Made by a program: the position numbers and the translations under genes
The notes under the pieces: model-generated
Seen by the model: only the letters and a program-made list of their open reading frames with translations
Databases searched by the model: none
Told to the model about the DNA's origin: nothing
Shown: in pieces, positions 1 to 64,000 of the stretch
How the letters are laid out: each line of letters opens with the position of its first letter
Position numbering within the stretch: the first letter of the stretch is position 1
DNA from: Lachnoanaerobaculum umeaense
GTDB taxonomy: Bacteria > Bacillota > Clostridia > Lachnospirales > Lachnospiraceae
Assembly (NCBI RefSeq): GCF_003589745.1
Contig: NZ_CP032364.1
Location: 930,001-994,000 of the forward strand
DNA: 64,000 bases
Direction: 5' to 3'

Positions 1-1
1 T

Positions 2-895
2 AAGGATGAAGAAGAGTTCAAGGGATTTTTGACATCAATAGGGGATTCTTTGGTATGTGTATCTGATGATGAAGTTGTGAAGGTGCATGTTCATACAAAT
101 GATCCGGGTCTTGCTATACAAAAAGGTTTGACCTTTGGTGAGCTGACAAATCTAAAGATTGACAATATGCGTGAAGAGCATAGAGAAAGAGTTATCAAGG
201 GAGTTGATAAAATACTTGAGACTCAGAACGAGAAAAAGAAGATGGGAGTTATAAGCGTAAGTGCAGGAAGTGGACTCACATCTATTTTTAAGGATATAGG
301 TGTGGATGTAGTGGTAGAAGGCGGTCAGACCATGAATCCAAGTACAGAGGATATCTTAAATGCTATTGACAATCTGAATGCAGAAACTATATATATATTG
401 CCAAATAATAAGAATATTATATTGGCGGCTGAACAGGCATCAAAGATAGTAGAAAACAAAAAGGTGGTAGTAATACCTACAAAGACTATACCGCAGGGTA
501 TTACTGCAATGATAAGTCTGTCTGAGGAAAGAAGTGTTGATGAAAATACAGAAAGCGCTAAGGAAGAGATTGCAAATGTAAAATCAGCACAGATTACATA
601 TGCTGTAAGAAATACTACTATAGATGATGTTGAAATACATGAAAATGATGTCATGGCATTGGGGGATGATGGAATAATAGGAGTAGATAAGAGCATAGAT
701 GGAGCAGTAGATAAGGCATTATCAAACATGGTTGATGAAACAAGCGAATTGGTAAGTCTTTATTATGGTGCTGATGTAAGCGAAGAAGATGCAAACAAGT
801 TATGTGATGAATTGGTTAGTAAGTATCAGAATGTAGAGTTTGAACTACATAATGGTGGACAGCCGGTTTACTATTATTTCATATCTGTAGAGTAA
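2..895 (+). CDS. fakA: FakA/YloV-type fatty acid kinase, C-terminal part (5' end outside window)
   Basis: The frame is open from base 2 and the true start lies upstream of the window. About 298 residues remain, roughly the second half of a family of about 550 residues. The conserved motif HVHTNDPG followed by GLTFGELTNLKIDNMREEH marks the middle domain of DAK2/DegV-associated kinases (YloV, FakA). In this family the missing N-terminal DhaL domain binds ATP and phosphorylates fatty acids bound to FakB (DegV) proteins, feeding acyl-phosphate to phospholipid synthesis. The C-terminal part seen here is the partner-binding region. It is followed by recG, a neighbourhood common in Firmicutes. The family call is firm; FakB partners are not in this window. 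Confidence 0.88.
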   Translation, partial: KDEEEFKGFLTSIGDSLVCVSDDEVVKVHVHTNDPGLAIQKGLTFGELTNLKIDNMREEHRERVIKGVDKILETQNEKKKMGVISVSAGSGLTSIFKDIGVDVVVEGGQTMNPSTEDILNAIDNLNAETIYILPNNKNIILAAEQASKIVENKKVVVIPTKTIPQGITAMISLSEERSVDENTESAKEEIANVKSAQITYAVRNTTIDDVEIHENDVMALGDDGIIGVDKSIDGAVDKALSNMVDETSELVSLYYGADVSEEDANKLCDELVSKYQNVEFELHNGGQPVYYYFISVE

Positions 896-903
896 GTGAG
901 TGT

Positions 904-940
904 AACTAGCTTGTCAAATCGTAGATTTGATGAGCTAGTT
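904..940. other. strong hairpin between fakA and recG
   Basis: Two 17-base arms (904-920 and 924-940) are complementary except for two central positions, with a 3-base GTA loop. The hairpin lies right after the fakA stop and 10 bases before the recG ribosome binding site. No T-run follows, so it is not a canonical intrinsic terminator. It may protect the fakA mRNA end or be a dispersed palindromic repeat; I saw no second copy in this window. Confidence 0.6.
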
Positions 941-961
941 AAAACTTTGTAAGGAGGTCGC

Positions 962-3013
962 TTGATAGATATATCTGTAAAAAATATGAAGGGTGTGGGA
1001 GCAAAAACAGCAGAATATTTGGATAAATTAGGTATAGGTACTATCAGGCAACTTCTAAAACACTATCCGATAAGATACTTAGAGTACAAGCCACCCACAA
1101 AAATTGCAGAGGTAAATAGGGACGAAGAGATAGTCATAAAGGCTACAATAAGCAAGAATATATCTCTTACCGGAAGCAATAAGAAAATAGCAACAACGAA
1201 GTTAACCGACTATATAGATGTAATAGATGTGATATGGTACAATTCACCTTATTTGAGGGCTACCTTAAAGCAGGGCGAAAGCTATGTCTTTGTAGGAAGA
1301 TTTTCAAAAAGGAGTAAAAACACATTAGAGCATCCGATTGTATATACAATAGAGGAATATGAAAAGAAAATAGGCGGATTTAAGCCGGTATATGCTCTAA
1401 CAGCCGGTATAAATAACAACGCAATGGAAAAGCTTATAAAACTAAGCTTTGATTATATTGATGATAAGGATTTTGAAGAATACTTACCACAGAGTATTTT
1501 GGAAAAGTTTCTGCTTGAGAGCAGAATATTGGCTATAAGAAATATTCACAGTCCAAAGAACAAGTCAAAACTTTTTGAGGCAAAAAAGAGATTGGCTTTT
1601 GATGATTTTTTTAGATTTTTATATGGTATGAATCTTCTTAAAAATAAAAGACTAAGAATAAAATCAAAAAATATAATATCTAATGAAGTCAGATATGTGG
1701 AAGAAATAAAAGCTGTCCTGCCATTTAATTTGACAAAATCACAGGAAAATGTGATAGAGGAAATTTTAAATGATATGTCAAGTGGGATAGTTACCAATAG
1801 ATTAGTACAAGGAGATGTAGGCTCGGGAAAAACAATAGTTGCACTGATTTGCTTATATCTGGCTGTAAAATCAGGATTTCAAGGTGTTGTAATGGTGCCT
1901 ACTGAAGTTTTGGCAAAACAGCACTTTAAATCAATGTCTGAGATTTTAAATAAACTTGAAAATCCACCCCAAATAGGAATATTAACAGGTTCTATGACAA
2001 AGAAAGAACATCTGATTGTCTATGAAAAAATAGAAAAAGGAGAAATAGATATTGTTATAGGTACACATGCTCTGTTAGTGGAAAATGTAAAGTTTAAAAA
2101 ACTTGGATTAGTTGTGACAGATGAACAACATAGATTTGGAGTAAGGCAAAGAAGCACTCTTTCAGATAAGGGAGAGGATGTGCATGTACTTGTAATGTCT
2201 GCGACTCCAATACCCAGAACACTTGCAATCATACTTTACGGTGATTTGGATATCTCTACAATTGAAACTAAGCCGGTGGGAAGACTTCCTATAAAAAATG
2301 CTGTAATTACAGAAGAAGACAGGGAAAAAGCCTACAAACATATATTATTAGAGATAAAAAAAGGACATCAGTCATATATAATATGTCCAATGGTGGAGGA
2401 AAGTGAAAATATAGAAGCAGAAAATGTCTTAGACTATGGTAAGAAAATTGCAGATAAATTTTCACAAAATTGTAAGGTTGAAGTGTTGCATGGGCGAATG
2501 CATCAAAAAGAAAAAGATGATATAATGTCTCGGTATTTAAATAAGGAGATAGATATCTTAGTATCTACAACAGTTATTGAAGTAGGTGTGGATGTACCAA
2601 ATGCTACGGTTATTATGATTGAAAATGCTGAACGGTTTGGACTTGCAACTTTACACCAGCTTCGAGGTAGAGTCGGCAGAAGTGAATTACAATCATATGC
2701 TATCTTTGTTAGGACTTCTAATTCCAATATTGCAAAAAAGAGATTGGAAATAATAGGAAATTCAAATGATGGATTCTATATTGCATCCAGAGATTTGGTT
2801 TTACGAGGTCCGGGAGAGCTTTTCGGTTTGGCACAAAGCGGTGAACTGGATTTTGGCATTGCAGATATATACAATGATAATGATATATTTGATATGGCAA
2901 AAAAAGCTGTAGATATGATACAGTGTGGGGACATGGGAGATGAGGAAATGGAAAAGCTTGAGATAAAAATAAATAACTACATGGATTTGCATTATAAAAA
3001 GTTAGCACTTTGA
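962..3013 (+). CDS. recG: ATP-dependent DNA helicase RecG
   Basis: The 683-residue protein has the normal length for RecG, which reverses stalled replication forks and processes branched DNA. Residues 1-150 form the wedge/OB region, and the helicase core follows. Walker A GDVGSGKT is at 284-291, the RecG-type DEQH box at 387-390 (followed by RFGVRQR), and QLRGRVGR in the last helicase motif. The start is TTG, chosen because AAGGAGG lies at 951-957, a 4-base spacing from it, and the protein begins as expected (IDISVKNMKGVG). The next gene starts 10 bases later, so they probably share a transcript. Confidence 0.97.
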   Translation: MIDISVKNMKGVGAKTAEYLDKLGIGTIRQLLKHYPIRYLEYKPPTKIAEVNRDEEIVIKATISKNISLTGSNKKIATTKLTDYIDVIDVIWYNSPYLRATLKQGESYVFVGRFSKRSKNTLEHPIVYTIEEYEKKIGGFKPVYALTAGINNNAMEKLIKLSFDYIDDKDFEEYLPQSILEKFLLESRILAIRNIHSPKNKSKLFEAKKRLAFDDFFRFLYGMNLLKNKRLRIKSKNIISNEVRYVEEIKAVLPFNLTKSQENVIEEILNDMSSGIVTNRLVQGDVGSGKTIVALICLYLAVKSGFQGVVMVPTEVLAKQHFKSMSEILNKLENPPQIGILTGSMTKKEHLIVYEKIEKGEIDIVIGTHALLVENVKFKKLGLVVTDEQHRFGVRQRSTLSDKGEDVHVLVMSATPIPRTLAIILYGDLDISTIETKPVGRLPIKNAVITEEDREKAYKHILLEIKKGHQSYIICPMVEESENIEAENVLDYGKKIADKFSQNCKVEVLHGRMHQKEKDDIMSRYLNKEIDILVSTTVIEVGVDVPNATVIMIENAERFGLATLHQLRGRVGRSELQSYAIFVRTSNSNIAKKRLEIIGNSNDGFYIASRDLVLRGPGELFGLAQSGELDFGIADIYNDNDIFDMAKKAVDMIQCGDMGDEEMEKLEIKINNYMDLHYKKLAL

Positions 3014-3023
3014 TAGGAGTAGT

Positions 3024-4595
3024 ATGTCTGAGAATAAACAACAACCTAAAAAAAGAGGTAAGAAAGAGAAAAAAGGAAATAAGTTCGCCCTTGGTTTTGT
3101 ATTGGTCGGTATTGTAGTAATTGTAGGCGCATATACAGTTAAGGCGAATACATATAGAACAAAGTTTTTTCCAAATACAGTAATTAACGGTATAGATGCT
3201 TCTGAGAAAACTGTAGAAGAAGTAAGACAGGTTATGTCAGATCAAATAGACAATTTTGAAAGTACAATAAAGTCAAGGGATAACAATGCTGAAATAATAA
3301 AGGGTAGAGATGTAGGTCTGGCCTTTGTAGAGGATTCCTCACTGGAGGAATTGCTAAAAGAACAAAATAGCATGGCATGGATTACCAATATGAATGATAA
3401 AAAGGATCTGAAGATAAATTCTTCATTTAAAGTGGATCCTGAAAAGTTTGAAACCACGGTATCAAAACTTAGAGCATTGGATGAAACTAAGTTTATTCAA
3501 CCTGAAGATGCAAAGATTTCAGAGTTTGTTCAAGGCTCAGGATATTCTATAATTCCTGAGGTAGAGGGTAATGCACTTGATATTGATAAGGCTAAGGAAT
3601 ATATAAAGAGTCAGCTCTTGGTTTTGAACAACGATATAAATCTTGACTTTGAGGATAATGATATATATATCAGACCGGCAAAAAGGTCAGATGATCCGAC
3701 TCTTAATCTTACACTCAATAATTTGAATAAGTATATATCTGCAAGGATTTCATATGAGAAGCTTAATGTATTAAATGGTGACACTATACATAAGTGGTTG
3801 ACTGTGAATAATGATGGCTCTGTTAGTATATCAGATGAGGGAATATCATCATTTGTAAAGACTATAGCAAGTGCCTATAATACTTCAGGAAAGTCAAAAA
3901 CTTTAAAGACTTCATATGGTCCTACAGTTACTATTACCGGAGGCACATATGGCTGGAAGGTAGATGAAGAAAAAGAAAAGGCTACTATCAGATCTCTTAT
4001 AGAAGCCGGAGAAACTACAACAAGGGAACCTGAGTTTTCAAGGAAAGCGGCATCACATGGAAGTAATGACTATGGTAATTCATATGTGGAATTAAACTTG
4101 ACAGCCCAGCACTTGTTTGTAATAAAAAATGGAACTAAAGTTCTTGAAAGTGATTTCGTATCCGGAAATGTTTCAAGAAACTGGACTACACCTCCGGGTG
4201 CATTTCCACTTACATATAAAACAAGAAACGCAACTTTAAAGGGTGAGGGATATTCAACACCTGTAAGCTATTGGATGCCTTTTAACGGAGGTATAGGTTT
4301 CCATGATGCTCCATGGAGAAGTGCATTTGGTGGACAAATATATAGGACATCAGGTTCACATGGTTGTATAAATTTACCTCCTGCCATAGCAAAACAATTA
4401 TATGAATATGTGGATATAGGCTTCCCGGTATTATGTTATAATTTAGAGGCAGCACCTGCTACACCGGCTCCGGAAGAGACAACAGCTGCAGGTGAAAGCA
4501 CCGGTGCCGGTACCGAAAGTACTGTAGAGGAAACTGTAGAACCTATTACAGTTGTAGGAGATGATAATAAACCTACTGTTGAAATAGGGCAGTAA
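3024..4595 (+). CDS. membrane-anchored L,D-transpeptidase with PG-binding domains
   Basis: This 523-residue protein begins with a Lys-rich cytoplasmic stretch and one membrane segment (about residues 22-40). Two peptidoglycan-binding-like modules follow, then a YkuD catalytic domain (about 350-475). The active-site signature SHGCINL places the nucleophile Cys at 448, with upstream HDAPWR. Such enzymes make 3-3 cross-links in peptidoglycan outside the membrane. The C-terminal 45 residues are a low-complexity tail rich in Thr, Glu, Pro and Ala, unlikely to be folded. AGGAG precedes the ATG. The acceptor substrate cannot be told from sequence. Confidence 0.93.
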   Translation: MSENKQQPKKRGKKEKKGNKFALGFVLVGIVVIVGAYTVKANTYRTKFFPNTVINGIDASEKTVEEVRQVMSDQIDNFESTIKSRDNNAEIIKGRDVGLAFVEDSSLEELLKEQNSMAWITNMNDKKDLKINSSFKVDPEKFETTVSKLRALDETKFIQPEDAKISEFVQGSGYSIIPEVEGNALDIDKAKEYIKSQLLVLNNDINLDFEDNDIYIRPAKRSDDPTLNLTLNNLNKYISARISYEKLNVLNGDTIHKWLTVNNDGSVSISDEGISSFVKTIASAYNTSGKSKTLKTSYGPTVTITGGTYGWKVDEEKEKATIRSLIEAGETTTREPEFSRKAASHGSNDYGNSYVELNLTAQHLFVIKNGTKVLESDFVSGNVSRNWTTPPGAFPLTYKTRNATLKGEGYSTPVSYWMPFNGGIGFHDAPWRSAFGGQIYRTSGSHGCINLPPAIAKQLYEYVDIGFPVLCYNLEAAPATPAPEETTAAGESTGAGTESTVEETVEPITVVGDDNKPTVEIGQ

Positions 4596-4605
4596 TAGGT
4601 GAGCA

Positions 4606-5160
4606 ATGAGAGTTATTTCAGGAACTGCCGGAAGTTTAATATTGAAGACACCAAAGGGAGACTCTACAAGACCAACTACAGACAAGATTAAAGAAACTTT
4701 ATTCAATATAATTTCAAATGAATTGTATGATGCCACTTTCCTGGATTTATTTGCAGGAAGTGGCGGAATAGGTATAGAGGCTTTAAGTAGGGGTGCAAAA
4801 GAAGCTTACTTTTGTGATATTGATAGAGAAGCTATAGAATGCATAAGACAAAATCTTATACATACTAAGTTGATAGATAGAGCTACGATTCTAAAGGGAA
4901 GCTATGAAGCAAATTTGGAAAAGCTGAAGAATCTTGGTAAAAGATTCGATATTGTTTTTATTGATCCACCATATCAAAAGGGCTTTGAGGATAAATGTCT
5001 GGAGATTTTGATAAATTCCACATTGATTGATGAGCATACATTAGTTATAATTGAAGAAGATTTTAAGACTGATACAACACATTTATCAAAGGATTGGTAT
5101 ATAGATAAGGTCAAAGAGTATAAGTCTAATAAACACATTTTTATACATAAGCGAGGGTGA
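4606..5160 (+). CDS. rsmD: 16S rRNA (guanine966-N2)-methyltransferase RsmD
   Basis: The 184-residue protein has the full RsmD pattern: N-terminal RVISGTAGS and [15 protein letters not shown], the SAM-binding [14 protein letters not shown] loop from residue 47, and the catalytic DPPY motif at 120-123. RsmD methylates G966 of 16S rRNA on the small subunit. The ATG has AGGTGAG upstream. The stop lies just before coaD, with which rsmD is paired in most Firmicutes, so co-transcription is likely. Confidence 0.96.
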
Positions 5161-5162
5161 CT

Positions 5163-5666
5163 ATGGCTAAAGCTATTTATCCGGGGAGTTTTGATCCTAT
5201 TACTAACGGACACATTGATATTATTGAGAGATCTGCAAAAATGTTTGACAAGGTCATTGTGGGAGTTTTGATCAACTATACTAAAGATCCGCTTTTTACA
5301 CCATCTGAGAGAGTAGATATGATAAGAGGGGTAATAGGACATTTACCAAATGTTGAGGTTTTAGAATTTGACGGACTATTGGTGGATTTTGCTAAAGAAC
5401 AAAATTGTAATATTTTGGTCAGAGGGCTTAGAGTTATAACTGATTTTGAATATGAATTACAGTTAGCTCAGACAAATAAAATAATTGCACCTAATTTAGA
5501 GACTGTTTTTCTTAGTACAAACTTGAAGTATTCATATCTAAGTTCAAGTATTGTAAAAGAAATAGCGGTATATAATGGTGATATCAGTCATTTTGTAAGA
5601 GAAGAGATAAGAGAAAAGATTATGGAAAGACTGACTGAAAAAGGTTTGAGGAGAGACCATGAGTAG
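5163..5666 (+). CDS. coaD: phosphopantetheine adenylyltransferase
   Basis: CoaD joins 4'-phosphopantetheine and ATP to make dephospho-CoA, the penultimate step of CoA synthesis. The protein begins [21 protein letters not shown] with the nucleotidyltransferase motif TNGH at residues 14-17, and has the C-terminal [12 protein letters not shown] motif. About 167 residues is normal. An upstream GTG at 5157 would add two residues, but the ATG at 5163 is better placed after the GAGGG at 5153-5157. It follows rsmD directly and overlaps the next gene by 8 bases. Confidence 0.97.
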
Positions 5667-6324
5667 AATTGAACAGGTAATAACAGAGATAGAGGAGTTT
5701 GTAGATAATTGTAAAACTGCTACACTATCCAATTCTATAATAAAAGTAAATAAAGAAGAACTTAAGGCGTTATTGGACGAATTGAGGCAGGAAATACCTG
5801 AAGAAGTTGCGGCATCACAAAAGATAATCAGCAATCAAGAAGATATAATGATGGCAGCTAAAAACAAGGCAGAAAAGAATTTAATGGATGCTAAGCTTGA
5901 GGCTGACAGGATAAATGAAGAAGCAAAAAGAAGAGCTGATGCTATTATACTAAGTGCAAAAAAAGAGTCTGATGTCATAATGGCGGAGGCAAATAAGCTG
6001 AAATCTCAACTTGTAAATGAGAATCAAATCATGCAAACAGCATATGAAGAATCTGATAAGATAAAACAGTATGCAAGTATGGAAGCTAATAGAATTGTAT
6101 ATGAGGCAGTAAATGAGGCGAACAACATAAGAAAGTCGTCTATTGCTTATGCGGATGATCTGCTTCAAAGTATTAGGGAAATAATTTCAGGTACTATGCG
6201 TGACAGCCAAAATAAATTCAACCAGTATGTGAATTCATTGCAATCATATACAGATGAAATAGATAAAAACAGAAGGGAACTTGAAGTTAGTATTGTTCCG
6301 GTAAATCCAAACACAGGGGAATAA
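5659..6324 (+). CDS. conserved coiled-coil protein downstream of coaD (DivIVA/ATPase-subunit-like)
   Basis: The 221 residues are almost entirely helical. A long Ala/Glu/Lys-rich region (about 60-205) with heptad-like spacing resembles DivIVA-type or V-ATPase subunit H-like coiled coils. Genes of this type commonly follow rsmD-coaD in Lachnospiraceae and are often labelled ATPase, but no Walker motif is visible, so I do not accept enzymatic activity. The start overlaps coaD by 8 bases, indicating translational coupling. A terminator follows. A structural role near the membrane or division site is only a guess. Confidence 0.75.
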
Positions 6325-6328
6325 TTTC

Positions 6329-6358
6329 GGGGCTGTTGCTTGCAACAAGCCCTTTTTT
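6329..6358 (+). terminator. intrinsic terminator of the recG-coaD run
   Basis: The stem GGGCTGTTGC pairs with GCAACAAGCCC (one bulged A), with a 2-base loop, and is followed by six T. It begins a few bases after the stop of the coiled-coil gene and separates it from the methyltransferase gene. Confidence 0.9.
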
Positions 6359-6389
6359 GCGTAATAACTAATTTAATATTGAGGTATAT

Positions 6390-7790
6390 ATGATACAGGA
6401 AAAGGATTTACCAATAGGCTATAAAACTGCTATGAAAGATCTTCTAAAGGAAGATTATGATGCATATATCCGGTCTTTAGATGAAAAGCCATATGTGGGT
6501 ATAAGAACAAATTTGCTGAAATTGACTCCGGAGAGACTTAAAGAAATTTTGGATAGAGATTTTATAAGTATACCATGGGTGGAGGAAGGTTTTTATTTTG
6601 AAGAAGAAAAGGGTGTACTGACAACATCAACATTAAGCGAAGATGATAAGATAAAAAGTATTTCTAAGAATCCATACTATTTTGCAGGACTTTATTATAT
6701 ACAGGAACCTTCGGCTATGACACCTGCAATGATGGCAGGAATAAAACCTGGAGATAAGGTTTTAGATCTTTGTGCTGCACCGGGAGGAAAATCCACACAG
6801 GCGGCATCATACCTAAAGGGTGAAGGTCTATTAGTTTCAAATGATTTTTCTGCATCCAGAGTAAAGGCATTACAAAAAAATATTGAGGTAAGTGGAATTG
6901 ACAATGTTCTTATAACCAATGAAGACCCTAAGAATTTATCCAAGATATATATTGAGTATTTTGATAAAATAATAGTAGATGCCCCATGCTCAGGTGAAGG
7001 AATGTTTAGAAGAGATAGTGCAGTTTTTAAGGCGTATCTTAGCAGAGGACCAAAATTTTTCACCGGATTACAGGTCAGTATACTAAATGAGGCTGCAAAA
7101 ATGTTAAAACCCGGTGGTACACTTGTTTATTCTACATGCACTTATTCTAAGATAGAGGATGAAGGAAGTTTATTGGAATTTTTAGAAATCCATAAAGAAT
7201 TTTATATAGATAAAATAAAAGCTGATTATGGATTTGAAGAGTCAAGAGATCTGCCTGGTACAATAAGACTTTTTCCACATAAGATAAAAGGTGAGGGGCA
7301 TTTTGTTGCAAGACTGAAAAAAGAAAACAGGGTTGTAGAGGAAAATAAAGAAAAACCAAAAAAGAAAAAAAAATCACCAAAACTGGCAGAGGAATTGGTA
7401 GAGTTTCTAAGTAAAATAAAACGAGATTGGGATTATGAAAGAATCTTTATAAATAAGAACTACGCATATTACCTTCCAAAAGATGCATTGATTGATAAAA
7501 GTCTGCACTATATAAGAACAGGACTACTTCTAGGAGAAATCAAAAAGAATAGATTTGAGCCATTTCAGGCACTTGCAATGAATATAAAGTTTGAAGAATG
7601 GGACAATCCACTTAATCTGACTGCCACAGATGAAAGAGTAATCAGATATCTAAAAGGTGAAACTATAGAGGCTGATGATGAGTACAATGGTATCAGACTT
7701 GTATGTGTGGATGGCTTTTCGCTTGGCTTTGTAAAACAAAATAAAAGAAGTTGCAAAAATAAATATTATCAAGGCTGGAGATGGATGTAA
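6390..7790 (+). CDS. rsmF: RsmF/YebU-type 16S rRNA m5C methyltransferase
   Basis: The 466-residue protein belongs to the NOL1/NOP2/Sun family. The SAM site DLCAAPGGKST is at about 126-136. The two catalytic Cys motifs are DAPCSGEGMFRRD and STCTYSKIEDE. A Lys-rich linker (about 325-335) leads into the RsmF-type C-terminal domain, which bears a PUA-like end. The enzyme methylates C5 of a cytosine in 16S rRNA; the exact position is not determined by sequence. The ATG at 6390 follows GAGG. It overlaps the next gene by one base (TAATG). Confidence 0.9.
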   Translation: MIQEKDLPIGYKTAMKDLLKEDYDAYIRSLDEKPYVGIRTNLLKLTPERLKEILDRDFISIPWVEEGFYFEEEKGVLTTSTLSEDDKIKSISKNPYYFAGLYYIQEPSAMTPAMMAGIKPGDKVLDLCAAPGGKSTQAASYLKGEGLLVSNDFSASRVKALQKNIEVSGIDNVLITNEDPKNLSKIYIEYFDKIIVDAPCSGEGMFRRDSAVFKAYLSRGPKFFTGLQVSILNEAAKMLKPGGTLVYSTCTYSKIEDEGSLLEFLEIHKEFYIDKIKADYGFEESRDLPGTIRLFPHKIKGEGHFVARLKKENRVVEENKEKPKKKKKSPKLAEELVEFLSKIKRDWDYERIFINKNYAYYLPKDALIDKSLHYIRTGLLLGEIKKNRFEPFQALAMNIKFEEWDNPLNLTATDERVIRYLKGETIEADDEYNGIRLVCVDGFSLGFVKQNKRSCKNKYYQGWRWM

Positions 7791-8488
7791 TGATTGTCAG
7801 AGTTGATAAAATTCTCTCAGAATTGGGGTTTGGAAGCCGTCAGGATATAAAAAAATATGTCAAGGCCGGAAGAATAATGATAAATGAAAGTATAGTAAAA
7901 AAATCAGAAGAAAAGCTTAATAGTGAAAAAGATATACTGTATTTTGATAAAAAAGTTGTGGAGGTTGAAGAATTTGAGACATATGTTTTATATAAACCTT
8001 CAGGCTTTGTTTGTGCTACAAATGACAATGTACACAGAACTGTTATGGAACTTATAGACTCAAAAAGAAAGAATATAGTACCGGTTGGAAGGCTTGATTT
8101 GGATACAGAGGGCATATTAATACTGACAAATGATGGAAATCTAAACCATAGATTGGTTTCACCAGCTTCACATGTGGATAAAACTTATTATGCAATCTTT
8201 GATGGAAAAATTGTAGACAATGCTATAGAAAAGACAAATATTGGCCTGGATATAGGTGAGGGCGAAGTATCTAAACCTGCAAAGCTTGAGATTATATCAG
8301 AAAATGAGTTAATACTTACAATACATGAGGGTAAATTTCACCAGGTAAAGAGAATGGTAAAAGCATTGGGAGCTGAGGTGACATATCTAAAAAGAATTGC
8401 TTTTGGTGGATTGAGATTGGATGATTTAAAGCTTGAAAAGGGAGAGAGTAGAAAATTAACAGAAAACGAATTGGAAATATTAAAGTAA
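7790..8488 (+). CDS. RsuA/RluB/RluE-family pseudouridine synthase
   Basis: The protein has an N-terminal S4 RNA-binding domain (VRVDKILSELGFGSRQDIKKYVKAG region) and the catalytic motif GRLDLDTEG with Asp at 103. It isomerises a uridine in rRNA. I place the start at the ATG at 7790, 9 bases after GGAG (7777-7780) and overlapping the previous stop. An ATG at 7781 would add three residues. About 232 residues fits RsuA better than RluB. Which rRNA site it modifies cannot be decided here. Confidence 0.92.
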   Translation: MIVRVDKILSELGFGSRQDIKKYVKAGRIMINESIVKKSEEKLNSEKDILYFDKKVVEVEEFETYVLYKPSGFVCATNDNVHRTVMELIDSKRKNIVPVGRLDLDTEGILILTNDGNLNHRLVSPASHVDKTYYAIFDGKIVDNAIEKTNIGLDIGEGEVSKPAKLEIISENELILTIHEGKFHQVKRMVKALGAEVTYLKRIAFGGLRLDDLKLEKGESRKLTENELEILK

Positions 8489-8508
8489 TAAAAAGATATA
8501 GGTAGGAT

Positions 8509-9153
8509 ATGATAAAAAATATAGAGGCATGTATATTCGATCTGGATGGCACATTAGTAGACTCTATGTGGATGTGGCCTGAAATTGACAGAGAATATTT
8601 AGGAAGATTTGGAATAGAATATGATGACAATTTAAAAAATGAAATAGATGGAATAAGTTTTCATGAAACTGCGGTCTATTTCAAAAATAAATTTGATATA
8701 GATGACAGTATAGAAGAAATCTGTAAGGATTGGGAGAATATGGCACTTGATAAGTATAAGTATGAAGTGAAGGAAAAGCCCGGTTGTGTAAGATTTTTAG
8801 AACATCTAAAGTCAAAAGGTATTACAATGGGTATTGCCACAAGTAATAATAGAACTATGGTGGAAGCGGTTCTCGGATCTTTAAATATGAGACATTATTT
8901 TGATGCTATTATTACATCTGATGAAGTAAAAAAAGGTAAGCCGGCACCGGATATTTATCTACAAACTGCAAAAGAACTTGGAGTTATGCCACATAAATGT
9001 CTTGTATTTGAGGATGTAGTGGCAGGTATAAAAGCCGGAAAGTCGGCAGGAATGAAGGTATGTGCCATTGAAGATGATTTTTCAAGAGAAGTTAGGCAAA
9101 AGAAAAAGGAGTTGTCAGACTATTATATAGACGACTATAGGGAATTGCTATGA
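8509..9153 (+). CDS. HAD-superfamily hydrolase, beta-phosphoglucomutase-like
   Basis: This 214-residue protein has the HAD motif I DLDGT with catalytic Asp at 11 and 13, motif II ATSNN, motif III Lys in KKGKPAPDIYL, and motif IV FEDVVAGI. The alpha-helical cap between motifs I and II marks subfamily IA (phosphoglycolate phosphatase / beta-phosphoglucomutase type). The substrate is probably a small phosphorylated metabolite and cannot be named. The stop overlaps the next gene by 4 bases. Confidence 0.9.
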   Translation: MIKNIEACIFDLDGTLVDSMWMWPEIDREYLGRFGIEYDDNLKNEIDGISFHETAVYFKNKFDIDDSIEEICKDWENMALDKYKYEVKEKPGCVRFLEHLKSKGITMGIATSNNRTMVEAVLGSLNMRHYFDAIITSDEVKKGKPAPDIYLQTAKELGVMPHKCLVFEDVVAGIKAGKSAGMKVCAIEDDFSREVRQKKKELSDYYIDDYRELL

Positions 9154-9686
9154 TAAAGAAAAAAGGGGAGTATGGGTATAGAAAATATTTTAAAATAAAG
9201 AATGGAATAATGATAGGATTCTTTATTTTTATTATTCTTTTACTCTTTATAGCTTCAAAGAACACTAAGGTAGAGGTTTCAAGGATTCTATTGGTGTCTT
9301 CAATACTTATGGTACTGCCCATGGCAAATCTTTTAGCACCATTTTTGGTAGTATTTAAGTATAACTCTATTGAGTACGACAGAGTAAAAGACTTTTTGGG
9401 AGATAAACATTTTCTGTTTGATATAATTCTTACTATGAAGGAGCAGGTAATGCCCTTAGATATTATATATATCGAAGATGAAAAAATATTTGCACTGCTT
9501 TCAAATAAGGCAAATAAAAAGAAGACAGAAGATTTTATTAAAGAGAGAATGAAAATAGGTGGCATAAATGTTACAGCAAAGGTCTGTGATAATTTCAATG
9601 AGTTGAGTAAATTTATTCAAGCTACCAAACAGGATGATAAAAATTTGGAAGAGATTAGGGCAATCTTAAAAAGCCTTTCAGTATAA
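9150..9686 (+). CDS. unrecognised two-helix membrane protein
   Basis: I do not recognise a family. The 178 residues begin with a basic stretch, then two hydrophobic segments (about 18-36 and 47-70), then a soluble, Lys-rich C-terminal domain of about 105 residues, probably cytoplasmic. It overlaps the HAD gene (ATGA) and touches the following pseudouridine synthase gene (TAATG), so it is translationally coupled within this operon. Confidence 0.7.
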   Translation: MIKKKGEYGYRKYFKIKNGIMIGFFIFIILLLFIASKNTKVEVSRILLVSSILMVLPMANLLAPFLVVFKYNSIEYDRVKDFLGDKHFLFDIILTMKEQVMPLDIIYIEDEKIFALLSNKANKKKTEDFIKERMKIGGINVTAKVCDNFNELSKFIQATKQDDKNLEEIRAILKSLSV

Positions 9687-10702
9687 TGATTGAAATAATT
9701 GTTGGTAAAAATGAAGCAGGTCAAAGACTTGATAGAGTTTTGGAGAAGATATTTGTAAATGCAAATACCGGATTTATATTCAAAATGCTTAGAAAAAAGA
9801 ATATAACACTGAATGATAAAAAGGCTGACGGTAAGGAAAGACTAGTAATCGACTCAAGTATCAAGCTTTGGTTTTCTGATGAGAGTTTTAAGAAGCTCTC
9901 GGGGAAGATAATATATGATTCTAAAAAAGATAAATCTGAAAAAAATAAAAAAGACATAGATACTTTTAAGTCCTATATAGTATATGAGGATGAAAATACT
10001 ATTATCTTGAATAAGCCGTCAGGGGTTTTGTCTCAAAAATCAAGTTTTAAAGATGTATCTATAAATGATCTTTTACTGGAGTATTTGGACTTTGATGAAG
10101 GGAAATTAAATACATTCAAGCCGTCAATTTGTAACAGACTGGATAGAAATACTTCAGGCTTGATGGTATGTGGAAAAACTTTAGAGGGGTTAAGGGTAAA
10201 TAATGAACTTATAAAAACAAAGGCTGTCAGTAAGTTTTATTTGGCTTTGGTAAGTGGAAGAGTAAAGACAGCAGGAAGTATATCGGGTTGGCTTTATAAG
10301 GATGAAAATAGTAATCAAGTTACTATAAAAGATAAGGACTTTGATGATGCTGATTTTATACAGACTGAATATGAAGTTTTGGAGTATTTTGAGGATTGTA
10401 CATTGTTATTGGTCAAGCTGATTACAGGAAAGACACATCAGATAAGGGCACATTTATCTTCTATAGACCATCCTATAATAGGAGACTTCAAATATGGAGA
10501 TACAAAAATAAATGAAAAATTTAAAAGAAAATATGGTATAAAATCTCAACTTTTACATTCATACAGACTGGTATATCCGAATAATAATTCCTCAGAAACA
10601 GATACATTTAAGGCGTTAAGGGGAAAATGTTTTGAGGCGGAATATAATAACGATTTTAGAAGGGTGATAGGTGATGGGTACTTGGAAAACAAGAGGTCTT
10701 AG
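9686..10702 (+). CDS. RluC/RluD-family pseudouridine synthase
   Basis: The 338-residue protein has an S4-like N-terminus (GQRLDRVLEKIF), a charged linker, then the catalytic domain with NRLDRNTSG (Asp 153) and the family's HQIRAHLSSIDHPIIGDFKYG segment. It converts uridines in 23S rRNA to pseudouridine. The ATG shares a base with the preceding stop. Its 3' end overlaps recU by 29 bases, so the two are translated from one mRNA. This is the second pseudouridine synthase in this run. Confidence 0.92.
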   Translation: MIEIIVGKNEAGQRLDRVLEKIFVNANTGFIFKMLRKKNITLNDKKADGKERLVIDSSIKLWFSDESFKKLSGKIIYDSKKDKSEKNKKDIDTFKSYIVYEDENTIILNKPSGVLSQKSSFKDVSINDLLLEYLDFDEGKLNTFKPSICNRLDRNTSGLMVCGKTLEGLRVNNELIKTKAVSKFYLALVSGRVKTAGSISGWLYKDENSNQVTIKDKDFDDADFIQTEYEVLEYFEDCTLLLVKLITGKTHQIRAHLSSIDHPIIGDFKYGDTKINEKFKRKYGIKSQLLHSYRLVYPNNNSSETDTFKALRGKCFEAEYNNDFRRVIGDGYLENKRS

Positions 10703-11207
10703 AGGTTCCACATTGGAAGAGTACATAAACTATTCTAATGAAAAGTACAGAGAAGCCGGACTTGCACTTATTCAAAAGATACCGACACCTATAACTCCTA
10801 TTGAGATTGATAAGAGTACAAGACATATTACATTGGCATATTTTGATAAGAAGTCAACAGTTGACTATATTGGTGCCATACAGGGTATACCTGTATGCTT
10901 TGACGCTAAGGAATGTGCGAGTACAAGTTTTTCTTTGGCAAATGTGCATGAACATCAGTTTACATTCATGCAAGAATTTGAAAATCAGGGTGGAATTGCT
11001 TTTCTGATTATATTTTTTAAATCTTTAGATAAGATAATATATGTACCGCTAAAGGATCTGAAGTTGTTCTTTGACAGAATGAATAGTGGTGGTAAAAAAA
11101 GTTTTAAATTTGATGAGCTTAATGAAGAATATATAATACCCAAAAAGGGAGATATCATAGTACATTATTTAGAGAGCCTTAGCTTATATCTTAGTAAGGA
11201 TTCGTGA
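10674..11207 (+). CDS. recU: Holliday junction resolvase RecU
   Basis: RecU cuts four-way DNA junctions in recombination and chromosome segregation. The match is clear: RGSTLEEYINYSNEKY, KIPTPI, then the nuclease core STVDY (61-65) and FDAKE (76-80), and HEHQFTFM followed by GGIAF. It is about 177 residues, normal if short at the N-terminus. I prefer the ATG at 10674 (MGTWKTRGLRG) over the GTG at 10671; AAGG lies about 10 bases upstream. It overlaps the pseudouridine synthase gene. Confidence 0.92.
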   Translation: MGTWKTRGLRGSTLEEYINYSNEKYREAGLALIQKIPTPITPIEIDKSTRHITLAYFDKKSTVDYIGAIQGIPVCFDAKECASTSFSLANVHEHQFTFMQEFENQGGIAFLIIFFKSLDKIIYVPLKDLKLFFDRMNSGGKKSFKFDELNEEYIIPKKGDIIVHYLESLSLYLSKDS

Positions 11208-11235
11208 TTATAAATTGATGTGAAAGGGGACATAA

Positions 11236-11601
11236 ATGAAACATACTGATGCAAGAATTTACAGTGGAAAGACAAATTTTGGATGGAGCGATTTGAATTT
11301 GAACAGCGATGGATTGCTACCTATCATAGTGCAGGATTTTATTGATCATACAGTTTTGATGTATGGTTATATGAATAAGGATGCATGGGAGAAAACCTTA
11401 TCTACAGGGCTTTTGACCTATTTTTCAAAGTCTCATAACAGGTCACTTGTAAAAGGGAAAAAGGCCGGAAATTTTCAATATATCAGAGAATTATTTTTAA
11501 ATTTTGATAGAAATGCACTTTTAGCAAAGGTCTATCAGATTGGTAGAGTGTGTGATAATGATTTAAAGAGCTGCTTTCACAATGCAATAGAGGAAGTATA
11601 A
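11236..11601 (+). CDS. HisI-like protein with degenerate metal sites
   Basis: The 121 residues align end to end with phosphoribosyl-AMP cyclohydrolase (HisI): GLLPIIVQDFIDHTVLMYGYMN, TLSTGLLTYFSKS, and the C-terminal SCF. HisI normally has DCDxD, with a zinc Cys and three magnesium Asp; here the same place reads NFDRN (89-93), so the Cys and two Asp are lost. The other two zinc Cys (106 and 113) remain, and the usual GPACHTG has become GRVCDND. The gene is intact and well expressed-looking (RBS AAAGGGG), and no other his gene is nearby. It is probably not an active cyclohydrolase; its role is unknown. Confidence 0.8.
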   Translation: MKHTDARIYSGKTNFGWSDLNLNSDGLLPIIVQDFIDHTVLMYGYMNKDAWEKTLSTGLLTYFSKSHNRSLVKGKKAGNFQYIRELFLNFDRNALLAKVYQIGRVCDNDLKSCFHNAIEEV

Positions 11602-13205
11602 TGATGAATTATGCATTACTGATTGTTTCAAGTATTATTTTACTTTGTATAGCATTAAACTTCATATCAAGTAAAATAGGAGTACCAATGCTTCTGGCTT
11701 TTATTCTTCTTGGTATGGTATTTGGCTCAGATGGAATATTTAAAATTAGATTTGATGATTTTAGATTGGCAGAAACATTATGTTCGTTTGCACTTATTTT
11801 TATAATGTTTTATGGTGGATTCGGAACGAATATAAAGGAAGCCAGACCGGTACTGTTAAAGGCAGGTCTACTATCAAGTGTGGGAGTTGTACTTACTTCT
11901 ATGTTTGTGGCTGTATTTGCATATTTTGTAATGAAATTTTCTTGGATCAACAGTGTACTTATCGGTGCAGTTATCTCATCTACAGATGCTGCAAGTGTAT
12001 TCTCAATACTTAGAGATAGACATTTGAATTTAAAATATAATACTGCTTCCATCCTTGAAGTGGAGAGTGGAAGTAATGATCCATTTGCATATATGCTAAC
12101 TATGATAGCTGTAAGTATGATTACCGGAAGTGTAACAGCATTAAGTATTATAAAAATGCTTTTTTTACAGCTTTTTTTGGGAGTAACACTGGGTATAATA
12201 ATTGCAATATTTTTTAGATATATAATAAATCATTTTATTATACATACTCCGGGATTTACTATGGTACTGGTGATAGCAGTTGCATTGCTATCGTATTCTC
12301 TACCCAATGTACTTGGAGGTAATGGATATTTGAGTGTATATATAACCGGTATTATACTTGGAAATTCCGATATCAGAGGAAAAAAGGAACTGGTACCTTT
12401 TTTTGATGGAATAACAGGAATAATGCAGATTTTGATTTTCTTTTTGCTTGGACTTTTATCAAATCCGTCAAGTCTTTTATTTGTAGTAGGAACCGGTTTT
12501 GTCTTAGCATGTTTTATTACTTTTATTGTAAGACCTTTGGCTATAATATTGATTATGAAGCCGTTTAAGGCGACTTGGAATCAGATATTTCTGGTTTCCT
12601 GGGCAGGATTTAGAGGAGCTTCATCAATAGTTTTTGCTATAACTGCATTATTAAATACAAATGCGAATTATGATATATTCAATAATGTATTTTTCATAGT
12701 TTTGTTCTCAATACTATTACAGGGGAGTTTGCTTCCTTTTATAGCTAAAAAAATAGATATGATTGACGCAAGCTATGATGTTATGAAGACCTTCTCAGAT
12801 TATAGTGGAGATGAGATACCGATAGAGTTTATACAATTAATTGTAAGTGAAAATCAGGATTGGTGTGGCAAGAGTATTAGTGATTTGAATCTACCACCAA
12901 ATACATTGATCGTATTGGTAAAAAGAGAAGGTGAAGATATAGTTCCAAATGGACAAACTGTTTTGGAATGTGGTGATACTATAGTACTTGCTGCAAAATC
13001 TATAGACTTTGAAGAGTATTATCATATGACTGAGTTGGTCCTAACTAAGAAGATGCTCTCAAAGGGTTCGACTCTATCAAAGCTTTCAGGGGAGCTGGAT
13101 GCATTGGTAATGCTTATAATAAGAGGTGATGAATTTATTATACCAAATGGTGAAACAGAATTGCTTGAGGGAGATACTTTAGTTTTAAACAACGGACCGA
13201 TATAA
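11601..13205 (+). CDS. CPA1-family potassium/proton antiporter with RCK_C domain
   Basis: The 534-residue protein has about 12 hydrophobic segments (residues 1-385) of the CPA1/NhaP2 type, including the SSTDAASVFSIL segment with its ion-site Asp. Two C-terminal TrkA_C/RCK_C-like modules follow (about 405-470 and 485-534), which bind regulatory ligands in this family. It exchanges K+ or Na+ for H+ across the cytoplasmic membrane; the ion cannot be fixed from sequence. The ATG at 11601 shares a base with the stop of the HisI-like gene, so they are translationally coupled. Confidence 0.9.
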   Translation: MMNYALLIVSSIILLCIALNFISSKIGVPMLLAFILLGMVFGSDGIFKIRFDDFRLAETLCSFALIFIMFYGGFGTNIKEARPVLLKAGLLSSVGVVLTSMFVAVFAYFVMKFSWINSVLIGAVISSTDAASVFSILRDRHLNLKYNTASILEVESGSNDPFAYMLTMIAVSMITGSVTALSIIKMLFLQLFLGVTLGIIIAIFFRYIINHFIIHTPGFTMVLVIAVALLSYSLPNVLGGNGYLSVYITGIILGNSDIRGKKELVPFFDGITGIMQILIFFLLGLLSNPSSLLFVVGTGFVLACFITFIVRPLAIILIMKPFKATWNQIFLVSWAGFRGASSIVFAITALLNTNANYDIFNNVFFIVLFSILLQGSLLPFIAKKIDMIDASYDVMKTFSDYSGDEIPIEFIQLIVSENQDWCGKSISDLNLPPNTLIVLVKREGEDIVPNGQTVLECGDTIVLAAKSIDFEEYYHMTELVLTKKMLSKGSTLSKLSGELDALVMLIIRGDEFIIPNGETELLEGDTLVLNNGPI

Positions 13206-13210
13206 AAAAA

Positions 13211-13238
13211 CGACTATAATCCACAAGGGTTATAGTCG
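13211..13238. terminator. bidirectional terminator between convergent genes
   Basis: CGACTATAA pairs with TTATAGTCG around a short loop that can close further. A run of seven A precedes it and a T-rich stretch follows, so it can terminate both the antiporter gene and the convergent minus-strand gene. Confidence 0.82.
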
Positions 13239-13245
13239 CTTTGCT

Positions 13246-13764
13246 TTATACAATACTTTTTATCAAACCGAATGAAATAATCATCATTATAATACTTGCC
13301 ATTAACATTCCAAGTAATATAGCAAAGAATGCCTTCTTTCTATCCATCTCAAGAAATGCAGCTATGATAGAACCGGTCCATGCACCGGTGCCGGGAAGAG
13401 GTATGCCTACAAACAGGACAAGACCCCAAAAGCCGTACTTTTCTATAGAGTCTTTGTTTTTCATTATTTTCTTATGCAAAAATGAATGAATTTTGTTAAA
13501 AATTTTGAATCTTGATTTTTCCATAGCTTTTAACATCTTGTTCATCAAAAGCAATATAAATGGAACCGGTATAATATTTCCTAGGATTGCTATGAGATAG
13601 CTTTCAATAGGTGGAAGACCAAGTAGAGATGCTGCTATAAGTCCGCCTCTAAGTTCCAAAATAGGAAGCATTGATATTATAAATACGATCAGTTGCTTTC
13701 CAAAACTTAATGAGAGAAGTCCCCCCATCATGTTAATAAGTGATTTTGCTAATTTTTCAGCCAT
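13246..13764 (-). CDS. small multi-drug export family membrane protein (COG2426 type)
   Basis: This 172-residue membrane protein has about four to five hydrophobic segments. It carries the family marks ELRGGLIAASLLG (about 37-49) and VGIPLPGTGAWTGSIIA (about 118-134), as in the Sm_multidrug_ex family. The family name comes from early work and the substrate is not established. A weak AAGG precedes the ATG. Its upstream region, shared with the divergent patatin-like gene, has been split by an insertion sequence. Confidence 0.82.
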   Translation of the reverse strand: MAEKLAKSLINMMGGLLSLSFGKQLIVFIISMLPILELRGGLIAASLLGLPPIESYLIAILGNIIPVPFILLLMNKMLKAMEKSRFKIFNKIHSFLHKKIMKNKDSIEKYGFWGLVLFVGIPLPGTGAWTGSIIAAFLEMDRKKAFFAILLGMLMASIIMMIISFGLIKSIV

Positions 13765-13818
13765 AAAATACCTTTCATTATTTAAACAATATGTTTATAA
13801 TCAAATATTAAAATTTAC

Positions 13819-13847
13819 TAATTTTATAGTAATTTAGATTGTAACAG
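13819..13847 (+). repeat. left copy of 29-bp direct repeat flanking the IS (target duplication)
   Basis: This sequence is repeated without mismatch at 15422-15450 on the other side of the element. It begins TAATTTTATAG and ends TTGTAACAG. The perfect match is 29 bp. If two bases belong to the IS end, the duplication is 27 bp. Confidence 0.92.
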
Positions 13848-13888
13848 TGTCAAGCATAAATGATTATGTCCCAAAATAATTAATTTAT

Positions 13889-13908
13889 AAGCCCCCACAA
13901 AGGGGCTT
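13889..13908 (-). terminator. hairpin after the transposase gene
   Basis: AAGCCCC and GGGGCTT form a stem just past the transposase stop, inside the IS. On the plus strand it is followed by TTTTATT, so it could also block readthrough into the element from outside. Confidence 0.6.
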
Positions 13909-13911
13909 TTA

Positions 13912-15300
13912 TTATGCACTTTTTATGTCTTCTTCAATTCTGTGTGGCTGTGAGTGTGCGAATTTATTAAAGGCATCCAATCTCCAAGGATGGTTCATTG
14001 GAGGTATATAAGGCTTTCTAGGCTTTGGCTGTTTGTAGTCAGCGTCCAAGTCCTTAGATTTATGCTCATGAGCCGGTATTTCTTCCAGTGCATAAATATC
14101 TTTGTCATTTACGCACGCAAACATAGACCTATCAAATGCCTTGATAAGCATAACCTTGGTACCTTTTCGATAATGGGTCTGCAATCCTTTATTATCTATC
14201 ATCTTATAAAATTTCTTCTCGAATTGAATCGCATGTCCGGCATCAACAGTTCTCTCAGTTAAAACCGCCAAAGTAAGATTTATTTTTTCTTTAGATGGTT
14301 GCGTTTCAAAGACAGATTTGATACCATAAAGTGGAAGTGCGAACTTCTCATTGAATTCTTTTATGTAGTGGTAAATGAATTCATTGGCTTTATGGATATC
14401 GGTTACGCCTGCGAGTCTAAACTCAATAGGCAGGCGTGACTGTAAAGTCTGATTCAATCGTTCTATACGTCCTTTAACCTGTGGTACGCTGCTTGATTCA
14501 AGCTGTGTGCCAAGTTGCTTACAGGCGTATGCAAACTGTGTATAGGTGTCTTTGTCGTCAGATAAGGCACCTTTTTTCTTGTAAGTAAATACAGTTCGTT
14601 TATCAGTAAGAAACTTATAGGGAATACCATAATCAGTAAGAATCTGCTCAAATACATGGTAGTATCCATTAAGAGTTTCTTGAGTATCAAACCATGCACC
14701 TGTGACAACACCTGAGGCATCATCAATAGCCAAATGTAGATGCCATATCTGTCCCGGCACCCATTCATAAGGGGTAGCATCCATCTGAAGCAATTCACCA
14801 AAATAAGCACATCTTGGACGACGACTGTGAGCATCTTCAACTGCTACTAAGTTAGCTTGTATCTGTGATAATTCCCTTTTTGATGTTGCAGCTTCCTTCT
14901 TAGCTCTGAGAGCTTGCTTAATGCGTCTACGCTTAGCTTTTGTAGCCTTTGGGGATAGAATGTACTCTGACTCCAAAATACTCATTACAGAGGAAGAAGA
15001 GATACTTATGCCTTCATGCTTTTTTAGAAGCTCTGTAAAGTGTTCAAAGTTAGCTTCGTAGTATTTAGTTCTGTATAGATCAAGAACCTGACTTCTGATA
15101 TCAGGGCAGATAGTGGTAGCCGGCTTTTTGCCTCTGTTACCATGAATAAAGAATGCCTTACCATCTTTAATATAACCCTGTATCATACGGTTTATATGCC
15201 TTTTGGTGCATCCTAGGATAAGAGCGGCTCTATCCTTGTTGGCTGTATCTGGGTGATCTACCAGACCTTTGATAACATCATACTTTCTTTGTTCATCCAT
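13912..15300 (-). CDS. ISNCY/IS1202-type DDE transposase
   Basis: The 462-residue protein has an N-terminal helix-turn-helix region (LGCTKRHINRMIQGY), a basic linker (about 118-135), and an rve-type catalytic core. Acidic residues lie in LLQMDATPYEW (about 170), in the segment before FLTDKRTVF, and in VKGRIERLNQTLQSRLP, giving a DDE set. The C-terminal part resembles a beta-rich domain of such integrases. It catalyses cut-and-paste or copy-type transposition of the element. The frame is intact with no stop or frameshift. Confidence 0.93.
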   Translation of the reverse strand: MDEQRKYDVIKGLVDHPDTANKDRAALILGCTKRHINRMIQGYIKDGKAFFIHGNRGKKPATTICPDIRSQVLDLYRTKYYEANFEHFTELLKKHEGISISSSSVMSILESEYILSPKATKAKRRRIKQALRAKKEAATSKRELSQIQANLVAVEDAHSRRPRCAYFGELLQMDATPYEWVPGQIWHLHLAIDDASGVVTGAWFDTQETLNGYYHVFEQILTDYGIPYKFLTDKRTVFTYKKKGALSDDKDTYTQFAYACKQLGTQLESSSVPQVKGRIERLNQTLQSRLPIEFRLAGVTDIHKANEFIYHYIKEFNEKFALPLYGIKSVFETQPSKEKINLTLAVLTERTVDAGHAIQFEKKFYKMIDNKGLQTHYRKGTKVMLIKAFDRSMFACVNDKDIYALEEIPAHEHKSKDLDADYKQPKPRKPYIPPMNHPWRLDAFNKFAHSQPHRIEEDIKSA

Positions 15301-15421
15301 TGATAAAATAACCTTTCTGATAAGTCAGTTCCTCCTAGTGTTAGAATATATAAAATAGTATTCTACCATAAGTGGGACATTTTTATTTGTGGTATACTAG
15401 GACTTTATCATTTATGGCTTA

Positions 15422-15450
15422 TAATTTTATAGTAATTTAGATTGTAACAG
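15422..15450 (+). repeat. right copy of 29-bp direct repeat flanking the IS
   Basis: Identical to 13819-13847. Removing one copy and the IS restores a continuous intergenic region upstream of the patatin-like gene. Confidence 0.92.
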
Positions 15451-15467
15451 ATTGAGGAATTACAATC
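15440..15467. promoter_or_regulatory. inverted repeat upstream of the patatin-like gene, possible operator
   Basis: GATTGTAA (15440-15447) and TTACAATC (15460-15467) form a perfect 8-base inverted repeat with a 12-base gap, 35 bases before the patatin start. The left arm lies inside the duplicated target of the IS, so the site existed before insertion. It could bind a dimeric regulator; this is only a pattern. Confidence 0.4.
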
Positions 15468-15501
15468 AAGGTGATAATATATTAGGATATGGAGGTATAT
15501 T

Positions 15502-16368
15502 ATGGAAACATTAAAAGGGGCATTATGTTTGGAAGGCGGTTCTCTTAGAGGACTTTTTACTGCCGGAGTTTTAGATGCATTTTTGGATAATGATTTGTAT
15601 ATAGAGTATGTAAACGGAGTCTCCGCAGGATCTATGAATGGAATGAACTATATTTCAAGACAGTCAGGCAGGTCAAAAAGGATAAATATTAAATACTTGC
15701 ATGACAAAAGATATATCAGCTATAAAACTATGTTTAAGTCCAGACAGATATTCAATTTTGATTTTTTATTTGAAGAAATATCCAATAATCTTGATCCCTT
15801 TGACTGGGATACTTTCAAAGAAGTAAATCAAAAATATGAGGTTGTCGCAACTGATGTAAAGAGTGGAGAGAGCAAATATTTTGATAGGGATACTTGTAGT
15901 GATATTATATCAGCTGTAAAAGCTTCAGCATCTATACCGATAATGTCAAAAATGATAGATGTTGAAGGAAGAAAGTATTTGGATGGCGGTATTTCAACAT
16001 CTATTGCATATAAAAGAGCGTTTGAACTTGGCTATGATAGGGCGATAGTAGTACTGACAAGAGAGGACGGCTATAGAAAAAAAACTGTAAGTAAGATAAA
16101 TGAAAGACTCTACAAAAGGTACTTTGAGCCATTGCCAAATCTTATAGAAAAGCTGATGACTGTGCCTCAAAGATATAATATGATGCAAGAAGAGATGGAT
16201 GAATTAGAAAAAGAGGGAAAGCTCTTAATAATCAGACCGCAAAAGAAGGTTACTGTACAAAGACTTGAAAAAAGCATTGCAAAGTTGGAAAGTCTATATA
16301 ATGAGGGTTATGAAGAGGGAGTGAAAAATATTGAAAAGATAAAAGACTTTATTACTTTAAAGTTTTAA
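15502..16368 (+). CDS. patatin-like phospholipase family protein
   Basis: The 288-residue protein has the patatin fold marks: the oxyanion loop EGGSLRG near the start, the nucleophile elbow GVSAGS with Ser at 41, and the catalytic Asp in DGG at 161. The family hydrolyses acyl esters of lipids with a Ser-Asp dyad. No signal peptide is visible, so it probably acts in the cytoplasm or on the inner face of the membrane. GGAGG lies at a good distance before the ATG. The upstream region contains the IS, which may have altered its promoter. Confidence 0.9.
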   Translation: METLKGALCLEGGSLRGLFTAGVLDAFLDNDLYIEYVNGVSAGSMNGMNYISRQSGRSKRINIKYLHDKRYISYKTMFKSRQIFNFDFLFEEISNNLDPFDWDTFKEVNQKYEVVATDVKSGESKYFDRDTCSDIISAVKASASIPIMSKMIDVEGRKYLDGGISTSIAYKRAFELGYDRAIVVLTREDGYRKKTVSKINERLYKRYFEPLPNLIEKLMTVPQRYNMMQEEMDELEKEGKLLIIRPQKKVTVQRLEKSIAKLESLYNEGYEEGVKNIEKIKDFITLKF

Positions 16369-16379
16369 GGTTTAAAGTC

Positions 16380-16408
16380 TTGACGTGATAATTCACTTAT
16401 AGTATAAT
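16380..16408 (+). promoter_or_regulatory. sigmaA promoter of the ABC importer
   Basis: TTGACG (16380-16385) and TATAAT (16403-16408) are separated by 17 bases, a near-consensus vegetative promoter 36 bases before the start codon. Confidence 0.88.
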
Positions 16409-16444
16409 CCATTGCATAATAATTTGTTTGGGAAGGAAAATATT

Positions 16445-17443
16445 ATGAAAAGAAGAATTTTGGGAATAGTAATGGCTATGTTGCTTGGTACAAGCCTTAT
16501 GGCATGTGGTTCAAAGGCCGATAATGCGAATAGTAGTGAAAGTAAAACAGAGGCTTCATCAGAGGCAAGTGCAAATGCAAAGAAGGTAGGTATACTACAG
16601 TATGTACAGCATCCGGCACTTGACAAGGCAAACGAGGGATTTGTAGCAGCACTCAATGGGGCAGGCGTTGATGTAGCTATAGAGCAGCAGAATGCAGGTG
16701 GGGAGCAATCAGCAGCACAAACAATAGCAAATAAGCTTGTAAATGACAAGAAAGATTTGATTTTGGCAATAGCTACACCGGCTGCACAGGCTGTGGCAGG
16801 TGTTACATCAGATATTCCTGTAGTTATAACCGCAGTTACAGATCCGGCAGCTTCCGGTCTTGTTGAGAGCAATGATGCACCGGGTGGAAATGTTACAGGA
16901 AGTTCAGATCTTACTCCGGTAGCAGACCAGATTGAACTTTTGACAAAGCTTTTACCCAAAGCAAAGAATATAGGTATTCTATATTGTACAGCTGAGGCTA
17001 ATTCAAAACTTCAGGCTGATATGGCTATGGAAGCACTTAAGGAAAAGGGCTTAAATGGTGTAGAGTACACAGTGTCAAGTTCAAATGAGATACAAACAGT
17101 GGTAGAGTCAATGGTTGGAAAAGTAGATGCTATATATGTACCTACCGACAATGTTATTGCAGCCGGTATGACAACTGTTGCAATGATTGCAACTACTGAA
17201 CATAAGATTCCTATAATAGGAGCTGAGGCAGCCCATGTAGAGAATGGTGCTTTAGCAACTTATGGTATTGACTACTTTGAGGTTGGAAAACTTGCAGGAG
17301 AGCAGGCGGTTGAGATATTAAATGGTAAGTCTCCGGCAGATATTCCGATAGCTTATTTACCAAAGGACAGATGCAAGCTTACAATAAACGAAGAGGTAGC
17401 AAGCGAACTTGGAATAGATACATCAAATATTTCAATGGATTAG
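16445..17443 (+). CDS. ABC importer substrate-binding lipoprotein (TrpX type)
   Basis: The mature lipoprotein begins at Cys 21 after the lipobox LMAC. A Ser/Glu/Ala-rich linker leads into an ABC_sub_bind (PF04392-like) periplasmic-binding fold with KVGILQYVQHPALDKANEGF and the NAGGEQSAAQ segment. Relatives form TrpXYZ-type importers for tryptophan or tyrosine, but the ligand cannot be read from sequence. The ATG at 16445 is chosen for its GGAAGGAA and because the signal peptide then starts properly. Permease and ATPase genes follow. Confidence 0.9.
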   Translation: MKRRILGIVMAMLLGTSLMACGSKADNANSSESKTEASSEASANAKKVGILQYVQHPALDKANEGFVAALNGAGVDVAIEQQNAGGEQSAAQTIANKLVNDKKDLILAIATPAAQAVAGVTSDIPVVITAVTDPAASGLVESNDAPGGNVTGSSDLTPVADQIELLTKLLPKAKNIGILYCTAEANSKLQADMAMEALKEKGLNGVEYTVSSSNEIQTVVESMVGKVDAIYVPTDNVIAAGMTTVAMIATTEHKIPIIGAEAAHVENGALATYGIDYFEVGKLAGEQAVEILNGKSPADIPIAYLPKDRCKLTINEEVASELGIDTSNISMD

Positions 17444-17476
17444 TTTTGTCATAAACCTTTTTAAATAAAGATTAAT

Positions 17477-17498
17477 AAGGCCGGTATATGCCGGTTTT
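17477..17498 (+). terminator. weak terminator between binding-protein and permease genes
   Basis: CCGG pairs with CCGG around TATATG, extended by G-U and A-T pairs and followed by TTTTATT. It could reduce transcription of the permease and ATPase genes relative to the binding protein. A possible second promoter (TATAAA-like at 17557-17562) lies after it in the 168-base gap. Confidence 0.5.
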
Positions 17499-17611
17499 AT
17501 TAGTCTGTTTCTATTTATAGGTAATATATTTCACATTGCAGATATTTTAGATATATTATAAAATAGTGACAACTTAATAGATAAAATAATAGAATACATA
17601 TGGAGGTATGA

Positions 17612-18514
17612 ATGTTTACAGCACTATTAGGTGCCATCTCTCAAGGTATACTTTGGGGAGTAATGGTTCTTGGGGTATATATTACCTATAAATTACTGGA
17701 TATAGCAGATTTGACAGCAGACGGAAGCTTTGCTTTTGGTGGTTGTGTATGTGCAGTAATGATTGTAAATTTTGGTATGAATCCTTTACTTGCACTTGTT
17801 TTTGCAACTTTTGCAGGAATGCTTGCCGGTTTTGTTACAGGAGCATTACATACTATATTTGAAATACCTGCAATACTTGCAGGTATATTGACACAGATTT
17901 CTCTTTGGTCTATCAATCTTAGAGTAATGGGAAAGAGTAATATACCGCTTTTAAAGACAGGTACTATTTTTTCATGGCTTACATCTGCCACAGGTATCAG
18001 TAATGCAATAGCCGGAGTTATTCTGGGTGGAATCATTATAGTATTAATCATTCTTATTTTATATTGGTTCTTTGGTACAGAGCTTGGATCAGCACTTAGA
18101 GCTACAGGAAATAATGAAGCTATGATAAGAGCATTAGGCGTAAATACCGGACATGCTAAGCTTTTGGCTTTGGTAATAAGCAATGGTCTTATCGGACTTT
18201 CAGGAGGTCTTATAGTACAGAGCCAAAAGTATGCAGATATCAATGCCGGAACCGGTGCTATAGTAATAGGGCTTGCTGCAATAGTTATAGGTGAGGTGAT
18301 ACTTGGCAGAGTAATATCATTTTGGATGAAGTTACTTGCCGCAGTAGTAGGATCGGTAGTATATTTTGTTATAAGAGGTATTGTATTGCAGCTTGGTATG
18401 GATGCAAATGATATGAAGATGCTTTCAGCTATAATAGTGGCTCTGGCATTGGCAGTACCTGTAATGAGTGCAAAAATAAGGGCAAGAAGAGCCTATTCAC
18501 CGAAGGGAGAATAA
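17612..18514 (+). CDS. ABC importer permease (TrpY type)
   Basis: This 300-residue protein has about eight to nine hydrophobic segments and the BPD_transp_2 permease pattern. DIADLTADGSFAFGG sits near the start and LRATGNNEAMIRALGVNTGHAKLLALVISNGLIGLSGGL contains the cytoplasmic coupling loop. It forms the membrane channel of the importer with the binding protein upstream and the ATPase downstream. GGAGG precedes the ATG. The ATPase start follows its stop immediately. Confidence 0.92.
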   Translation: MFTALLGAISQGILWGVMVLGVYITYKLLDIADLTADGSFAFGGCVCAVMIVNFGMNPLLALVFATFAGMLAGFVTGALHTIFEIPAILAGILTQISLWSINLRVMGKSNIPLLKTGTIFSWLTSATGISNAIAGVILGGIIIVLIILILYWFFGTELGSALRATGNNEAMIRALGVNTGHAKLLALVISNGLIGLSGGLIVQSQKYADINAGTGAIVIGLAAIVIGEVILGRVISFWMKLLAAVVGSVVYFVIRGIVLQLGMDANDMKMLSAIIVALALAVPVMSAKIRARRAYSPKGE

Positions 18515-18515
18515 G

Positions 18516-19313
18516 ATGTTAGAGATTATAAATGTCAGTAAAACCTTCAATACAGGTACAATAAATGAAAAAAAAGCTTTGAACAAGCTGTCACTTAACT
18601 TAAATTCGGGAGATTTTGTAACAATAATCGGAGGAAATGGTGCAGGTAAGTCTACAATGCTAAATATGATTGCCGGTGTATATCCTATTGACGGAGGAAG
18701 AATTCTAATAGACGGCATAGATATATCCGGAATGCCTGAGCATAAGAGGGCAAAGTATATCGGAAGGGTTTTCCAAGATCCTATGATGGGAACCAGTGCA
18801 GGAATGCAAATAGATGAGAATTTGGCACTTGCTTTTAGAAGAGGAGATAAAAGAGGATTGTCCTGGGGAATAAAAAGATCTGAGAAAGAGCTTTATAAAG
18901 AAATACTTGCAAAGCTCGGACTTGGACTTCAGACCAGAATGACTTCCAAGGTAGGACTTTTATCAGGAGGACAAAGACAGGCACTTACTCTTTTGATGGC
19001 AACACTTAAAAAGCCGAAGCTCTTACTCTTAGATGAGCATACAGCAGCACTTGATCCACAAACTGCAAAAACAGTTTTGGATCTTACAAAACAAATAGTT
19101 GATGAGCAAAAGCTTACTGCAATGATGGTTACTCATAATATGAAGGATGCACTAAATATAGGTAACAGACTTATAATGATGCATTCAGGTAGAGTGATAT
19201 ATGATGTAAGCGGAGAAGAAAAGAAAAAACTTAATGTGGAAGATCTTTTAAGAAAATTTGAAGAGGCAAGTGGTGGAGAATTTGCCAATGACAGAATGAT
19301 GCTGGCTAACTAG
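18516..19313 (+). CDS. ABC importer ATP-binding protein (TrpZ type)
   Basis: The 265-residue nucleotide-binding subunit has Walker A GGNGAGKST at 39-47, the signature LLSGGQRQALTL, Walker B LLLLDEHTAAL and the switch His in MVTHNMKDA. It powers import through the preceding permease. The gene follows the permease with no gap, so stoichiometric translation is likely. Confidence 0.94.
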   Translation: MLEIINVSKTFNTGTINEKKALNKLSLNLNSGDFVTIIGGNGAGKSTMLNMIAGVYPIDGGRILIDGIDISGMPEHKRAKYIGRVFQDPMMGTSAGMQIDENLALAFRRGDKRGLSWGIKRSEKELYKEILAKLGLGLQTRMTSKVGLLSGGQRQALTLLMATLKKPKLLLLDEHTAALDPQTAKTVLDLTKQIVDEQKLTAMMVTHNMKDALNIGNRLIMMHSGRVIYDVSGEEKKKLNVEDLLRKFEEASGGEFANDRMMLAN

Positions 19314-19331
19314 GATATAAAGGAGGGGACT

Positions 19332-19964
19332 ATGGATAAGAAACTTATTATCACCATAAACAGGGAATATGGAAGCGGTGGAAGAATAATAGGACAGAAA
19401 TTGTCTGAGAGACTTGATATACCATATTATGATGATGAAATAATAAAAATGGCATCTGAACATTCAGCTGTAGGAGAGCAATATTTCAGAATGAATGATG
19501 AGAGACCCGGGAATAATATATTACAAAGAATAATTGGTGGATTGAAAAATGCAACCAATAAGCCATCTATAGGAGATGATATAGTTTCACCGGACAATCT
19601 TTTTAGATTTGAAAGCGAAGTTATCAGAGAATTAGCAGCAACTGAATCCTGTATATTGATTGGAAGATGCTCTGATTTTGTATTAAGTTCAGCAGGAGAA
19701 GAGGATTTTATATCACTTTTTGTGTATGCTGACCTTTCAAAGAAAGTTGACAGAGTTATGGAAGTGGACGGTGTGGATGCAAAAGAGGCACTTAGACGAG
19801 TACAGAGAAATAACAGAATTAGGAAAGAGTATTATAAATATTATACCGGTGAGGAGTGGGATGATATGACACATTATGATTTGCCACTCAATACATCAAA
19901 GCTTTCACTTGAACAGGGTGTAGATTTGATAATGGAATATTTAAGAATTAGAGGTAATTTATAA
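19332..19964 (+). CDS. cytidylate kinase-like family protein
   Basis: The 210-residue protein resembles the Cytidylate_kin2 group. It begins ITINREYGSGGRIIGQKLSERL, a glycine-rich phosphate-binding loop, and continues with IPYYDDEIIKMASEHSAV and a C-terminal YYKYYTGEEWDDMTHYDL segment typical of these paralogs. Family members bind nucleotides, but most are not shown to be CMP kinases; the true cmk is probably elsewhere. It sits between the ABC importer and citrate synthase with short gaps. Confidence 0.82.
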   Translation: MDKKLIITINREYGSGGRIIGQKLSERLDIPYYDDEIIKMASEHSAVGEQYFRMNDERPGNNILQRIIGGLKNATNKPSIGDDIVSPDNLFRFESEVIRELAATESCILIGRCSDFVLSSAGEEDFISLFVYADLSKKVDRVMEVDGVDAKEALRRVQRNNRIRKEYYKYYTGEEWDDMTHYDLPLNTSKLSLEQGVDLIMEYLRIRGNL

Positions 19965-19965
19965 C

Positions 19966-21312
19966 ATGAGAGATAGTCATAGTGATAACTTTTTGGCACA
20001 GGAATTTGGTAAGAGTCAAAATTATAATGAAATAAAGAATGGACTCTTTAGTGAATTTAATGTTAAAAAGGGACTTAGAAATGAAGATGGTACAGGAGTA
20101 AGGGTAGGACTTACAAAGGTATCTGATGTAGTAGGCTATGATATAATAGACGGTGTAAAAACCAATGTTGACGGTAAGCTTTACTATAGAGGCTACAGCT
20201 TGAACGATTTGGTAAATGGTAGTGCGAAATCTACCAGAGGATACGAGGAGGCTATGTTCTTACTCTTATTTGGATTTTTGCCAAATAAGATGGAGCTTGA
20301 CAGCTTCTCAAAGGTATTTAGAAGTATGTATGTTTTGCCAAATAATTTCTTTGAAAGCGTACTTCTTAGAAATCCGGGAAAGAATCTGATGAATGTACTT
20401 CAAAATGCTGTATTAACTTTATACAATTATGATGATGAACCTGACAATGTGGATGTTTACTCAACTTTGGTAAAGGGGCTTAGAATATCAGCATTTTTGC
20501 CGGTAATTATGTGCTATGCATATCAGGCAAAGAGACATTATTTCTATAATGACAGCCTTATAATACATTATCCGGATGAGAAGCTTTCTATGGCGGAAAA
20601 TATATTACAGATGCTTAGAGTAGACAAAAAGTTTTCAAAAAATGAGGCTGCACTGCTAGATACAATACTTGTCTTGCATGCAGACCATGGTGGCGGTAAT
20701 AACTCAACATTTACAAATGTAGTAGTTTCATCTACAGGTACGGATATCTATTCTACAATAGCAGCTTCAATAGGTTCACTAAAGGGACCTAAGCATGGAG
20801 GTGCAAATATATCAGTTGTACAGATGATGAAGGCAATAAAGGATGAAATCGGCATAACTACTGATGAGAAGAAGATAAGAAATGTTGTAAACAGATTGTT
20901 GGATAAAGATTTCTTTGATTGTAGCGGACTCATATATGGATTTGGACATGCGGTTTATACTATAACTGATCCTAGAGCAGAGCTTTTAAGAGAGTATTGT
21001 GAGACAGTTGCAAAGGATAAGGATAGAATGGATGAATACCATTTCTATGAAGAGTTTGAAAAGACTGTAAAGAAAGTGGTTTTTGAAAGGAAGGGAACTA
21101 CTATTTCTTCAAATGTAGATTTGTATTCTGGTTTTGCCTACAATATGCTTGGTATACCTGAGGATCTATATACACCGCTATTTGTTATTGCAAGAAATAT
21201 AGGCTGGGTTGCACATAATGTGGAGAACAAGCTTTATGACGGTAGAATAATGAGACCTGCAACAAAGTATGTAGGTGAATTAAGAGATTACACACCATTT
21301 AAAGACAGGTAA
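19966..21312 (+). CDS. citrate synthase
   Basis: The 448-residue protein carries the citrate synthase active site: HADHGGG (His 238, His 241), GPKHGGAN with His 277, GHAVY with His 328, and NVDLYSG with Asp 385. It condenses oxaloacetate and acetyl-CoA, the entry to 2-oxoglutarate and glutamate synthesis in anaerobes with a partial TCA cycle. It starts one base after the kinase-like gene. A 2-methylcitrate synthase activity cannot be excluded. No aconitase or isocitrate dehydrogenase gene is in the window. Confidence 0.92.
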   Translation: MRDSHSDNFLAQEFGKSQNYNEIKNGLFSEFNVKKGLRNEDGTGVRVGLTKVSDVVGYDIIDGVKTNVDGKLYYRGYSLNDLVNGSAKSTRGYEEAMFLLLFGFLPNKMELDSFSKVFRSMYVLPNNFFESVLLRNPGKNLMNVLQNAVLTLYNYDDEPDNVDVYSTLVKGLRISAFLPVIMCYAYQAKRHYFYNDSLIIHYPDEKLSMAENILQMLRVDKKFSKNEAALLDTILVLHADHGGGNNSTFTNVVVSSTGTDIYSTIAASIGSLKGPKHGGANISVVQMMKAIKDEIGITTDEKKIRNVVNRLLDKDFFDCSGLIYGFGHAVYTITDPRAELLREYCETVAKDKDRMDEYHFYEEFEKTVKKVVFERKGTTISSNVDLYSGFAYNMLGIPEDLYTPLFVIARNIGWVAHNVENKLYDGRIMRPATKYVGELRDYTPFKDR

Positions 21313-21350
21313 AAGGTTTATTACTAATTCAATAATTAAATAAAAATATA

Positions 21351-21518
21351 TGGATAAAACAAATCGTAGCCAATACAGCGAGAGACTGGCTAAAGAAAAA
21401 GAAACCAATGCTTTTTACAGATTTAAATGATGGCGAGGACATAGCATTCGAGGAGCAAATTGAGGAGAATATACCTGGAATAGAGGACTTTAGCACTATA
21501 AATGACCTGACAATATAA
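21351..21518 (+). pseudogene. remnant of a sigma-70 family (ECF-like) sigma factor
   Basis: Fifty-five codons in one frame read WIKQIVANTARDWLKKKKP and then an acidic segment with LNDGEDIAFEEQIEE. This looks like the end of sigma region 2 and the start of the linker in ECF-type sigma factors of Lachnospiraceae. There is no start codon (an in-frame TAA lies at 21333) and region 4 is missing, so it is a fragment left by deletion. A strong terminator overlaps its end. Confidence 0.65.
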
Positions 21519-21556
21519 TAGGCGTGAAAAATGATTCATCATTTTTCACGCCTATT
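21517..21556. terminator. perfect 18-bp bidirectional terminator
   Basis: Arms 21517-21534 and 21539-21556 are perfectly complementary over 18 bases around a TTCA loop, and the stem holds T and A runs on both sides. It lies between the plus-strand citrate synthase/sigma remnant and the end of a minus-strand gene. Confidence 0.88.
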
Positions 21557-21559
21557 TAG

Positions 21560-22120
21560 TTATTTCTTATCTGTATTACTCTCTAAGATATCCTCTATTT
21601 TTTGTGCCAAATCTTTTTTATCCTCATCTGAGTCCATCTCATAGAATTCTACTTCTATATCTGAATTTTCATCAGCTTCTTTTTTGGATTTTTTATCAAA
21701 CTTTTCTTTAGCTTTTTCTATAATAGGACCGGCAGCTTTCTTAGCCTTGTCCACTACAGGGTCAACACTTGACTTGGCCTTATCAAATAAAGGTTTGGCA
21801 TTATCCTTTGCCACATCACCTGCCGCAGATACGTTATCAGTTATAATACTTGCAACATCCTTTATCATTTCCTTAGCTGCACTGGCCATACCCTTGGCAC
21901 TGTTAGCTGTATCCTTGGCAGCTGTAACAAACTCATCAGTGGTAGATCTTAATTCGGTATACTTTCTGTCTGAAGCTGTTTCACCAAGTTCAGCATCAAA
22001 TTCACCAAAATCTCCCTCCAATTCTCTTTGATATTCTTTATACTTGAGTATATATGACACTCCTGCTACTGCGGCACCTGCAACAGTTGCTAAAAACATT
22101 AATTTTTTTAATCCTGCCAT
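21560..22120 (-). CDS. YtxH/LEA-like membrane-anchored helical protein
   Basis: The 186-residue protein begins MAGLKKLMFLATVAGAAVAGVSYIL, a single membrane anchor. A long helical region rich in Ala, Lys, Asp and Ser follows, with repeated segments such as AKDTANSAKGMASAAKEM and DKAKSSVDPVVDKAKKA, like LEA or YtxH stress proteins. The tail is acidic. I choose the ATG at 22120, preceded by GGAGGTT, over an upstream start that would add 21 residues. Envelope stress protection is a guess from the repeat type. Confidence 0.75.
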   Translation of the reverse strand: MAGLKKLMFLATVAGAAVAGVSYILKYKEYQRELEGDFGEFDAELGETASDRKYTELRSTTDEFVTAAKDTANSAKGMASAAKEMIKDVASIITDNVSAAGDVAKDNAKPLFDKAKSSVDPVVDKAKKAAGPIIEKAKEKFDKKSKKEADENSDIEVEFYEMDSDEDKKDLAQKIEDILESNTDKK

Positions 22121-22145
22121 AATAACCTCCTTTACAATTATAGTA

Positions 22146-22158
22146 ATTACAGTGTAAT
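22146..22158. promoter_or_regulatory. ATTACAGTGTAAT palindrome between divergent genes
   Basis: This perfect 13-base palindrome (6-base arms around G) lies 26 bases before the minus-strand start and 40 bases before the DUF2142 start. It could be an operator for one or both genes, but no regulator is identified. Confidence 0.4.
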
Positions 22159-22197
22159 ATCTATTTATAAAAAGTACAAGCATTATTTGGAGTGTTT

Positions 22198-23880
22198 ATG
22201 AAAAAAATAATATATTTATGGTGCTATATAATAGGATTTATTATAATTGCATATATTCAGGGACTATATGTAAATCTTGGGGTGTTAAATACCAAGGACT
22301 TTTTTTTGAATAAGTCATATTTTATTTTGGCTACATTTGTTCTTGGAATAATCATTATTTCAGGAATATATTTGAGTATGACAGGATTTAGCATAATAAA
22401 GATATATCCTATAGTGATGATCATTTTGGGATGTGCATATATGTATGTATTTCCTGCTATGTCAGCCTATGATGAGATAGCACATTTTATTTCAGCCTAT
22501 AAAATATCAAATAATCTTTTGGGAGAGCAGGCAACTGTTAAAGATGGACATGTGATAATAAGAGCAAGAGATTTATGGCTTGAGGATGTAAATGGTGATT
22601 ATACTTTTGATGAAATTAAAAGTGTGGAAGAGGGAGTTTTAATACCGGAGGAAGGAAGTTATGGTAAAATTATTTCAAGTAAACTTGAAGAAACATCTTA
22701 TAAAGTTTTTTACGGAGAGGGGAATATTCGCAGCAGTAATAATTATATTAGTTTTAATGGAAAAGATTACGAAAAAGCCCAGTCGTTACATTCACCTGTA
22801 AATACAATACCGACTGTATATCTCGTGCCTGCAATAGGTATAACATTGGCAAGGACATTGAATCTTGGCAGTACAGGATTGGTACTTTTTGGTAGAATGG
22901 CAAATCTGATTTTATTTATTGTGTTTTGTACATTGGGAATGTATTTTTTACCAAAATGTAAAGAGTTTATATTTCTTATCAGCCTTCTACCTACGACATT
23001 GGAATTGGCGGCATCATATTCATATGATGCAATTATGATTTCAAGCCTGATTTTTTTTGTAGCATATGTATTTTACCTCGCACATAAAAAAAGTACATTT
23101 GATATAAAGGATTTAATTATAGTATCTCTTATTTCAGGATTGATTTTGCCATGCAAGATAGTGTATTTTCCATTGCTATTATTACTTTTTGCAATACCAA
23201 TATATAAGTTTAAATTTAAGGGGAAAAGCAATACAAAAATAGAAAAAGAGAATATAATATTTTTCCTTATTAGTGCAGTAGTGGTACTCTTGTCATGGGT
23301 ATTTGCAATGTATCTTGTAAATCGTACTGCAGTAGTAGGATATTCTACAAGTAATACCGCAAGTCTTGAGTGGGCAGGAGAGGAAAGTTATACAATAAGT
23401 TATTTATTACAAAATAAATTTAAGGCCATAAAAATATTTTATAATACAATGATTTTGCAGCTTGAGTATTATCATCAGACGATGTTTGGACTTTACTTAG
23501 GACATGCAGATATAGTAGTAGGAATACCTTATATCGGATTTTTGATGCTAAATATTGCAATGGTTTTTGCTATTTTCGGAAATGGTAAAGAAACAATGCT
23601 TACTAAAAAAGAAAAGATACTATCAGCTGTAAGTATTGCATTTGTAGTATTTCTTGTGCTTTTATCAATGCTGATAGCATGGACACCTATAAGTTCAGAA
23701 TTTATTGAGGGAGTAAATGGAAGATATTTTATACCGATATTGTTGCCAATACTTTTGATATTGAAAAATAATCATATAATAATAAGGGAAGGTACAAAGA
23801 GAAATATAATATTTTTGTTCATATTTATAAGTGGAATATCATTATTAAAAATATTTAGTACTGTATGTATAAGACTCTAA
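22198..23880 (+). CDS. DUF2142-type polytopic membrane protein
   Basis: The 560-residue protein has about 11-12 hydrophobic segments and one large extracytoplasmic loop (about 85-200). It matches the DUF2142 pattern, with YDEIAHFISAYKISNNLLGE and LHSPVNTIPTVYL. These proteins are found in surface polysaccharide clusters and resemble GT-C glycosyltransferases, but a reaction is not established. I use the ATG at 22198, 7 bases after GGAG, rather than the GTG at 22192. It heads the glycan cluster. Confidence 0.8.
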   Translation: MKKIIYLWCYIIGFIIIAYIQGLYVNLGVLNTKDFFLNKSYFILATFVLGIIIISGIYLSMTGFSIIKIYPIVMIILGCAYMYVFPAMSAYDEIAHFISAYKISNNLLGEQATVKDGHVIIRARDLWLEDVNGDYTFDEIKSVEEGVLIPEEGSYGKIISSKLEETSYKVFYGEGNIRSSNNYISFNGKDYEKAQSLHSPVNTIPTVYLVPAIGITLARTLNLGSTGLVLFGRMANLILFIVFCTLGMYFLPKCKEFIFLISLLPTTLELAASYSYDAIMISSLIFFVAYVFYLAHKKSTFDIKDLIIVSLISGLILPCKIVYFPLLLLLFAIPIYKFKFKGKSNTKIEKENIIFFLISAVVVLLSWVFAMYLVNRTAVVGYSTSNTASLEWAGEESYTISYLLQNKFKAIKIFYNTMILQLEYYHQTMFGLYLGHADIVVGIPYIGFLMLNIAMVFAIFGNGKETMLTKKEKILSAVSIAFVVFLVLLSMLIAWTPISSEFIEGVNGRYFIPILLPILLILKNNHIIIREGTKRNIIFLFIFISGISLLKIFSTVCIRL

Positions 23881-23972
23881 ATTTGTATTTACTCAGTAAA
23901 TAAAAAAACTGTAAAAAAAAATTAACAAAAGTTTTTGTCAGATAGGTTATAATATCAAAAGAAGGAGGCGAC

Positions 23973-25640
23973 ATGAAGAGAAAAAATTTAATAAAACTTG
24001 CATCCGCATTTGCTATAGTGACGATGCTTGGCTTTGGCATACATGGAAAGGCATATGCCCTTGGTGCAACATCAAGCATTGATTCAGTTGTAATCAGTGA
24101 GAATAAATCAACAGTTGATATTACTATGAATAATTCAGGTGATATGTCAGGTACTGACGGAAATTTCTATCTGTTTGAATTACAGCCATATGAGGATGGA
24201 ATAGGAAATAGAACTGATTATCTTGAAAAGGTAAGTTCAGGAAATGTAACTAAGTCTTATCAGTTGAATAAGGGTAGTGAAAACAGCAGACTATACAATA
24301 GCTATGTTGTAGCAGTGTTTGATGGAAGTAAGTATGTTGAAGTAAGTTCTTTAAAGTACATTACAAATCCGGAGGCTGTAGCTGCTAATAAAGATGCATA
24401 TAAGACACAGGCATCAAAGAAGGGTTTACAAATAGAGCTAAATATGCTTGATGATGCATTCAATCTGGGAGTAAAGCATGCATCTACCAATATTGCTTTT
24501 AATCAAATCCTGGGTGAGGGTATTGACTACAACTATAATGGAAAAACATATCATTTCAATAAAGCTGTTATTGAAGGGTATGATAAGACAATAAGTGCAT
24601 TTTCAGGAAAGGATATGACTGTTACAGCTATTATTTTAAATGGCTATAATGAGGCACATCCTGAACTTATGTACCACAATATGCCAAGAAGAGATAGTAT
24701 TTTTTACTATATGTTCAATGCATCTTCAAAAGAGGGTGCGGAGACTACAGAAGCCATAGCTTCTTTCCTTGCAGAACGATACAATGGAAAAAATACAAGC
24801 TATGGTAAGGTATCTAACTGGATAATTGGAAATGAGATTAATAACCAGCAGTGGAATTATGTTGGTGATATGGATGTAAGAAGTTATACCAGAAGATATG
24901 AGAAAGCATTTAGAATTTTCTACAATGCAATCAAATCAACATCTTCTACAGATAGAGTGTTCTATTCACTTGATTATAACTGGAATAATGAGATAAATAA
25001 TAAGAACAAGTATGGTGGAAAGCAGATTGTGGATCATTTCAATTCTTTAGTACTTGAGCATGGTGATATTGACTGGGGGCTTGCATATCATCCATATCCG
25101 GCACCTATGACAGATCCTGAGTTCTGGGATGATGCAGCTAAGACAGGATGGATAAAAGACAGCTTTGATTCACCTGTAATCAATTTTGCAAACCTAAATA
25201 AGCTTACAGATTACTTTGCACAGGATACACTAAAAAAGCATGACGGTTCGGTAAGACATATAATGCTTACTGAGGAAGGTTTTACTGCTACAAATCCTAC
25301 CAGAGGTAACATAGAAAATGAGCAGGCAGCGGCATTTGCATACTCATATTATCTTGTGGATTCAAATCCATATATAGAAGCATATATACTTAGCCGTCAG
25401 GTAGATGCACCGCTTGAAGTAAGACAGGGATTGTCTTTTGGTCTTTGGACTTGCAGTATGAATGTTGGCGATCATATTCAGGCAATATCAAAGAGAAAGC
25501 TATGGACTGTATTTAGATATATTGATAAATCTAAGCATACTCTTGACAATACCGACTTTGCAAAGAGCATCTTAGGAATAAGCAAGTGGCAGGAGCTGAT
25601 ACCTAACTTTAGATGGACTGCACAGGAGAACAGAAGATAG
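23973..25640 (+). CDS. secreted DUF5722 protein, glycoside hydrolase-like
   Basis: This 555-residue protein has a signal peptide (about 1-29, ending AYA). An N-terminal domain of about 120 residues is followed by a TIM-barrel-like domain with the DUF5722 pattern. Visible marks are WIIGNEINNQQWNY (Glu at the end of a strand, as in clan A hydrolases), YSLDYNWNN, LAYHPYPAPMTDP and LTEEGF. The two Glu are candidate catalytic residues, but no substrate is known to me. A TATAAT at 23948-23953 and GGAGG before the ATG indicate its own promoter. A terminator follows. Confidence 0.82.
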   Translation: MKRKNLIKLASAFAIVTMLGFGIHGKAYALGATSSIDSVVISENKSTVDITMNNSGDMSGTDGNFYLFELQPYEDGIGNRTDYLEKVSSGNVTKSYQLNKGSENSRLYNSYVVAVFDGSKYVEVSSLKYITNPEAVAANKDAYKTQASKKGLQIELNMLDDAFNLGVKHASTNIAFNQILGEGIDYNYNGKTYHFNKAVIEGYDKTISAFSGKDMTVTAIILNGYNEAHPELMYHNMPRRDSIFYYMFNASSKEGAETTEAIASFLAERYNGKNTSYGKVSNWIIGNEINNQQWNYVGDMDVRSYTRRYEKAFRIFYNAIKSTSSTDRVFYSLDYNWNNEINNKNKYGGKQIVDHFNSLVLEHGDIDWGLAYHPYPAPMTDPEFWDDAAKTGWIKDSFDSPVINFANLNKLTDYFAQDTLKKHDGSVRHIMLTEEGFTATNPTRGNIENEQAAAFAYSYYLVDSNPYIEAYILSRQVDAPLEVRQGLSFGLWTCSMNVGDHIQAISKRKLWTVFRYIDKSKHTLDNTDFAKSILGISKWQELIPNFRWTAQENRR

Positions 25641-25649
25641 TTTTTAATT

Positions 25650-25688
25650 AAATCTATGAAAAAGAGAAATCTTTTTCATAGATTTTTT
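25650..25688 (+). terminator. terminator of the DUF5722 gene
   Basis: AAATCTATGAAAAAG pairs perfectly with CTTTTTCATAGATTT around AGAAAT and is followed by more T. Confidence 0.88.
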
Positions 25689-25780
25689 AATATTTTGGTG
25701 TTAATGCAATAATGCTGGTTTCGTGTTATAATAAAAGGCATTGTTATAGAATAAAATAAAATATCAAATATGGAGCCACT

Positions 25781-26575
25781 ATGAAACATACATTTGTTAT
25801 TTGTGCATATAAGGAATCACAATTCTTAGAGGACTGTATAAGATCTTTGAGAGCACAGATTGTAAAATCTGATATAAAAATTGCAACCTCTACACCAAAT
25901 GAGTATATATATAATATTGCAAAAAAGTATAATATTGAGGTTTTTGTAAATAATCTTGAGAAATCGGAAGAAATATCAAATATTGGAAATGACTGGCAGT
26001 TCGCCTATAATATTGCAGAAACGGAACTGGTGACTATTGCTCACCAGGATGATATTTATTTGAAAAATTATACAAGAGATTTATTAAAGTATAAGAAAAA
26101 GTATCCTGATATGATATTGTTCACAACATCTTCAATTACATTAAAAAATGGTAAGATAAAGATGCTTGGTAAGATTGAAATCATAAAGAAAATACTTAGA
26201 CTACCAATTAGATGCAATGAACTGAATAGTTTAAGCATCGTAAAAAGGCTGGCAATTACATTTGGGAATCCTATAATAGCACCAAGTTGTGCATATGATA
26301 AGAGATTATGTCCAAAGGATCTTTTCCTCTCAAAGTTTCAGTTTGCACTGGATTGGGAATGTCTTCTTAGACTGGCACAAATGGAGGGGAGATTTGTTAT
26401 GTCAGAAACGCCGGGTATTTGCTATAGAATACATGATGAGGCAACAACTAAAAAAAGTATAATGGATAATTCAAGGCAGAGAGAGGAAAGTATAATGTTT
26501 GATAAGCTATTGCCAAAACCGATTGCAAGCATTTATAAGAAGCTTTATCAAAATTCATACAAGGCTTATTTTTAG
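25781..26575 (+). CDS. family 2 glycosyltransferase
   Basis: The 264-residue protein starts with the GT-A nucleotide-binding pattern TFVICAYKESQFLEDCIRSLRAQ and has an HQDD motif (88-91) in place of the usual DxD, typical of family 2 variants. It lacks membrane segments, so it acts on the cytoplasmic side, transferring a sugar to an envelope precursor. An extended -10 TGTTATAAT (25724-25732) lies upstream. The next membrane-protein gene follows after 8 bases. Confidence 0.85.
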   Translation: MKHTFVICAYKESQFLEDCIRSLRAQIVKSDIKIATSTPNEYIYNIAKKYNIEVFVNNLEKSEEISNIGNDWQFAYNIAETELVTIAHQDDIYLKNYTRDLLKYKKKYPDMILFTTSSITLKNGKIKMLGKIEIIKKILRLPIRCNELNSLSIVKRLAITFGNPIIAPSCAYDKRLCPKDLFLSKFQFALDWECLLRLAQMEGRFVMSETPGICYRIHDEATTKKSIMDNSRQREESIMFDKLLPKPIASIYKKLYQNSYKAYF

Positions 26576-26583
26576 GGGGAAAT

Positions 26584-28434
26584 ATGGCACTGATTAAAAT
26601 TGAAGAAAAGTATGAATATCTGAAAGATGTGCTGTTCTCAATACTTATATTATGCATTTCAATAGTTGTGAATGCAGGAATAAGTATCAAAGGATTGTAT
26701 CAGGACGATATTCTTATGTGGTCTACAAGAAGAGGTGTTGGATTTATTAAATATGTCTTTCCTGATGAAATGAGAAAGTTCAGACCTGTATACTGGATTG
26801 TAGCCTGGATATATCAGGGGATTTTAAATAATAATCTTATTTTGATTGTACCTATAAATATACTTATAGGTGCCGGTATTGCAATAGCTGTGTATTTTTT
26901 TGCAAAACGCCTTGCCAAATCAAAGGAAATAGCCTTTGTTTTGGCAGCAATGTTTGCAGTATCAAGATTTTCGTACTATAATATCGGACAATTTCTTGGT
27001 GTAATGGAGGCTATGGCATTAATATTTGCATTGGCAATGCTATATTTTTTGTATGGATATATCAATGGCAAAAATGATATGAATTTCTATTATGCCTGTA
27101 TAGTATATTTTATAAACTGTTTTACGCATGAAAGATTTATGGTATTGTTTCCAATGCTATTGTTTGCAGTAATAGTAAAAGAGGGAAGAAGAATTTTGAA
27201 TGCGGCTATATCAATAGCTACATTTATTTTAATAATCTATATAAGATTTATGGCTTTAAAATCATTTGTTCCGGAAGGTACAGGCGGTTCAAAGGTAAGT
27301 GAGACCTTCAAAATATCTGATTTGATTTTTTCGTTAAAAACTGAGATATTATATATTTTAGGAATAAATACAGGTCCGGAGTACTTATGTGGTATAAAAT
27401 TTTTAGATGCTAATATTATTGTAAGAGTTATTATTGTAATCAGCATAATTGCACTTATAGGATTTTTAGCTAAATTTACATATTCATTGATTATGAATAG
27501 TGAAAAATTGAACCTTATTTGGATAAAAAATACTTTATTATTTTTAGGATTTATTATAGGGAGCATAGTATGTTCAGCAGTTACTATAAGAGTGGAGATG
27601 AGATGGATATACGCTCCATATCTATTTGTACTCTTATTGATAGCATATATTTATGGTATTGATAATAAGTTAACTGTAAAGAGATTTAAAAATAAAAAAA
27701 TCGGTACTTCACTTAGCAGAATATTTCATGTATCAATACCTTCAGTGTTGTTTTTGGCAACATGGGCATTTTGTATGATAGCGGCAGATATATATTACAG
27801 AGGATATTATGGAAAAATTCATATATTCTTTGGCCAGCACAGAGCTAACTCATTAGCAAATGAAACTTATTATAAATATAATAAAGATTTGAGTGGCAAA
27901 AAAATATATATAATAAAAAATTATTTCAAATTGAGTAAATTTGATGCACTGGAATTTTTTAGAGCATATAATCAGGATATTAGAGAAGATATAGTTACAT
28001 TTATTGATAACTATAAAGATATAGGACAAGTAAATGATGATATGATAATTTTATCAGAGGATCTAAATAATAATGAGTATGTGAATGTTACTGATTTTTT
28101 AAGAAGCATAAAGCTTGAAAATATATATGGACATTATTCTGACGGTTGGACTGATGAAGAGGCAAGGTTTAATGTGATGTCAGGTGAAAAAGGACAGATA
28201 CATTTTGAGATAATGTATCCGGGAGAACTTGACGGAAATGAACATATAGAGATAGATGTTAACGGAAAAAAGCAAATGCTGAATCTGATTTCAAATATAA
28301 CATATTATGATATAGAAACCACACCGAATTCAGTAGCTCAGATATATATGAAAAGTGATTTCTATTTAAAGGATGCACAAGAACAAAGAGGTGAAACGAG
28401 AATGAGCTTTATTCTAAATATAAAAACAGAGTAG
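26584..28434 (+). CDS. polytopic membrane protein, GT-C-like
   Basis: The 616-residue protein has about 10-11 hydrophobic segments (residues 15-410) and then a soluble C-terminal domain of about 190 residues, probably outside. The first loop contains YQDDILMW, an Asp pair where GT-C glycosyltransferases keep catalytic acids. I do not recognise a specific family. It lies in an apparent operon with a family 2 glycosyltransferase and another polytopic protein, so a role in building or modifying surface glycan is likely. Confidence 0.72.
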   Translation: MALIKIEEKYEYLKDVLFSILILCISIVVNAGISIKGLYQDDILMWSTRRGVGFIKYVFPDEMRKFRPVYWIVAWIYQGILNNNLILIVPINILIGAGIAIAVYFFAKRLAKSKEIAFVLAAMFAVSRFSYYNIGQFLGVMEAMALIFALAMLYFLYGYINGKNDMNFYYACIVYFINCFTHERFMVLFPMLLFAVIVKEGRRILNAAISIATFILIIYIRFMALKSFVPEGTGGSKVSETFKISDLIFSLKTEILYILGINTGPEYLCGIKFLDANIIVRVIIVISIIALIGFLAKFTYSLIMNSEKLNLIWIKNTLLFLGFIIGSIVCSAVTIRVEMRWIYAPYLFVLLLIAYIYGIDNKLTVKRFKNKKIGTSLSRIFHVSIPSVLFLATWAFCMIAADIYYRGYYGKIHIFFGQHRANSLANETYYKYNKDLSGKKIYIIKNYFKLSKFDALEFFRAYNQDIREDIVTFIDNYKDIGQVNDDMIILSEDLNNNEYVNVTDFLRSIKLENIYGHYSDGWTDEEARFNVMSGEKGQIHFEIMYPGELDGNEHIEIDVNGKKQMLNLISNITYYDIETTPNSVAQIYMKSDFYLKDAQEQRGETRMSFILNIKTE

Positions 28435-28445
28435 TGGGAGAGTAA

Positions 28446-29780
28446 ATGAAGAAATTTTTGGCGTTATTTTTGCCGGTTTTAGGAGCATTATACCTTAGTG
28501 CATACCTAAGAAATGCTGTACTTGATGTAGTTTATACAGACTATATAAGGATAATAAATACTTATTTGAAGCAGCCTTTTTCGCCTGTACCATATTTTGG
28601 AAAGGATGTACTTACCAGACTGCCTATAACATACTTTGAAAGAATGATCAATGTAGCGTTCTTTAAATACTCCACTATGTTTGATATGAGTTTGGGTATT
28701 ATATTTCTTGCAATGATGGGTATTGTCATAGGAATATTCATGGCAAAAAAAAATTTAAAACTTGGATATTTCATTTTGGTTATGATGGTAGTATTTTCAC
28801 TTTCACAGTGGGAGATGCTTACAAATGGAACTGGATGGGTACATTTTTTTGCCTTTTTTCTTTTTGCTTTACATTTTTATATACTTGACTCATATATGCA
28901 AAGGAAAACAAAGGAAAAAAAATTTATAAATATTTTATTGCCTGTATTTACAATAATATTTGTAGCAGGTTCATATTCACTTGCCTATGCGTTTACCTTG
29001 ATATTTATCATTACCTTTTATACATTCTATAAAAAAAATACAAAGGAAATAGCATTGACCATACCGGTTATACTTTCATTGTTGGCATTTATGTACTCAT
29101 ACGCAAATTCATATACAGAGCATGCAGGTGCTACTACAGAGAGTATTATCAAGGTATTTAGTAGAGATCCTATATATTTTATTCTATTTGGACTTAATAC
29201 CTTTGCCTCTGATATTATAAGTATAGAAATAGTAAATAAATTTAGTATAAGTATATTTATAACAAGTATTATCGGTATCATAGTTATAATTGTGTATTTA
29301 TATGCCATATATCTAAATTTCAGGTTGAAGATATATGAGAATACTGTATTTCCATTGCTATTATTGGTATCAGGATTTTTTAGCCACAGTATGGTTATCT
29401 TGACACGATGGATATTCTTAGATCCTATGTATGCTATGAGCTCAAGATATGCACTTCAGTTTGGAGCAGGGATTATCGGCATCATATTGACATTTGCTAT
29501 GGTGAAACAGGGGGATAGGGAGATTACAGCCTTTTCAAAAGTATTTATACCGGTTTTTATTTTAATGTTTTTTGTTGGAAATATTACAACAGCAAATAAT
29601 GAACTAAGGATGGCAAAGTATCGCATGGAGAGCTTTGAGGTAAAGATGGAAGTTGCAAAAAACTTTGAAAATGAGAGTGATGAAACATTGAAAAAAGTTT
29701 TACAATACCATAATCCTAAGAAAATCGCAGAAGCTCTTAGTATTTTAAAATCTAAGAAATTGAATATTTTTTCTGAGTAG
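28446..29780 (+). CDS. polytopic membrane protein of the glycan cluster
   Basis: This 444-residue protein has about 10-11 hydrophobic segments and a charged C-terminal tail of about 50 residues. No family motif is recognisable. It starts 11 bases after the previous membrane protein, with GGGAG upstream. Size and context would suit a flippase, polymerase or GT-C enzyme, but nothing in the sequence decides among them. Confidence 0.68.
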   Translation: MKKFLALFLPVLGALYLSAYLRNAVLDVVYTDYIRIINTYLKQPFSPVPYFGKDVLTRLPITYFERMINVAFFKYSTMFDMSLGIIFLAMMGIVIGIFMAKKNLKLGYFILVMMVVFSLSQWEMLTNGTGWVHFFAFFLFALHFYILDSYMQRKTKEKKFINILLPVFTIIFVAGSYSLAYAFTLIFIITFYTFYKKNTKEIALTIPVILSLLAFMYSYANSYTEHAGATTESIIKVFSRDPIYFILFGLNTFASDIISIEIVNKFSISIFITSIIGIIVIIVYLYAIYLNFRLKIYENTVFPLLLLVSGFFSHSMVILTRWIFLDPMYAMSSRYALQFGAGIIGIILTFAMVKQGDREITAFSKVFIPVFILMFFVGNITTANNELRMAKYRMESFEVKMEVAKNFENESDETLKKVLQYHNPKKIAEALSILKSKKLNIFSE

Positions 29781-29858
29781 ATAATAATTATGTTGATTTA
29801 TATAGTACAAAGAGTGTAGAATGGTGTAGTTAATAATATTTTTGAAAGAGGCTTATCA

Positions 29859-30704
29859 ATGGATAATTCTTATGGAATGTTTGCTTTACAAAAGGGAAAT
29901 CTCTATATTTTACAGGAGATAGATAGAATATGTACTAAATATAAAATAAATTATACATTAGACTCAGGTACTCTTCTGGGTGCTATAAGACATGGTGGAT
30001 TTATACCTTGGGATGATGATGCTGACATTGCGATGACCAGATCAAACTTTGAAGCATTTAGAAAGATTGCAAAAAGAGAATTGTCTGATAAACTTGAATT
30101 TATAATGCCAAATGAGTTTCAGAATGGAAAAGTATTTTATGATTTTACTCCAAGAGTAATATATAAGCCTAGTGCCAGATATAAAAAAGAAGATAAAAAG
30201 GACCCGTATGAGGGAAAGCTGAACCATCTTTGGGTAGATATATTTATTATAGATAAGCTACCGAATATAAAACCACTGAAAAAGTTCACATTGTTTAGTC
30301 AAAAGCTTGTGTATCTGCTATCAATGGGTCATAGAAAGAAGTTAGATTTAAAAAAATATAAGGGAATAATGAAAATTGTCATATTCTTTTTTTCTATATT
30401 TGGAAATCTAATATCAATGAAATTTTTATTTGGAGTTCAAGACAGGCTCTCAAAATTGTTTTATAGGGGTAAGAAAAACAACGCTTGGTATTATAGTGAT
30501 TATCAACCTGATTATATTGATATAGAAGTTAGTAGCAAGTGGTACGAGAAATATATAAGGATTCAATTTGAGGATATTACATTATCTATCATAGATGAAT
30601 ATGAAAGTGTATTACAGCTGGTTTATGGGGACTATATGACATTGCCGCCAAAGTCAGAACGAGTACCTAAGCATGGTAGTACGGAGATAGAAGTATATGA
30701 ATAA
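29859..30704 (+). CDS. LicD-family phosphotransferase
   Basis: The 281-residue protein has the LicD nucleotidyltransferase signature TLDSGTLLGAIRHGGFIPWDDDADIAM (34-59), with the Asp cluster 52-56 that binds metal. Family members transfer phosphocholine or related groups from CDP-linked donors to teichoic acid or capsule. No licA or licC is in the window, so the donor is unknown. A possible own promoter (TTGATT at 29793, 18 bases, TAGAAT at 29817) precedes it. It overlaps the next gene by 8 bases. Confidence 0.9.
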   Translation: MDNSYGMFALQKGNLYILQEIDRICTKYKINYTLDSGTLLGAIRHGGFIPWDDDADIAMTRSNFEAFRKIAKRELSDKLEFIMPNEFQNGKVFYDFTPRVIYKPSARYKKEDKKDPYEGKLNHLWVDIFIIDKLPNIKPLKKFTLFSQKLVYLLSMGHRKKLDLKKYKGIMKIVIFFFSIFGNLISMKFLFGVQDRLSKLFYRGKKNNAWYYSDYQPDYIDIEVSSKWYEKYIRIQFEDITLSIIDEYESVLQLVYGDYMTLPPKSERVPKHGSTEIEVYE

Positions 30705-31647
30705 GAAGATTTCGATTATTGTATCGGTATACAATGAGGAAGAAGTTTTATTTGAGTTTTATAGAGAGACAATTAAGGTTTTGCTCTTGATAGACCATTC
30801 ATATGAAATCGTATTTGTAAATGATGGAAGTATGGATGGTTCAAGAGGTTTGCTATTTAAGATAGCCAAAGATGATCCGAATGTAAAAGTAGTGCATTTT
30901 TCAAAGAACTTTGGACATGAAGCGGCTATGATTGCAGGCATAGATCATGCAAGTGGAGACTATCTTGTGTGTATGGATGCAGATTTGCAACATCCTCCAA
31001 CATTATTACCTGAGATTATGAAAAAATTTGAAGCCGGTTATGATATAATAAATATGGTTAGAACAGTAAATAAATCAGCCGGTATTGTAAAAAATATAAC
31101 TTCGTCAGCATTTTATAAGGTTATAAACCGACTAAGTGATAATAAGCTTGTAAATAATGCTTCGGATTTTTTTGGAATATCAAAACGAGTGGCAGATATT
31201 TTGAGGAATAATTATAGGGATAAAATCAGATTTTTGCGAGGTTATGTACAGAATGTTGGATTCAATACTATAAATATTGAGTATGAGGCAAAGCGAAGGT
31301 TTGCCGGAGAGAGTAAGTATTCTATCAGAAATTTGTTTAAATTTTCTATGAATACTATAATGACATTTTCAAATTTACCACTTAAGCTGGGAATTTATGC
31401 AGGTATAATGGCGATAGTGCTTGCAATTATACTAGCTATATATACCGTATGGTCCTTTATAAAAGTAGGCACCCCAAGTGGATATGCTACTACTATTTGC
31501 CTTATATGCTTTATGTTCTCAGTACTTTTCTTTATAGTTGGAATTATAGGAGAATATCTGGGAATGATTTTGTCAGAGCTTAGAGATCATCCGATATATA
31601 TAGTTGAAGAAAAAATAAACTTTGATAAAGCAAAAAAAGAGCTGTAA
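30697..31647 (+). CDS. GtrB/DPM1-like polyprenyl-phosphate glycosyltransferase
   Basis: The 316-residue protein has a family 2 domain with SIIVSVYNEEEVL, VNDGS (41-45) and DADLQ (94-98), a basic RRFAGESKYS segment, and two C-terminal membrane helices (about 229-250 and 264-290). This architecture is typical of enzymes that load a sugar onto undecaprenyl phosphate for transfer outside the cell. It overlaps licD and is followed by a terminator. The polytopic proteins upstream are candidates for using the lipid-linked sugar. Confidence 0.92.
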   Translation: MNKKISIIVSVYNEEEVLFEFYRETIKVLLLIDHSYEIVFVNDGSMDGSRGLLFKIAKDDPNVKVVHFSKNFGHEAAMIAGIDHASGDYLVCMDADLQHPPTLLPEIMKKFEAGYDIINMVRTVNKSAGIVKNITSSAFYKVINRLSDNKLVNNASDFFGISKRVADILRNNYRDKIRFLRGYVQNVGFNTINIEYEAKRRFAGESKYSIRNLFKFSMNTIMTFSNLPLKLGIYAGIMAIVLAIILAIYTVWSFIKVGTPSGYATTICLICFMFSVLFFIVGIIGEYLGMILSELRDHPIYIVEEKINFDKAKKEL

Positions 31648-31662
31648 ATACGGCTCTTTTTT
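31632..31662 (+). terminator. terminator at the end of the glycan cluster
   Basis: AAAAGAGC pairs with GCTCTTTT and is followed by further T. It overlaps the stop codon of the GtrB-like gene. Confidence 0.85.
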
Positions 31663-31678
31663 GATAAAATAATAGTAA

Positions 31679-31709
31679 ATTTCTAAATATATAGCACATT
31701 TCTAAATAT
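31679..31709 (+). repeat. 12-bp direct repeat before the XRE gene
   Basis: ATTTCTAAATAT occurs at 31679-31690 and 31698-31709, a 19-base period, immediately before the ribosome binding region of the XRE gene. It may be its autoregulatory operator. Confidence 0.45.
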
Positions 31710-31718
31710 GGAGCAAAT

Positions 31719-31946
31719 ATGAATATATCACAAGCAATTTCTAAAAGAGTTATTTTATTATGTTATGAAAAAGGTATGACCGTTTATGAGTTATCTAAAA
31801 AGTCAGGAATTCCAAGAACAACTATAAAAGATATAATATCGGGTCGAAGTAAAAATCCGGGAGTTTTGAGCATAGAAAAACTCGCCACGGGATTTTCTAT
31901 ATCCGTAAGCGAGTTTTGGAATCATGAAATATTTACTTTCCACTGA
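31719..31946 (+). CDS. small XRE-family HTH regulator
   Basis: The 75-residue protein is a single Cro/C1-type helix-turn-helix domain (YELSKKSGIPRTTIKDIISGRSKNPGVLSIEKLATGF) with no extra domain. It binds DNA, presumably as a dimer. Its 3' end overlaps the convergent end of the BCCT gene by 14 bases, so transcription of the two may interfere. The target is not known; the direct repeat upstream suggests self-regulation. Confidence 0.86.
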   Translation: MNISQAISKRVILLCYEKGMTVYELSKKSGIPRTTIKDIISGRSKNPGVLSIEKLATGFSISVSEFWNHEIFTFH

Positions 31947-33429
31947 GGTACAAGTTAGCGTCCTTGATAAAGGATATGATAAGAAGAAGCATTATAATAC
32001 CTATTGGAAAGGCTGCAATTATTGATACTGTTTGGAGATTTGACATAGAGTTATCTGAAAAGATAAGCCCTATTGGCAACAGTATCAAAAGAATTGACCA
32101 GTATAGTTTTATCTTTTTAGACGGCTCGCGATTTTCAAGGTCCTTATATGAATAAGCTGCAGCTACAAGAGTGATGGAGTCAAAGGTTGTAGCGTAAAAA
32201 GTAATCATTGTGAGTATAAGTAGTATCATTGCTATGAAAGGAAGTGGTAGAGAAGATATGACTTCACCTATGGTTTGGTAAAGATTTTGATTTTCTGTAT
32301 ATAGTTTAAGTAAGTCCACTTGCCCGAATACATTAAGTGCAATACCGTAGTTTCCAAGTATTATAAAAGACATAAATGTTCCTGAAAGTCCGAATATATA
32401 ACCACCAAGTATTACTTCTTTGATAGTTCTTCCCTTTGATATGCTTCCTATAAAAAACGGAGTGGCAACACACCATACCATCCAATATGCCCAGTAAAAG
32501 ACTGTCCAATCCTGTGCAAAACTTGACTGACCGGTAGAATCGATATAAGTGGAGAGTGAAAAGAAATTGTTCACAAGATTTCCTACTGAACTAAAGCCTA
32601 GTTCGAGTATAAACTTACCATGTCCTCCACCAAATAAAACATATATTAAAAGTGCAAAAAATAGGTATGTGCAACATGATGCAAGCTTTGATACTCCGTC
32701 AATACCAAGATAGGCACATACAGAGTATACAATGCATACTACAAGTAAAATAGCTATGGTCAATATATTATTATTTGTTACGCCAAAAAGTTTGGCAACA
32801 GTCTGTGACAAAAGAGGAGTAGCCAGTGAGAATGTAGTAGCTGTACCGGCTATAAGTGCAAATACTGCGACTAAATCCACTGTCTTACCTAATGCACCGT
32901 CTACATGTGATCCTAATAGAACTCTAAGGCCTTCTGAATATTTTGCTCTGCTTCTTTTTCTTACATGTAGCATAAAGCCAAAGCAGGATGCGAGAACTAC
33001 ATAGAAAGCCCAAGGTATAGGACCCCAATGGAATAGAGGATAAGTGGCAGACCAAAGAGTTGTATCTCCAAGTGAACTTATTCTGTCTTCATTTGCATAA
33101 AGCATCCATTCACATAGTGAATAAAATAATATATCTGCTGCAAGTCCTGCAGTGAACATCATAGTACCCCAGGCAAAATTGGAATGTTCTTTTTTACCAC
33201 TTCCAAGTTTTATATTGCCATATTTTGAAAATGCAATATAAATGGATAGTAAGAATATAAATAGTCCAAATATAAGATAGAATATTCCAAGACTATTGTT
33301 TAATAAACCTCTAATTTCAGTTAATATATGTCCTGCCTGAGCCGGAAATATAAAAAACAGAATTACCAGTAACATTACCAGTAAAAAAGGAACTATGGTA
33401 ACAAAATAATCAATACCTGTTTTTTTCAT
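31933..33429 (-). CDS. BCCT-family transporter
   Basis: This 498-residue protein has about 12 hydrophobic segments and the BCCT pattern, including FHWGPIPWAFYVVLASCFG near 133-151 and LYWAYWMVWC-like helix 8 residues around 310. The family imports betaine, carnitine or choline by sodium or proton symport, or exchanges trimethylammonium compounds. The ligand is not determined here. GGAGG lies upstream of the ATG on the minus strand, beyond which is an inverted repeat. Confidence 0.9.
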   Translation of the reverse strand: MKKTGIDYFVTIVPFLLVMLLVILFFIFPAQAGHILTEIRGLLNNSLGIFYLIFGLFIFLLSIYIAFSKYGNIKLGSGKKEHSNFAWGTMMFTAGLAADILFYSLCEWMLYANEDRISSLGDTTLWSATYPLFHWGPIPWAFYVVLASCFGFMLHVRKRSRAKYSEGLRVLLGSHVDGALGKTVDLVAVFALIAGTATTFSLATPLLSQTVAKLFGVTNNNILTIAILLVVCIVYSVCAYLGIDGVSKLASCCTYLFFALLIYVLFGGGHGKFILELGFSSVGNLVNNFFSLSTYIDSTGQSSFAQDWTVFYWAYWMVWCVATPFFIGSISKGRTIKEVILGGYIFGLSGTFMSFIILGNYGIALNVFGQVDLLKLYTENQNLYQTIGEVISSLPLPFIAMILLILTMITFYATTFDSITLVAAAYSYKDLENREPSKKIKLYWSILLILLPIGLIFSDNSMSNLQTVSIIAAFPIGIIMLLLIISFIKDANLYLSGK

Positions 33430-33440
33430 AACATCCTCCG

Positions 33441-33480
33441 TATGTTCAAAATTATATAAAAAATATTAATATTGAACATA
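33441..33480. promoter_or_regulatory. 9-bp inverted repeat upstream of the BCCT gene
   Basis: TATGTTCAA (33441-33449) and TTGAACATA (33472-33480) are perfectly inverted with a 22-base AT-rich gap, 12-51 bases before the BCCT start. The spacing and symmetry suit a regulator bound at or near the promoter. Confidence 0.5.
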
Positions 33481-33617
33481 ATAGCATTTTTATTTATATT
33501 TTTCAAGATATAAAAAAAATCTTAAAAAATATGGAATAATCGAAAAAAGGGCTACACAAAAAAAATCCCTTTGATATAATAAGGAAGTTAGTAAATGTCT
33601 AAGGGAAGGTATCGTAT

Positions 33618-34148
33618 ATGATTAAAATAAAGAGACATATTGTAGGACTTATTTCTATAGTATTTGCCTTATCTACAGGAGCCTGCGCAAATTCGGATAT
33701 AGTTGGTAAAGACACAGATTTAAAAAAAGAAGCCAACGAACCCGTATTTGAAACTCAGAAGAATATAACATTGGATTGGACGCAGATAAGAGATGATGCT
33801 GAGGAACAGTTCAATGATAAGACACTTTATCCTATGAGTGATTATATCGATATGGCTTTTAAGACTGATGAAAATAAGGTATTGCTTATATGGTCACTTT
33901 CAAATGATATAAGTGATGATGAGGCTCTAGCATATGGTAATGAATATATCAGAGGAATAAATGACTATGCGGCTACTCAGGATTTTTCTATAAAGAAGTC
34001 AAGCGAGGATTCTTATGGTGGATTTTTTGATAAGTACGATTTAGAGATACAGTTGTTTAGAGCTGATGATATAATGGAACCATCAAAATACATTGTAAAT
34101 CAGATTATCAAGGCCGGGACAAATGCTAACTTAGAATTACAAAATTAA
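33618..34148 (+). CDS. small lipoprotein of unknown function
   Basis: The first 23 residues form a lipoprotein signal peptide with lipobox STGAC, lipidated Cys 23. The remaining 150 residues form a compact acidic domain (WTQIRDDAEEQF... YGGFFDKYDLEIQLF) that I do not recognise. A TATAAT at 33575-33580 lies upstream. The next gene begins 12 bases later and encodes a secreted hydrolase, so the two probably work together outside the membrane. Confidence 0.78.
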   Translation: MIKIKRHIVGLISIVFALSTGACANSDIVGKDTDLKKEANEPVFETQKNITLDWTQIRDDAEEQFNDKTLYPMSDYIDMAFKTDENKVLLIWSLSNDISDDEALAYGNEYIRGINDYAATQDFSIKKSSEDSYGGFFDKYDLEIQLFRADDIMEPSKYIVNQIIKAGTNANLELQN

Positions 34149-34160
34149 AGAGGGGGAATA

Positions 34161-35123
34161 ATGAAACTTCTAAAGAAAATTCTAATGTCGTCTCTATGTG
34201 CAATGATGATAATAGGCACAAGTATGACAGTACATGCAGGTGTTATAGGTAAAAGCTCATCAGCATATCCAAAGGTAGTTATGGGATCTACTACAGATGC
34301 CAACACATATCTGAATGGAGCAGAAATACATATGCTGACTTCAGCTACAAAAAGTCAGATGATGAGCTTTGTTATAAAGACAAAGAATGGCAAGATAATA
34401 GTGGTAGACGGTGGTCTTCCAGAAGATGAGCCACATTTGGTAGAAACTATAAAAAGCTTCGGAAATGAAGTAAGTGCATGGATTTTGTCTCACCCTCATA
34501 GTGATCATGGCGGTGCCTTTACAAAGCTTGCAGAGAATGGTTTTGAAGGACTACAGATAGATGCATTCTACTACAATATAAGAGAACAGGCTTGGTATGA
34601 CAAGTATGAAAGCTATAGAGCAGAGATGGTAAATACTATTAGAAACTCAATAGCAAAATTACCGGCGGGTGTATCTCATATGACAAGTAAGGGTGAAGTT
34701 TATTATGTAGACGGAGTTGCTATACATGTAATCAATGATCCTTATTGGATAGAATCAAATTCTATCAACAATTCATCCGTAGTGTTCAGATTAGACTTTG
34801 ACAATGGTACCAGAGTATTATTCTTAGGAGATATGGGACCTGCAGCAGGTGAGAGACTTAAGGCGGATGTACCTGCTTCAGAGTTAAAGGCTGATATCGT
34901 ACAGATGGCTCATCACGGTCAGTACGGTGTAAACAAGGATGTATATGAGCTCATCGCACCTAAGGTAGCTATGTGGAATGCTCCTGAGTGGCTTTGGGAC
35001 AATGACGGAGGTTCAGGTTACAATACCGGAAATTATAAGACTCTTGAGGTTAGATCCTGGATGGAAGAGTTGGGAACAAAGAAGAACTTTGTTATAAAGG
35101 ACGGAGACCAGACCATCAAATAA
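34161..35123 (+). CDS. secreted MBL-fold metallohydrolase
   Basis: The 320-residue protein has a signal peptide (about 1-26, ending VHA). A metallo-beta-lactamase fold follows, with HPHSDH (metal ligands His 111, His 113, Asp 115, His 116) and a later AHHG motif. It is closest in pattern to ComEC-type MBL domains, without the membrane channel. Possible activities include phosphodiesterase or nuclease action outside the cell; beta-lactamase activity is unlikely. It is co-transcribed with the preceding lipoprotein and followed by a terminator. Confidence 0.88.
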   Translation: MKLLKKILMSSLCAMMIIGTSMTVHAGVIGKSSSAYPKVVMGSTTDANTYLNGAEIHMLTSATKSQMMSFVIKTKNGKIIVVDGGLPEDEPHLVETIKSFGNEVSAWILSHPHSDHGGAFTKLAENGFEGLQIDAFYYNIREQAWYDKYESYRAEMVNTIRNSIAKLPAGVSHMTSKGEVYYVDGVAIHVINDPYWIESNSINNSSVVFRLDFDNGTRVLFLGDMGPAAGERLKADVPASELKADIVQMAHHGQYGVNKDVYELIAPKVAMWNAPEWLWDNDGGSGYNTGNYKTLEVRSWMEELGTKKNFVIKDGDQTIK

Positions 35124-35143
35124 TTTAATACCAAAAAATGATG

Positions 35144-35190
35144 AACCGGTACAGGTGTTGTGGATTCAATACTTGTACCGGTTTTTGTTT
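35144..35190 (+). terminator. terminator after the MBL gene
   Basis: AACCGGTACAGG pairs with CTTGTACCGGTT (one G-U type mismatch) around an 16-base loop, followed by TTTGTTTT. Confidence 0.85.
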
Positions 35191-35290
35191 TAATGATAAA
35201 TAATATAGTGAATTTATGAAAATTGATAGTATAATAATGACTGTGTAGTATAATCTTTTTGAACTATATGTTTTGAGGGAGGTAAAAGTA

Positions 35291-35926
35291 GTGGATCTAT
35301 TTGAATATATTAAGGATAACAATGAGATAAATAAATTACTTATGCAAGAGTGTGATATTTGTTTTTACAAGCAAACCAAGGATGTTGAGTTTTTAGAAAA
35401 TAATGAAATTTATTCTATGAAATGTAAGGCCTTTGCACGTGACGCAAGTGGTGGAGAATATGTATTCCTAGATGATGAAAGTATAGGGTTTATCGGCAGT
35501 GAGGGAGAAGTAGGAAGAATTGCAGAAAGTTTAGAGGAATTATTGAACTTTTTAATTTCCGGAGGAAGTATTTTTGATTTTAATTGTAAGCAGATTTATC
35601 AAAATGAAAGCTTGCTGAAAGCTTTTTGTACAGGCTATATTTCAAAGGTGAGAGAAGAATATCACAGAAAAGATATGGACCTGGACAATATCAGAGGTAA
35701 TATTGCAAATGTACTCTCTCTATGTTTTGATCCTGATAAACTGCCTGATATGGCAATGAGCTTTTATAAGGCTGCTTTAAGAGAGCCGGCTTTTACTTGT
35801 AAATATATGGATGGTGAAGATGAATATATTTGTGATTCCATACTTTCAGATAATATAGGTTTGTGGATAACAGAGCTTACAGGTATGACAAAAGAAGAAA
35901 TTGAAAGCGGAAGAGTTAAAGGGTAA
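35291..35926 (+). CDS. SUKH/SMI1-like hypothetical protein
   Basis: The 211 residues include GGEYVFLDDESIGFIGSEGEVGRIAESLEELLNFL, which resembles the central strand-loop region of SMI1/KNR4 (SUKH) proteins, often immunity proteins of contact-dependent toxins. No toxin gene is next to it. I choose GTG at 35291, 8 bases after GGGAGG, over an in-frame TTG at 35273 that lies upstream of that site. The SUKH assignment is tentative. Confidence 0.6.
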   Translation: MDLFEYIKDNNEINKLLMQECDICFYKQTKDVEFLENNEIYSMKCKAFARDASGGEYVFLDDESIGFIGSEGEVGRIAESLEELLNFLISGGSIFDFNCKQIYQNESLLKAFCTGYISKVREEYHRKDMDLDNIRGNIANVLSLCFDPDKLPDMAMSFYKAALREPAFTCKYMDGEDEYICDSILSDNIGLWITELTGMTKEEIESGRVKG

Positions 35927-35965
35927 AAGGCAGGTTTACAATACGGCTAATATATGGAGGTATTT

Positions 35966-36994
35966 ATGGTAAAGAAAATAGGAATAGTAAGTTTATCAAG
36001 CGGTGTTTTAGGAGAAAGCTTTATTAAGCATGAACTTAAAATAGGTCTGGAAAGATTAAATAAATACGGTATTGAGGTTGAATTTTTGCCTAATGCACTT
36101 AAGGGTATGGACTTTATAAAAGAACATCCCGAATGTAGAGCTAAAGATTTGATAGAAGCGTTTAAGGATGACTCTATTGATATGATTTTATGTGCAATAG
36201 GAGGAGTAGATACATATAAACTTTTGCCATATCTGTTTGAAAACAATGAGCTGAAAAGGCACGTTAAACAAAAAATATTCTTAGGCTTTTCAGATACCAC
36301 CCAAAATCATTTTATGCTAAATAAAGTGGGAATAAAAACATTCTACGGTCAGGCATTTTTACCTGATATATGTGAGCTCTCAAATGATATGTTGCCATAT
36401 ACAAAAAAATACTTTGAGGAGCTTATCAAAACAGGAAAAATAAAAGAAATACGTCCAAGTGAGTTTTGGTATAAGGAAAGAGAAGATTTCAGTGAGAATT
36501 CTATCGGAGTTGATATGGAAAAATATAAAAATACCGGATTTGAATTACTTTGCGGTAAGCCGATATTTAAAGGTGAGATTTTGGGCGGTTGTATCGATTC
36601 AATCTATGATATATTTGATAATTCAAGATTTGAAGATACGGTATCTCTTTGTAAAAAATATGATTTATTCCCAAGTCTTAAGGAGTGGGAGAATAAAATT
36701 TTATTATTGGAGACAAGTGAGGAAAAGCCTGAACCTAAACTATATAGAAAAATGATCGGAGCTTTAAAGGAGTATGGAATATTTGATGTGCTATCAGGTG
36801 TTTTGGTGGGAAAGCCTCAAGATGAGATATATTATGAGGAGTATAAGCAAATTTTACTTGAGGAAACCGCCGGTAAAGACTTATCCATTGTTTATAATAT
36901 AAATGTGGGACATGCAACACCAAGATGTATTATTCCTTTTGGAGTTGAAGCCATGGTAAATGTAGATAAGCAGGTGATTGTTTTTGATAATTGA
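35966..36994 (+). CDS. S66 family peptidase (LD-carboxypeptidase/MccF-like)
   Basis: The protein has the S66 layout: an N-terminal domain with CAIGGVDTYKLLPYL and the nucleophile Ser in GFSDTT, and a C-terminal domain with GEILGGCIDSIYDIF and VNVGHATPRCIIPFG supplying the His. Family members either trim the terminal D-Ala from tetrapeptides in wall recycling or confer resistance to microcin C-like compounds. At about 342 residues, without signal peptide, MccF-like use is as likely as LdcA. ATG 35966 follows GGAGG; an ATG at 35954 lies within that site. Confidence 0.87.
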   Translation: MVKKIGIVSLSSGVLGESFIKHELKIGLERLNKYGIEVEFLPNALKGMDFIKEHPECRAKDLIEAFKDDSIDMILCAIGGVDTYKLLPYLFENNELKRHVKQKIFLGFSDTTQNHFMLNKVGIKTFYGQAFLPDICELSNDMLPYTKKYFEELIKTGKIKEIRPSEFWYKEREDFSENSIGVDMEKYKNTGFELLCGKPIFKGEILGGCIDSIYDIFDNSRFEDTVSLCKKYDLFPSLKEWENKILLLETSEEKPEPKLYRKMIGALKEYGIFDVLSGVLVGKPQDEIYYEEYKQILLEETAGKDLSIVYNINVGHATPRCIIPFGVEAMVNVDKQVIVFDN

Positions 36995-37051
36995 TGATTT
37001 TCTCAAAGCCGTCAAAATAGAAATGATTTTTAGTGTATAGAGGTAAGTAAG

Positions 37052-37609
37052 TTGAGATATATACTTTTATTGCGTGGTATAAATGTTGGTGGAAAGAATA
37101 AAGTCTCTATGAGTGACTTGAAAGCTTTGTTAATAGAATTGGGATTTGAGGATGTTGATTCTTATATTAATAGCGGGAATTTATTCTTTAGTAGTGGGGA
37201 AAACTATGAAAGTTGTATCTCTAAGATAAAACATTTATTGGAAACGAACTTTGACTTTTCAATCCCTTTTACTTTAATAAATAAAGATGATTATTTAAAA
37301 GAAAAGGAAAATCTTCCAGAATGGTGGTATCAAGACATAGCAAGAAGAGACGTTTTATTCTTTTCCTGTGATTTAAATAGCAGTAAAGTAATTGACTTTA
37401 TAGACAAATCTACGTTTCATAATGAAATAGTGCATATTGGAATAAATGCTGTTTTTTGGGGAAAATATGATGAATCGGAATATATGAAAACTACCTACCA
37501 CAAAAAGCTTATAAAACAGGATTTTTACAAGCAGGTAACAATAAGGAATGGAAATACATTTGAAAAGATAGCAGAGATCCTTGAGAGGGAAGATAAATGG
37601 ACAATATAA
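37052..37609 (+). CDS. DUF1697 protein
   Basis: The 185-residue protein begins RYILLLRGINVGGKNKVSMSDLKALLIELGFEDVDSYINSGNLFF, the hallmark of DUF1697, a family of unknown function spread widely by horizontal transfer. The start is TTG, with AGAGG 9 bases upstream. It overlaps the acetyltransferase gene by 13 bases, so the two are coupled. Confidence 0.87.
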   Translation: MRYILLLRGINVGGKNKVSMSDLKALLIELGFEDVDSYINSGNLFFSSGENYESCISKIKHLLETNFDFSIPFTLINKDDYLKEKENLPEWWYQDIARRDVLFFSCDLNSSKVIDFIDKSTFHNEIVHIGINAVFWGKYDESEYMKTTYHKKLIKQDFYKQVTIRNGNTFEKIAEILEREDKWTI

Positions 37610-38103
37610 TTATAAAAGAGGCCTCTCCTGAGGATGCTTTAGCAAGAATAGAATATTCAAAAAAGATAGGATCGGAAACAGATAATTTATCATTTGGAGC
37701 GGAAGGTTTTCCGATTTCTGTTGAAGGAGAGGCGGAATATATTGAATCTCTTTTGAAAGATGAGAGGTCTTGCTCATTTTTTGCATGGAGAGATGGTGAA
37801 ATTATTGGAGATGTAAGCTTAAGCGGATTGACAAGACGAATGAATCACAGAGCTGAACTTGGTATTACAGTTTTGAAATCGGAATGGAATAAAGGTCTTG
37901 GAAGCAGACTGCTTGAAATGGCGATAGAGTATGCCAAATCACATGGTATAGAGATAATAAATCTTGAAGTAAGAAGCGATAATTTTAGGGCAATCCATGT
38001 CTATGAAAAGTTCGGATTCAGAAAAATCGGTACATCTTTCGCATATTTTAAAATAGGAGATTCATATATAGATTTTGATATAATGTATCTGGATCTGAGA
38101 TAG
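37597..38103 (+). CDS. GNAT family N-acetyltransferase
   Basis: This 168-residue protein is of the RimI/ribosomal-type GNAT fold. It carries AELGITVLKSEWNKGLGSRLLEMAIEYAKSHG, covering the acetyl-CoA pyrophosphate loop, and LEVRSDNFRAIHVYEKFGFRKIGT. It transfers an acetyl group from acetyl-CoA to an amine; the acceptor is unknown. It overlaps the upstream DUF1697 gene. Confidence 0.9.
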   Translation: MDNIIIKEASPEDALARIEYSKKIGSETDNLSFGAEGFPISVEGEAEYIESLLKDERSCSFFAWRDGEIIGDVSLSGLTRRMNHRAELGITVLKSEWNKGLGSRLLEMAIEYAKSHGIEIINLEVRSDNFRAIHVYEKFGFRKIGTSFAYFKIGDSYIDFDIMYLDLR

Positions 38104-38140
38104 AAAAATCATAATTAGAAGTTGTGGAGATGATTGGTAA

Positions 38141-38656
38141 ATGAGAACAAAAAGTGTCGTAGTAGAAAAATGGAATTCGAAATGGAAGGATGAATTTGAA
38201 AAGATAGTAGCTTCATTAGGTAAAGATATCATTTACAATTCAATCAAAATTGAACATGTTGGAAGTACATCAGTTGAAGGACTATCAGCAAAACCCGTCA
38301 TTGATCTTGATATTGTTATTGAAAAGAACAAATTTGCAATTATTAAGGAATTACTTAATAAAAAAGGATATGAACACGAGGGAGATTTGGGTATTGAAGG
38401 TAGAGAAGCTTTTTCATATTCCGGGAAAAAAGAATTAATGACTCATCATTTATATGTATGTCCTAAAGATTCCAAAGAACTCTTCAAACATATTACATTT
38501 AGAAATTTCTTGAAAAATAATCTTGATTTAGCAGCTGAGTACTCAAAGGTGAAGGAACAGGCTGCAATACTTTATCCGGATGATATAGATAAGTATATGG
38601 AATTCAAATCGGAAATTATTGAAAATATTTATAAAAAGTGTAGGTTATTAGAATGA
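38141..38656 (+). CDS. GrpB family protein
   Basis: The 171-residue protein has the GrpB/UPF0157 nucleotidyltransferase-like pattern VVVEKWNSKWKDEFEKI, HVGSTSVEGLSAKPVIDLDIVI and HLYVCPKDSKELFKHITFRNFL. The GSTS and DLD motifs match minimal nucleotidyltransferase folds, but no substrate is established. It overlaps a decayed gene by 4 bases, so the operon once continued. Confidence 0.88.
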   Translation: MRTKSVVVEKWNSKWKDEFEKIVASLGKDIIYNSIKIEHVGSTSVEGLSAKPVIDLDIVIEKNKFAIIKELLNKKGYEHEGDLGIEGREAFSYSGKKELMTHHLYVCPKDSKELFKHITFRNFLKNNLDLAAEYSKVKEQAAILYPDDIDKYMEFKSEIIENIYKKCRLLE

Positions 38657-38844
38657 AAATAGCGGTAAGTGCTTGTTTACTTGGAAAATATGCATACATG
38701 GGATTGACAAAGAATTTCAAGTATTATATATCACAAAATGTAAGCTCTTACATTTTTAAAAGAATGAAAATAAGGATAATTGTATATAAGATTTTAACAA
38801 CAGAAAAATATTTGCAAGGAGAAATATGGTCAATAAAGATTTGA
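38653..38844 (+). pseudogene. decayed DUF523 gene
   Basis: The first 11 codons, MKIAVSACLLG, are the classic start of DUF523 (about 150 residues normally). After this the reading frame degenerates into Lys/Ile-rich sequence and stops at codon 63. The family's Cys/Tyr/Gly motif after the start can be partly read only in other frames. This fits frameshift and erosion. The start overlaps the GrpB stop (ATGA). Confidence 0.6.
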
Positions 38845-39140
38845 AATATTTCAAAGAAAGACTTGATTTAATAGATTGGAATGGAGACTTTGAAAAGGCG
38901 GACAAATAAAATTACGAGATCTTAGATAGCTTATGTAAGTATATAGAGACGGAAGCCAGGTTAAATACAAAAGCAGAAATAATATCTAAAGCACTGATAC
39001 TTCTTGCCCAAAATGTAGGCTGTGCAGAGGATTTTGATAGATATGAAGAAAACTTTATAAATAGACTTGTGGAAGATGACTTACTTACAAAAGAGCAGTC
39101 AGATTTATTTTATAATAACACAAACAGAAGACAGGGGTAG
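38826..39140 (+). pseudogene. hypothetical gene with in-frame stop at codon 28
   Basis: AAGGAG is placed well before an ATG at 38826. The frame runs MVNKDLKYFKERLDLIDWNGDFEKADK, meets TAA at 38907-38909, then continues in the same frame with protein-like sequence (YEILDSLCKYIETEARLNTKAEIISKALILLA...) to TAG at 39138-39140. That gives 104 codons in total. The family is not recognised. The region after the stop has no start of its own. A nonsense mutation is the simplest reading; a sequencing error is possible. Confidence 0.6.
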
Positions 39141-39288
39141 GAGCTATAGAAGAATGTGAAAACAGAATATAAATGGAATTTGTATTGAAAGAAAATCTTT
39201 TATATATTAGTAGATTTTTTAAGTGTATTTAAGCTGATTTATGTGTTAAACTATCCTAAATATAGATGAGAGGAGAGCAGCAAGAGAT

Positions 39289-40416
39289 ATGAAAGTTGTT
39301 GTTGCCATTGATTCATTTAAAGGAAGTATGTCATCTTTGGAGGCTGGAGAAGCTATAGCAAAAGGTGTGAAAAAAGCCCATAAGGATGCAATTGTTGAAA
39401 TAAGACCTCTTGCAGATGGAGGAGAAGGAACTGTTGAGGCACTTTCCATTGGAATGGGAGGCAAACTTGTAAATGTAGAAGTTACAGGTCCGGCAGGAAA
39501 AAGCGTAAATGCTGTTTATGGAATAGTGGAGTCAAGTAAAACTGCAATTATTGAAATGTCACAGGCAGCAGGAATCACGCTGGTAAGTGGCGATGAAAAA
39601 AATCCTTTGTATACTACAACATTTGGTGTAGGTGAAATGATAAAGGATGCCATAAGAAAAGGATGTAGACATTTTATAGTAGGGATTGGAGGATCTGCAA
39701 CCAATGATTGTGGCATAGGTATGTTACAGGCACTGGGTTATGAATTTCTTGACAAGGATGGAAAGCAGGTAGGATTCGGTGCAAGCGGTGTAAGGGATAT
39801 CGTAAGCATAAAAGATGAGAATGTAATAAAAGAACTTGCAGAATGCAATTTTAGAGTAGCATGTGATGTGAACAATCCTCTATGTGGTGATTTAGGTTGT
39901 TCAGCAATCTATGGACCACAAAAGGGAGCTACAAAGGAAATGGTTGCAGATATGGATGCTTGGCTTTTGAGATATTCAAAGCTTGTAAAAGAAAAATATC
40001 CGAATGCAGACAGTGAGAATCCGGGAACAGGGGCGGCCGGTGGTCTTGGATATGCCTTCCAAAACTTTACAAAATCAAAGATGGAGTCAGGAATACAAAT
40101 AGTATTGGATGAGACAAGACTTGAAGAATATGTAAAGGATGCTGATGTAGTGGTTACAGGAGAAGGTAGGCTTGATCGTCAGACTGCAATGGGCAAAGCA
40201 CCTATAGGTGTAGCAAATATTGCAAAGAAGTATAATAAAAAAGTTATAGCATTTTCAGGAAGTGTAACAGAGGATGCATTTGTATGTAATGAGCATGGAA
40301 TAGATGCGTTTTTCCCAATCCTTAGAAGAATAGTTACATTGGAAGAGGCAATGAAAAGTGATATTGCAAAGCGGAATTTGATGGATACTACAGAGCAGGT
40401 ATTTAGATTGTTATAA
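39289..40416 (+). CDS. glycerate kinase
   Basis: The 375-residue protein belongs to glycerate kinase type 1 (GlxK/GarK). It begins MKVVVAIDSFKGSMSSLEAGEAIAKG and contains RPLADGGEGTVEAL and GIGGSATNDCGIGMLQALGYEF. It phosphorylates D-glycerate to 2-phosphoglycerate (or 3-phosphoglycerate), feeding glycolysis. It ends convergently with the PTS-type permease gene and shares a bidirectional terminator with it. Confidence 0.94.
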   Translation: MKVVVAIDSFKGSMSSLEAGEAIAKGVKKAHKDAIVEIRPLADGGEGTVEALSIGMGGKLVNVEVTGPAGKSVNAVYGIVESSKTAIIEMSQAAGITLVSGDEKNPLYTTTFGVGEMIKDAIRKGCRHFIVGIGGSATNDCGIGMLQALGYEFLDKDGKQVGFGASGVRDIVSIKDENVIKELAECNFRVACDVNNPLCGDLGCSAIYGPQKGATKEMVADMDAWLLRYSKLVKEKYPNADSENPGTGAAGGLGYAFQNFTKSKMESGIQIVLDETRLEEYVKDADVVVTGEGRLDRQTAMGKAPIGVANIAKKYNKKVIAFSGSVTEDAFVCNEHGIDAFFPILRRIVTLEEAMKSDIAKRNLMDTTEQVFRLL

Positions 40417-40419
40417 TAA

Positions 40420-40458
40420 AAGGCTCAGATTTGGCGAATGTCGTTAAGTCTGAGCCTT
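40420..40458. terminator. bidirectional terminator between glycerate kinase and permease
   Basis: AAGGCTCAGA (40420-40429) and TCTGAGCCTT (40449-40458) form a perfect 10-bp stem. AT-rich tails lie on both sides, serving both convergent genes. Confidence 0.82.
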
Positions 40459-40463
40459 ACATT

Positions 40464-41552
40464 TTATAATTTTAAATCACCGGTCTTTACCAGTCCCATT
40501 TTCTTTACAAATATATGAATAACAGGTGTGATTATGGCAGGAAGGATAAAGGATATCATAATAAGTCCTATCCAGTCAAACGGGGTAATAGATGATTTGC
40601 TTCCATTTGCAATATCACTTACCCAACCGGTATATACCCCTATCTGTCCAACAAGACCACAAGTTCCCATACCGGATGAAACAGCAGCACCATTCATCTG
40701 GAGTTTGAACACACATGTAGCAGTAGGTCCTGTAATCATAGATGCTATACATGGAGCTATCCAGATTCTTGGATTTCTTACAATATTTCCCATTTGAAGC
40801 ATAGATGTTCCTATACCTTGTGATATAAGCCCTGACCATTTGTTTTCAGGAAATGATATAATGGCAAATCCGACCATCTGAGCACAGCAACCTGCAAGGG
40901 CAGCACCACCGGCAAGTCCTGTAAGTCCAAGGGCAGCACATATAGCAGCAGATGAAATAGGAAGTGTAAGAGCTACACCAACTAAGAGTGAAACCAGTAT
41001 ACCCATAAGGAATGGCTGTAGACTTGTAGCCCACATGATAACAGTACCAAGTTTCATAGCAGCTTTTCCAAGGCTTGGAGCAAGTATTGCAGATAGGAAT
41101 ATACCTACTGATATAGTAACCAGAGGAGTAATAAGTATATCTATCTTAGTTTCTTTGGATACCATTTTGCCCGCTTCAGAAGCTATAATAGCTACAAAAA
41201 GCACTGCAAGTGGTCCGCCTGCTCCTCCTAGGGCATTTGATGCAAAGCCCACTGTAATGAGTGAAAACAGTACAAGTGGCGGTGTCTCAAGTGCATATCC
41301 TATAGCAACAGCCATTGCCGGCCCACTCATAGCACTTGCAAGAGAGCCAACTGTGTATTCAACTCCTGCAATAGTAGCAACTGTACTTGTAAGGAATGCA
41401 ATATTAAACTGCTTACCTATAGTATTGATAATAGTGCCAATCAATAAGGAACAAAAAAGTCCCTGTGCCATAGCACCTAATGCATCAATACCATAACGCT
41501 TAGCAGAAATAACAATATTCTTCCTTTTAAAGAATGATTCTATTCTTTCCAT
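40464..41552 (-). CDS. PTS_EIIC_2-type membrane permease
   Basis: The 362-residue protein has about 9-10 hydrophobic segments and matches the PTS_EIIC_2 group (GIDALGAMAQGLFCSLLIGTIINTIG; later GAALAGCCAQMVGF). No EIIA or EIIB gene is nearby, and members of this group are often orphan permeases, so PTS-dependent transport is not proven. I place the start at 41552, where GGAGG (within an upstream in-frame ATG context) lies 6 bases ahead. The promoter is in the repeat region upstream. Confidence 0.85.
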   Translation of the reverse strand: MERIESFFKRKNIVISAKRYGIDALGAMAQGLFCSLLIGTIINTIGKQFNIAFLTSTVATIAGVEYTVGSLASAMSGPAMAVAIGYALETPPLVLFSLITVGFASNALGGAGGPLAVLFVAIIASEAGKMVSKETKIDILITPLVTISVGIFLSAILAPSLGKAAMKLGTVIMWATSLQPFLMGILVSLLVGVALTLPISSAAICAALGLTGLAGGAALAGCCAQMVGFAIISFPENKWSGLISQGIGTSMLQMGNIVRNPRIWIAPCIASMITGPTATCVFKLQMNGAAVSSGMGTCGLVGQIGVYTGWVSDIANGSKSSITPFDWIGLIMISFILPAIITPVIHIFVKKMGLVKTGDLKL

Positions 41553-41588
41553 AAAGTCCTCCATAGAACTTATTTTAATTTGAATACA

Positions 41589-41616
41589 ATTTTAGAATTA
41601 AAATAAAATTTGTCAA
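41589..41616 (-). promoter_or_regulatory. minus-strand promoter of the permease gene
   Basis: On the minus strand TTGACA (41616-41611) and TAAAAT (41594-41589) are separated by 16 bases, about 40 bases before the permease start. The -35 box is part of the first copy of a tandem repeat. Confidence 0.7.
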
Positions 41617-41692
41617 GGTAAAATATAAAATTTGTCAAGGTAAAATATAAACTGTCAAGGTAAAATATAAACTGTCAAGGTAAAATATAAAC
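41611..41692. repeat. four tandem 20-22 bp repeats between divergent promoters
   Basis: Four head-to-tail copies start with TGTCAAGGTAAAATATAAA at 41611 (22 bp), 41633, 41653 and 41673 (20 bp each). They end where the -35 of the plus-strand rpmG promoter begins. On the minus strand each copy carries a perfect TTGACA. This is an amplified promoter segment or binding-site array, not CRISPR: the units are uniform with no spacers. Confidence 0.93.
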
Positions 41693-41721
41693 TTGACGAC
41701 TATAGTTGTATGTGGTAGAAT
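41693..41721 (+). promoter_or_regulatory. sigmaA promoter of the rpmG-rplA operon
   Basis: TTGACG (41693-41698), a 17-base spacer and TAGAAT (41716-41721), with TGG just before the -10 (extended -10). It directly follows the last tandem repeat. Confidence 0.85.
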
Positions 41722-41731
41722 ACTAAAGATT

Positions 41732-41756
41732 AAAGGATGCAAAGTCCTTTTTTTTT
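41732..41756 (+). terminator. short hairpin with T-run in the rpmG leader
   Basis: AAAGGA pairs with TCCTTT around a 7-base loop and is followed by six more T, about 10 bases after the likely transcription start. It may act as an attenuator; the stem is short, so termination would be partial. Confidence 0.5.
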
Positions 41757-41795
41757 GGATTTTCAAGTCTAATTCGAACAATGGAGGTGGAGATT

Positions 41796-41945
41796 GTGCG
41801 TACAAAGATAACACTTGCTTGTACAGAGTGCAAGCAGAGAAACTATAATACGACCAAGGATAAGAAAAATCATCCTGACCGTATGGAAATTAAAAAGTAT
41901 TGTAGGTTCTGTAGAACTCATACAGTGCATAAGGAAACAAAATAG
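41796..41945 (+). CDS. rpmG: 50S ribosomal protein L33
   Basis: The 49-residue protein starts at GTG with GGAGGTGGAG just upstream. It reads [21 protein letters not shown] with a second pair CRFC, so it is the four-cysteine, zinc-binding form of L33 (Cys 9, 12, 36, 39). It is the usual first gene of the secE-nusG-rplKA operon in Firmicutes. secE starts 8 bases later. Confidence 0.95.
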
Positions 41946-41953
41946 GAGTAATT

Positions 41954-42151
41954 ATGGCTGAAAGAAAAAGCGGAAAGATATCTGACTTTTTGAAAGGTGT
42001 AAAGGCAGAGTTTAAAAAGATAGTATGGCCAACAAAGGATGATATAGTAAAGCAAACTATTGCTGTTATTACATCATCTGTAGTGATTGGGGTCATAATA
42101 TCAATACTTGACTTTATATTCAAAGTATTACTAAACTTTGTGATCAAATAG
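41954..42151 (+). CDS. secE: preprotein translocase subunit SecE
   Basis: The 65-residue protein has the short Firmicutes SecE form: an amphipathic helix with FLKGVKAEFKKIVWPTKDDI and a single membrane helix (about 36-60). It clamps SecY in the translocon at the membrane. AGGAG precedes the ATG and nusG follows after 8 bases. Confidence 0.97.
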   Translation: MAERKSGKISDFLKGVKAEFKKIVWPTKDDIVKQTIAVITSSVVIGVIISILDFIFKVLLNFVIK

Positions 42152-42159
42152 GTGATAAT

Positions 42160-42693
42160 ATGGCAGAGGCACAATGGTTCGTAGCCCATACTTATTCAGG
42201 CTATGAGAATAAAGTAAAAGTAGATATTGAAAAGACAATTGAGAATCGTGGGCTTCAGGATCAGATACTTGAGGTTACGGTTCCTATGGAAACCATACTT
42301 GAAGTAAAGAATGGTGTCGAAAAATCGTCAGATAAAAAACTTTTCCCCGGATATGTTCTTATACATATGTATATGAATGATGAAACCTGGTATGTCGTTA
42401 GAAATACTAGAGGTGTTACAGGTTTTGTGGGTCCGGGAAGCAAGCCGGTACCACTCACCAATGATGAACTTGCAGCACTGGGTTATAGTGGAGATTCCAC
42501 AAAGCCTGAGGCAAGAGTCCTTGTTGACCTCAAAGAGGGAGACATGGTTACAGTTATCAGTGGAGCATGGAAGGATACCGTGGGAGTGATTACCGCTGTC
42601 AACGAAAAAAGAAAGACTGTTTCTATTAATGTAGAAATGTTTGGACGAGAGACAAAAGTAGAGCTTGAGTTCACAGAAGTTAAGAAGATGTAA
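42160..42693 (+). CDS. nusG: transcription termination/antitermination factor NusG
   Basis: The 177-residue protein has the NGN domain (WFVAHTYSGYENKVKVDIEKTI, KLFPGYVLIHM, RNTRGVTGFVG) and a C-terminal KOW domain (EGDMVTVISGAWKDTVGVITAV). It binds RNA polymerase and affects elongation, pausing and coupling with translation. Position between secE and rplK is the ancestral arrangement. Confidence 0.97.
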   Translation: MAEAQWFVAHTYSGYENKVKVDIEKTIENRGLQDQILEVTVPMETILEVKNGVEKSSDKKLFPGYVLIHMYMNDETWYVVRNTRGVTGFVGPGSKPVPLTNDELAALGYSGDSTKPEARVLVDLKEGDMVTVISGAWKDTVGVITAVNEKRKTVSINVEMFGRETKVELEFTEVKKM

Positions 42694-42706
42694 TATCATT
42701 ACAGAT

Positions 42707-42752
42707 GCATTTGTTTAAATGCGTGGGAGGGAGATTCCCGAAATTACCACAA
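42707..42752 (+). promoter_or_regulatory. rplK leader resembling the L1 autoregulatory site
   Basis: A hairpin GCATTT-GTTT-AAATGC (42707-42722) is followed by GTGGGAGGGAGATTCCC and ATTACCAC. In it GTGG pairs with CCAC and GGGA with TCCC around an internal asymmetric loop. This copies the L1-binding fold of 23S rRNA seen in rplKA leaders of many bacteria, where free L1 blocks translation. It ends just before the rplK GGAGG. Confidence 0.72.
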
Positions 42753-42763
42753 GGAGGTGCCAT

Positions 42764-43189
42764 ATGGCAAAGAAAGTTACAGGATATATAAAATTGCAGA
42801 TACCTGCAGGTAAAGCAACACCAGCTCCACCTGTTGGTCCAGCACTTGGACAGCATGGTGTAAATATAGTTGAGTTTACAAAGCAGTTTAATGCAAGAAC
42901 AGCAGACCAGGGAGATTTGATCATCCCTGTTGTTATCACAGTTTATGCAGATAGAAGCTTTAGTTTCATAACTAAGACTCCACCGGCTGCAGTTTTACTT
43001 AAGAAAGCATGTAAGATCGCTTCAGGTTCAGGTGTACCTAACAAAACAAAAGTGGCTAAGATTACAAGAGCACAGCTTGAGGAAATAGCTACTCTTAAGA
43101 TGCCTGACCTTAACGCAGCAAATATTGATTCAGCTATCTCTATGATAGCAGGTACAGCCCGTTCAATGGGTATCACAGTAGAAGACTAA
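42764..43189 (+). CDS. rplK: 50S ribosomal protein L11
   Basis: The 141-residue protein begins [35 protein letters not shown], the L11 signature, and ends with the RNA-binding C-terminal domain. L11 forms the GTPase-associated centre with 23S rRNA. I use ATG 42764, 7 bases after AAGGAGG; an upstream in-frame start would run through the leader structure. Confidence 0.97.
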
Positions 43190-43206
43190 TTTAGGAGGGA
43201 ATATAC

Positions 43207-43902
43207 ATGAAACACGGAAAAAGATATGTTGAAGCTGCCAAATTAGTTGATCGTAGCGTACAATATGATGCAAGCGAGGCAGTAGCTTTAATTAAGAAAA
43301 CAGCAGTAGCTAAGTTCGATGAAACAATAGAATTACATATAAGAACAGGTCTTGACGGACGTCATGCAGACCAGCAGATTCGTGGTGCGGTAGTTCTACC
43401 ACACGGAACAGGTAAGACTGTAAAAATATTAGTATTTGCAAAGGGACCAAAGGCTGATGAGGCTTTGGCTGCCGGAGCTGACTATGTTGGAGCAGAGGAG
43501 CTTATTCCAAGAATCCAGAATGATGGTTGGTTAGATTTTGATGTTATCGTTGCAACACCTGATATGATGGGCGTTGTAGGACGCCTTGGTAAGGTACTTG
43601 GACCTAAGGGACTTATGCCAAACCCTAAGGCAGGTACAGTTACAATGGATGTTACAAAGGCTATTGCAGACATCAAAGCAGGTAAAGTAGAGTATCGTCT
43701 TGATAAGACAAACTTGGTTCACGTACCTGTAGGAAAGGCTTCATTCAGTGAGCAGCAGCTTTTAGAGAATTTCCAGAGCATTATGGATGCTATCAATAAG
43801 GCTAAGCCAAGCACAGTTAAGGGTGCATACTTGAAGAGTATCGTTCTTACTTCAACAATGGGACCTGGTGTCAGACTCAATGTTGCTAAGCTTTTAGGCT
43901 AA
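43207..43902 (+). CDS. rplA: 50S ribosomal protein L1
   Basis: The 231-residue protein has the L1 pattern, [20 protein letters not shown] and [25 protein letters not shown]1 forms the mobile stalk at the E site and represses its own operon. AGGAGGG precedes the ATG. Unlike most Firmicutes, rplJ and rplL do not follow; a strong terminator ends the operon here. Confidence 0.97.
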
Positions 43903-43927
43903 TAGCTAATATAATAAAGACGCATAG

Positions 43928-43965
43928 GCTGCCATATACTTATAAAGAGTATGTGGCAGCTTTTT
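43928..43965 (+). terminator. terminator after rplA
   Basis: GCTGCCATATACT (43928-43940) pairs with AGTATGTGGCAGC (43948-43960), one G-U pair, followed by five T. Confidence 0.93.
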
Positions 43966-44222
43966 GTTATATTAAAATATATTTTATGCTTCTATTTAAT
44001 TTATTTGAATAGTTCAAAACGAAGTTAATATATATAGATAATTTGATGATGAAACTTGAAAAGAGTATTTATATGTATTAGAATGTACATGAAAGAGTAA
44101 AATAAAAAGTTACAGTATAGTTATATTTATTGTTAAATATTACTATATATTACTTTTACACTGACTGTACCAAGTTATCAGATATATTAATTTATTTTGT
44201 ATAATCTTATTGAGGTATGATT
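43966..44222. other. AT-rich gene-free stretch after the ribosomal operon
   Basis: I see no gene or RNA fold here. A TATAAT at 44200-44205 near the end, without a clear -35, may serve the small gene that follows. This is where rplJ-rplL would be expected in related genomes, and no trace of them is visible. Confidence 0.5.
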
Positions 44223-44411
44223 ATGGCTGGTGATACAAGGATAATAGAAATAAAGAAGCATATAGGATATGATGGCTTAGAATTTGATGGAAAAATAATA
44301 TATGTAGGAAGAGATGGGGAAGAAAAAACTGTATTCGAGGATAGAACTATGAGATTAATAGATTTGTTTAACGATAGAGCTTATCTAGGTGAATTTGAAA
44401 AATATAAATAA
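44223..44411 (+). CDS. small hypothetical protein
   Basis: The 62-residue protein (MAGDTRIIEIKKHIGYDGLEFDGKIIYVGRDGEE...) has no membrane segment or known motif and looks like one small beta-rich unit. ATG 44223 is placed 8 bases after GAGG; an ATG at 44217 is too close. It lies 57 bases before the first leucine-rich-repeat gene and may be co-transcribed, or be a fragment of a larger gene. Confidence 0.5.
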   Translation: MAGDTRIIEIKKHIGYDGLEFDGKIIYVGRDGEEKTVFEDRTMRLIDLFNDRAYLGEFEKYK

Positions 44412-44468
44412 AGTATATTAAAAGATAATAGTATTGAGTGGCTTTCATAAAATACAGGAGATATAATT

Positions 44469-46256
44469 GTGAGCAAAGGAAGAAAAATCAGGCTGATTAT
44501 TTTAATAGTATTTATTGTACTTATTGCACAATATGTATTAACTCATGCAAAAAGAAAACTGATTATAAGGGATAATATATTATATGGTATTAAAGATGGC
44601 ATATTTGAGAGCAAGTACAGTATGAAAGAGTTGACTGTTCCTACAGGAGTTAAAGAAATAGATAAATATGCCTTTATAGGTTGTGAGAATTTGGAAGTCG
44701 TGGAATTGCCGGATACACTTGAAAGTATTGGTGAGCTTTCATTTTTAAGTTGCAGAAAACTGGAATATATTAAAATACCGGGAAATGTGAAAGTTATTGA
44801 ATCGTCAGTATTTTTGGGATGTTCACAATTGAAAAATGTGGAATTACCGGATAGTTTGGAAAAACTGGGGATGGGAGCATTTAGTGATTGTACGGCTTTG
44901 GAAAAAATAAGTATTCCTGCCGGAGTAGAGGAGATCGGTGAATCCACTTTTTTAAACTGTAAAAATTTGGAGTCAGTAGAACTGAATGAGGGTCTAAAAA
45001 ATATAGGCAGTGAGGCTTTTTTGGGTTGCGAGAAAATCAGAAGTATAAAAATCCCTGATTCTGTTGAGAAGATAGGAAGTGCTGCCTTTAAAGACAGCAA
45101 AAAACTTTCCGATATAAAGATGTCTAAGGGAATAGAGTATATTGGAGAAGGTGCATTTGAAGGTACAAAGTATTATGAGAGAGGTCTGTGGGAAGATGAG
45201 GAGGGCATATATATAGGCGAGGCTCTGATAAAATATGAGAATAAAGGCAGTGAGATAAGGGTAAGAGAGGGCACAAGAGTAATTGCAGGCAAAGCCTGTG
45301 CCGATTTGCCTGATTTATATACAGTTGAATTGCCTGAAAGCCTTATAGCTATAGGTAATGATGCTTTTGCAAATTGTAAAAGTCTTAAAAATATAAATAT
45401 GCCCGTGAATCTGAAAGATATTGATAGCAGAGCTTTTTTTGAATGTAATATAGAGAGTTTGAATATACCTGCAAGCGTAAAGAGTATAGGAAGAGAGGCA
45501 TTTGCCAATTGCAGAAATTTATCAGAGGTAGAGATGATGGAAACGCTGAATATAGTAGGTGTACGAGCCTTTGAAAACACATATTGGCTTGAACATTTAG
45601 AAAAAGATGAATATGGCTGTAAATATTTTCAAAATATACTCTTTGAATATGTAGAGGGAGAAAGCCATGTTAAAGTCAGGGAAGGAACAAAAAGCATAAG
45701 TGGTGAGGCGTTTTTAAATTCCGACAGATTGGAAAAAATAGATATCCCAAAAAGCGTGGAAATGATAGGCATGGAAGCTTTTAGCGGATGTAAAAATTTA
45801 AAGGAATGTATATTTGAAGAAGAAAGTAATATCAAAATAATTTATGTTGGAGCTTTTAAAGAATGTACAAGTATTAAAGAAATAAATATTCCTGAGAGTA
45901 CAAAATATTTGGGGGCTCAAGCCTTTAAAGACTGTAGCTCTTTGGAGAAGATTGTATTTAGAGAAGGATGCGATATTAAAGAATTAAATATGGAAGCATT
46001 TTCAGGTTGTTCTAATTTAAGAGAGATAAGTTTACCGTCAAAGTTGGAAGAGATAAATTATATGGCTTTTTCATATTGTGAAAGCCTGGAAGAAATAAGA
46101 TTTCCGGAAAATACAAAGTATATAGACAGCTCATCCCTTTTTATATGTAAGAATCTAAAGAGAATAGAAGTACCTTTAAGTATAAAAAGTGATTTTAGAA
46201 TAGTTGAAAAAAAGCTTAATTTCGAGAAGGTATACCCTGAAGTTATATATTATTAG
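44469..46256 (+). CDS. BspA-like leucine-rich-repeat protein, membrane-anchored
   Basis: The 595-residue protein has an N-terminal membrane anchor (about 7-23) with no lipobox or cleavage site, then about 18-20 LRR_5 repeats of roughly 23 residues of the form I-P-x-G-V-x-x-I-G-x-x-A-F-x-x-C-x-x-L. Two inserts, each holding a segment like VREGTRVIAGKAC, interrupt the array near 250 and 395. BspA-like proteins act in adhesion and aggregation outside the cell. The start is GTG with AGGAG 8 bases upstream. A near paralog follows after 39 bases. Confidence 0.9.
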   Translation: MSKGRKIRLIILIVFIVLIAQYVLTHAKRKLIIRDNILYGIKDGIFESKYSMKELTVPTGVKEIDKYAFIGCENLEVVELPDTLESIGELSFLSCRKLEYIKIPGNVKVIESSVFLGCSQLKNVELPDSLEKLGMGAFSDCTALEKISIPAGVEEIGESTFLNCKNLESVELNEGLKNIGSEAFLGCEKIRSIKIPDSVEKIGSAAFKDSKKLSDIKMSKGIEYIGEGAFEGTKYYERGLWEDEEGIYIGEALIKYENKGSEIRVREGTRVIAGKACADLPDLYTVELPESLIAIGNDAFANCKSLKNINMPVNLKDIDSRAFFECNIESLNIPASVKSIGREAFANCRNLSEVEMMETLNIVGVRAFENTYWLEHLEKDEYGCKYFQNILFEYVEGESHVKVREGTKSISGEAFLNSDRLEKIDIPKSVEMIGMEAFSGCKNLKECIFEEESNIKIIYVGAFKECTSIKEINIPESTKYLGAQAFKDCSSLEKIVFREGCDIKELNMEAFSGCSNLREISLPSKLEEINYMAFSYCESLEEIRFPENTKYIDSSSLFICKNLKRIEVPLSIKSDFRIVEKKLNFEKVYPEVIYY

Positions 46257-46295
46257 GATTTCTTGGATAAAGACGAATCGGAGGGGAGGATAAAT

Positions 46296-47984
46296 GTGGA
46301 TCGAAAAAATAAAAACACTAAAATATATGCAATTACTATAACAGGTATAGTAATCATCATATTTTTATGTTTCTTTCTGAGTAAATTAAAATGTAAGCAG
46401 ATTATAGAAGATGATGTTTTTCTGGGTATAAAAAGTGGCCTTTTAGAAAAAAGAGACAGCATTACAAAAGTGGAAATACCAAAAGGAGTTACAGCTATAG
46501 GTGATAGGGCATTTTATAATTGTACCGGTCTGGAAAGTATTGTTATACCGGAAGGAGTCACATCCATAGGTGAAAGCGCATTTTATAATTGTATCAATCT
46601 GGAAAATATTATTATACCGGAAACTGTTAAAAAAATAGATATTAATGCTTTTGATAATTGCGTAAAAATAGAGTATATAAAATTACCTGATAATTTGGAA
46701 ATAATACAGACAGGGGCTTTTTATAATTGCAGTTCATTAAAAAGTATTAAAATTCCTAAAGCTGTGGATGCCATTTATCCCGAAGTATTTTTAGATTGTA
46801 ATTCTTTAGAGGAGGTTTCCTTTTTAGGAAATATAATTGAAATAAATAATAGTGCTTTTGAGGGTTGTGAGAAACTTAAAACAATAAAACTGCCGGAGAG
46901 TCTTGAAAGAATAGATGAACGTGCCTTTAATAATTGCAGCAGCTTATCAGATATAAATATACCGGATGGGATACAAGCTGTGGGGGAAGATGCTTTTTCG
47001 GGAACTTATATTCTTAAAAAAATAGATATTGATGAATATGGTTGTGCATATATGGGAAAGGTATTGATATACAGTAAGGAAGAAAAAGAGTATATTAAGA
47101 TTAAAGATTCTACCAAAGTAATTGCAGACGGCGTATTTGACAATTATGAAAATTTAAAGCATGTTGAATTTCCTGACGGCTTGGAGAGAATAGGAAATAA
47201 CAGCTTTAGATCTTGTAAATCTTTGGAAGAAATAAGTGTCCCTGAGGGAGTAAAGAGCATAGGTGGATTTGCCTTTGCATATGCGGGATTAAAAAAGGTG
47301 GATTTACCTGAGACTGTAGTGGAAATAGATGATTATGCGTTTATGGAATGTATACATTTATCTGAAATAAATTTGCCGAAGAATATAGAAAATATCGGTC
47401 ATAGGTGTTTTAAGAATACAGATTATCTGCTGGATATGGAATCTGATGAGTATGGCTGTAAATATGTTGGGGATATACTTCTTGGATACACAGGTAAAGG
47501 TGCTAAAAGAATAAAAATTAGAGACGGAACAAGACTGATAGCGGAAGGGGCTTTTGAAGACAGGGAGTTTATAGAAGGGGTATATATACCTAACAGTGTT
47601 GAGATAATGGGAGAGTATGTATTTTATAATTGTTTCGCCTTAAAAGAGGTGTATTTTCAGGAAGATAGTAGACTTAGCGAATTAAAGCAGATGACATTCG
47701 GAGAATGTATATCTTTGGAAGAAATAGAATTGCCTGAGGGCTTAAAGAAAATACAAGATAATGTCTTTGTAAATTGTGCTTTTAAAAGTCTGACGGCACC
47801 TGAAAGCATAGAATATATACATCCCTATGCTATTATGCAATGTGATATGCTTGAAGAGATAAGAGTACCGAAAAAACTTGAGAGTGAATATTTTTTGGGA
47901 GAAATATATTTTTTAGAAGATGAATATCATTCAAAATATGAAATAAATGAGAGATATAAAAAACCGGATATTGTATTCTATTAA
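46296..47984 (+). CDS. second BspA-like leucine-rich-repeat protein
   Basis: This 562-residue paralog has the same plan: N-terminal anchor (about 9-29), LRR_5 repeats (GVTAIGDRAFYNCTGLESIVIPEGVTSIGESAF...), and two inserts with IKDSTKVIADGVF and IRDGTRLIAEGAF segments. I choose GTG 46296, 6 bases after GGGGAGG; an in-frame TTG at 46263 lies upstream of that site and would add 11 residues. It ends with the same PxVxxY-type tail (PDIVFY) as the first (PEVIYY), so the pair arose by tandem duplication. Confidence 0.9.
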   Translation: MDRKNKNTKIYAITITGIVIIIFLCFFLSKLKCKQIIEDDVFLGIKSGLLEKRDSITKVEIPKGVTAIGDRAFYNCTGLESIVIPEGVTSIGESAFYNCINLENIIIPETVKKIDINAFDNCVKIEYIKLPDNLEIIQTGAFYNCSSLKSIKIPKAVDAIYPEVFLDCNSLEEVSFLGNIIEINNSAFEGCEKLKTIKLPESLERIDERAFNNCSSLSDINIPDGIQAVGEDAFSGTYILKKIDIDEYGCAYMGKVLIYSKEEKEYIKIKDSTKVIADGVFDNYENLKHVEFPDGLERIGNNSFRSCKSLEEISVPEGVKSIGGFAFAYAGLKKVDLPETVVEIDDYAFMECIHLSEINLPKNIENIGHRCFKNTDYLLDMESDEYGCKYVGDILLGYTGKGAKRIKIRDGTRLIAEGAFEDREFIEGVYIPNSVEIMGEYVFYNCFALKEVYFQEDSRLSELKQMTFGECISLEEIELPEGLKKIQDNVFVNCAFKSLTAPESIEYIHPYAIMQCDMLEEIRVPKKLESEYFLGEIYFLEDEYHSKYEINERYKKPDIVFY

Positions 47985-48067
47985 AACACGGATGGATGAA
48001 TATTAAGTTTAATATAATAACTGTAACTAATAACTCATATCCACCGTATCAACTCTTAATAATATAC

Positions 48068-48096
48068 TTGTTTGAAGTTTGCAAATGTTGTATACT
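48068..48096 (+). promoter_or_regulatory. promoter upstream of the radA group
   Basis: TTGTTT (48068-48073), a 17-base spacer and TATACT (48091-48096), 36 bases before the start of the conserved small gene. Confidence 0.65.
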
Positions 48097-48131
48097 ATTT
48101 ATACAAAAACATAGCTTGGTAGGAGGGTTAT

Positions 48132-48542
48132 ATGCCTGTAGTAGAGAGTTTGATTTGCAAAGAGACAGATGGTAAACTTAGTTTTGGAAATTATATTCTT
48201 AGCACAAAATCTAAAGTAGAGGACTTTGGACATGAAGGAGATGTATACAAGGTAAAGACTTTTAAAGAAATTACAAAGCTTGAAAGAAATTCAGCATTTG
48301 TATTTGAATCTGTTCCCGGTAGTGCAGTGATAGAATTTGAGACCACCCCGGATTTGACTACTTTCGATATATATGGTTTTGGGGACACCCAGATAACTAT
48401 CGGGTTGGAAGAGGATACAGAATATGAGGTTTATATTGATGATGTAAGTATCGGAGGTATGAAAACCAATCTATCAGGTAAGCTTATATTTAGTGTTGAA
48501 CTAAGTGAAAACAAATCAAAGGTTATAGTTAAAAAAAGATAA
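48132..48542 (+). CDS. conserved small protein upstream of radA, function unknown
   Basis: The 136-residue protein (MPVVESLICKETDGKLSFGNYILSTKSKVEDFGHEGDVYKVKTF...) is a beta-rich domain without membrane segments. Similar proteins in Lachnospiraceae are sometimes labelled endosialidase beta chain, a label I do not trust. The segment LERNSAFVFESVPGSAV looks conserved. GGAGGG precedes the ATG and radA follows within 55 bases. Confidence 0.7.
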   Translation: MPVVESLICKETDGKLSFGNYILSTKSKVEDFGHEGDVYKVKTFKEITKLERNSAFVFESVPGSAVIEFETTPDLTTFDIYGFGDTQITIGLEEDTEYEVYIDDVSIGGMKTNLSGKLIFSVELSENKSKVIVKKR

Positions 48543-48596
48543 TTGAATGGGCATACCGGTAAGCCGGATATGCCTTTTTTAAATAGAAAGGTTTAT

Positions 48597-49961
48597 ATGG
48601 CAAAATCAAAGTCCAGTGCATTCTTTTGTAAGGAATGTGGATATGAATCACCTAAGTGGCTTGGACAATGTCCTATGTGCAAAGCTTGGAATAGCCTAAT
48701 AGAAGAGCCGGTGGTGAAAGCGAAAACTGTTAGCAGAGGAATATCATCAAATACATATAAAAAGCCGGCCAGATTATCAGAAATACAGCTGGAAGATGAA
48801 GACAGATTTAAGACAGGCTTTGAAGAGCTGGATAGAGTACTAGGAGGTGGCGTAGTAAGAGGTTCACTTGTATTGGTAGGTGGAGATCCCGGTATAGGAA
48901 AATCTACATTATTGCTTCAAGTATGTAAGAATATTTCAGATGATGAAAGATCAGTCCTTTATATCTCAGGAGAGGAAAGCTTAAAGCAGATAAAGATGAG
49001 AGCAAAAAGAGTTGGAGAAATCAAGGGAGATTTGAGCTTTCTATGTGAAACCAATCTGAATATAATAAAAGAAACAGTACTTAGTGAGAAACCGGATGTT
49101 GTGGTGATAGACTCTATACAGACTATGTTTAATGAGGAAGTGGCTTCAGCACCCGGAAGTGTAAGCCAGGTAAGGGAGTCTACAAATCTTCTTATGCAGA
49201 CAGCAAAAGAAAATAATATTGCAATATTTATTGTAGGCCATGTTACAAAAGAAGGGCAGGTTGCAGGTCCTAGAGTGCTTGAACATATGGTAGATACAGT
49301 GCTTTATTTTGAGGGAGATAGATTTGCCTCATATAGGATACTTCGTGCAGTTAAGAATAGATTCGGTTCTACAAATGAAATAGGTGTGTTTGAGATGCAG
49401 GAGGTAGGCCTTATAGAGGTCAAAAACCCTTCTGAGTTTATGTTATCAGGTAGACCACAAAATGCTACAGGTGCAGCTGTAGCTTGCCTTATGGAGGGGA
49501 GTCGACCTATTTTGGTAGAGGTACAGGCTTTGGTAGTACCTACTGCCTTCGGACTTCCAAGGAGGACTTCTACAGGAACGGATGTGAACAGAATCAATCT
49601 CTTGATGGCTGTCATAGAAAAAAGATGTGCTTTGGCTATGAGTAGATATGATGCCTATATAAATATTGCAGGTGGACTTAGGATAAATGAGCCGGCATTG
49701 GATCTTTCTATAATAATGTCTCTTATTTCAAGTATGAAGAATAGAACAATAGATGAAAAGACTGTGATATTCGGAGAGGTAGGACTTTCAGGAGAGGTTA
49801 GAGCTGTAAGTATGCCGGAAATCAGAATAAGAGAGGCTATGAAGCTTGGATTTGAGGTATGCATACTTCCAATAGTATGCCTCGAAAAGCTTTCATTTAA
49901 AGGCAATATAAAGCTAATAGGAGTAAGGAATATAAATGAAGCTGTTTCATTATTGAGTTAA
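48597..49961 (+). CDS. radA: DNA repair protein RadA
   Basis: The 454-residue protein has a C4 zinc finger (Cys 11, 14, 25, 28), a RecA-like core with Walker A GGDPGIGKST (95-104), the RadA-specific KNRFG motif, and a Lon-protease-like C-terminal domain. RadA is a hexameric helicase that drives branch migration in recombination. ATG 48597 (MAKSKSS) follows GAAAGG; the frame is open upstream but contains no better site. Confidence 0.96.
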   Translation: MAKSKSSAFFCKECGYESPKWLGQCPMCKAWNSLIEEPVVKAKTVSRGISSNTYKKPARLSEIQLEDEDRFKTGFEELDRVLGGGVVRGSLVLVGGDPGIGKSTLLLQVCKNISDDERSVLYISGEESLKQIKMRAKRVGEIKGDLSFLCETNLNIIKETVLSEKPDVVVIDSIQTMFNEEVASAPGSVSQVRESTNLLMQTAKENNIAIFIVGHVTKEGQVAGPRVLEHMVDTVLYFEGDRFASYRILRAVKNRFGSTNEIGVFEMQEVGLIEVKNPSEFMLSGRPQNATGAAVACLMEGSRPILVEVQALVVPTAFGLPRRTSTGTDVNRINLLMAVIEKRCALAMSRYDAYINIAGGLRINEPALDLSIIMSLISSMKNRTIDEKTVIFGEVGLSGEVRAVSMPEIRIREAMKLGFEVCILPIVCLEKLSFKGNIKLIGVRNINEAVSLLS

Positions 49962-50050
49962 AAGCAGAAATTATTATAAAAGTGTAGTATTTGATAAAAT
50001 ACATATCTAAAATATTTATATGCAAAGCAGTTTCATAGAAAGCGAGAAAA

Positions 50051-50518
50051 ATGGACGAGAAAACAAATGTAATGAGACTTTTGGATCAAAAGAAGATAAA
50101 ATATAATCACTATTCATATATAGATACTCCGGCAACAAATGGAGTGGAGGTGGCAGAACTACTAGGTCAGGATGAGAGAAGAGTTTTTAAAACTTTGGTA
50201 ACAGTCGGTAAGAGTAAGGCAAACTATGTTTTTGTTATACCTGTAGCTGAGGAACTTAATTTAAAGTCGGCAGCAAAAGCAGTAGGTGAGAAGTCTATAG
50301 AAATGTTAAAATCAAAAGATTTGCTACCACTTACAGGATATATTCATGGCGGTTGTTCTCCTATAGGGATGAAAAAAAGATTTACCACTGTGCTGGATTC
50401 TACAGCCTTGGATTTTGAAAATATAATATTTAGTGCCGGCAAGATAGGGTATCAGGTGGAAATGTCTCCAAAGGATCTGGAAAAAATTCTGCCTTTAAGC
50501 TTTGCCGCATTGACATAG
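50051..50518 (+). CDS. ybaK: YbaK/EbsC-type Cys-tRNA(Pro) deacylase
   Basis: The 155-residue protein matches YbaK: TNVMRLLDQKKIKYNHYSY, then VFKTLVTVGKSKANYVFVIPVAEELNLKSAAKAVGEKSIEML and GYIHGGCSPIGMKK. It hydrolyses Cys mischarged on tRNA(Pro), protecting translation fidelity. The ribosome binding site is weak. A ribosome-associated fusion protein gene follows after 9 bases. Confidence 0.92.
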   Translation: MDEKTNVMRLLDQKKIKYNHYSYIDTPATNGVEVAELLGQDERRVFKTLVTVGKSKANYVFVIPVAEELNLKSAAKAVGEKSIEMLKSKDLLPLTGYIHGGCSPIGMKKRFTTVLDSTALDFENIIFSAGKIGYQVEMSPKDLEKILPLSFAALT

Positions 50519-50527
50519 GATAACATT

Positions 50528-53137
50528 ATGATAAATATTGGAGTATTGGCACATGTAGATGCCGGAAAGACCACACTGATAGAGGCAATTCTTTATAAAA
50601 CCGGAAAGCTTAGAAAAACCGGAAGAGTGGATTTTGGAAATAGCTTTTTGGACAATGATGAGTATGAGAGAAAAAGGGGTATTACCATATTTTCAAAAAT
50701 TGCCAGAACAAGTATAGACGGTATAGATATAAATATTATAGATACTCCGGGGCATGTAGATTTCAGTGCTGAAATGGAAAGAACAATATCTATAATGGAT
50801 ATTGCAATACTGGTAATTAGTGGAAGTGATGGTGTACAATCACATTCACATACACTTTTCAGGTTATTAAGAGAGGCAAATATACCTACTATAATATTTG
50901 TAAATAAAATTGACAGTGAAAAGTTTGATAAAGAAAAAGTATTGTACGGCTTGAAAAAGTCACTTTCAAATAATATTGTGGACTTTTCAAATGAAAATAA
51001 GATGCTGATAGAAGAAGCGGCATCATGTGATGAAAAACTTATAGAAAAGTTTATTGAAGGAGAGGAGATATTAAAATCCGACATAAGCTTTTGTATAGAA
51101 TCATCAAAGATATTTCCTACAATATTTGGTTCGGGTCTTAAACTAATAAATATAGAGGGAATACTTGATCTTATAAAAGAATATATAAATGAGAAAAAAT
51201 ATCATGATGAGGTTTCCGGCATAATATATAAGATAAAATATGATGAGAACGGAAACAGACTTTCATTTATAAAGCTATTAGGTGGAAATATTCGTGTAAA
51301 GGACACTCTATTTGATGAGAAAATAAATCAGATAAGAGCTTATGATGGTGAAAAATACACTACTTTAGATATAGCTAATGCAGGAGATATCATAGCAGTT
51401 ACCGGAATATCAAAATCTCATGCAGGGGATACCTTTGGAAATATAAAAAGTCCAAGTCAAAAACTTCTACCTGTACTTAGTTACAATATGGTTTTCTCAG
51501 ATGATGTAAGTATAAACCAAATATATCCTAAACTTATTCAGATATTTGATGAGATACCTGAAATAAGGATGGAGTACGATGAGGAACTTGCTAAAATTAA
51601 GGTCAATCTGATGGGTGAAGTTCAGATAGACTTGATAAAAAATCTCATCAGTGAAAGACTTCGACTAAACTGTGATTTGATAGATGGTGGTATTATATAT
51701 AAGGAGAGCATAGTAGGATATATTGAGGGTGTAGGACATTTTGAGCCTTTGAAGCATTATGCAGAGGTACATATACTTATCTCAGAGGGAGAGAGAGGAA
51801 GTGGTGTTATATTTGCAAATGAGGTATCTGATGATGAGCTTCCAAAGAACTACCAAAGTCAGGTAAGAAATATTGTAGAAAGCTCAAAGTTTAGAGGAGT
51901 ACTGACAGGCAGTGAGCTTACAGATGTAGTTCTTACTTTAGTTGCAGGAAGAGCACATGAAAAGCATACTGAGGGAGGAGACTTTCTTGAAGCAGTACAT
52001 AGGGCGGTCAGACATGGACTTATGTATGCCAAATCCATACTTTTAGAGCCTTATTATGACTTTGAGATAAATATTCCTATGACTTCACTGGGAAGACTAT
52101 TAAATGATCTAGGCAATATGAATGCTGAGGATATAAGTTATGATGGAGTAGAAACTCTAAGAGTTAGGGGTTTTGCACCTACCATAAATATACAAAACTA
52201 TGGAAGCACGCTTTTGTCATATACCAAAGGACTTGGTCAGATAAGTTTTAGTCTCAGGGGTTTTTTACCATGTCATAACTTAGAGGAAGTAATAGGAAAT
52301 AGCTCATATTTGGCAGAGTTTGATACAAAAAACACTCCGGATTCTATATTTTGTTCTCATGGTGAGAGTTTTATAGTACCTTGGAGTGAAGTATTTAACT
52401 ATATGCATTTACCATTAAAGAAGTTTGAACTGGTAAAGGAAGAGGAGAAAGTAGAAACAATCAGATCTACATATGATGCTTCAAAAGCTGACAGCGAAGA
52501 ACTGATGGCAATATTTGAAAGGACCTATGGAAAGATTACACCAAGGATAGGAGATTGGGATACTCCTATAAAGAGAACTCCTGAAAAAGAATATGTATAT
52601 AAGGAGAGAGAAAAAAAGAAACACTACTTATTGGTGGATGGATATAATATTATATTTGCTTCAAAGGTCTTGAGTGAACTTGCCGAGATAAATATAGATT
52701 CTGCCAGAGATAGACTAATAGAACTTCTGATAGATTATAAGGCATATAAGGACTATGAAATAATCTTGGTATTTGATGCTTATAGACTTGTAAATCACCC
52801 TACAGAAGTACAAAACTTCTCCGGATTATATGTTGTATATACAAAAACTGCTGAAACAGCCGATCAATATATAGAAAAGACTACACATGAAATGATAAAA
52901 AAGTATGATGTAACAGTGGCTACATCAGATGGTATAGAGCAAATTATTATAAGAGGTAAGGGAGCTATACTGATTTCAGCCAGAGAATTTTTAAAGGACT
53001 TGGAAGAAACCAAGGAAGCTTTCAGAAAAGAACATATAGAAAAGACAACAGTTACAAACAGGCTTTTTGATTCTTTAAAGGGAGATTTGAAAGAAAAAAT
53101 AGAAAATATAAGACTTGGTAAAAAAGAAGAGCCCTAG
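50528..53137 (+). CDS. TetM-like translation GTPase fused to Rae1/YacP-type NYN endonuclease
   Basis: The 869-residue protein has two parts. Residues 1-660 follow the ribosomal-protection-protein/EF-G plan: G1 AHVDAGKTT (8-16), RGIT (50-53), DTPGH (72-76), NKID (126-129), and EF-G-like domains II-V with LLEPYYDFEINIPM. The loop where TetM has its tetracycline-probing YSPVSTPADF reads GRAHEKHTEGGDF (474-486), so drug resistance is doubtful. After a charged linker, residues 698-835 match B. subtilis Rae1 (YacP): LLVDGYNII (Asp 704), VFDAY (Asp 750), ETADQYIE (Glu 776, Asp 779), ATSDGIEQ (Asp 801), GKGAILISAREFL. Rae1 cleaves mRNA in the ribosomal A site. Expected action: GTP-dependent docking and mRNA cleavage on ribosomes (inference). 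Confidence 0.9.
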   Translation: MINIGVLAHVDAGKTTLIEAILYKTGKLRKTGRVDFGNSFLDNDEYERKRGITIFSKIARTSIDGIDINIIDTPGHVDFSAEMERTISIMDIAILVISGSDGVQSHSHTLFRLLREANIPTIIFVNKIDSEKFDKEKVLYGLKKSLSNNIVDFSNENKMLIEEAASCDEKLIEKFIEGEEILKSDISFCIESSKIFPTIFGSGLKLINIEGILDLIKEYINEKKYHDEVSGIIYKIKYDENGNRLSFIKLLGGNIRVKDTLFDEKINQIRAYDGEKYTTLDIANAGDIIAVTGISKSHAGDTFGNIKSPSQKLLPVLSYNMVFSDDVSINQIYPKLIQIFDEIPEIRMEYDEELAKIKVNLMGEVQIDLIKNLISERLRLNCDLIDGGIIYKESIVGYIEGVGHFEPLKHYAEVHILISEGERGSGVIFANEVSDDELPKNYQSQVRNIVESSKFRGVLTGSELTDVVLTLVAGRAHEKHTEGGDFLEAVHRAVRHGLMYAKSILLEPYYDFEINIPMTSLGRLLNDLGNMNAEDISYDGVETLRVRGFAPTINIQNYGSTLLSYTKGLGQISFSLRGFLPCHNLEEVIGNSSYLAEFDTKNTPDSIFCSHGESFIVPWSEVFNYMHLPLKKFELVKEEEKVETIRSTYDASKADSEELMAIFERTYGKITPRIGDWDTPIKRTPEKEYVYKEREKKKHYLLVDGYNIIFASKVLSELAEINIDSARDRLIELLIDYKAYKDYEIILVFDAYRLVNHPTEVQNFSGLYVVYTKTAETADQYIEKTTHEMIKKYDVTVATSDGIEQIIIRGKGAILISAREFLKDLEETKEAFRKEHIEKTTVTNRLFDSLKGDLKEKIENIRLGKKEEP

Positions 53138-53160
53138 CAAATGCCGGGGCTCTTTCTTTT
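53127..53160. terminator. bidirectional terminator between the fusion gene and the feo operon
   Basis: AAGAGCCC (53127-53134) pairs with GGGCTCTT (53147-53154), followed by TCTTTT on the plus strand and CTTTTTT on the minus strand. Confidence 0.9.
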
Positions 53161-53188
53161 AATTGGATTCAAATATTTGAATAAAGAA

Positions 53189-53329
53189 TCAGGTATGACA
53201 GCTGCCTGAGCAACCACCACATCCTCCACCACATGAGGACTTCCCGTTTTTCTTATCTTTATAAATCGATCTTATAATAAGACCTACTACACCGACCAAT
53301 GCGGCTGAAATAATAACTGTTGCTGCCAT
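53189..53329 (-). CDS. FeoB-associated Cys-rich membrane protein
   Basis: The 46-residue protein has one membrane helix (about 3-20), a short basic stretch, and a C-terminal tail CGGGCGGCSGSC with four Cys. This is the small Cys-rich protein commonly found after feoB in Firmicutes, where it may assist ferrous iron uptake much as FeoC does elsewhere. AAAGGAG precedes the ATG, 28 bases after the feoB stop, so it is the last gene of the feo operon. Confidence 0.9.
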   Translation of the reverse strand: MAATVIISAALVGVVGLIIRSIYKDKKNGKSSCGGGCGGCSGSCHT

Positions 53330-53357
53330 AAAGATCTCCTTTCTTTAATAAAACCAC

Positions 53358-55511
53358 TTATATTTTAGCTTTTACAGTAGAAGCTTTTTCTTCAGAAGGC
53401 TTGCGTACAAGACCGTAAATAATAGCTACGATTCCGATAAATCCGAAGATTGTACCGACACCGAACTTACCTGTAAGGATAAGTGAACCCACCTGATATA
53501 TAATCATTGCTACGATATATGCAAATCCACATTGATATCCTACAGCAGTCCAGAACCATTTTACACTGCTCATCTCTCTTCTGATAGCACTCATCGCTGC
53601 AATACAAGGAGCACACAGAAGGTTGAATACAAGGTATGAATATGCTGAAATAGGTGTGTAATCAGCTCTTAAAAGATCCCAGATACCCTTACCGGTATCC
53701 GCATCGAAATCGGAAACATGGTATAGAATACCGAATGTACCTACGACATTCTCTTTTGCCATAAGTCCTGTGATGGCTGCAACTGCAGGCTTCCATGTAC
53801 CCCATCCAAGAGGAGCAAAAATCCAAGCAAATGTGTTTCCGATATTTGCAAGTAGCGATAAATCCATCTGATCTTCAGCAAGATATGTAAATGAACCTTC
53901 TACAAATCCGAAATAGCTGAGAAACCATATAAGGATAGTTGCAAGTGTAATAACTGTACCTGCCTTTTTTACGAAGCTCCAACCTCTTTCAGCCATTGAT
54001 CTGAGGATTGAACCTGCTGTAGGAAGGTGATATGCAGGAAGCTCTATAACGAACGGTGAAGGATCACCTGAAAACAGCTTGGTCTTCTTAAGCATGATAC
54101 CTGAGACGACAATAGCGGCAATACCTACAAAGTAAGCTGATGAAGCAACCCATGCGGCATTATTAAACAATGCACCTGATATAAGTGCTATAACAGGAAG
54201 CTTTGCAGAACATGGAATAAATGTTGTTGTAATAATCGTCATTCTTCTGTCATGCTCACTCTCAATAGTTCTTGAAGCCATAATTCCCGGAACACCGCAA
54301 CCTGTACCTATAAGGATTGGAATAAAGCTCTTTCCTGAAAGTCCGAATCTTCTGAATACTCTGTCCATAACGAATGCAATTCTCGCCATATATCCACAGC
54401 CCTCTAAGAAAGCGAGGAAGAAGAAGAGTGTAAGCATCTGAGGAAGGAATCCGAGCACAGCTCCTACACCTGCGATAATACCATTTACAATAAGACCTAC
54501 AAGCCAATCAGCTGCACCTACAGACTCAAGGAAGCTCTGAGCACCCGGCTGAATAATTTTTTCAACAAGTATATCATTTACCCAGTCAGTCATTGCTGTA
54601 CCGACAGTAGTAATTGAAATATAGTAAACCACAAACATAATAGCTGCGAATATTGGAAGTCCCAAAATTCTGTTTGTAACGATTTTATCAATCTTATCTG
54701 AAAGACTTACATAGTTTTTATTTTTAACTTTATAAAAACTTGCAATTACATCAGATATATAGTTGTATCGCTCTGATGTGATAATACTTTCAGCTTCATC
54801 ATCCATAGCATCTTCACATTTTGTTATGATCTTTTCAATATCGGCAAGAGTACTTTCTGAAAGATTTAACTGCTCAATAGCCTTGTCATCTCTTTGGAAT
54901 AACTTTACTCCATACCATCTCTTTTGGTTCTCAGGTACACTGCTTGGAAGAAGATGTATGATTTCCTTTACAGCATCCTCTACATGCTTATCAAACTGGT
55001 GCTGTACCTTTGGAAGGGCACGATTTTTTGCAATTTCTATTGCCTTTTCGGCTGCATCCATAACTCCGGTACCCTTAAGTGCTGAAATCTCAACAACAGG
55101 ACAGCCAAGCTTTTCGCTCATCTTATCCAGATCAAGTTTATTTCCGCTCTTCTCAAGTACATCAAGCATGTTTACTGCGATTACAACAGGTACACCTAAC
55201 TCTGTAACCTGTGAGGTAAGATAGAGGTTTCTCTCAAGGTTTGTACCGTCAATGATATTAAGTATCGCATCAGGCTTTTCATTGAGAACATAGTTTCTTG
55301 CTACAACTTCCTCCAATGTATATGGAGATAGAGAATAAACACCGGGAAGGTCTGTAATAATAACATCAGTATGTCCTTTAAGCTTTCCTTCCTTTTTCTC
55401 AACAGTAACACCGGGCCAGTTTCCTACAGTTTGGTTTGAACCTGTCAAGGCATTAAATAAAGTAGTTTTACCGGTATTTGGGTTTCCGGTAAGTGCAATT
55501 CTAATTGCCAT
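53358..55511 (-). CDS. feoB: ferrous iron transporter FeoB
   Basis: The 717-residue protein has an N-terminal GTPase domain (G1 GNPNTGKT 9-16, DLPGVYSLSPYTLEE G3 region, NMLD), a helical spacer, and about ten membrane segments. These include two Gate-type motifs with conserved Cys (GTGCGVPGIMASRT and LLCAPCIAAMSAI). It imports Fe2+ across the cytoplasmic membrane under anaerobic conditions. It lies between feoA and the small Cys-rich protein gene. Confidence 0.97.
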   Translation of the reverse strand: MAIRIALTGNPNTGKTTLFNALTGSNQTVGNWPGVTVEKKEGKLKGHTDVIITDLPGVYSLSPYTLEEVVARNYVLNEKPDAILNIIDGTNLERNLYLTSQVTELGVPVVIAVNMLDVLEKSGNKLDLDKMSEKLGCPVVEISALKGTGVMDAAEKAIEIAKNRALPKVQHQFDKHVEDAVKEIIHLLPSSVPENQKRWYGVKLFQRDDKAIEQLNLSESTLADIEKIITKCEDAMDDEAESIITSERYNYISDVIASFYKVKNKNYVSLSDKIDKIVTNRILGLPIFAAIMFVVYYISITTVGTAMTDWVNDILVEKIIQPGAQSFLESVGAADWLVGLIVNGIIAGVGAVLGFLPQMLTLFFFLAFLEGCGYMARIAFVMDRVFRRFGLSGKSFIPILIGTGCGVPGIMASRTIESEHDRRMTIITTTFIPCSAKLPVIALISGALFNNAAWVASSAYFVGIAAIVVSGIMLKKTKLFSGDPSPFVIELPAYHLPTAGSILRSMAERGWSFVKKAGTVITLATILIWFLSYFGFVEGSFTYLAEDQMDLSLLANIGNTFAWIFAPLGWGTWKPAVAAITGLMAKENVVGTFGILYHVSDFDADTGKGIWDLLRADYTPISAYSYLVFNLLCAPCIAAMSAIRREMSSVKWFWTAVGYQCGFAYIVAMIIYQVGSLILTGKFGVGTIFGFIGIVAIIYGLVRKPSEEKASTVKAKI

Positions 55512-55520
55512 ATTAGCTCC

Positions 55521-55745
55521 TTATCTGGTAATTTCAATTTTTTCTGCATCTTCTTTTCTAATAGAAAGCTCATATCCTCTTACAGTAACCTCAATAGGGT
55601 CGCCAAGAGGTGCTACCTTGCGTACATGGATAGATGTACCCTTTGTAACACCCATATCCATGATTCTTCTCTTTACAGGACCTTCGCCATGAACTCTGGC
55701 AACAGTAACTGTATCGCCGATTTTTACATCTCTTAAAGTATCCAT
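55521..55745 (-). CDS. feoA: FeoA protein
   Basis: The 74-residue SH3-like protein (VKIGDTVTVARVHGEGPVKRRIMDMGVTKGTSIHVRKVAPLGDPIEVTVRGYELSIRKEDAEKI) is a standard FeoA, a cytoplasmic partner of FeoB. AAAGGAG precedes the ATG. feoB starts 9 bases after its stop. Confidence 0.95.
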   Translation of the reverse strand: MDTLRDVKIGDTVTVARVHGEGPVKRRIMDMGVTKGTSIHVRKVAPLGDPIEVTVRGYELSIRKEDAEKIEITR

Positions 55746-55854
55746 TCTGTGCTCCTTTCTGTATTTTGAGTAAAACTGAACATATACAATGGATTTCCCA
55801 TTGACAAATGTAAATACTAAATATCCTCTTTAATCAATAAAATTTGCGGATGAT

Positions 55855-56067
55855 TTAGACCATGATTTTTGCGGCTAACTCCTTGCTTACTGCCACTCTG
55901 GAATCCTTGACATTAACGATCAAATTTCCGGACATAGCATTTACAACTGAAATCTTGCCGTCTACAACAAAGCCTAGGGTCGCCAAAAAAGTTTTATCCT
56001 TCTCACGACCACCAATTTGCTTTATGGTGTATTCTTCTCCTAAATTAGCCATAAGTAAAGGTATCAT
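55855..56067 (-). CDS. second FeoA-like protein
   Basis: The 70-residue protein (LLMANLGEEYTIKQIGGREKDKTFLATLGFVVDGKISVVNAMSGNLIVNVKDSRVAVSKELAAKIMV) is a divergent FeoA with the same SH3-like fold. GGAGGG precedes the ATG. It lies 109 bases upstream of the first feoA and is the first gene of the operon, next to the metal-box region. Double feoA is usual in Clostridia. Confidence 0.9.
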   Translation of the reverse strand: MIPLLMANLGEEYTIKQIGGREKDKTFLATLGFVVDGKISVVNAMSGNLIVNVKDSRVAVSKELAAKIMV

Positions 56068-56108
56068 AATCCCTCCTTTTCTTTAAACATATCAAATACA
56101 TTCTATAG

Positions 56109-56124
56109 GTTAGCATACACTAAC
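56109..56124. promoter_or_regulatory. DtxR/IdeR-like operator box 1 (feo side)
   Basis: GTTAG-CATACA-CTAAC, a 5+6+5 inverted repeat 42 bases before the distal feoA start. The form TTAG-N6-CTAA matches binding sites of DtxR-family metal repressors. Confidence 0.72.
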
Positions 56125-56151
56125 GTTAAAAGCAATATATTTTTAAGAAAA

Positions 56152-56167
56152 GTTAGATTTAGCTTAC
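56152..56167. promoter_or_regulatory. DtxR-like operator box 2 (degenerate)
   Basis: GTTAG-ATTTAG-CTTAC, one mismatch from the other boxes, 43 bases from box 1. Confidence 0.5.
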
Positions 56168-56181
56168 TGAATTTGTTGCAT

Positions 56182-56197
56182 ATTAGCGAAAACTAAC
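56182..56197. promoter_or_regulatory. DtxR-like operator box 3
   Basis: ATTAG-CGAAAA-CTAAC, with the same 16-base geometry, 30 bases from box 2 (start to start). Confidence 0.68.
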
Positions 56198-56272
56198 TAA
56201 AAAGTACTAAAAAAAAAACAATATTTGACGTTTAAAAGACGTGTAATCCGTAAATTTTCTATTTACAATGGT

Positions 56273-56320
56273 TTGACTTTATGATATATTCTTACTGTAA
56301 TAAATTTTACAAAATATAAT
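56273..56320 (+). promoter_or_regulatory. promoter(s) of the DUF6110/P-type ATPase operon
   Basis: Two overlapping candidates are visible: TTGACT (56273-56278) with TGTAAT (56296-56301), and TTACTG (56292-56297) with TATAAT (56315-56320), each with a 17-base spacer. The second places the start of transcription inside operator box 4. Confidence 0.65.
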
Positions 56321-56327
56321 TGTCATT

Positions 56328-56343
56328 ATTAGTTTACGCTAAC
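56328..56343. promoter_or_regulatory. DtxR-like operator box 4 (ATPase side)
   Basis: ATTAG-TTTACG-CTAAC lies 7 bases after the TATAAT at 56315 and 14 bases before the DUF6110 start, where bound repressor would block initiation. Confidence 0.72.
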
Positions 56344-56357
56344 TTTAGGAGGTTAAT

Positions 56358-56624
56358 ATGTTTTTACTTAATGGTTTTGGATGGAAGAAGTTTGGTTTAT
56401 TTGCAGCAGGTACACTTTTTGGAACAGCAGGTATTAAGTTACTTTCAAGCAAGGATGCAAAGAAAGCTTATGCACAGGGAACAGCAGCTGTACTTCGTAT
56501 GAAGGAGTGCGTAATGGATACAGTTTCATGTGTTCAGGAGAATGCTAGCGATATTTTAGCAGAAGCTAAGGACATCAATGAAGAGCGTGCAGCAAGGGAA
56601 GCTGAAGGAAATATTGAAGAGTAA
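56358..56624 (+). CDS. DUF6110 small membrane protein
   Basis: The 88-residue protein has a membrane-associated N-terminus (FGLFAAGTLFGTAGIKLLSSKDAKKAYAQGTAAVLRMK) and a helical acidic C-terminus (INEERAAREAE). This is the DUF6110 pattern seen next to P-type ATPases in Lachnospiraceae. It may be a small accessory subunit or chaperone of the ATPase. AGGAGG precedes the ATG. The ATPase gene follows after 85 bases. Confidence 0.82.
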   Translation: MFLLNGFGWKKFGLFAAGTLFGTAGIKLLSSKDAKKAYAQGTAAVLRMKECVMDTVSCVQENASDILAEAKDINEERAAREAEGNIEE

Positions 56625-56709
56625 TTTCTCTTTTCAGTAATATAGTTTTTTTGTAATAAGGAAGAGTTTATCTCTTCCTTAAATTTTATAGAAAGATTAG
56701 AGGATTAAA

Positions 56710-58794
56710 GTGAATTGTAAAATTTTGCATGAGTCAAAGAACAGAATGCGTGTACGCATGGCTCAAAAGAGAATGTCTATAAAAGAAGCTGATATGCTTC
56801 AATACTATTTGGAAGGCTTTGAATTTATAAGAAAAGCTGTAGTATATGAAAGAACCTGTGATGTTGCTATATATTATAAGAATGATAATAGGAACGCAGT
56901 TATAAATAAATTAAAAAAGTTTGACTACAATAATACTGCATTGATTGAAAGTATGCCAAATACTTCAGGAAGACAGATTACAAGAGATTTCCAAGAGAAA
57001 ATGGTGGGAATGCTCATGTTTACCGGTGTGAGAAAGATGTTCTTCCCAAACATCATCAACAATATTTATACAATTGTTAAGGCCGCTCCATATATTTATA
57101 AAGGCCTTAAATGTCTGTTCAAGTTAAAATTTGAGGTTGATTTGCTTGATGCATTGTCAATAGGTATATCTATTGCACAGGGTAATTTCTCAACAGCCGG
57201 TTCACTTATGCTTTTACTTGGTGTAGGTAATGAGCTTGAAGATTGGACACATAAGAAGTCTGTTGACGACCTTGCAAGAAGTATGTCATTAAATGTAGAT
57301 AAGGTATGGCTTGTAACAGATGACGGTGAGGTTTCAGTACCTATTTCACAGATTCAGTCAGGTGATACCATCAGAGTACATACAGGAAATATAGTACCTG
57401 TTGACGGAGAGATGGTAAGCGGAGAGGCTATGTTAAACCAAGCATCTCTTACAGGTGAGTCCGTACCTGTAGAAAAGAGAGCAGGCTCAAGAGTCTATGC
57501 CGGAACGGTTGTTGAAGAGGGTGAATGTCTCTTAAAGGTAGCCGCAACTACAGGACAGAGCAGATATGATAAGATTGTTTCTATGATTGAAGAGAGCGAA
57601 AAGCTTAAATCAAATACCGAAAACATGGCAAACAGACTTGCAGACAGACTTGTACCTTATTCATTGCTTGCAACAGGACTTACATATCTGTTTACAAGAA
57701 ATGTAACAAGAGCATTGTCTGTTCTTATGGTGGATTTTTCATGTGCATTGAAGCTTTCTATGCCTCTTGCAGTACTTTCGGCAATGAGAGAGGCCGGAAA
57801 TGACAAGATTACCGTAAAGGGCGGAAAGTTTATGGAGGCGATTGCAAATGCCGATACTATCGTATTTGATAAGACAGGTACACTTACATATGCCTGCCCG
57901 AAGGTACAAAGAATTATCGGAATTGACGGAGATGATGAGAATCAGCTCTTAAAGATTGCCGCATGCCTTGAGGAACACTATCCTCACTCAATTGCAAATG
58001 CCGTAGTAAAAGAGGCTAAAGACAGAAAGATTCGTCATAAAGAGATGCATTCTGAGGTGCAGTATATAGTTGCACACGGTATTGCAAGTAAAATAGAAGG
58101 CGACAAGGTTGTAATAGGAAGCTATCATTTTGTAATTGAAGATGAAAAAGCACAGCTTAGTGAAGATGCTAAGAAAAAGCTTTCAGAGCTTGATCACAGA
58201 TATTCACATCTGTTTATGGCTATTGCAGGAAGGCTTGCAGCTATTATTGAGATTGCAGATCCTCTAAGAGCCGAAGCAAAGGATGTTTTAAAGAAATTAA
58301 AGGCTCTCGGAATCAAAAAGACTGTTATGATGACAGGAGATAATATCTATACAGCCGAAGCTATTGCAAAAGAGGTAGGAGTAGATAAATTCTATGCTGA
58401 AGTATTGCCTGAGGATAAGGCAAGCTATGTGGAAAAAGAAAAAGCAAAGGGCAGAACCGTAATAATGATCGGTGACGGTATAAACGATTCACCTGCATTA
58501 TCGGCTGCAGACTGCGGTATTGCCATAAGTGAAGGTGCGGCAATTGCCAGAGAGATAGCGGATGTATGTATATCCGCTGACGATTTAAATGATCTTGTAA
58601 GATTAAAAGAACTTTCAAATAAGCTTACAAGAAGAGTTCACTCAAACTTCAGATTTATTATGGGATTTAACGGTTCTCTGATAGGTCTTGGTATTTTGGG
58701 AATACTCTCACCCGGTACATCATCACTTTTACATAATTTATCAACAGTTGGAATATCGCTTACAAGTATGACCAATCTGTTGCCGGAAATCTAA
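56710..58794 (+). CDS. heavy-metal-type P1B ATPase lacking the CPC motif
   Basis: The 694-residue protein has a degenerate N-terminal metal domain (no CxxC), then P-type ATPase marks: TGES (248-251), DKTGTLT with phosphorylated Asp 387, and GDGIND (588-593). In the membrane segment where P1B pumps carry CPC, SPC or TPC it reads DFSCALKLS, with Cys 345 and no Pro. The metal is therefore uncertain; control by DtxR-like boxes suggests iron or manganese. The start is GTG with AGAGG upstream. A second gene of the DUF6110 operon, it ends with a terminator. Confidence 0.88.
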   Translation: MNCKILHESKNRMRVRMAQKRMSIKEADMLQYYLEGFEFIRKAVVYERTCDVAIYYKNDNRNAVINKLKKFDYNNTALIESMPNTSGRQITRDFQEKMVGMLMFTGVRKMFFPNIINNIYTIVKAAPYIYKGLKCLFKLKFEVDLLDALSIGISIAQGNFSTAGSLMLLLGVGNELEDWTHKKSVDDLARSMSLNVDKVWLVTDDGEVSVPISQIQSGDTIRVHTGNIVPVDGEMVSGEAMLNQASLTGESVPVEKRAGSRVYAGTVVEEGECLLKVAATTGQSRYDKIVSMIEESEKLKSNTENMANRLADRLVPYSLLATGLTYLFTRNVTRALSVLMVDFSCALKLSMPLAVLSAMREAGNDKITVKGGKFMEAIANADTIVFDKTGTLTYACPKVQRIIGIDGDDENQLLKIAACLEEHYPHSIANAVVKEAKDRKIRHKEMHSEVQYIVAHGIASKIEGDKVVIGSYHFVIEDEKAQLSEDAKKKLSELDHRYSHLFMAIAGRLAAIIEIADPLRAEAKDVLKKLKALGIKKTVMMTGDNIYTAEAIAKEVGVDKFYAEVLPEDKASYVEKEKAKGRTVIMIGDGINDSPALSAADCGIAISEGAAIAREIADVCISADDLNDLVRLKELSNKLTRRVHSNFRFIMGFNGSLIGLGILGILSPGTSSLLHNLSTVGISLTSMTNLLPEI

Positions 58795-58802
58795 TATAAG
58801 TG

Positions 58803-58830
58803 GTCGGACATCCTTGGGTGTCCGACTTTT
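58803..58830 (+). terminator. terminator after the P-type ATPase gene
   Basis: GTCGGACA (58803-58810) pairs with TGTCCGAC (58819-58826), with extra inner pairs, followed by TTTT. Confidence 0.9.
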
Positions 58831-58859
58831 GTAAAACTGTGAGAAAAGATTGTAAAAAA

Positions 58860-58888
58860 TTGATTTTTACTTTGATGTTGGTTATAAT
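58860..58888 (+). promoter_or_regulatory. promoter of the DtxR-family gene
   Basis: TTGATT (58860-58865), a 17-base spacer and TATAAT (58883-58888). Downstream a direct repeat CATAGTA occurs twice (13-base period) before the GGAGG. No TTAG-N6-CTAA box is visible here. Confidence 0.72.
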
Positions 58889-58937
58889 ATTTACTGACAT
58901 AGTATGACTACATAGTACAATTTAAGAAGGAGGATAT

Positions 58938-59303
58938 ATGGTTATACAAGAAGCTGCAGAAATGTATTTGGAGACAATTCTTAGACTGAAGAATAAGACA
59001 GGCGTAGTAAGAGCTGTAGATATAGCAAGAGAAATGGGATATTCAAAGCCTACTATCAGTGAGCAGATGAAAAAATTCAGAGAGAACGGATATGTTGAAG
59101 TAAACAATGAAGGGCATATATCATTGACTTTAAAGGGAATGGAGATTGCAGAATCTACACTTGAGAGACATAATGTTTTGGGAGTTATATTACAAAAGAT
59201 CGGAGTAAGCAAGGATACAGCTATAGAGGATGCATGTAGAATAGAGCATTATATAAGCGAAGAGACATTCCAATGTTTGAAGGACTATTTTAGAGATAAA
59301 TAG
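58938..59303 (+). CDS. DtxR/MntR-family metal-dependent repressor
   Basis: The 121-residue protein has the winged helix (AAEMYLETILRLKNKTGVVRAVDIAREMGYSKPTISEQMKKFRENGYV) and the dimerization domain with metal residues (LERHNVLGVILQKIGV, EDACRIEHYISEETF). It lacks the C-terminal SH3-like domain of DtxR, so it resembles MntR in length. It probably binds Fe2+ or Mn2+ and represses the feo and ATPase operons through the boxes at 56109-56343. Confidence 0.93.
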   Translation: MVIQEAAEMYLETILRLKNKTGVVRAVDIAREMGYSKPTISEQMKKFRENGYVEVNNEGHISLTLKGMEIAESTLERHNVLGVILQKIGVSKDTAIEDACRIEHYISEETFQCLKDYFRDK

Positions 59304-59427
59304 ATTCTATAATAAATTGATAAAGAAATATCCGGATGTATTTTATCAAATACTTTGTTGAAAAATTTAATTTTACGCTGTAAACTTATCAAGTCTTATA
59401 ATAGATTTATGAAACAAGAGGTGAAAA

Positions 59428-60651
59428 ATGGGATTACATATAGTAAATGAAGCAAATAAATGTTTGCAGTGTAAGAAGCCACTGTGTAGTAGTCACTGTC
59501 CTATAACAACATCAATACCACAGGTGATAGCACTTTTTAAAGAGGGCAAGATAATGGAAGCAGGAGAGATTCTTTTTGAGAACAATCCGCTATCACTTGT
59601 TTGCTCAATAGTTTGTGATCATGAGGCACAATGCCTTGGAAATTGCATAATGAACAGAAAGAACAATCCTGTAAGATTTTGTGATATAGAAAAGTTTATA
59701 TCAGATTTTTATCTGGATAGAATGGAGTTTGTAAAAAAGCCAAGAAAGAATGTGATGGTCGCTATCATAGGCGGTGGACCGGCAGGCATGACGGTAGCGT
59801 TCAAGATGATAAAAGAGGGCTATGATGTAACTATATTTGATGAAAGAAATACTATAGGTGGAGTGCTTCAGTATGGTATTCCGGACTTCAGGTTGCCAAA
59901 GTCATTGATGAAAAGATACTATGACAAGATGGAAGAGATCGGTATAAAGATAAGAAATAACACCGCAGTAGGTGGTGCCTTAGAGATAAAGGATCTTTTT
60001 AGAGACGGTTACAAGGCTGTATTTGTAGGTACAGGAGTGTGGAGAGCCAAAACTTTAGGTATTGCCGGAGAGAGTATGCCTAATGTACATTTCAGTGTGG
60101 ATTATCTGGCAAATCCTGATGGACATAAGCTTGGAGACAGTGTTGCAATAATTGGTATGGGAAATGCCGCAATGGATGTGGCAAGAACAGCTCTTAGGAG
60201 GGGATCAAGAACAGTAAAGCTATATGCTAGAAGCAAGAGAGTAGCTGCAAACTCAGTAGAGGTGGAGGCTGCTAAATATGAAGGTGCAGAGTTTATATTT
60301 GGGAAGGCTATTGAGGCTATTACCTATGATGGTCCGGTTTTTAAGACAGCTATATTTAATGAGGAAGATAATGTAGTAGGTTATGAGGATGAACTTGATT
60401 ATGTGGATGCAGATTCTACAATCATTTCTGTAAGTAATGGACCAAAGAATAAACTGGTACTTACTACAGAAGGTTTGAAAGCATCAGACAAGGGACTTCT
60501 TATAGTTGATGAAAACAATATGACAACTGTTGAAGGCGTGTTTGCAGCAGGTGATGTGGTGCATGGATCAAAAACTGTAGTTGATGCTGTAGCACAGGCT
60601 AAGATTGCTGTAGAAGGCATGCTTAGATATTTAGAATCAAAAAATATTTAA
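59428..60651 (+). CDS. GltD-like NAD(P)-dependent oxidoreductase
   Basis: The 407-residue protein has the glutamate synthase small-subunit plan. An N-terminal helical domain carries Cys residues for two iron-sulfur clusters (CLQCKKPLCSSHC, CSIVCDHEAQC), followed by an FAD-binding AIIGGGPAGMTVAF and an NAD(P) site GMGNAAMDVARTALRRGS. No large subunit (gltB) is adjacent. In Clostridia such stand-alone proteins are also NfnB-like or sulfide dehydrogenase-like subunits. The role is electron transfer between NADPH and a partner; the partner is unknown. Confidence 0.88.
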   Translation: MGLHIVNEANKCLQCKKPLCSSHCPITTSIPQVIALFKEGKIMEAGEILFENNPLSLVCSIVCDHEAQCLGNCIMNRKNNPVRFCDIEKFISDFYLDRMEFVKKPRKNVMVAIIGGGPAGMTVAFKMIKEGYDVTIFDERNTIGGVLQYGIPDFRLPKSLMKRYYDKMEEIGIKIRNNTAVGGALEIKDLFRDGYKAVFVGTGVWRAKTLGIAGESMPNVHFSVDYLANPDGHKLGDSVAIIGMGNAAMDVARTALRRGSRTVKLYARSKRVAANSVEVEAAKYEGAEFIFGKAIEAITYDGPVFKTAIFNEEDNVVGYEDELDYVDADSTIISVSNGPKNKLVLTTEGLKASDKGLLIVDENNMTTVEGVFAAGDVVHGSKTVVDAVAQAKIAVEGMLRYLESKNI

Positions 60652-60657
60652 TGAGAC

Positions 60658-60686
60658 TTGACAAAGCTAAAATCAAGTAATATTAT
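60658..60686 (+). promoter_or_regulatory. promoter of thrS
   Basis: TTGACA (60658-60663), a 17-base spacer and TATTAT (60681-60686), just after the GltD-like gene. Confidence 0.85.
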
Positions 60687-60692
60687 ATTGTG

Positions 60693-60908
60693 CATAAACG
60701 AAGAAGAGAAAAGTAGCATATATAGAAATCACAGAGAGAGTTGTATGGCTGAGAACAATTTATGGAAGTATATGTGAAGACCATCTCAGAGTGGCTTTAA
60801 TAGAGCACGTTGATTACGTTATAATCAAATGAGGGATATTTTATATATCTGAATTAAGGTGGAACCGCGTCAATCGCCCTTAAACGAAAGTTTATGGGCG
60901 ATTTTTAT
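60693..60908 (+). ncRNA. T-box leader of thrS
   Basis: The T-box sequence AAGGTGGAACCGCG is at 60856-60869. A stem I region with GAAGAAGAG and AGTAGCATA elements begins soon after the promoter. An ACC triplet at 60780-60782 followed by A sits where a threonine specifier codon is expected. The terminator (60872-60885 pairing with 60890-60903, GAAA loop, then T-run) lies after the T-box. Uncharged tRNA(Thr) would favour the antiterminator and raise thrS expression. Confidence 0.93.
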
Positions 60909-60930
60909 TTTAATATAAAATGGAGGAAAT

Positions 60931-62886
60931 ATGAAGATAACATTAAAAGATGGCTCAGTAAAAGAGTATGAAAGTAAAAAAAGTATTATTGATATTGCTA
61001 AAGATATCAGTGAGGGATTGGCAAGAAATGTAGTAGCAGGTGAAGTAAATGGAGTTATGCATGACCTTAGAGATGAAATTGATGCTGACTGTGAACTCAA
61101 CCTTATTACAGTTAAAGATAAGGAGGCACTCTCTGTTATAAGACATTCGGCATCACATGTACTTGCAGAAGCTGTAAAGAGAGTTTTTCCGGAGGCTAAG
61201 CTTGCTATTGGACCAAGCATTGCAGAAGGTTTTTACTATGATTTTGATCATGAGCCATTCTCAAGAGAGGACCTTGACAAGCTTGAAGCTGAGATGAAAA
61301 AAATCATAAAAGAAGGTGCACATATTGAAAAATTTGAGCTTCCAAGAGAAGAAGCCATTAAGTTTATGGAAGAAAGAAATGAGCCTTATAAGGTAGAACT
61401 TATACAGGATTTACCTGATGGAGAGATAATATCATTCTATAAGCAAGGTGATTTTACAGACCTTTGTGCGGGACCTCATCTTCAAAGAACAAAGGATATC
61501 AAGGCTTTTAAACTTATATCATCATCAATGGCATATTGGAGAGGTGATTCAAACAAGGCAAAGCTTCAAAGAATATATGGTACAGCCTATAATTCAAAAG
61601 AAGAGCTGGAGGCACATTTAAAGCATCTTGAAGAGATAAAGCTTAGAGACCACAATAAGCTTGGAAGAGAGATGGAGCTATTTACAACAGTAGATGTAAT
61701 AGGTCAGGGACTTCCTCTTATGTTACCAAAGGGTACAAAGATGATACAGAAGCTTCAAAGGTGGATCGAGGACTTAGAGGACAATGAGTGGGGCTATGTA
61801 AGAACAAAGACACCTCTTATGGCAAAGTCTGATCTTTATAAGATTTCAGGTCATTGGGATCACTATCAGGACGGTATGTTTATACTCGGGGATCCACAAA
61901 ATGATGGAGAAATTCTTGCTCTAAGGCCTATGACATGTCCATTCCAGTACTATGTATATAAGAACAGCCAAAAGTCATACAGAGATCTTCCATATCGTAT
62001 GGGTGAGACTTCTACACTTTTTAGAAATGAAGATTCAGGAGAGATGCATGGACTTACAAGAGTGAGACAGTTTACTATTTCAGAGGGTCACAATGTAATT
62101 AGACCTGATCAGGCTGAAGAAGAGTTGCAAAACTGCTTAAATCTTGCAATATATGTACTTGATACTTTAGGTCTTAGAGATGATGTTACATTCAGACTTT
62201 CAAAATGGGATAAGAATAATAAGGAGAAATACCTTGGAGATGAGGCATATTGGGAAGGTACACAGGGTGCACTCAGAAATATCCTCATAGAGAAGGGGCT
62301 TCCATTTACAGAGGCTGATGGTGAGGCTGCATTCTATGGTCCAAAGATAGATATCCAGGCAAAGAATGTATATGGCAAAGAAGATACAATGATCACAATC
62401 CAGCTTGATGCCGCTATTGCAGAGAACTTTGATCTTTACTATATCGATCAAAACGGAGCTAAGGTAAGACCTTATATAGTTCATAGAACATCTCTCGGTT
62501 GCTATGAGAGAACTCTTGCATGGCTTATTGAAAAGTATGCAGGTAAGTTCCCTACATGGTTATGTGCCGAGCAGGTAAGAATTCTTCCTATATCAGATAA
62601 GTATGCAGACTATGCAAACTCTGTTTTGAAAGAACTTAAGAAAAACGGTGTGGATGCTACACTTGATACAAGAACAGAGAAGATTGGATTTAAGATAAGA
62701 GATGCAAGACTTTCAAGACTTCCATATATGCTTGTGGTAGGTGAGAAGGAAGAGGCAGAAGGAACTGTATCAGTAAGAAGTAGATTTGCCGGAGATGAGG
62801 GCAGCAAAAAGCTTTCAGACTTTGTAGATATGATTTGTAAAGAGATAAGAACTAAGGAAATAAGAAAAGAAGAGGTTGTAGAATAA
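60931..62886 (+). CDS. thrS: threonyl-tRNA synthetase
   Basis: The 651-residue protein has all ThrRS domains: TGS (1-60), the editing domain with HSASHVLAEAV and CAGPHLQRT, the class II catalytic core with RPMTCPFQYYVYK (zinc Cys) and HRTSLGCYERTLAWLIE, and the anticodon-binding domain (about 545-640, WLCAEQVRILPISDKY). It charges tRNA(Thr) and edits Ser-tRNA(Thr). GGAGG precedes the ATG. It is controlled by the T-box leader. Confidence 0.98.
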   Translation: MKITLKDGSVKEYESKKSIIDIAKDISEGLARNVVAGEVNGVMHDLRDEIDADCELNLITVKDKEALSVIRHSASHVLAEAVKRVFPEAKLAIGPSIAEGFYYDFDHEPFSREDLDKLEAEMKKIIKEGAHIEKFELPREEAIKFMEERNEPYKVELIQDLPDGEIISFYKQGDFTDLCAGPHLQRTKDIKAFKLISSSMAYWRGDSNKAKLQRIYGTAYNSKEELEAHLKHLEEIKLRDHNKLGREMELFTTVDVIGQGLPLMLPKGTKMIQKLQRWIEDLEDNEWGYVRTKTPLMAKSDLYKISGHWDHYQDGMFILGDPQNDGEILALRPMTCPFQYYVYKNSQKSYRDLPYRMGETSTLFRNEDSGEMHGLTRVRQFTISEGHNVIRPDQAEEELQNCLNLAIYVLDTLGLRDDVTFRLSKWDKNNKEKYLGDEAYWEGTQGALRNILIEKGLPFTEADGEAAFYGPKIDIQAKNVYGKEDTMITIQLDAAIAENFDLYYIDQNGAKVRPYIVHRTSLGCYERTLAWLIEKYAGKFPTWLCAEQVRILPISDKYADYANSVLKELKKNGVDATLDTRTEKIGFKIRDARLSRLPYMLVVGEKEEAEGTVSVRSRFAGDEGSKKLSDFVDMICKEIRTKEIRKEEVVE

Positions 62887-62940
62887 ATATTAACAGGGGC
62901 TGATGGCTGATATAGTTATCAGCTTCTTCCGGATTGAGAT

Positions 62941-62970
62941 AAAAACAGTACTTTTGGGTACTGTTTTTTT
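62941..62970 (+). terminator. terminator after thrS
   Basis: AACAGTAC pairs with GTACTGTT around TTTTGG (plus flanking A-T pairs) and is followed by a T-run. Confidence 0.88.
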
Positions 62971-63047
62971 ATTTAGAAAATGTTAGACTAATCTTAATTA
63001 TTTACTATGGTTCCTGACTTCCGTCGTTTCTCTCAAAACCTAGTACT

Positions 63048-64000
63048 CTAGGTATACAAGAGCATGCAGTTTTGAAAGAAATTGTCGACTTCAGCTTTGG
63101 TTAAATAGAGGGCATCAAGGTTACTAAAACCAACCAGTTTTTTAACCTTTTCGTTAACGGCCTGGTTTCTTGATATATTGATATATGTATCATCACCTTT
63201 ATTTACCACCCTAAAATCACGCATAAAGTTGATCAAGTCATAAGAGTTTATTTTATTCTTGAAACACTTGATTTCTAATACTCTTAAAAGAAACAAGCTA
63301 AGGTAGCATATCAAAAAATGCCCATAGATTGTTTCTTTTTTCTGTAAATAAACGGGTCTTGCATCCAGGTATGATTTTGTAAGTCTAAAAGATTCTTCGA
63401 TCTTCCATAGGCTATGGTATGTTTTATATACCTGTAATGGCTCCATATCTATTTCGGATGTCACTAAAAGATTATATCCTGCATATTTAAGATCTTCATC
63501 AATCTTAGATTTATTTAAATCTATTATAGGCTTTATTGTCTTGCCTGTACTATCTTTAGTTATAATGTCTACATATTTAGCACAATCTCCAAGTTCATCT
63601 TTAGCGATATTTTTGTATGTAGAAAACTTTGAAGCTTTATCGACCATTTTCATTATTTCAAGCCTTTGTTTCTTTGCAAGGTTAGGATTATAAGAGACGA
63701 TACGCTTTTCTTTTACAGAAAACCTTGTAACACTCTCTTTTCCTGTTTCCGGATCAATCTCTTTAAAACTGTAATCAAAGCTGTCAATACAGGATTTAAG
63801 ACGAAAAGATATATTACCTCTTTCATCAGTGTAATTAGAAAAGACATTTGTATCATTCTCAAGTAGAACCCATTTCTTTTCCTTTTCACTTAGATTCTTA
63901 CCATGTATTGATTTTGAAAATATATAGCCGTCACTAGCTTCTTTAACTGCAGCATAAATATTTCTTGCACAATTAAGGCCTTTATCAGCCACCTGAATTG
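63048..64000 (-). CDS. IS1634/IS4-type transposase, C-terminal part (cut by window edge)
   Basis: The frame is open to the window end, so the N-terminus is missing. It begins with IQVADKGLNCARNI, where the Asp is the second acidic residue of the IS4-type core. It has the beta-strand insertion typical of IS1634 and the YREK-like region LWKIEESFRLTKSYLDARPVYLQKKETIYGHFLICYLSL with the catalytic Glu. The C-terminal tail is intact and no frameshift is visible in the part seen. The gene lies 3' to thrS and opposite in strand. Confidence 0.88.
   Translation of the reverse strand, partial: IQVADKGLNCARNIYAAVKEASDGYIFSKSIHGKNLSEKEKKWVLLENDTNVFSNYTDERGNISFRLKSCIDSFDYSFKEIDPETGKESVTRFSVKEKRIVSYNPNLAKKQRLEIMKMVDKASKFSTYKNIAKDELGDCAKYVDIITKDSTGKTIKPIIDLNKSKIDEDLKYAGYNLLVTSEIDMEPLQVYKTYHSLWKIEESFRLTKSYLDARPVYLQKKETIYGHFLICYLSLFLLRVLEIKCFKNKINSYDLINFMRDFRVVNKGDDTYINISRNQAVNEKVKKLVGFSNLDALYLTKAEVDNFFQNCMLLYT

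What the first reader, a model, noticed from the sequence alone, without database searches (positions are those of the whole stretch)
50528..53137. TetM-like ribosomal GTPase fused to a Rae1/YacP NYN endonuclease
One intact 869-residue reading frame carries all GTPase motifs of the ribosomal protection/EF-G group and then a complete Rae1-like domain with its acidic residues (Asp 704, Asp 750, Glu 776, Asp 779, Asp 801). Both partners are known to work at the ribosomal A site: the GTPase family binds there, and Rae1 cuts mRNA there. The fusion suggests a self-delivering, GTP-gated ribosome-dependent mRNA endonuclease, possibly for stalled or stressed ribosomes. It lies after radA and a Cys-tRNA(Pro) deacylase, and B. 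subtilis rae1 lies near rpmG-secE-nusG, so the domain may descend from that locus. I know annotation of such proteins only as translation-factor GTPases or tetracycline resistance.
Basis: partly seen in the sequence, partly recalled or inferred. Interest (0 to 1): 0.9.

Follow-up and report, generated by a model that had tools for sequence, protein, structure and literature searches.

The report
Ribosomal GTPase fused to Rae1 nuclease
This clostridial protein joins an EF-G/Tet-like ribosome GTPase to the mRNA-cutting enzyme Rae1; the fusion was noted in print in 2015, but here it is seen to have taken the place of the free Rae1 gene in many genomes, which suggests a working ribosome-directed mRNA cutter rather than a tetracycline-resistance protein.

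Summary
In detail: one intact 869-codon frame at 50528-53137 carries an EF-G/Tet-type GTPase and a complete Rae1/YacP NYN domain (Pfam E 4.7e-45; predicted fold matches Rae1). The architecture is not new: Atkinson 2015 (PMC4342817) reported "Tet" proteins of ten Clostridiales species with a YacP-like NYN domain. The following I did not find in print. (1) Of 393 class-level genomes 250 have NYN_YacP; 136 carry it fused, 113 free, and one (G290) proved to carry both. (2) In 20 of 30 fused genomes the ancestral slot (rlmB-rae1-sigma factor) survives without rae1, and three genomes hold decayed rae1 there: the fusion displaced free Rae1. (3) The GTPase half fails the curated Tet cut-off, and its domain IV tip (HFEPLxHYAEV, KHTxGGDF) replaces the tetracycline-contacting loop. 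(4) Free versions of this GTPase, ending about where the linker starts, occur in 27 genomes, 21 of them with a free Rae1. Best reading: a ribosome-acting mRNA endonuclease tethered to, and perhaps gated by, its own translational GTPase. GTPase activity, ribosome binding and cleavage are untested. Both halves are expected to use the A site, so they should act in turn.

The parts
50528..53137 (+). whole fused gene, 869 codons plus stop
   Evidence: full-length relatives
50531..51190 (+). G domain (residues 2-221): AHVDAGKT, RGIT, DTPGH, NKID
   Evidence: Pfam GTP_EFTU E 6.9e-50; motif positions
51212..51436 (+). domain II (residues 229-303)
   Evidence: Pfam EF-G_D2
51743..52030 (+). domain IV (residues 406-501)
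   Evidence: Pfam EFG_IV E 1e-14
51737..51772 (+). domain IV tip segment 1, HFEPLKHYAEVH (residues 404-415), signature of this GTPase family, fused and unfused
51956..51985 (+). domain IV tip segment 2, HEKHTEGGDF (residues 477-486), where TetM has the loop III stretch YSPVSTPADF
   Evidence: TetM alignment; family alignment; SPVSTP in Tet-type proteins of G108 and G382
52040..52276 (+). domain V (residues 505-583)
   Evidence: Pfam EFG_C
52277..52408 (+). structured C-terminal extension (residues 584-627) with S606, F608, C609, G612 and H627; unfused relatives end at or shortly after H627
52409..52621 (+). linker (residues 628-698), mostly low confidence (pLDDT under 50 at 637-655 and 667-694)
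   Evidence: length 71-145 residues, median 80, in 55 fusions
52499..52528 (+). short conserved linker helix ELMAIFERTY (residues 658-667); E658 55 of 55, I662 52 of 55, T666 50 of 55
52628..53113 (+). Rae1/YacP NYN endonuclease domain (residues 701-862) with D704, D750, D779, E783, D801
   Evidence: Pfam; PDB sequence; conservation; fold
50051..50518 (+). upstream tRNA_edit (YbaK/Cys-tRNA(Pro) deacylase-like) gene ending 9 bases before the fusion's ATG, possibly co-transcribed
   Evidence: Pfam PF04073; shared only with L001 among the loci compared
53127..53160 (+). inverted repeat then T-run overlapping the stop codon (AAGAGCCC...GGGGCTCTTTCTTTT), possible terminator
   Evidence: read by eye from the sequence printed; not listed by the scan, which allows loops of 3-8 only

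Best explanation
The protein is a Rae1-type endoribonuclease permanently tethered to a translational GTPase of a distinct EF-G/Tet-like family (tip signature HFEPLxHYAEV plus KHTxGGDF). It has taken over the place of free Rae1. Proposed action: the GTPase binds in GTP form to ribosomes with an empty, stalled A site and its domain IV tip tests the decoding centre; GTP hydrolysis releases domain IV; the NYN domain on its tether (71-145 residues) then enters the vacated A site and cuts the mRNA, so that the ribosome can be rescued. Shown here: the architecture, intact motifs, domain folds (predicted), family signature, near-exclusion of free Rae1, and loss of free rae1 from its ancestral slot. 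Inferred from the named families: ribosome binding, GTP hydrolysis, translation-dependent cleavage. Pure inference: the order of events and that GTP gates cleavage.
Against: No biochemical evidence for any member was found. NYN_YacP is dispensable: 143 of 393 genomes have none. GTPase and Rae1 would compete for the same A site, so tethering might serve only co-expression. The free GTPase occurs without any NYN in 6 genomes. The association of free GTPase with free Rae1 may reflect kinship alone, and one search scored only three candidates a genome, so free GTPases may be undercounted. The whole model's pTM is 0.57 and tells nothing on domain arrangement. The fused NYN is more acidic than free Rae1 (mean net charge -5.5 against 0.04) and has often lost an Arg that all free forms sampled have (12 of 30 against 28 of 28); this is one or two contrasts on the tree, but it could mean a changed substrate or a lost ribosome contact.
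Confidence: 0.5

Rival explanations
1. A ribosomal protection (tetracycline-type) resistance protein that gained an RNase domain as an extra resistance mechanism, as suggested by Atkinson 2015 and as database names imply.
For: Best solved-structure relatives by sequence are TetM and TetO; best NCBIfam model is tet_protect; names such as 'TetM/TetW/TetO/TetS family' on family members; PMC4342817 passage. Loop III tolerates some substitutions in Tet(M) (passage of PMC4750697).
Against: 371.5 bits against a curated cut-off of 775, while a Tet-type protein from G108 reaches 805.8 with a 500-residue piece; the loop III stretch is [K/R/Q]HTxGGD, or KHTEPPD once, in all 48 relatives aligned; the fused gene is in about a third of the class sample and displaces a resident chromosomal gene. 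No resistance assay bears on it.
Confidence: 0.12
2. The two halves do separate jobs: the GTPase is an EF-G/LepA/BipA-like factor for ribosome recovery or recycling and the NYN domain is simply Rae1; fusion gives co-expression and shared recruitment only, without GTP gating.
For: Unfused GTPases and free Rae1 both persist, and 6 genomes have the GTPase with no NYN; long low-confidence linker; both halves would compete for one site.
Against: Near-exclusion of free Rae1 by the fused form and a conserved helix within the linker suggest more than co-expression; neither is decisive.
Confidence: 0.28
3. A ribosome-assembly or rRNA/tRNA-maturation enzyme: the GTPase binds subunits and the NYN domain trims RNA.
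For: NYN domains were proposed to mature rRNA and tRNA (cited in PMC4342817); the EF-G relative BipA is linked to large-subunit maturation (title and start of abstract of PMC8313970 in the listing); free rae1 sits beside an rlmB-like SpoU methylase and a Ribonuclease_3 protein.
Against: Rae1, the closest characterised relative of the nuclease, is described as acting on mRNA in a translation-dependent way (passages).
Confidence: 0.1

Closest known systems
Clostridial 'Tet' proteins with a YacP-like NYN domain (Atkinson 2015, BMC Genomics 16:78, PMC4342817)
   Same: Same architecture and same broad taxon; very probably the same family.
   Different: That paper (passages read) gives the fusion in two sentences and one mention in the Background, as Tet proteins with a possible new resistance mechanism, in ten species. 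Here: a non-Tet domain IV tip, an unfused sister GTPase, displacement of free rae1, and 136 of 393 sampled genomes. Its additional files were not open to me, so I could not check whether this protein is on its list.
Rae1/YacP of Bacillus subtilis (5mq8, 5mq9)
   Same: NYN fold and acidic residues; sequence E 4.7e-20, fold E 7.0e-11.
   Different: A free protein of 181 residues in the solved chains; here tethered behind a GTPase. Against the 28 free class-level forms sampled, the fused ones are more acidic, have Phe/Tyr/His at 710 and often lack Arg at 815.
TetM/TetO ribosomal protection proteins
   Same: Five-domain EF-G-like GTPase; 29% identity in the structural alignment with TetM.
   Different: No YSPVSTP loop III, below the curated cut-off, and an extra linker and nuclease.
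EF-G
   Different: 232.5 bits against the EF-G cut-off of 659.4.

Membership tests
Rae1/YacP endoribonucleases | NYN_YacP domain over the curated score | tested here: met
   154 bits against 24.6
Rae1/YacP endoribonucleases | Rae1 fold | tested here: met
   Model m88eb5c813e08 (pLDDT 89.1, pTM 0.77) against 5mq9: E 7.0e-11, TM 0.69-0.72
Rae1/YacP endoribonucleases | Invariant acidic active-site residues | tested here: met
   D704, D750, D779, E783, D801 invariant in 30 fused and 28 free domains
Rae1/YacP endoribonucleases | Free-standing gene of about 170-190 codons beside rlmB and a sigma factor (control loci) | tested here: not met
   Fused 869-codon gene elsewhere; in the related genomes G001, G003 and G005 the rlmB stretch holds no rae1
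Rae1/YacP endoribonucleases | Translation-dependent mRNA cleavage | not testable with these tools
   needs biochemistry
Tet ribosomal protection proteins | Curated NCBIfam tet_protect score | tested here: not met
   371.5 bits against 775; Tet-type piece from G108 805.8
[quoted passage not shown]
   HEKHTEGGDF aligned to the TetM stretch with YSPVSTPADF
Tet ribosomal protection proteins | Tetracycline displacement | not testable with these tools
   no assay; no data found
Elongation factor G | Curated EF-G score (TIGR00484) | tested here: not met
   232.5 bits against 659.4
Translational GTPases of the EF2/EF-G superfamily | GTP_EFTU, domain II, domain IV, domain V, G1-G4 motifs and the DTPGH histidine | tested here: met
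Clostridial Tet-NYN fusions of Atkinson 2015 | EF-G/Tet-like GTPase followed by a YacP NYN domain in a clostridial genome | tested here: met
   nearest named genomes Lachnoanaerobaculum, class Clostridia

The most novel reading that the evidence does not exclude
A bacterial ribosome-surveillance nuclease with a built-in translational GTPase: GTP hydrolysis on a stalled ribosome hands the A site from the GTPase tip to the tethered nuclease, which cuts the mRNA, so one polypeptide does what eukaryotes divide between a GTPase-delivered factor and a nuclease (comparison recalled). In clostridia with the two genes apart, the free GTPase and free Rae1 would be partners in trans.
Probability: 0.3. 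Interest if true: 0.88.

Novelty: new variant of a known kind. Interest (0 to 1): 0.62.

Why it matters
If the reading holds, this is a Rae1 with its own GTPase switch. It makes an open question directly testable: how a ribosome-dependent mRNA endonuclease finds and times its entry to the A site. The free GTPase family becomes a candidate partner of Rae1 in other clostridia. It also warns that some genes named 'TetM/TetW/TetO/TetS family tetracycline resistance protein' belong to a family that may well be housekeeping, which matters for resistance-gene counts.

Tried and rejected
The genome of the window is not held, so relatives were used. Gene neighbourhood as a clue to function: rejected; outside the genus the fused loci compared share at most one or two neighbours in a few pairs. 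Phage-borne copies: 113 phage records match but only two cover 80% or more; the better one (MT835514.1, marked unverified) has cellular-family hits in 10 of 10 further proteins scanned (AddB, UvrD, subtilase, FeoB, Zip, MraW, tRNA synthetase and others), so it is probably a bacterial contig; the other was not examined. Single origin of the fusion: the NYN tree needs 2-3 label changes, and one clade of fused domains is not rejected (p-AU 0.376); the GTPase tree puts 21 fused rows and one unfused (L154) in one supported clade (quick method, several rows of odd composition). A single origin is allowed, not shown; the long-branched G007, G204 and G342 copies could be separate fusions. Loss of basic residues as an adaptation to tethering: one or two independent contrasts only, not testable. 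Counts by open-frame size rest on frame length, not on reading each gene; G191 (451 aa) as fused and G292 (342 aa) as free are presumptions. G382 (E 3e-107, only the first signature segment) and G136 (E 1.2e-89, no signature in the locus) were counted as lacking the GTPase; weak hits (E 1e-60 to 1e-80) in other genomes were mostly not read. Of the non-family matches read, L139 and L144 have SPVSTP, and L133, L134, L137, L138 and L147 have neither signature. Foldseek and VIA-align of the whole model list GTPases, hence the separate NYN model. The primary Rae1 papers (Leroy 2017, Condon 2018) and Li 2013 on TetO are not held; Rae1 facts come from passages of other papers. Passages of PMC7725328, a screen for tetracycline-resistance genes, did not settle whether it tested this family. 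'Not in print' rests on the listings of searches in an open-licence library only; Condon 2018, on Rae1 distribution, could already mention some of this.

Full report
Observation. The frame at 50528-53137 (+) is intact, 869 codons. Pfam finds an EF-G-type GTPase (GTP_EFTU, EF-G_D2, EFG_IV, EFG_C, residues 2-583) and NYN_YacP at 701-862 (E 4.7e-45). Relatives of 868-871 aa at 74-97% identity exist; the six genomes found are five Lachnoanaerobaculum and one 'Lachnospiraceae oral taxon 107'. The window is therefore very likely from or near that genus; no whole genome is held for it.

Prior art. [quoted passage not shown] The architecture is therefore known. The listings of searches of the open-licence library showed no functional study of it.

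The nuclease half. Residues 695-869, folded on an alignment of 36 NYN sequences, give a confident model (pLDDT 89.1) whose only PDB matches under E 0.001 are three Rae1 chains (5mq9, 5mq8). In 30 fused and 28 free NYN domains the following are invariant in both: D704, N707, F749, D750, T772, A778, D779, I782, E783, V797, D801, Q805. E776 is not (Gln in several rows). Free forms have Arg at 815 in 28 of 28, fused ones in 12 of 30, and Lys at 760 in 24 of 28 against 1 of 30; mean net charge is 0.04 against -5.5. Because the fused domains are mostly one lineage, this is one or two contrasts and proves nothing by itself.

An unfused sister. Searching the GTPase half in 393 class-level genomes (three candidates a genome scored) and in 27 handles again revealed free GTPases with frames of about 620-730 residues, the same tip and the same C-terminal extension; the 20 aligned end at, or shortly after, the conserved histidine behind which the linker starts in the fusions. 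By score, length and, in 25 of 27, the signature read in fetched loci, 27 genomes carry such a free GTPase: 21 with a free Rae1, 6 with no NYN. Among the other non-fused genomes the numbers are 92 and 137 (Fisher p 3e-4); kinship was not corrected for. One more lies on the Ligilactobacillus salivarius UCC118 megaplasmid.

Displacement of free Rae1. In the same 393 genomes NYN_YacP is found in 250. Frame lengths were obtained for all 250 (tallied): 112 of free size, 130 of fused size, 8 in between or cut. I assign 6 of the 8 as fused (5 split over contigs or frames, 1 presumed) and 1 as free, and leave 1. Five genomes had more than one match; only G290 proved to hold both a fused and a free gene, the others having matches under the family cut-off (G126, G180, G214) or a relic (G376). 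If the two were independent about 60 would hold both. In G290 the free gene lies in the row Ribonuclease_3 protein (mrnC-like) - SpoU methylase (rlmB-like) - rae1 - sigma factor. In 24 stand-alone loci checked, the sigma factor is in the same stretch in 23 and rlmB too in 20; the exception without either is L038. In 30 fused genomes, rlmB was found in 30, followed by the sigma factor within 26-595 bases in 20; in the other 10 no sigma factor was found in the stretch held (in one of them only 56 bases were available). Two of the 30 (G103, G028) show decayed rae1 in the gap, and so does G376, which was read separately. With G290 still holding an intact copy, this suggests repeated loss of a resident gene after the fused one had arrived. 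In a phylum-level sample, which overlaps the first, 163 of 299 genomes have NYN_YacP, 162 with a single match and one with two free-size copies; 18 of the listed rows are of fused size by my count.

Trees. Fused NYN domains cluster, with 2-3 label changes; holding all fused rows as one clade is not rejected (p-AU 0.376). The fused GTPases form one supported clade that also holds the L. salivarius unfused protein. The free NYN of G215 (L038) lies inside the fused cluster, away from the rlmB slot, in a genome whose GTPase is of the unfused kind: it may have been split off from a fusion or acquired.

Architecture and mechanism. The full model (pLDDT 80.5, pTM 0.57) shows the GTPase domains, an ordered extension to about 627, a mostly low-confidence linker with one helix at 656-667, and the NYN domain. 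The linker is 71-145 residues long in 55 fusions and has a nearly invariant E-x3-I-x2-R-T motif (E 55, I 52, R 45, T 50 of 55), whose role is unknown. [quoted passage not shown] Two bodies cannot fill one site at once, so I propose hand-over: the GTPase reads an empty A site, hydrolysis frees it, and the tethered nuclease follows. Only the parts list, the family signature and the displacement are shown; the rest is inference.

Verdict. A real and interesting protein of a family already noticed in print but, as far as these searches go, not studied. The evidence favours a housekeeping, ribosome-directed mRNA nuclease over a tetracycline-resistance role.

Noticed in passing
L112 (G376), L156 (G103), L165 (G028): Decayed free rae1 genes between rlmB and the sigma-factor gene in genomes that carry the fused gene elsewhere.
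   Followed up: yes
L038 (G215), 1483-2004 (-): A free NYN domain of the fused-type lineage, outside the rlmB slot, in a genome with an unfused GTPase: a possible natural fission or transfer.
   Followed up: partly
window 52499-52528: Conserved short helix in the otherwise poorly predicted linker (E658 invariant in 55 fusions); no function known, possibly a docking motif.
   Followed up: partly
L154 (pMP118 of Ligilactobacillus salivarius UCC118), 3968-5902: Unfused member of the same GTPase family on a megaplasmid, named a tetracycline resistance protein in the record, beside an rpsN gene.
   Followed up: partly
L186 (MT835514.1): GenBank 'Bacteriophage sp.' scaffold carrying the fused gene looks like a bacterial contig; all 10 other proteins scanned hit cellular families.
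   Followed up: yes
window 44469-47984: Two adjacent genes for long leucine-rich-repeat-like proteins with an N-terminal hydrophobic segment (seen by eye; no family search made).
   Followed up: no
window 53358-59303: Iron and metal genes beside the fusion: FeoB, a P-type ATPase and an iron-dependent repressor (Pfam).
   Followed up: no
G050, G241: GTPase and NYN parts lie in separate frames side by side on one contig, so the gene looks broken or mis-sequenced there.
   Followed up: no
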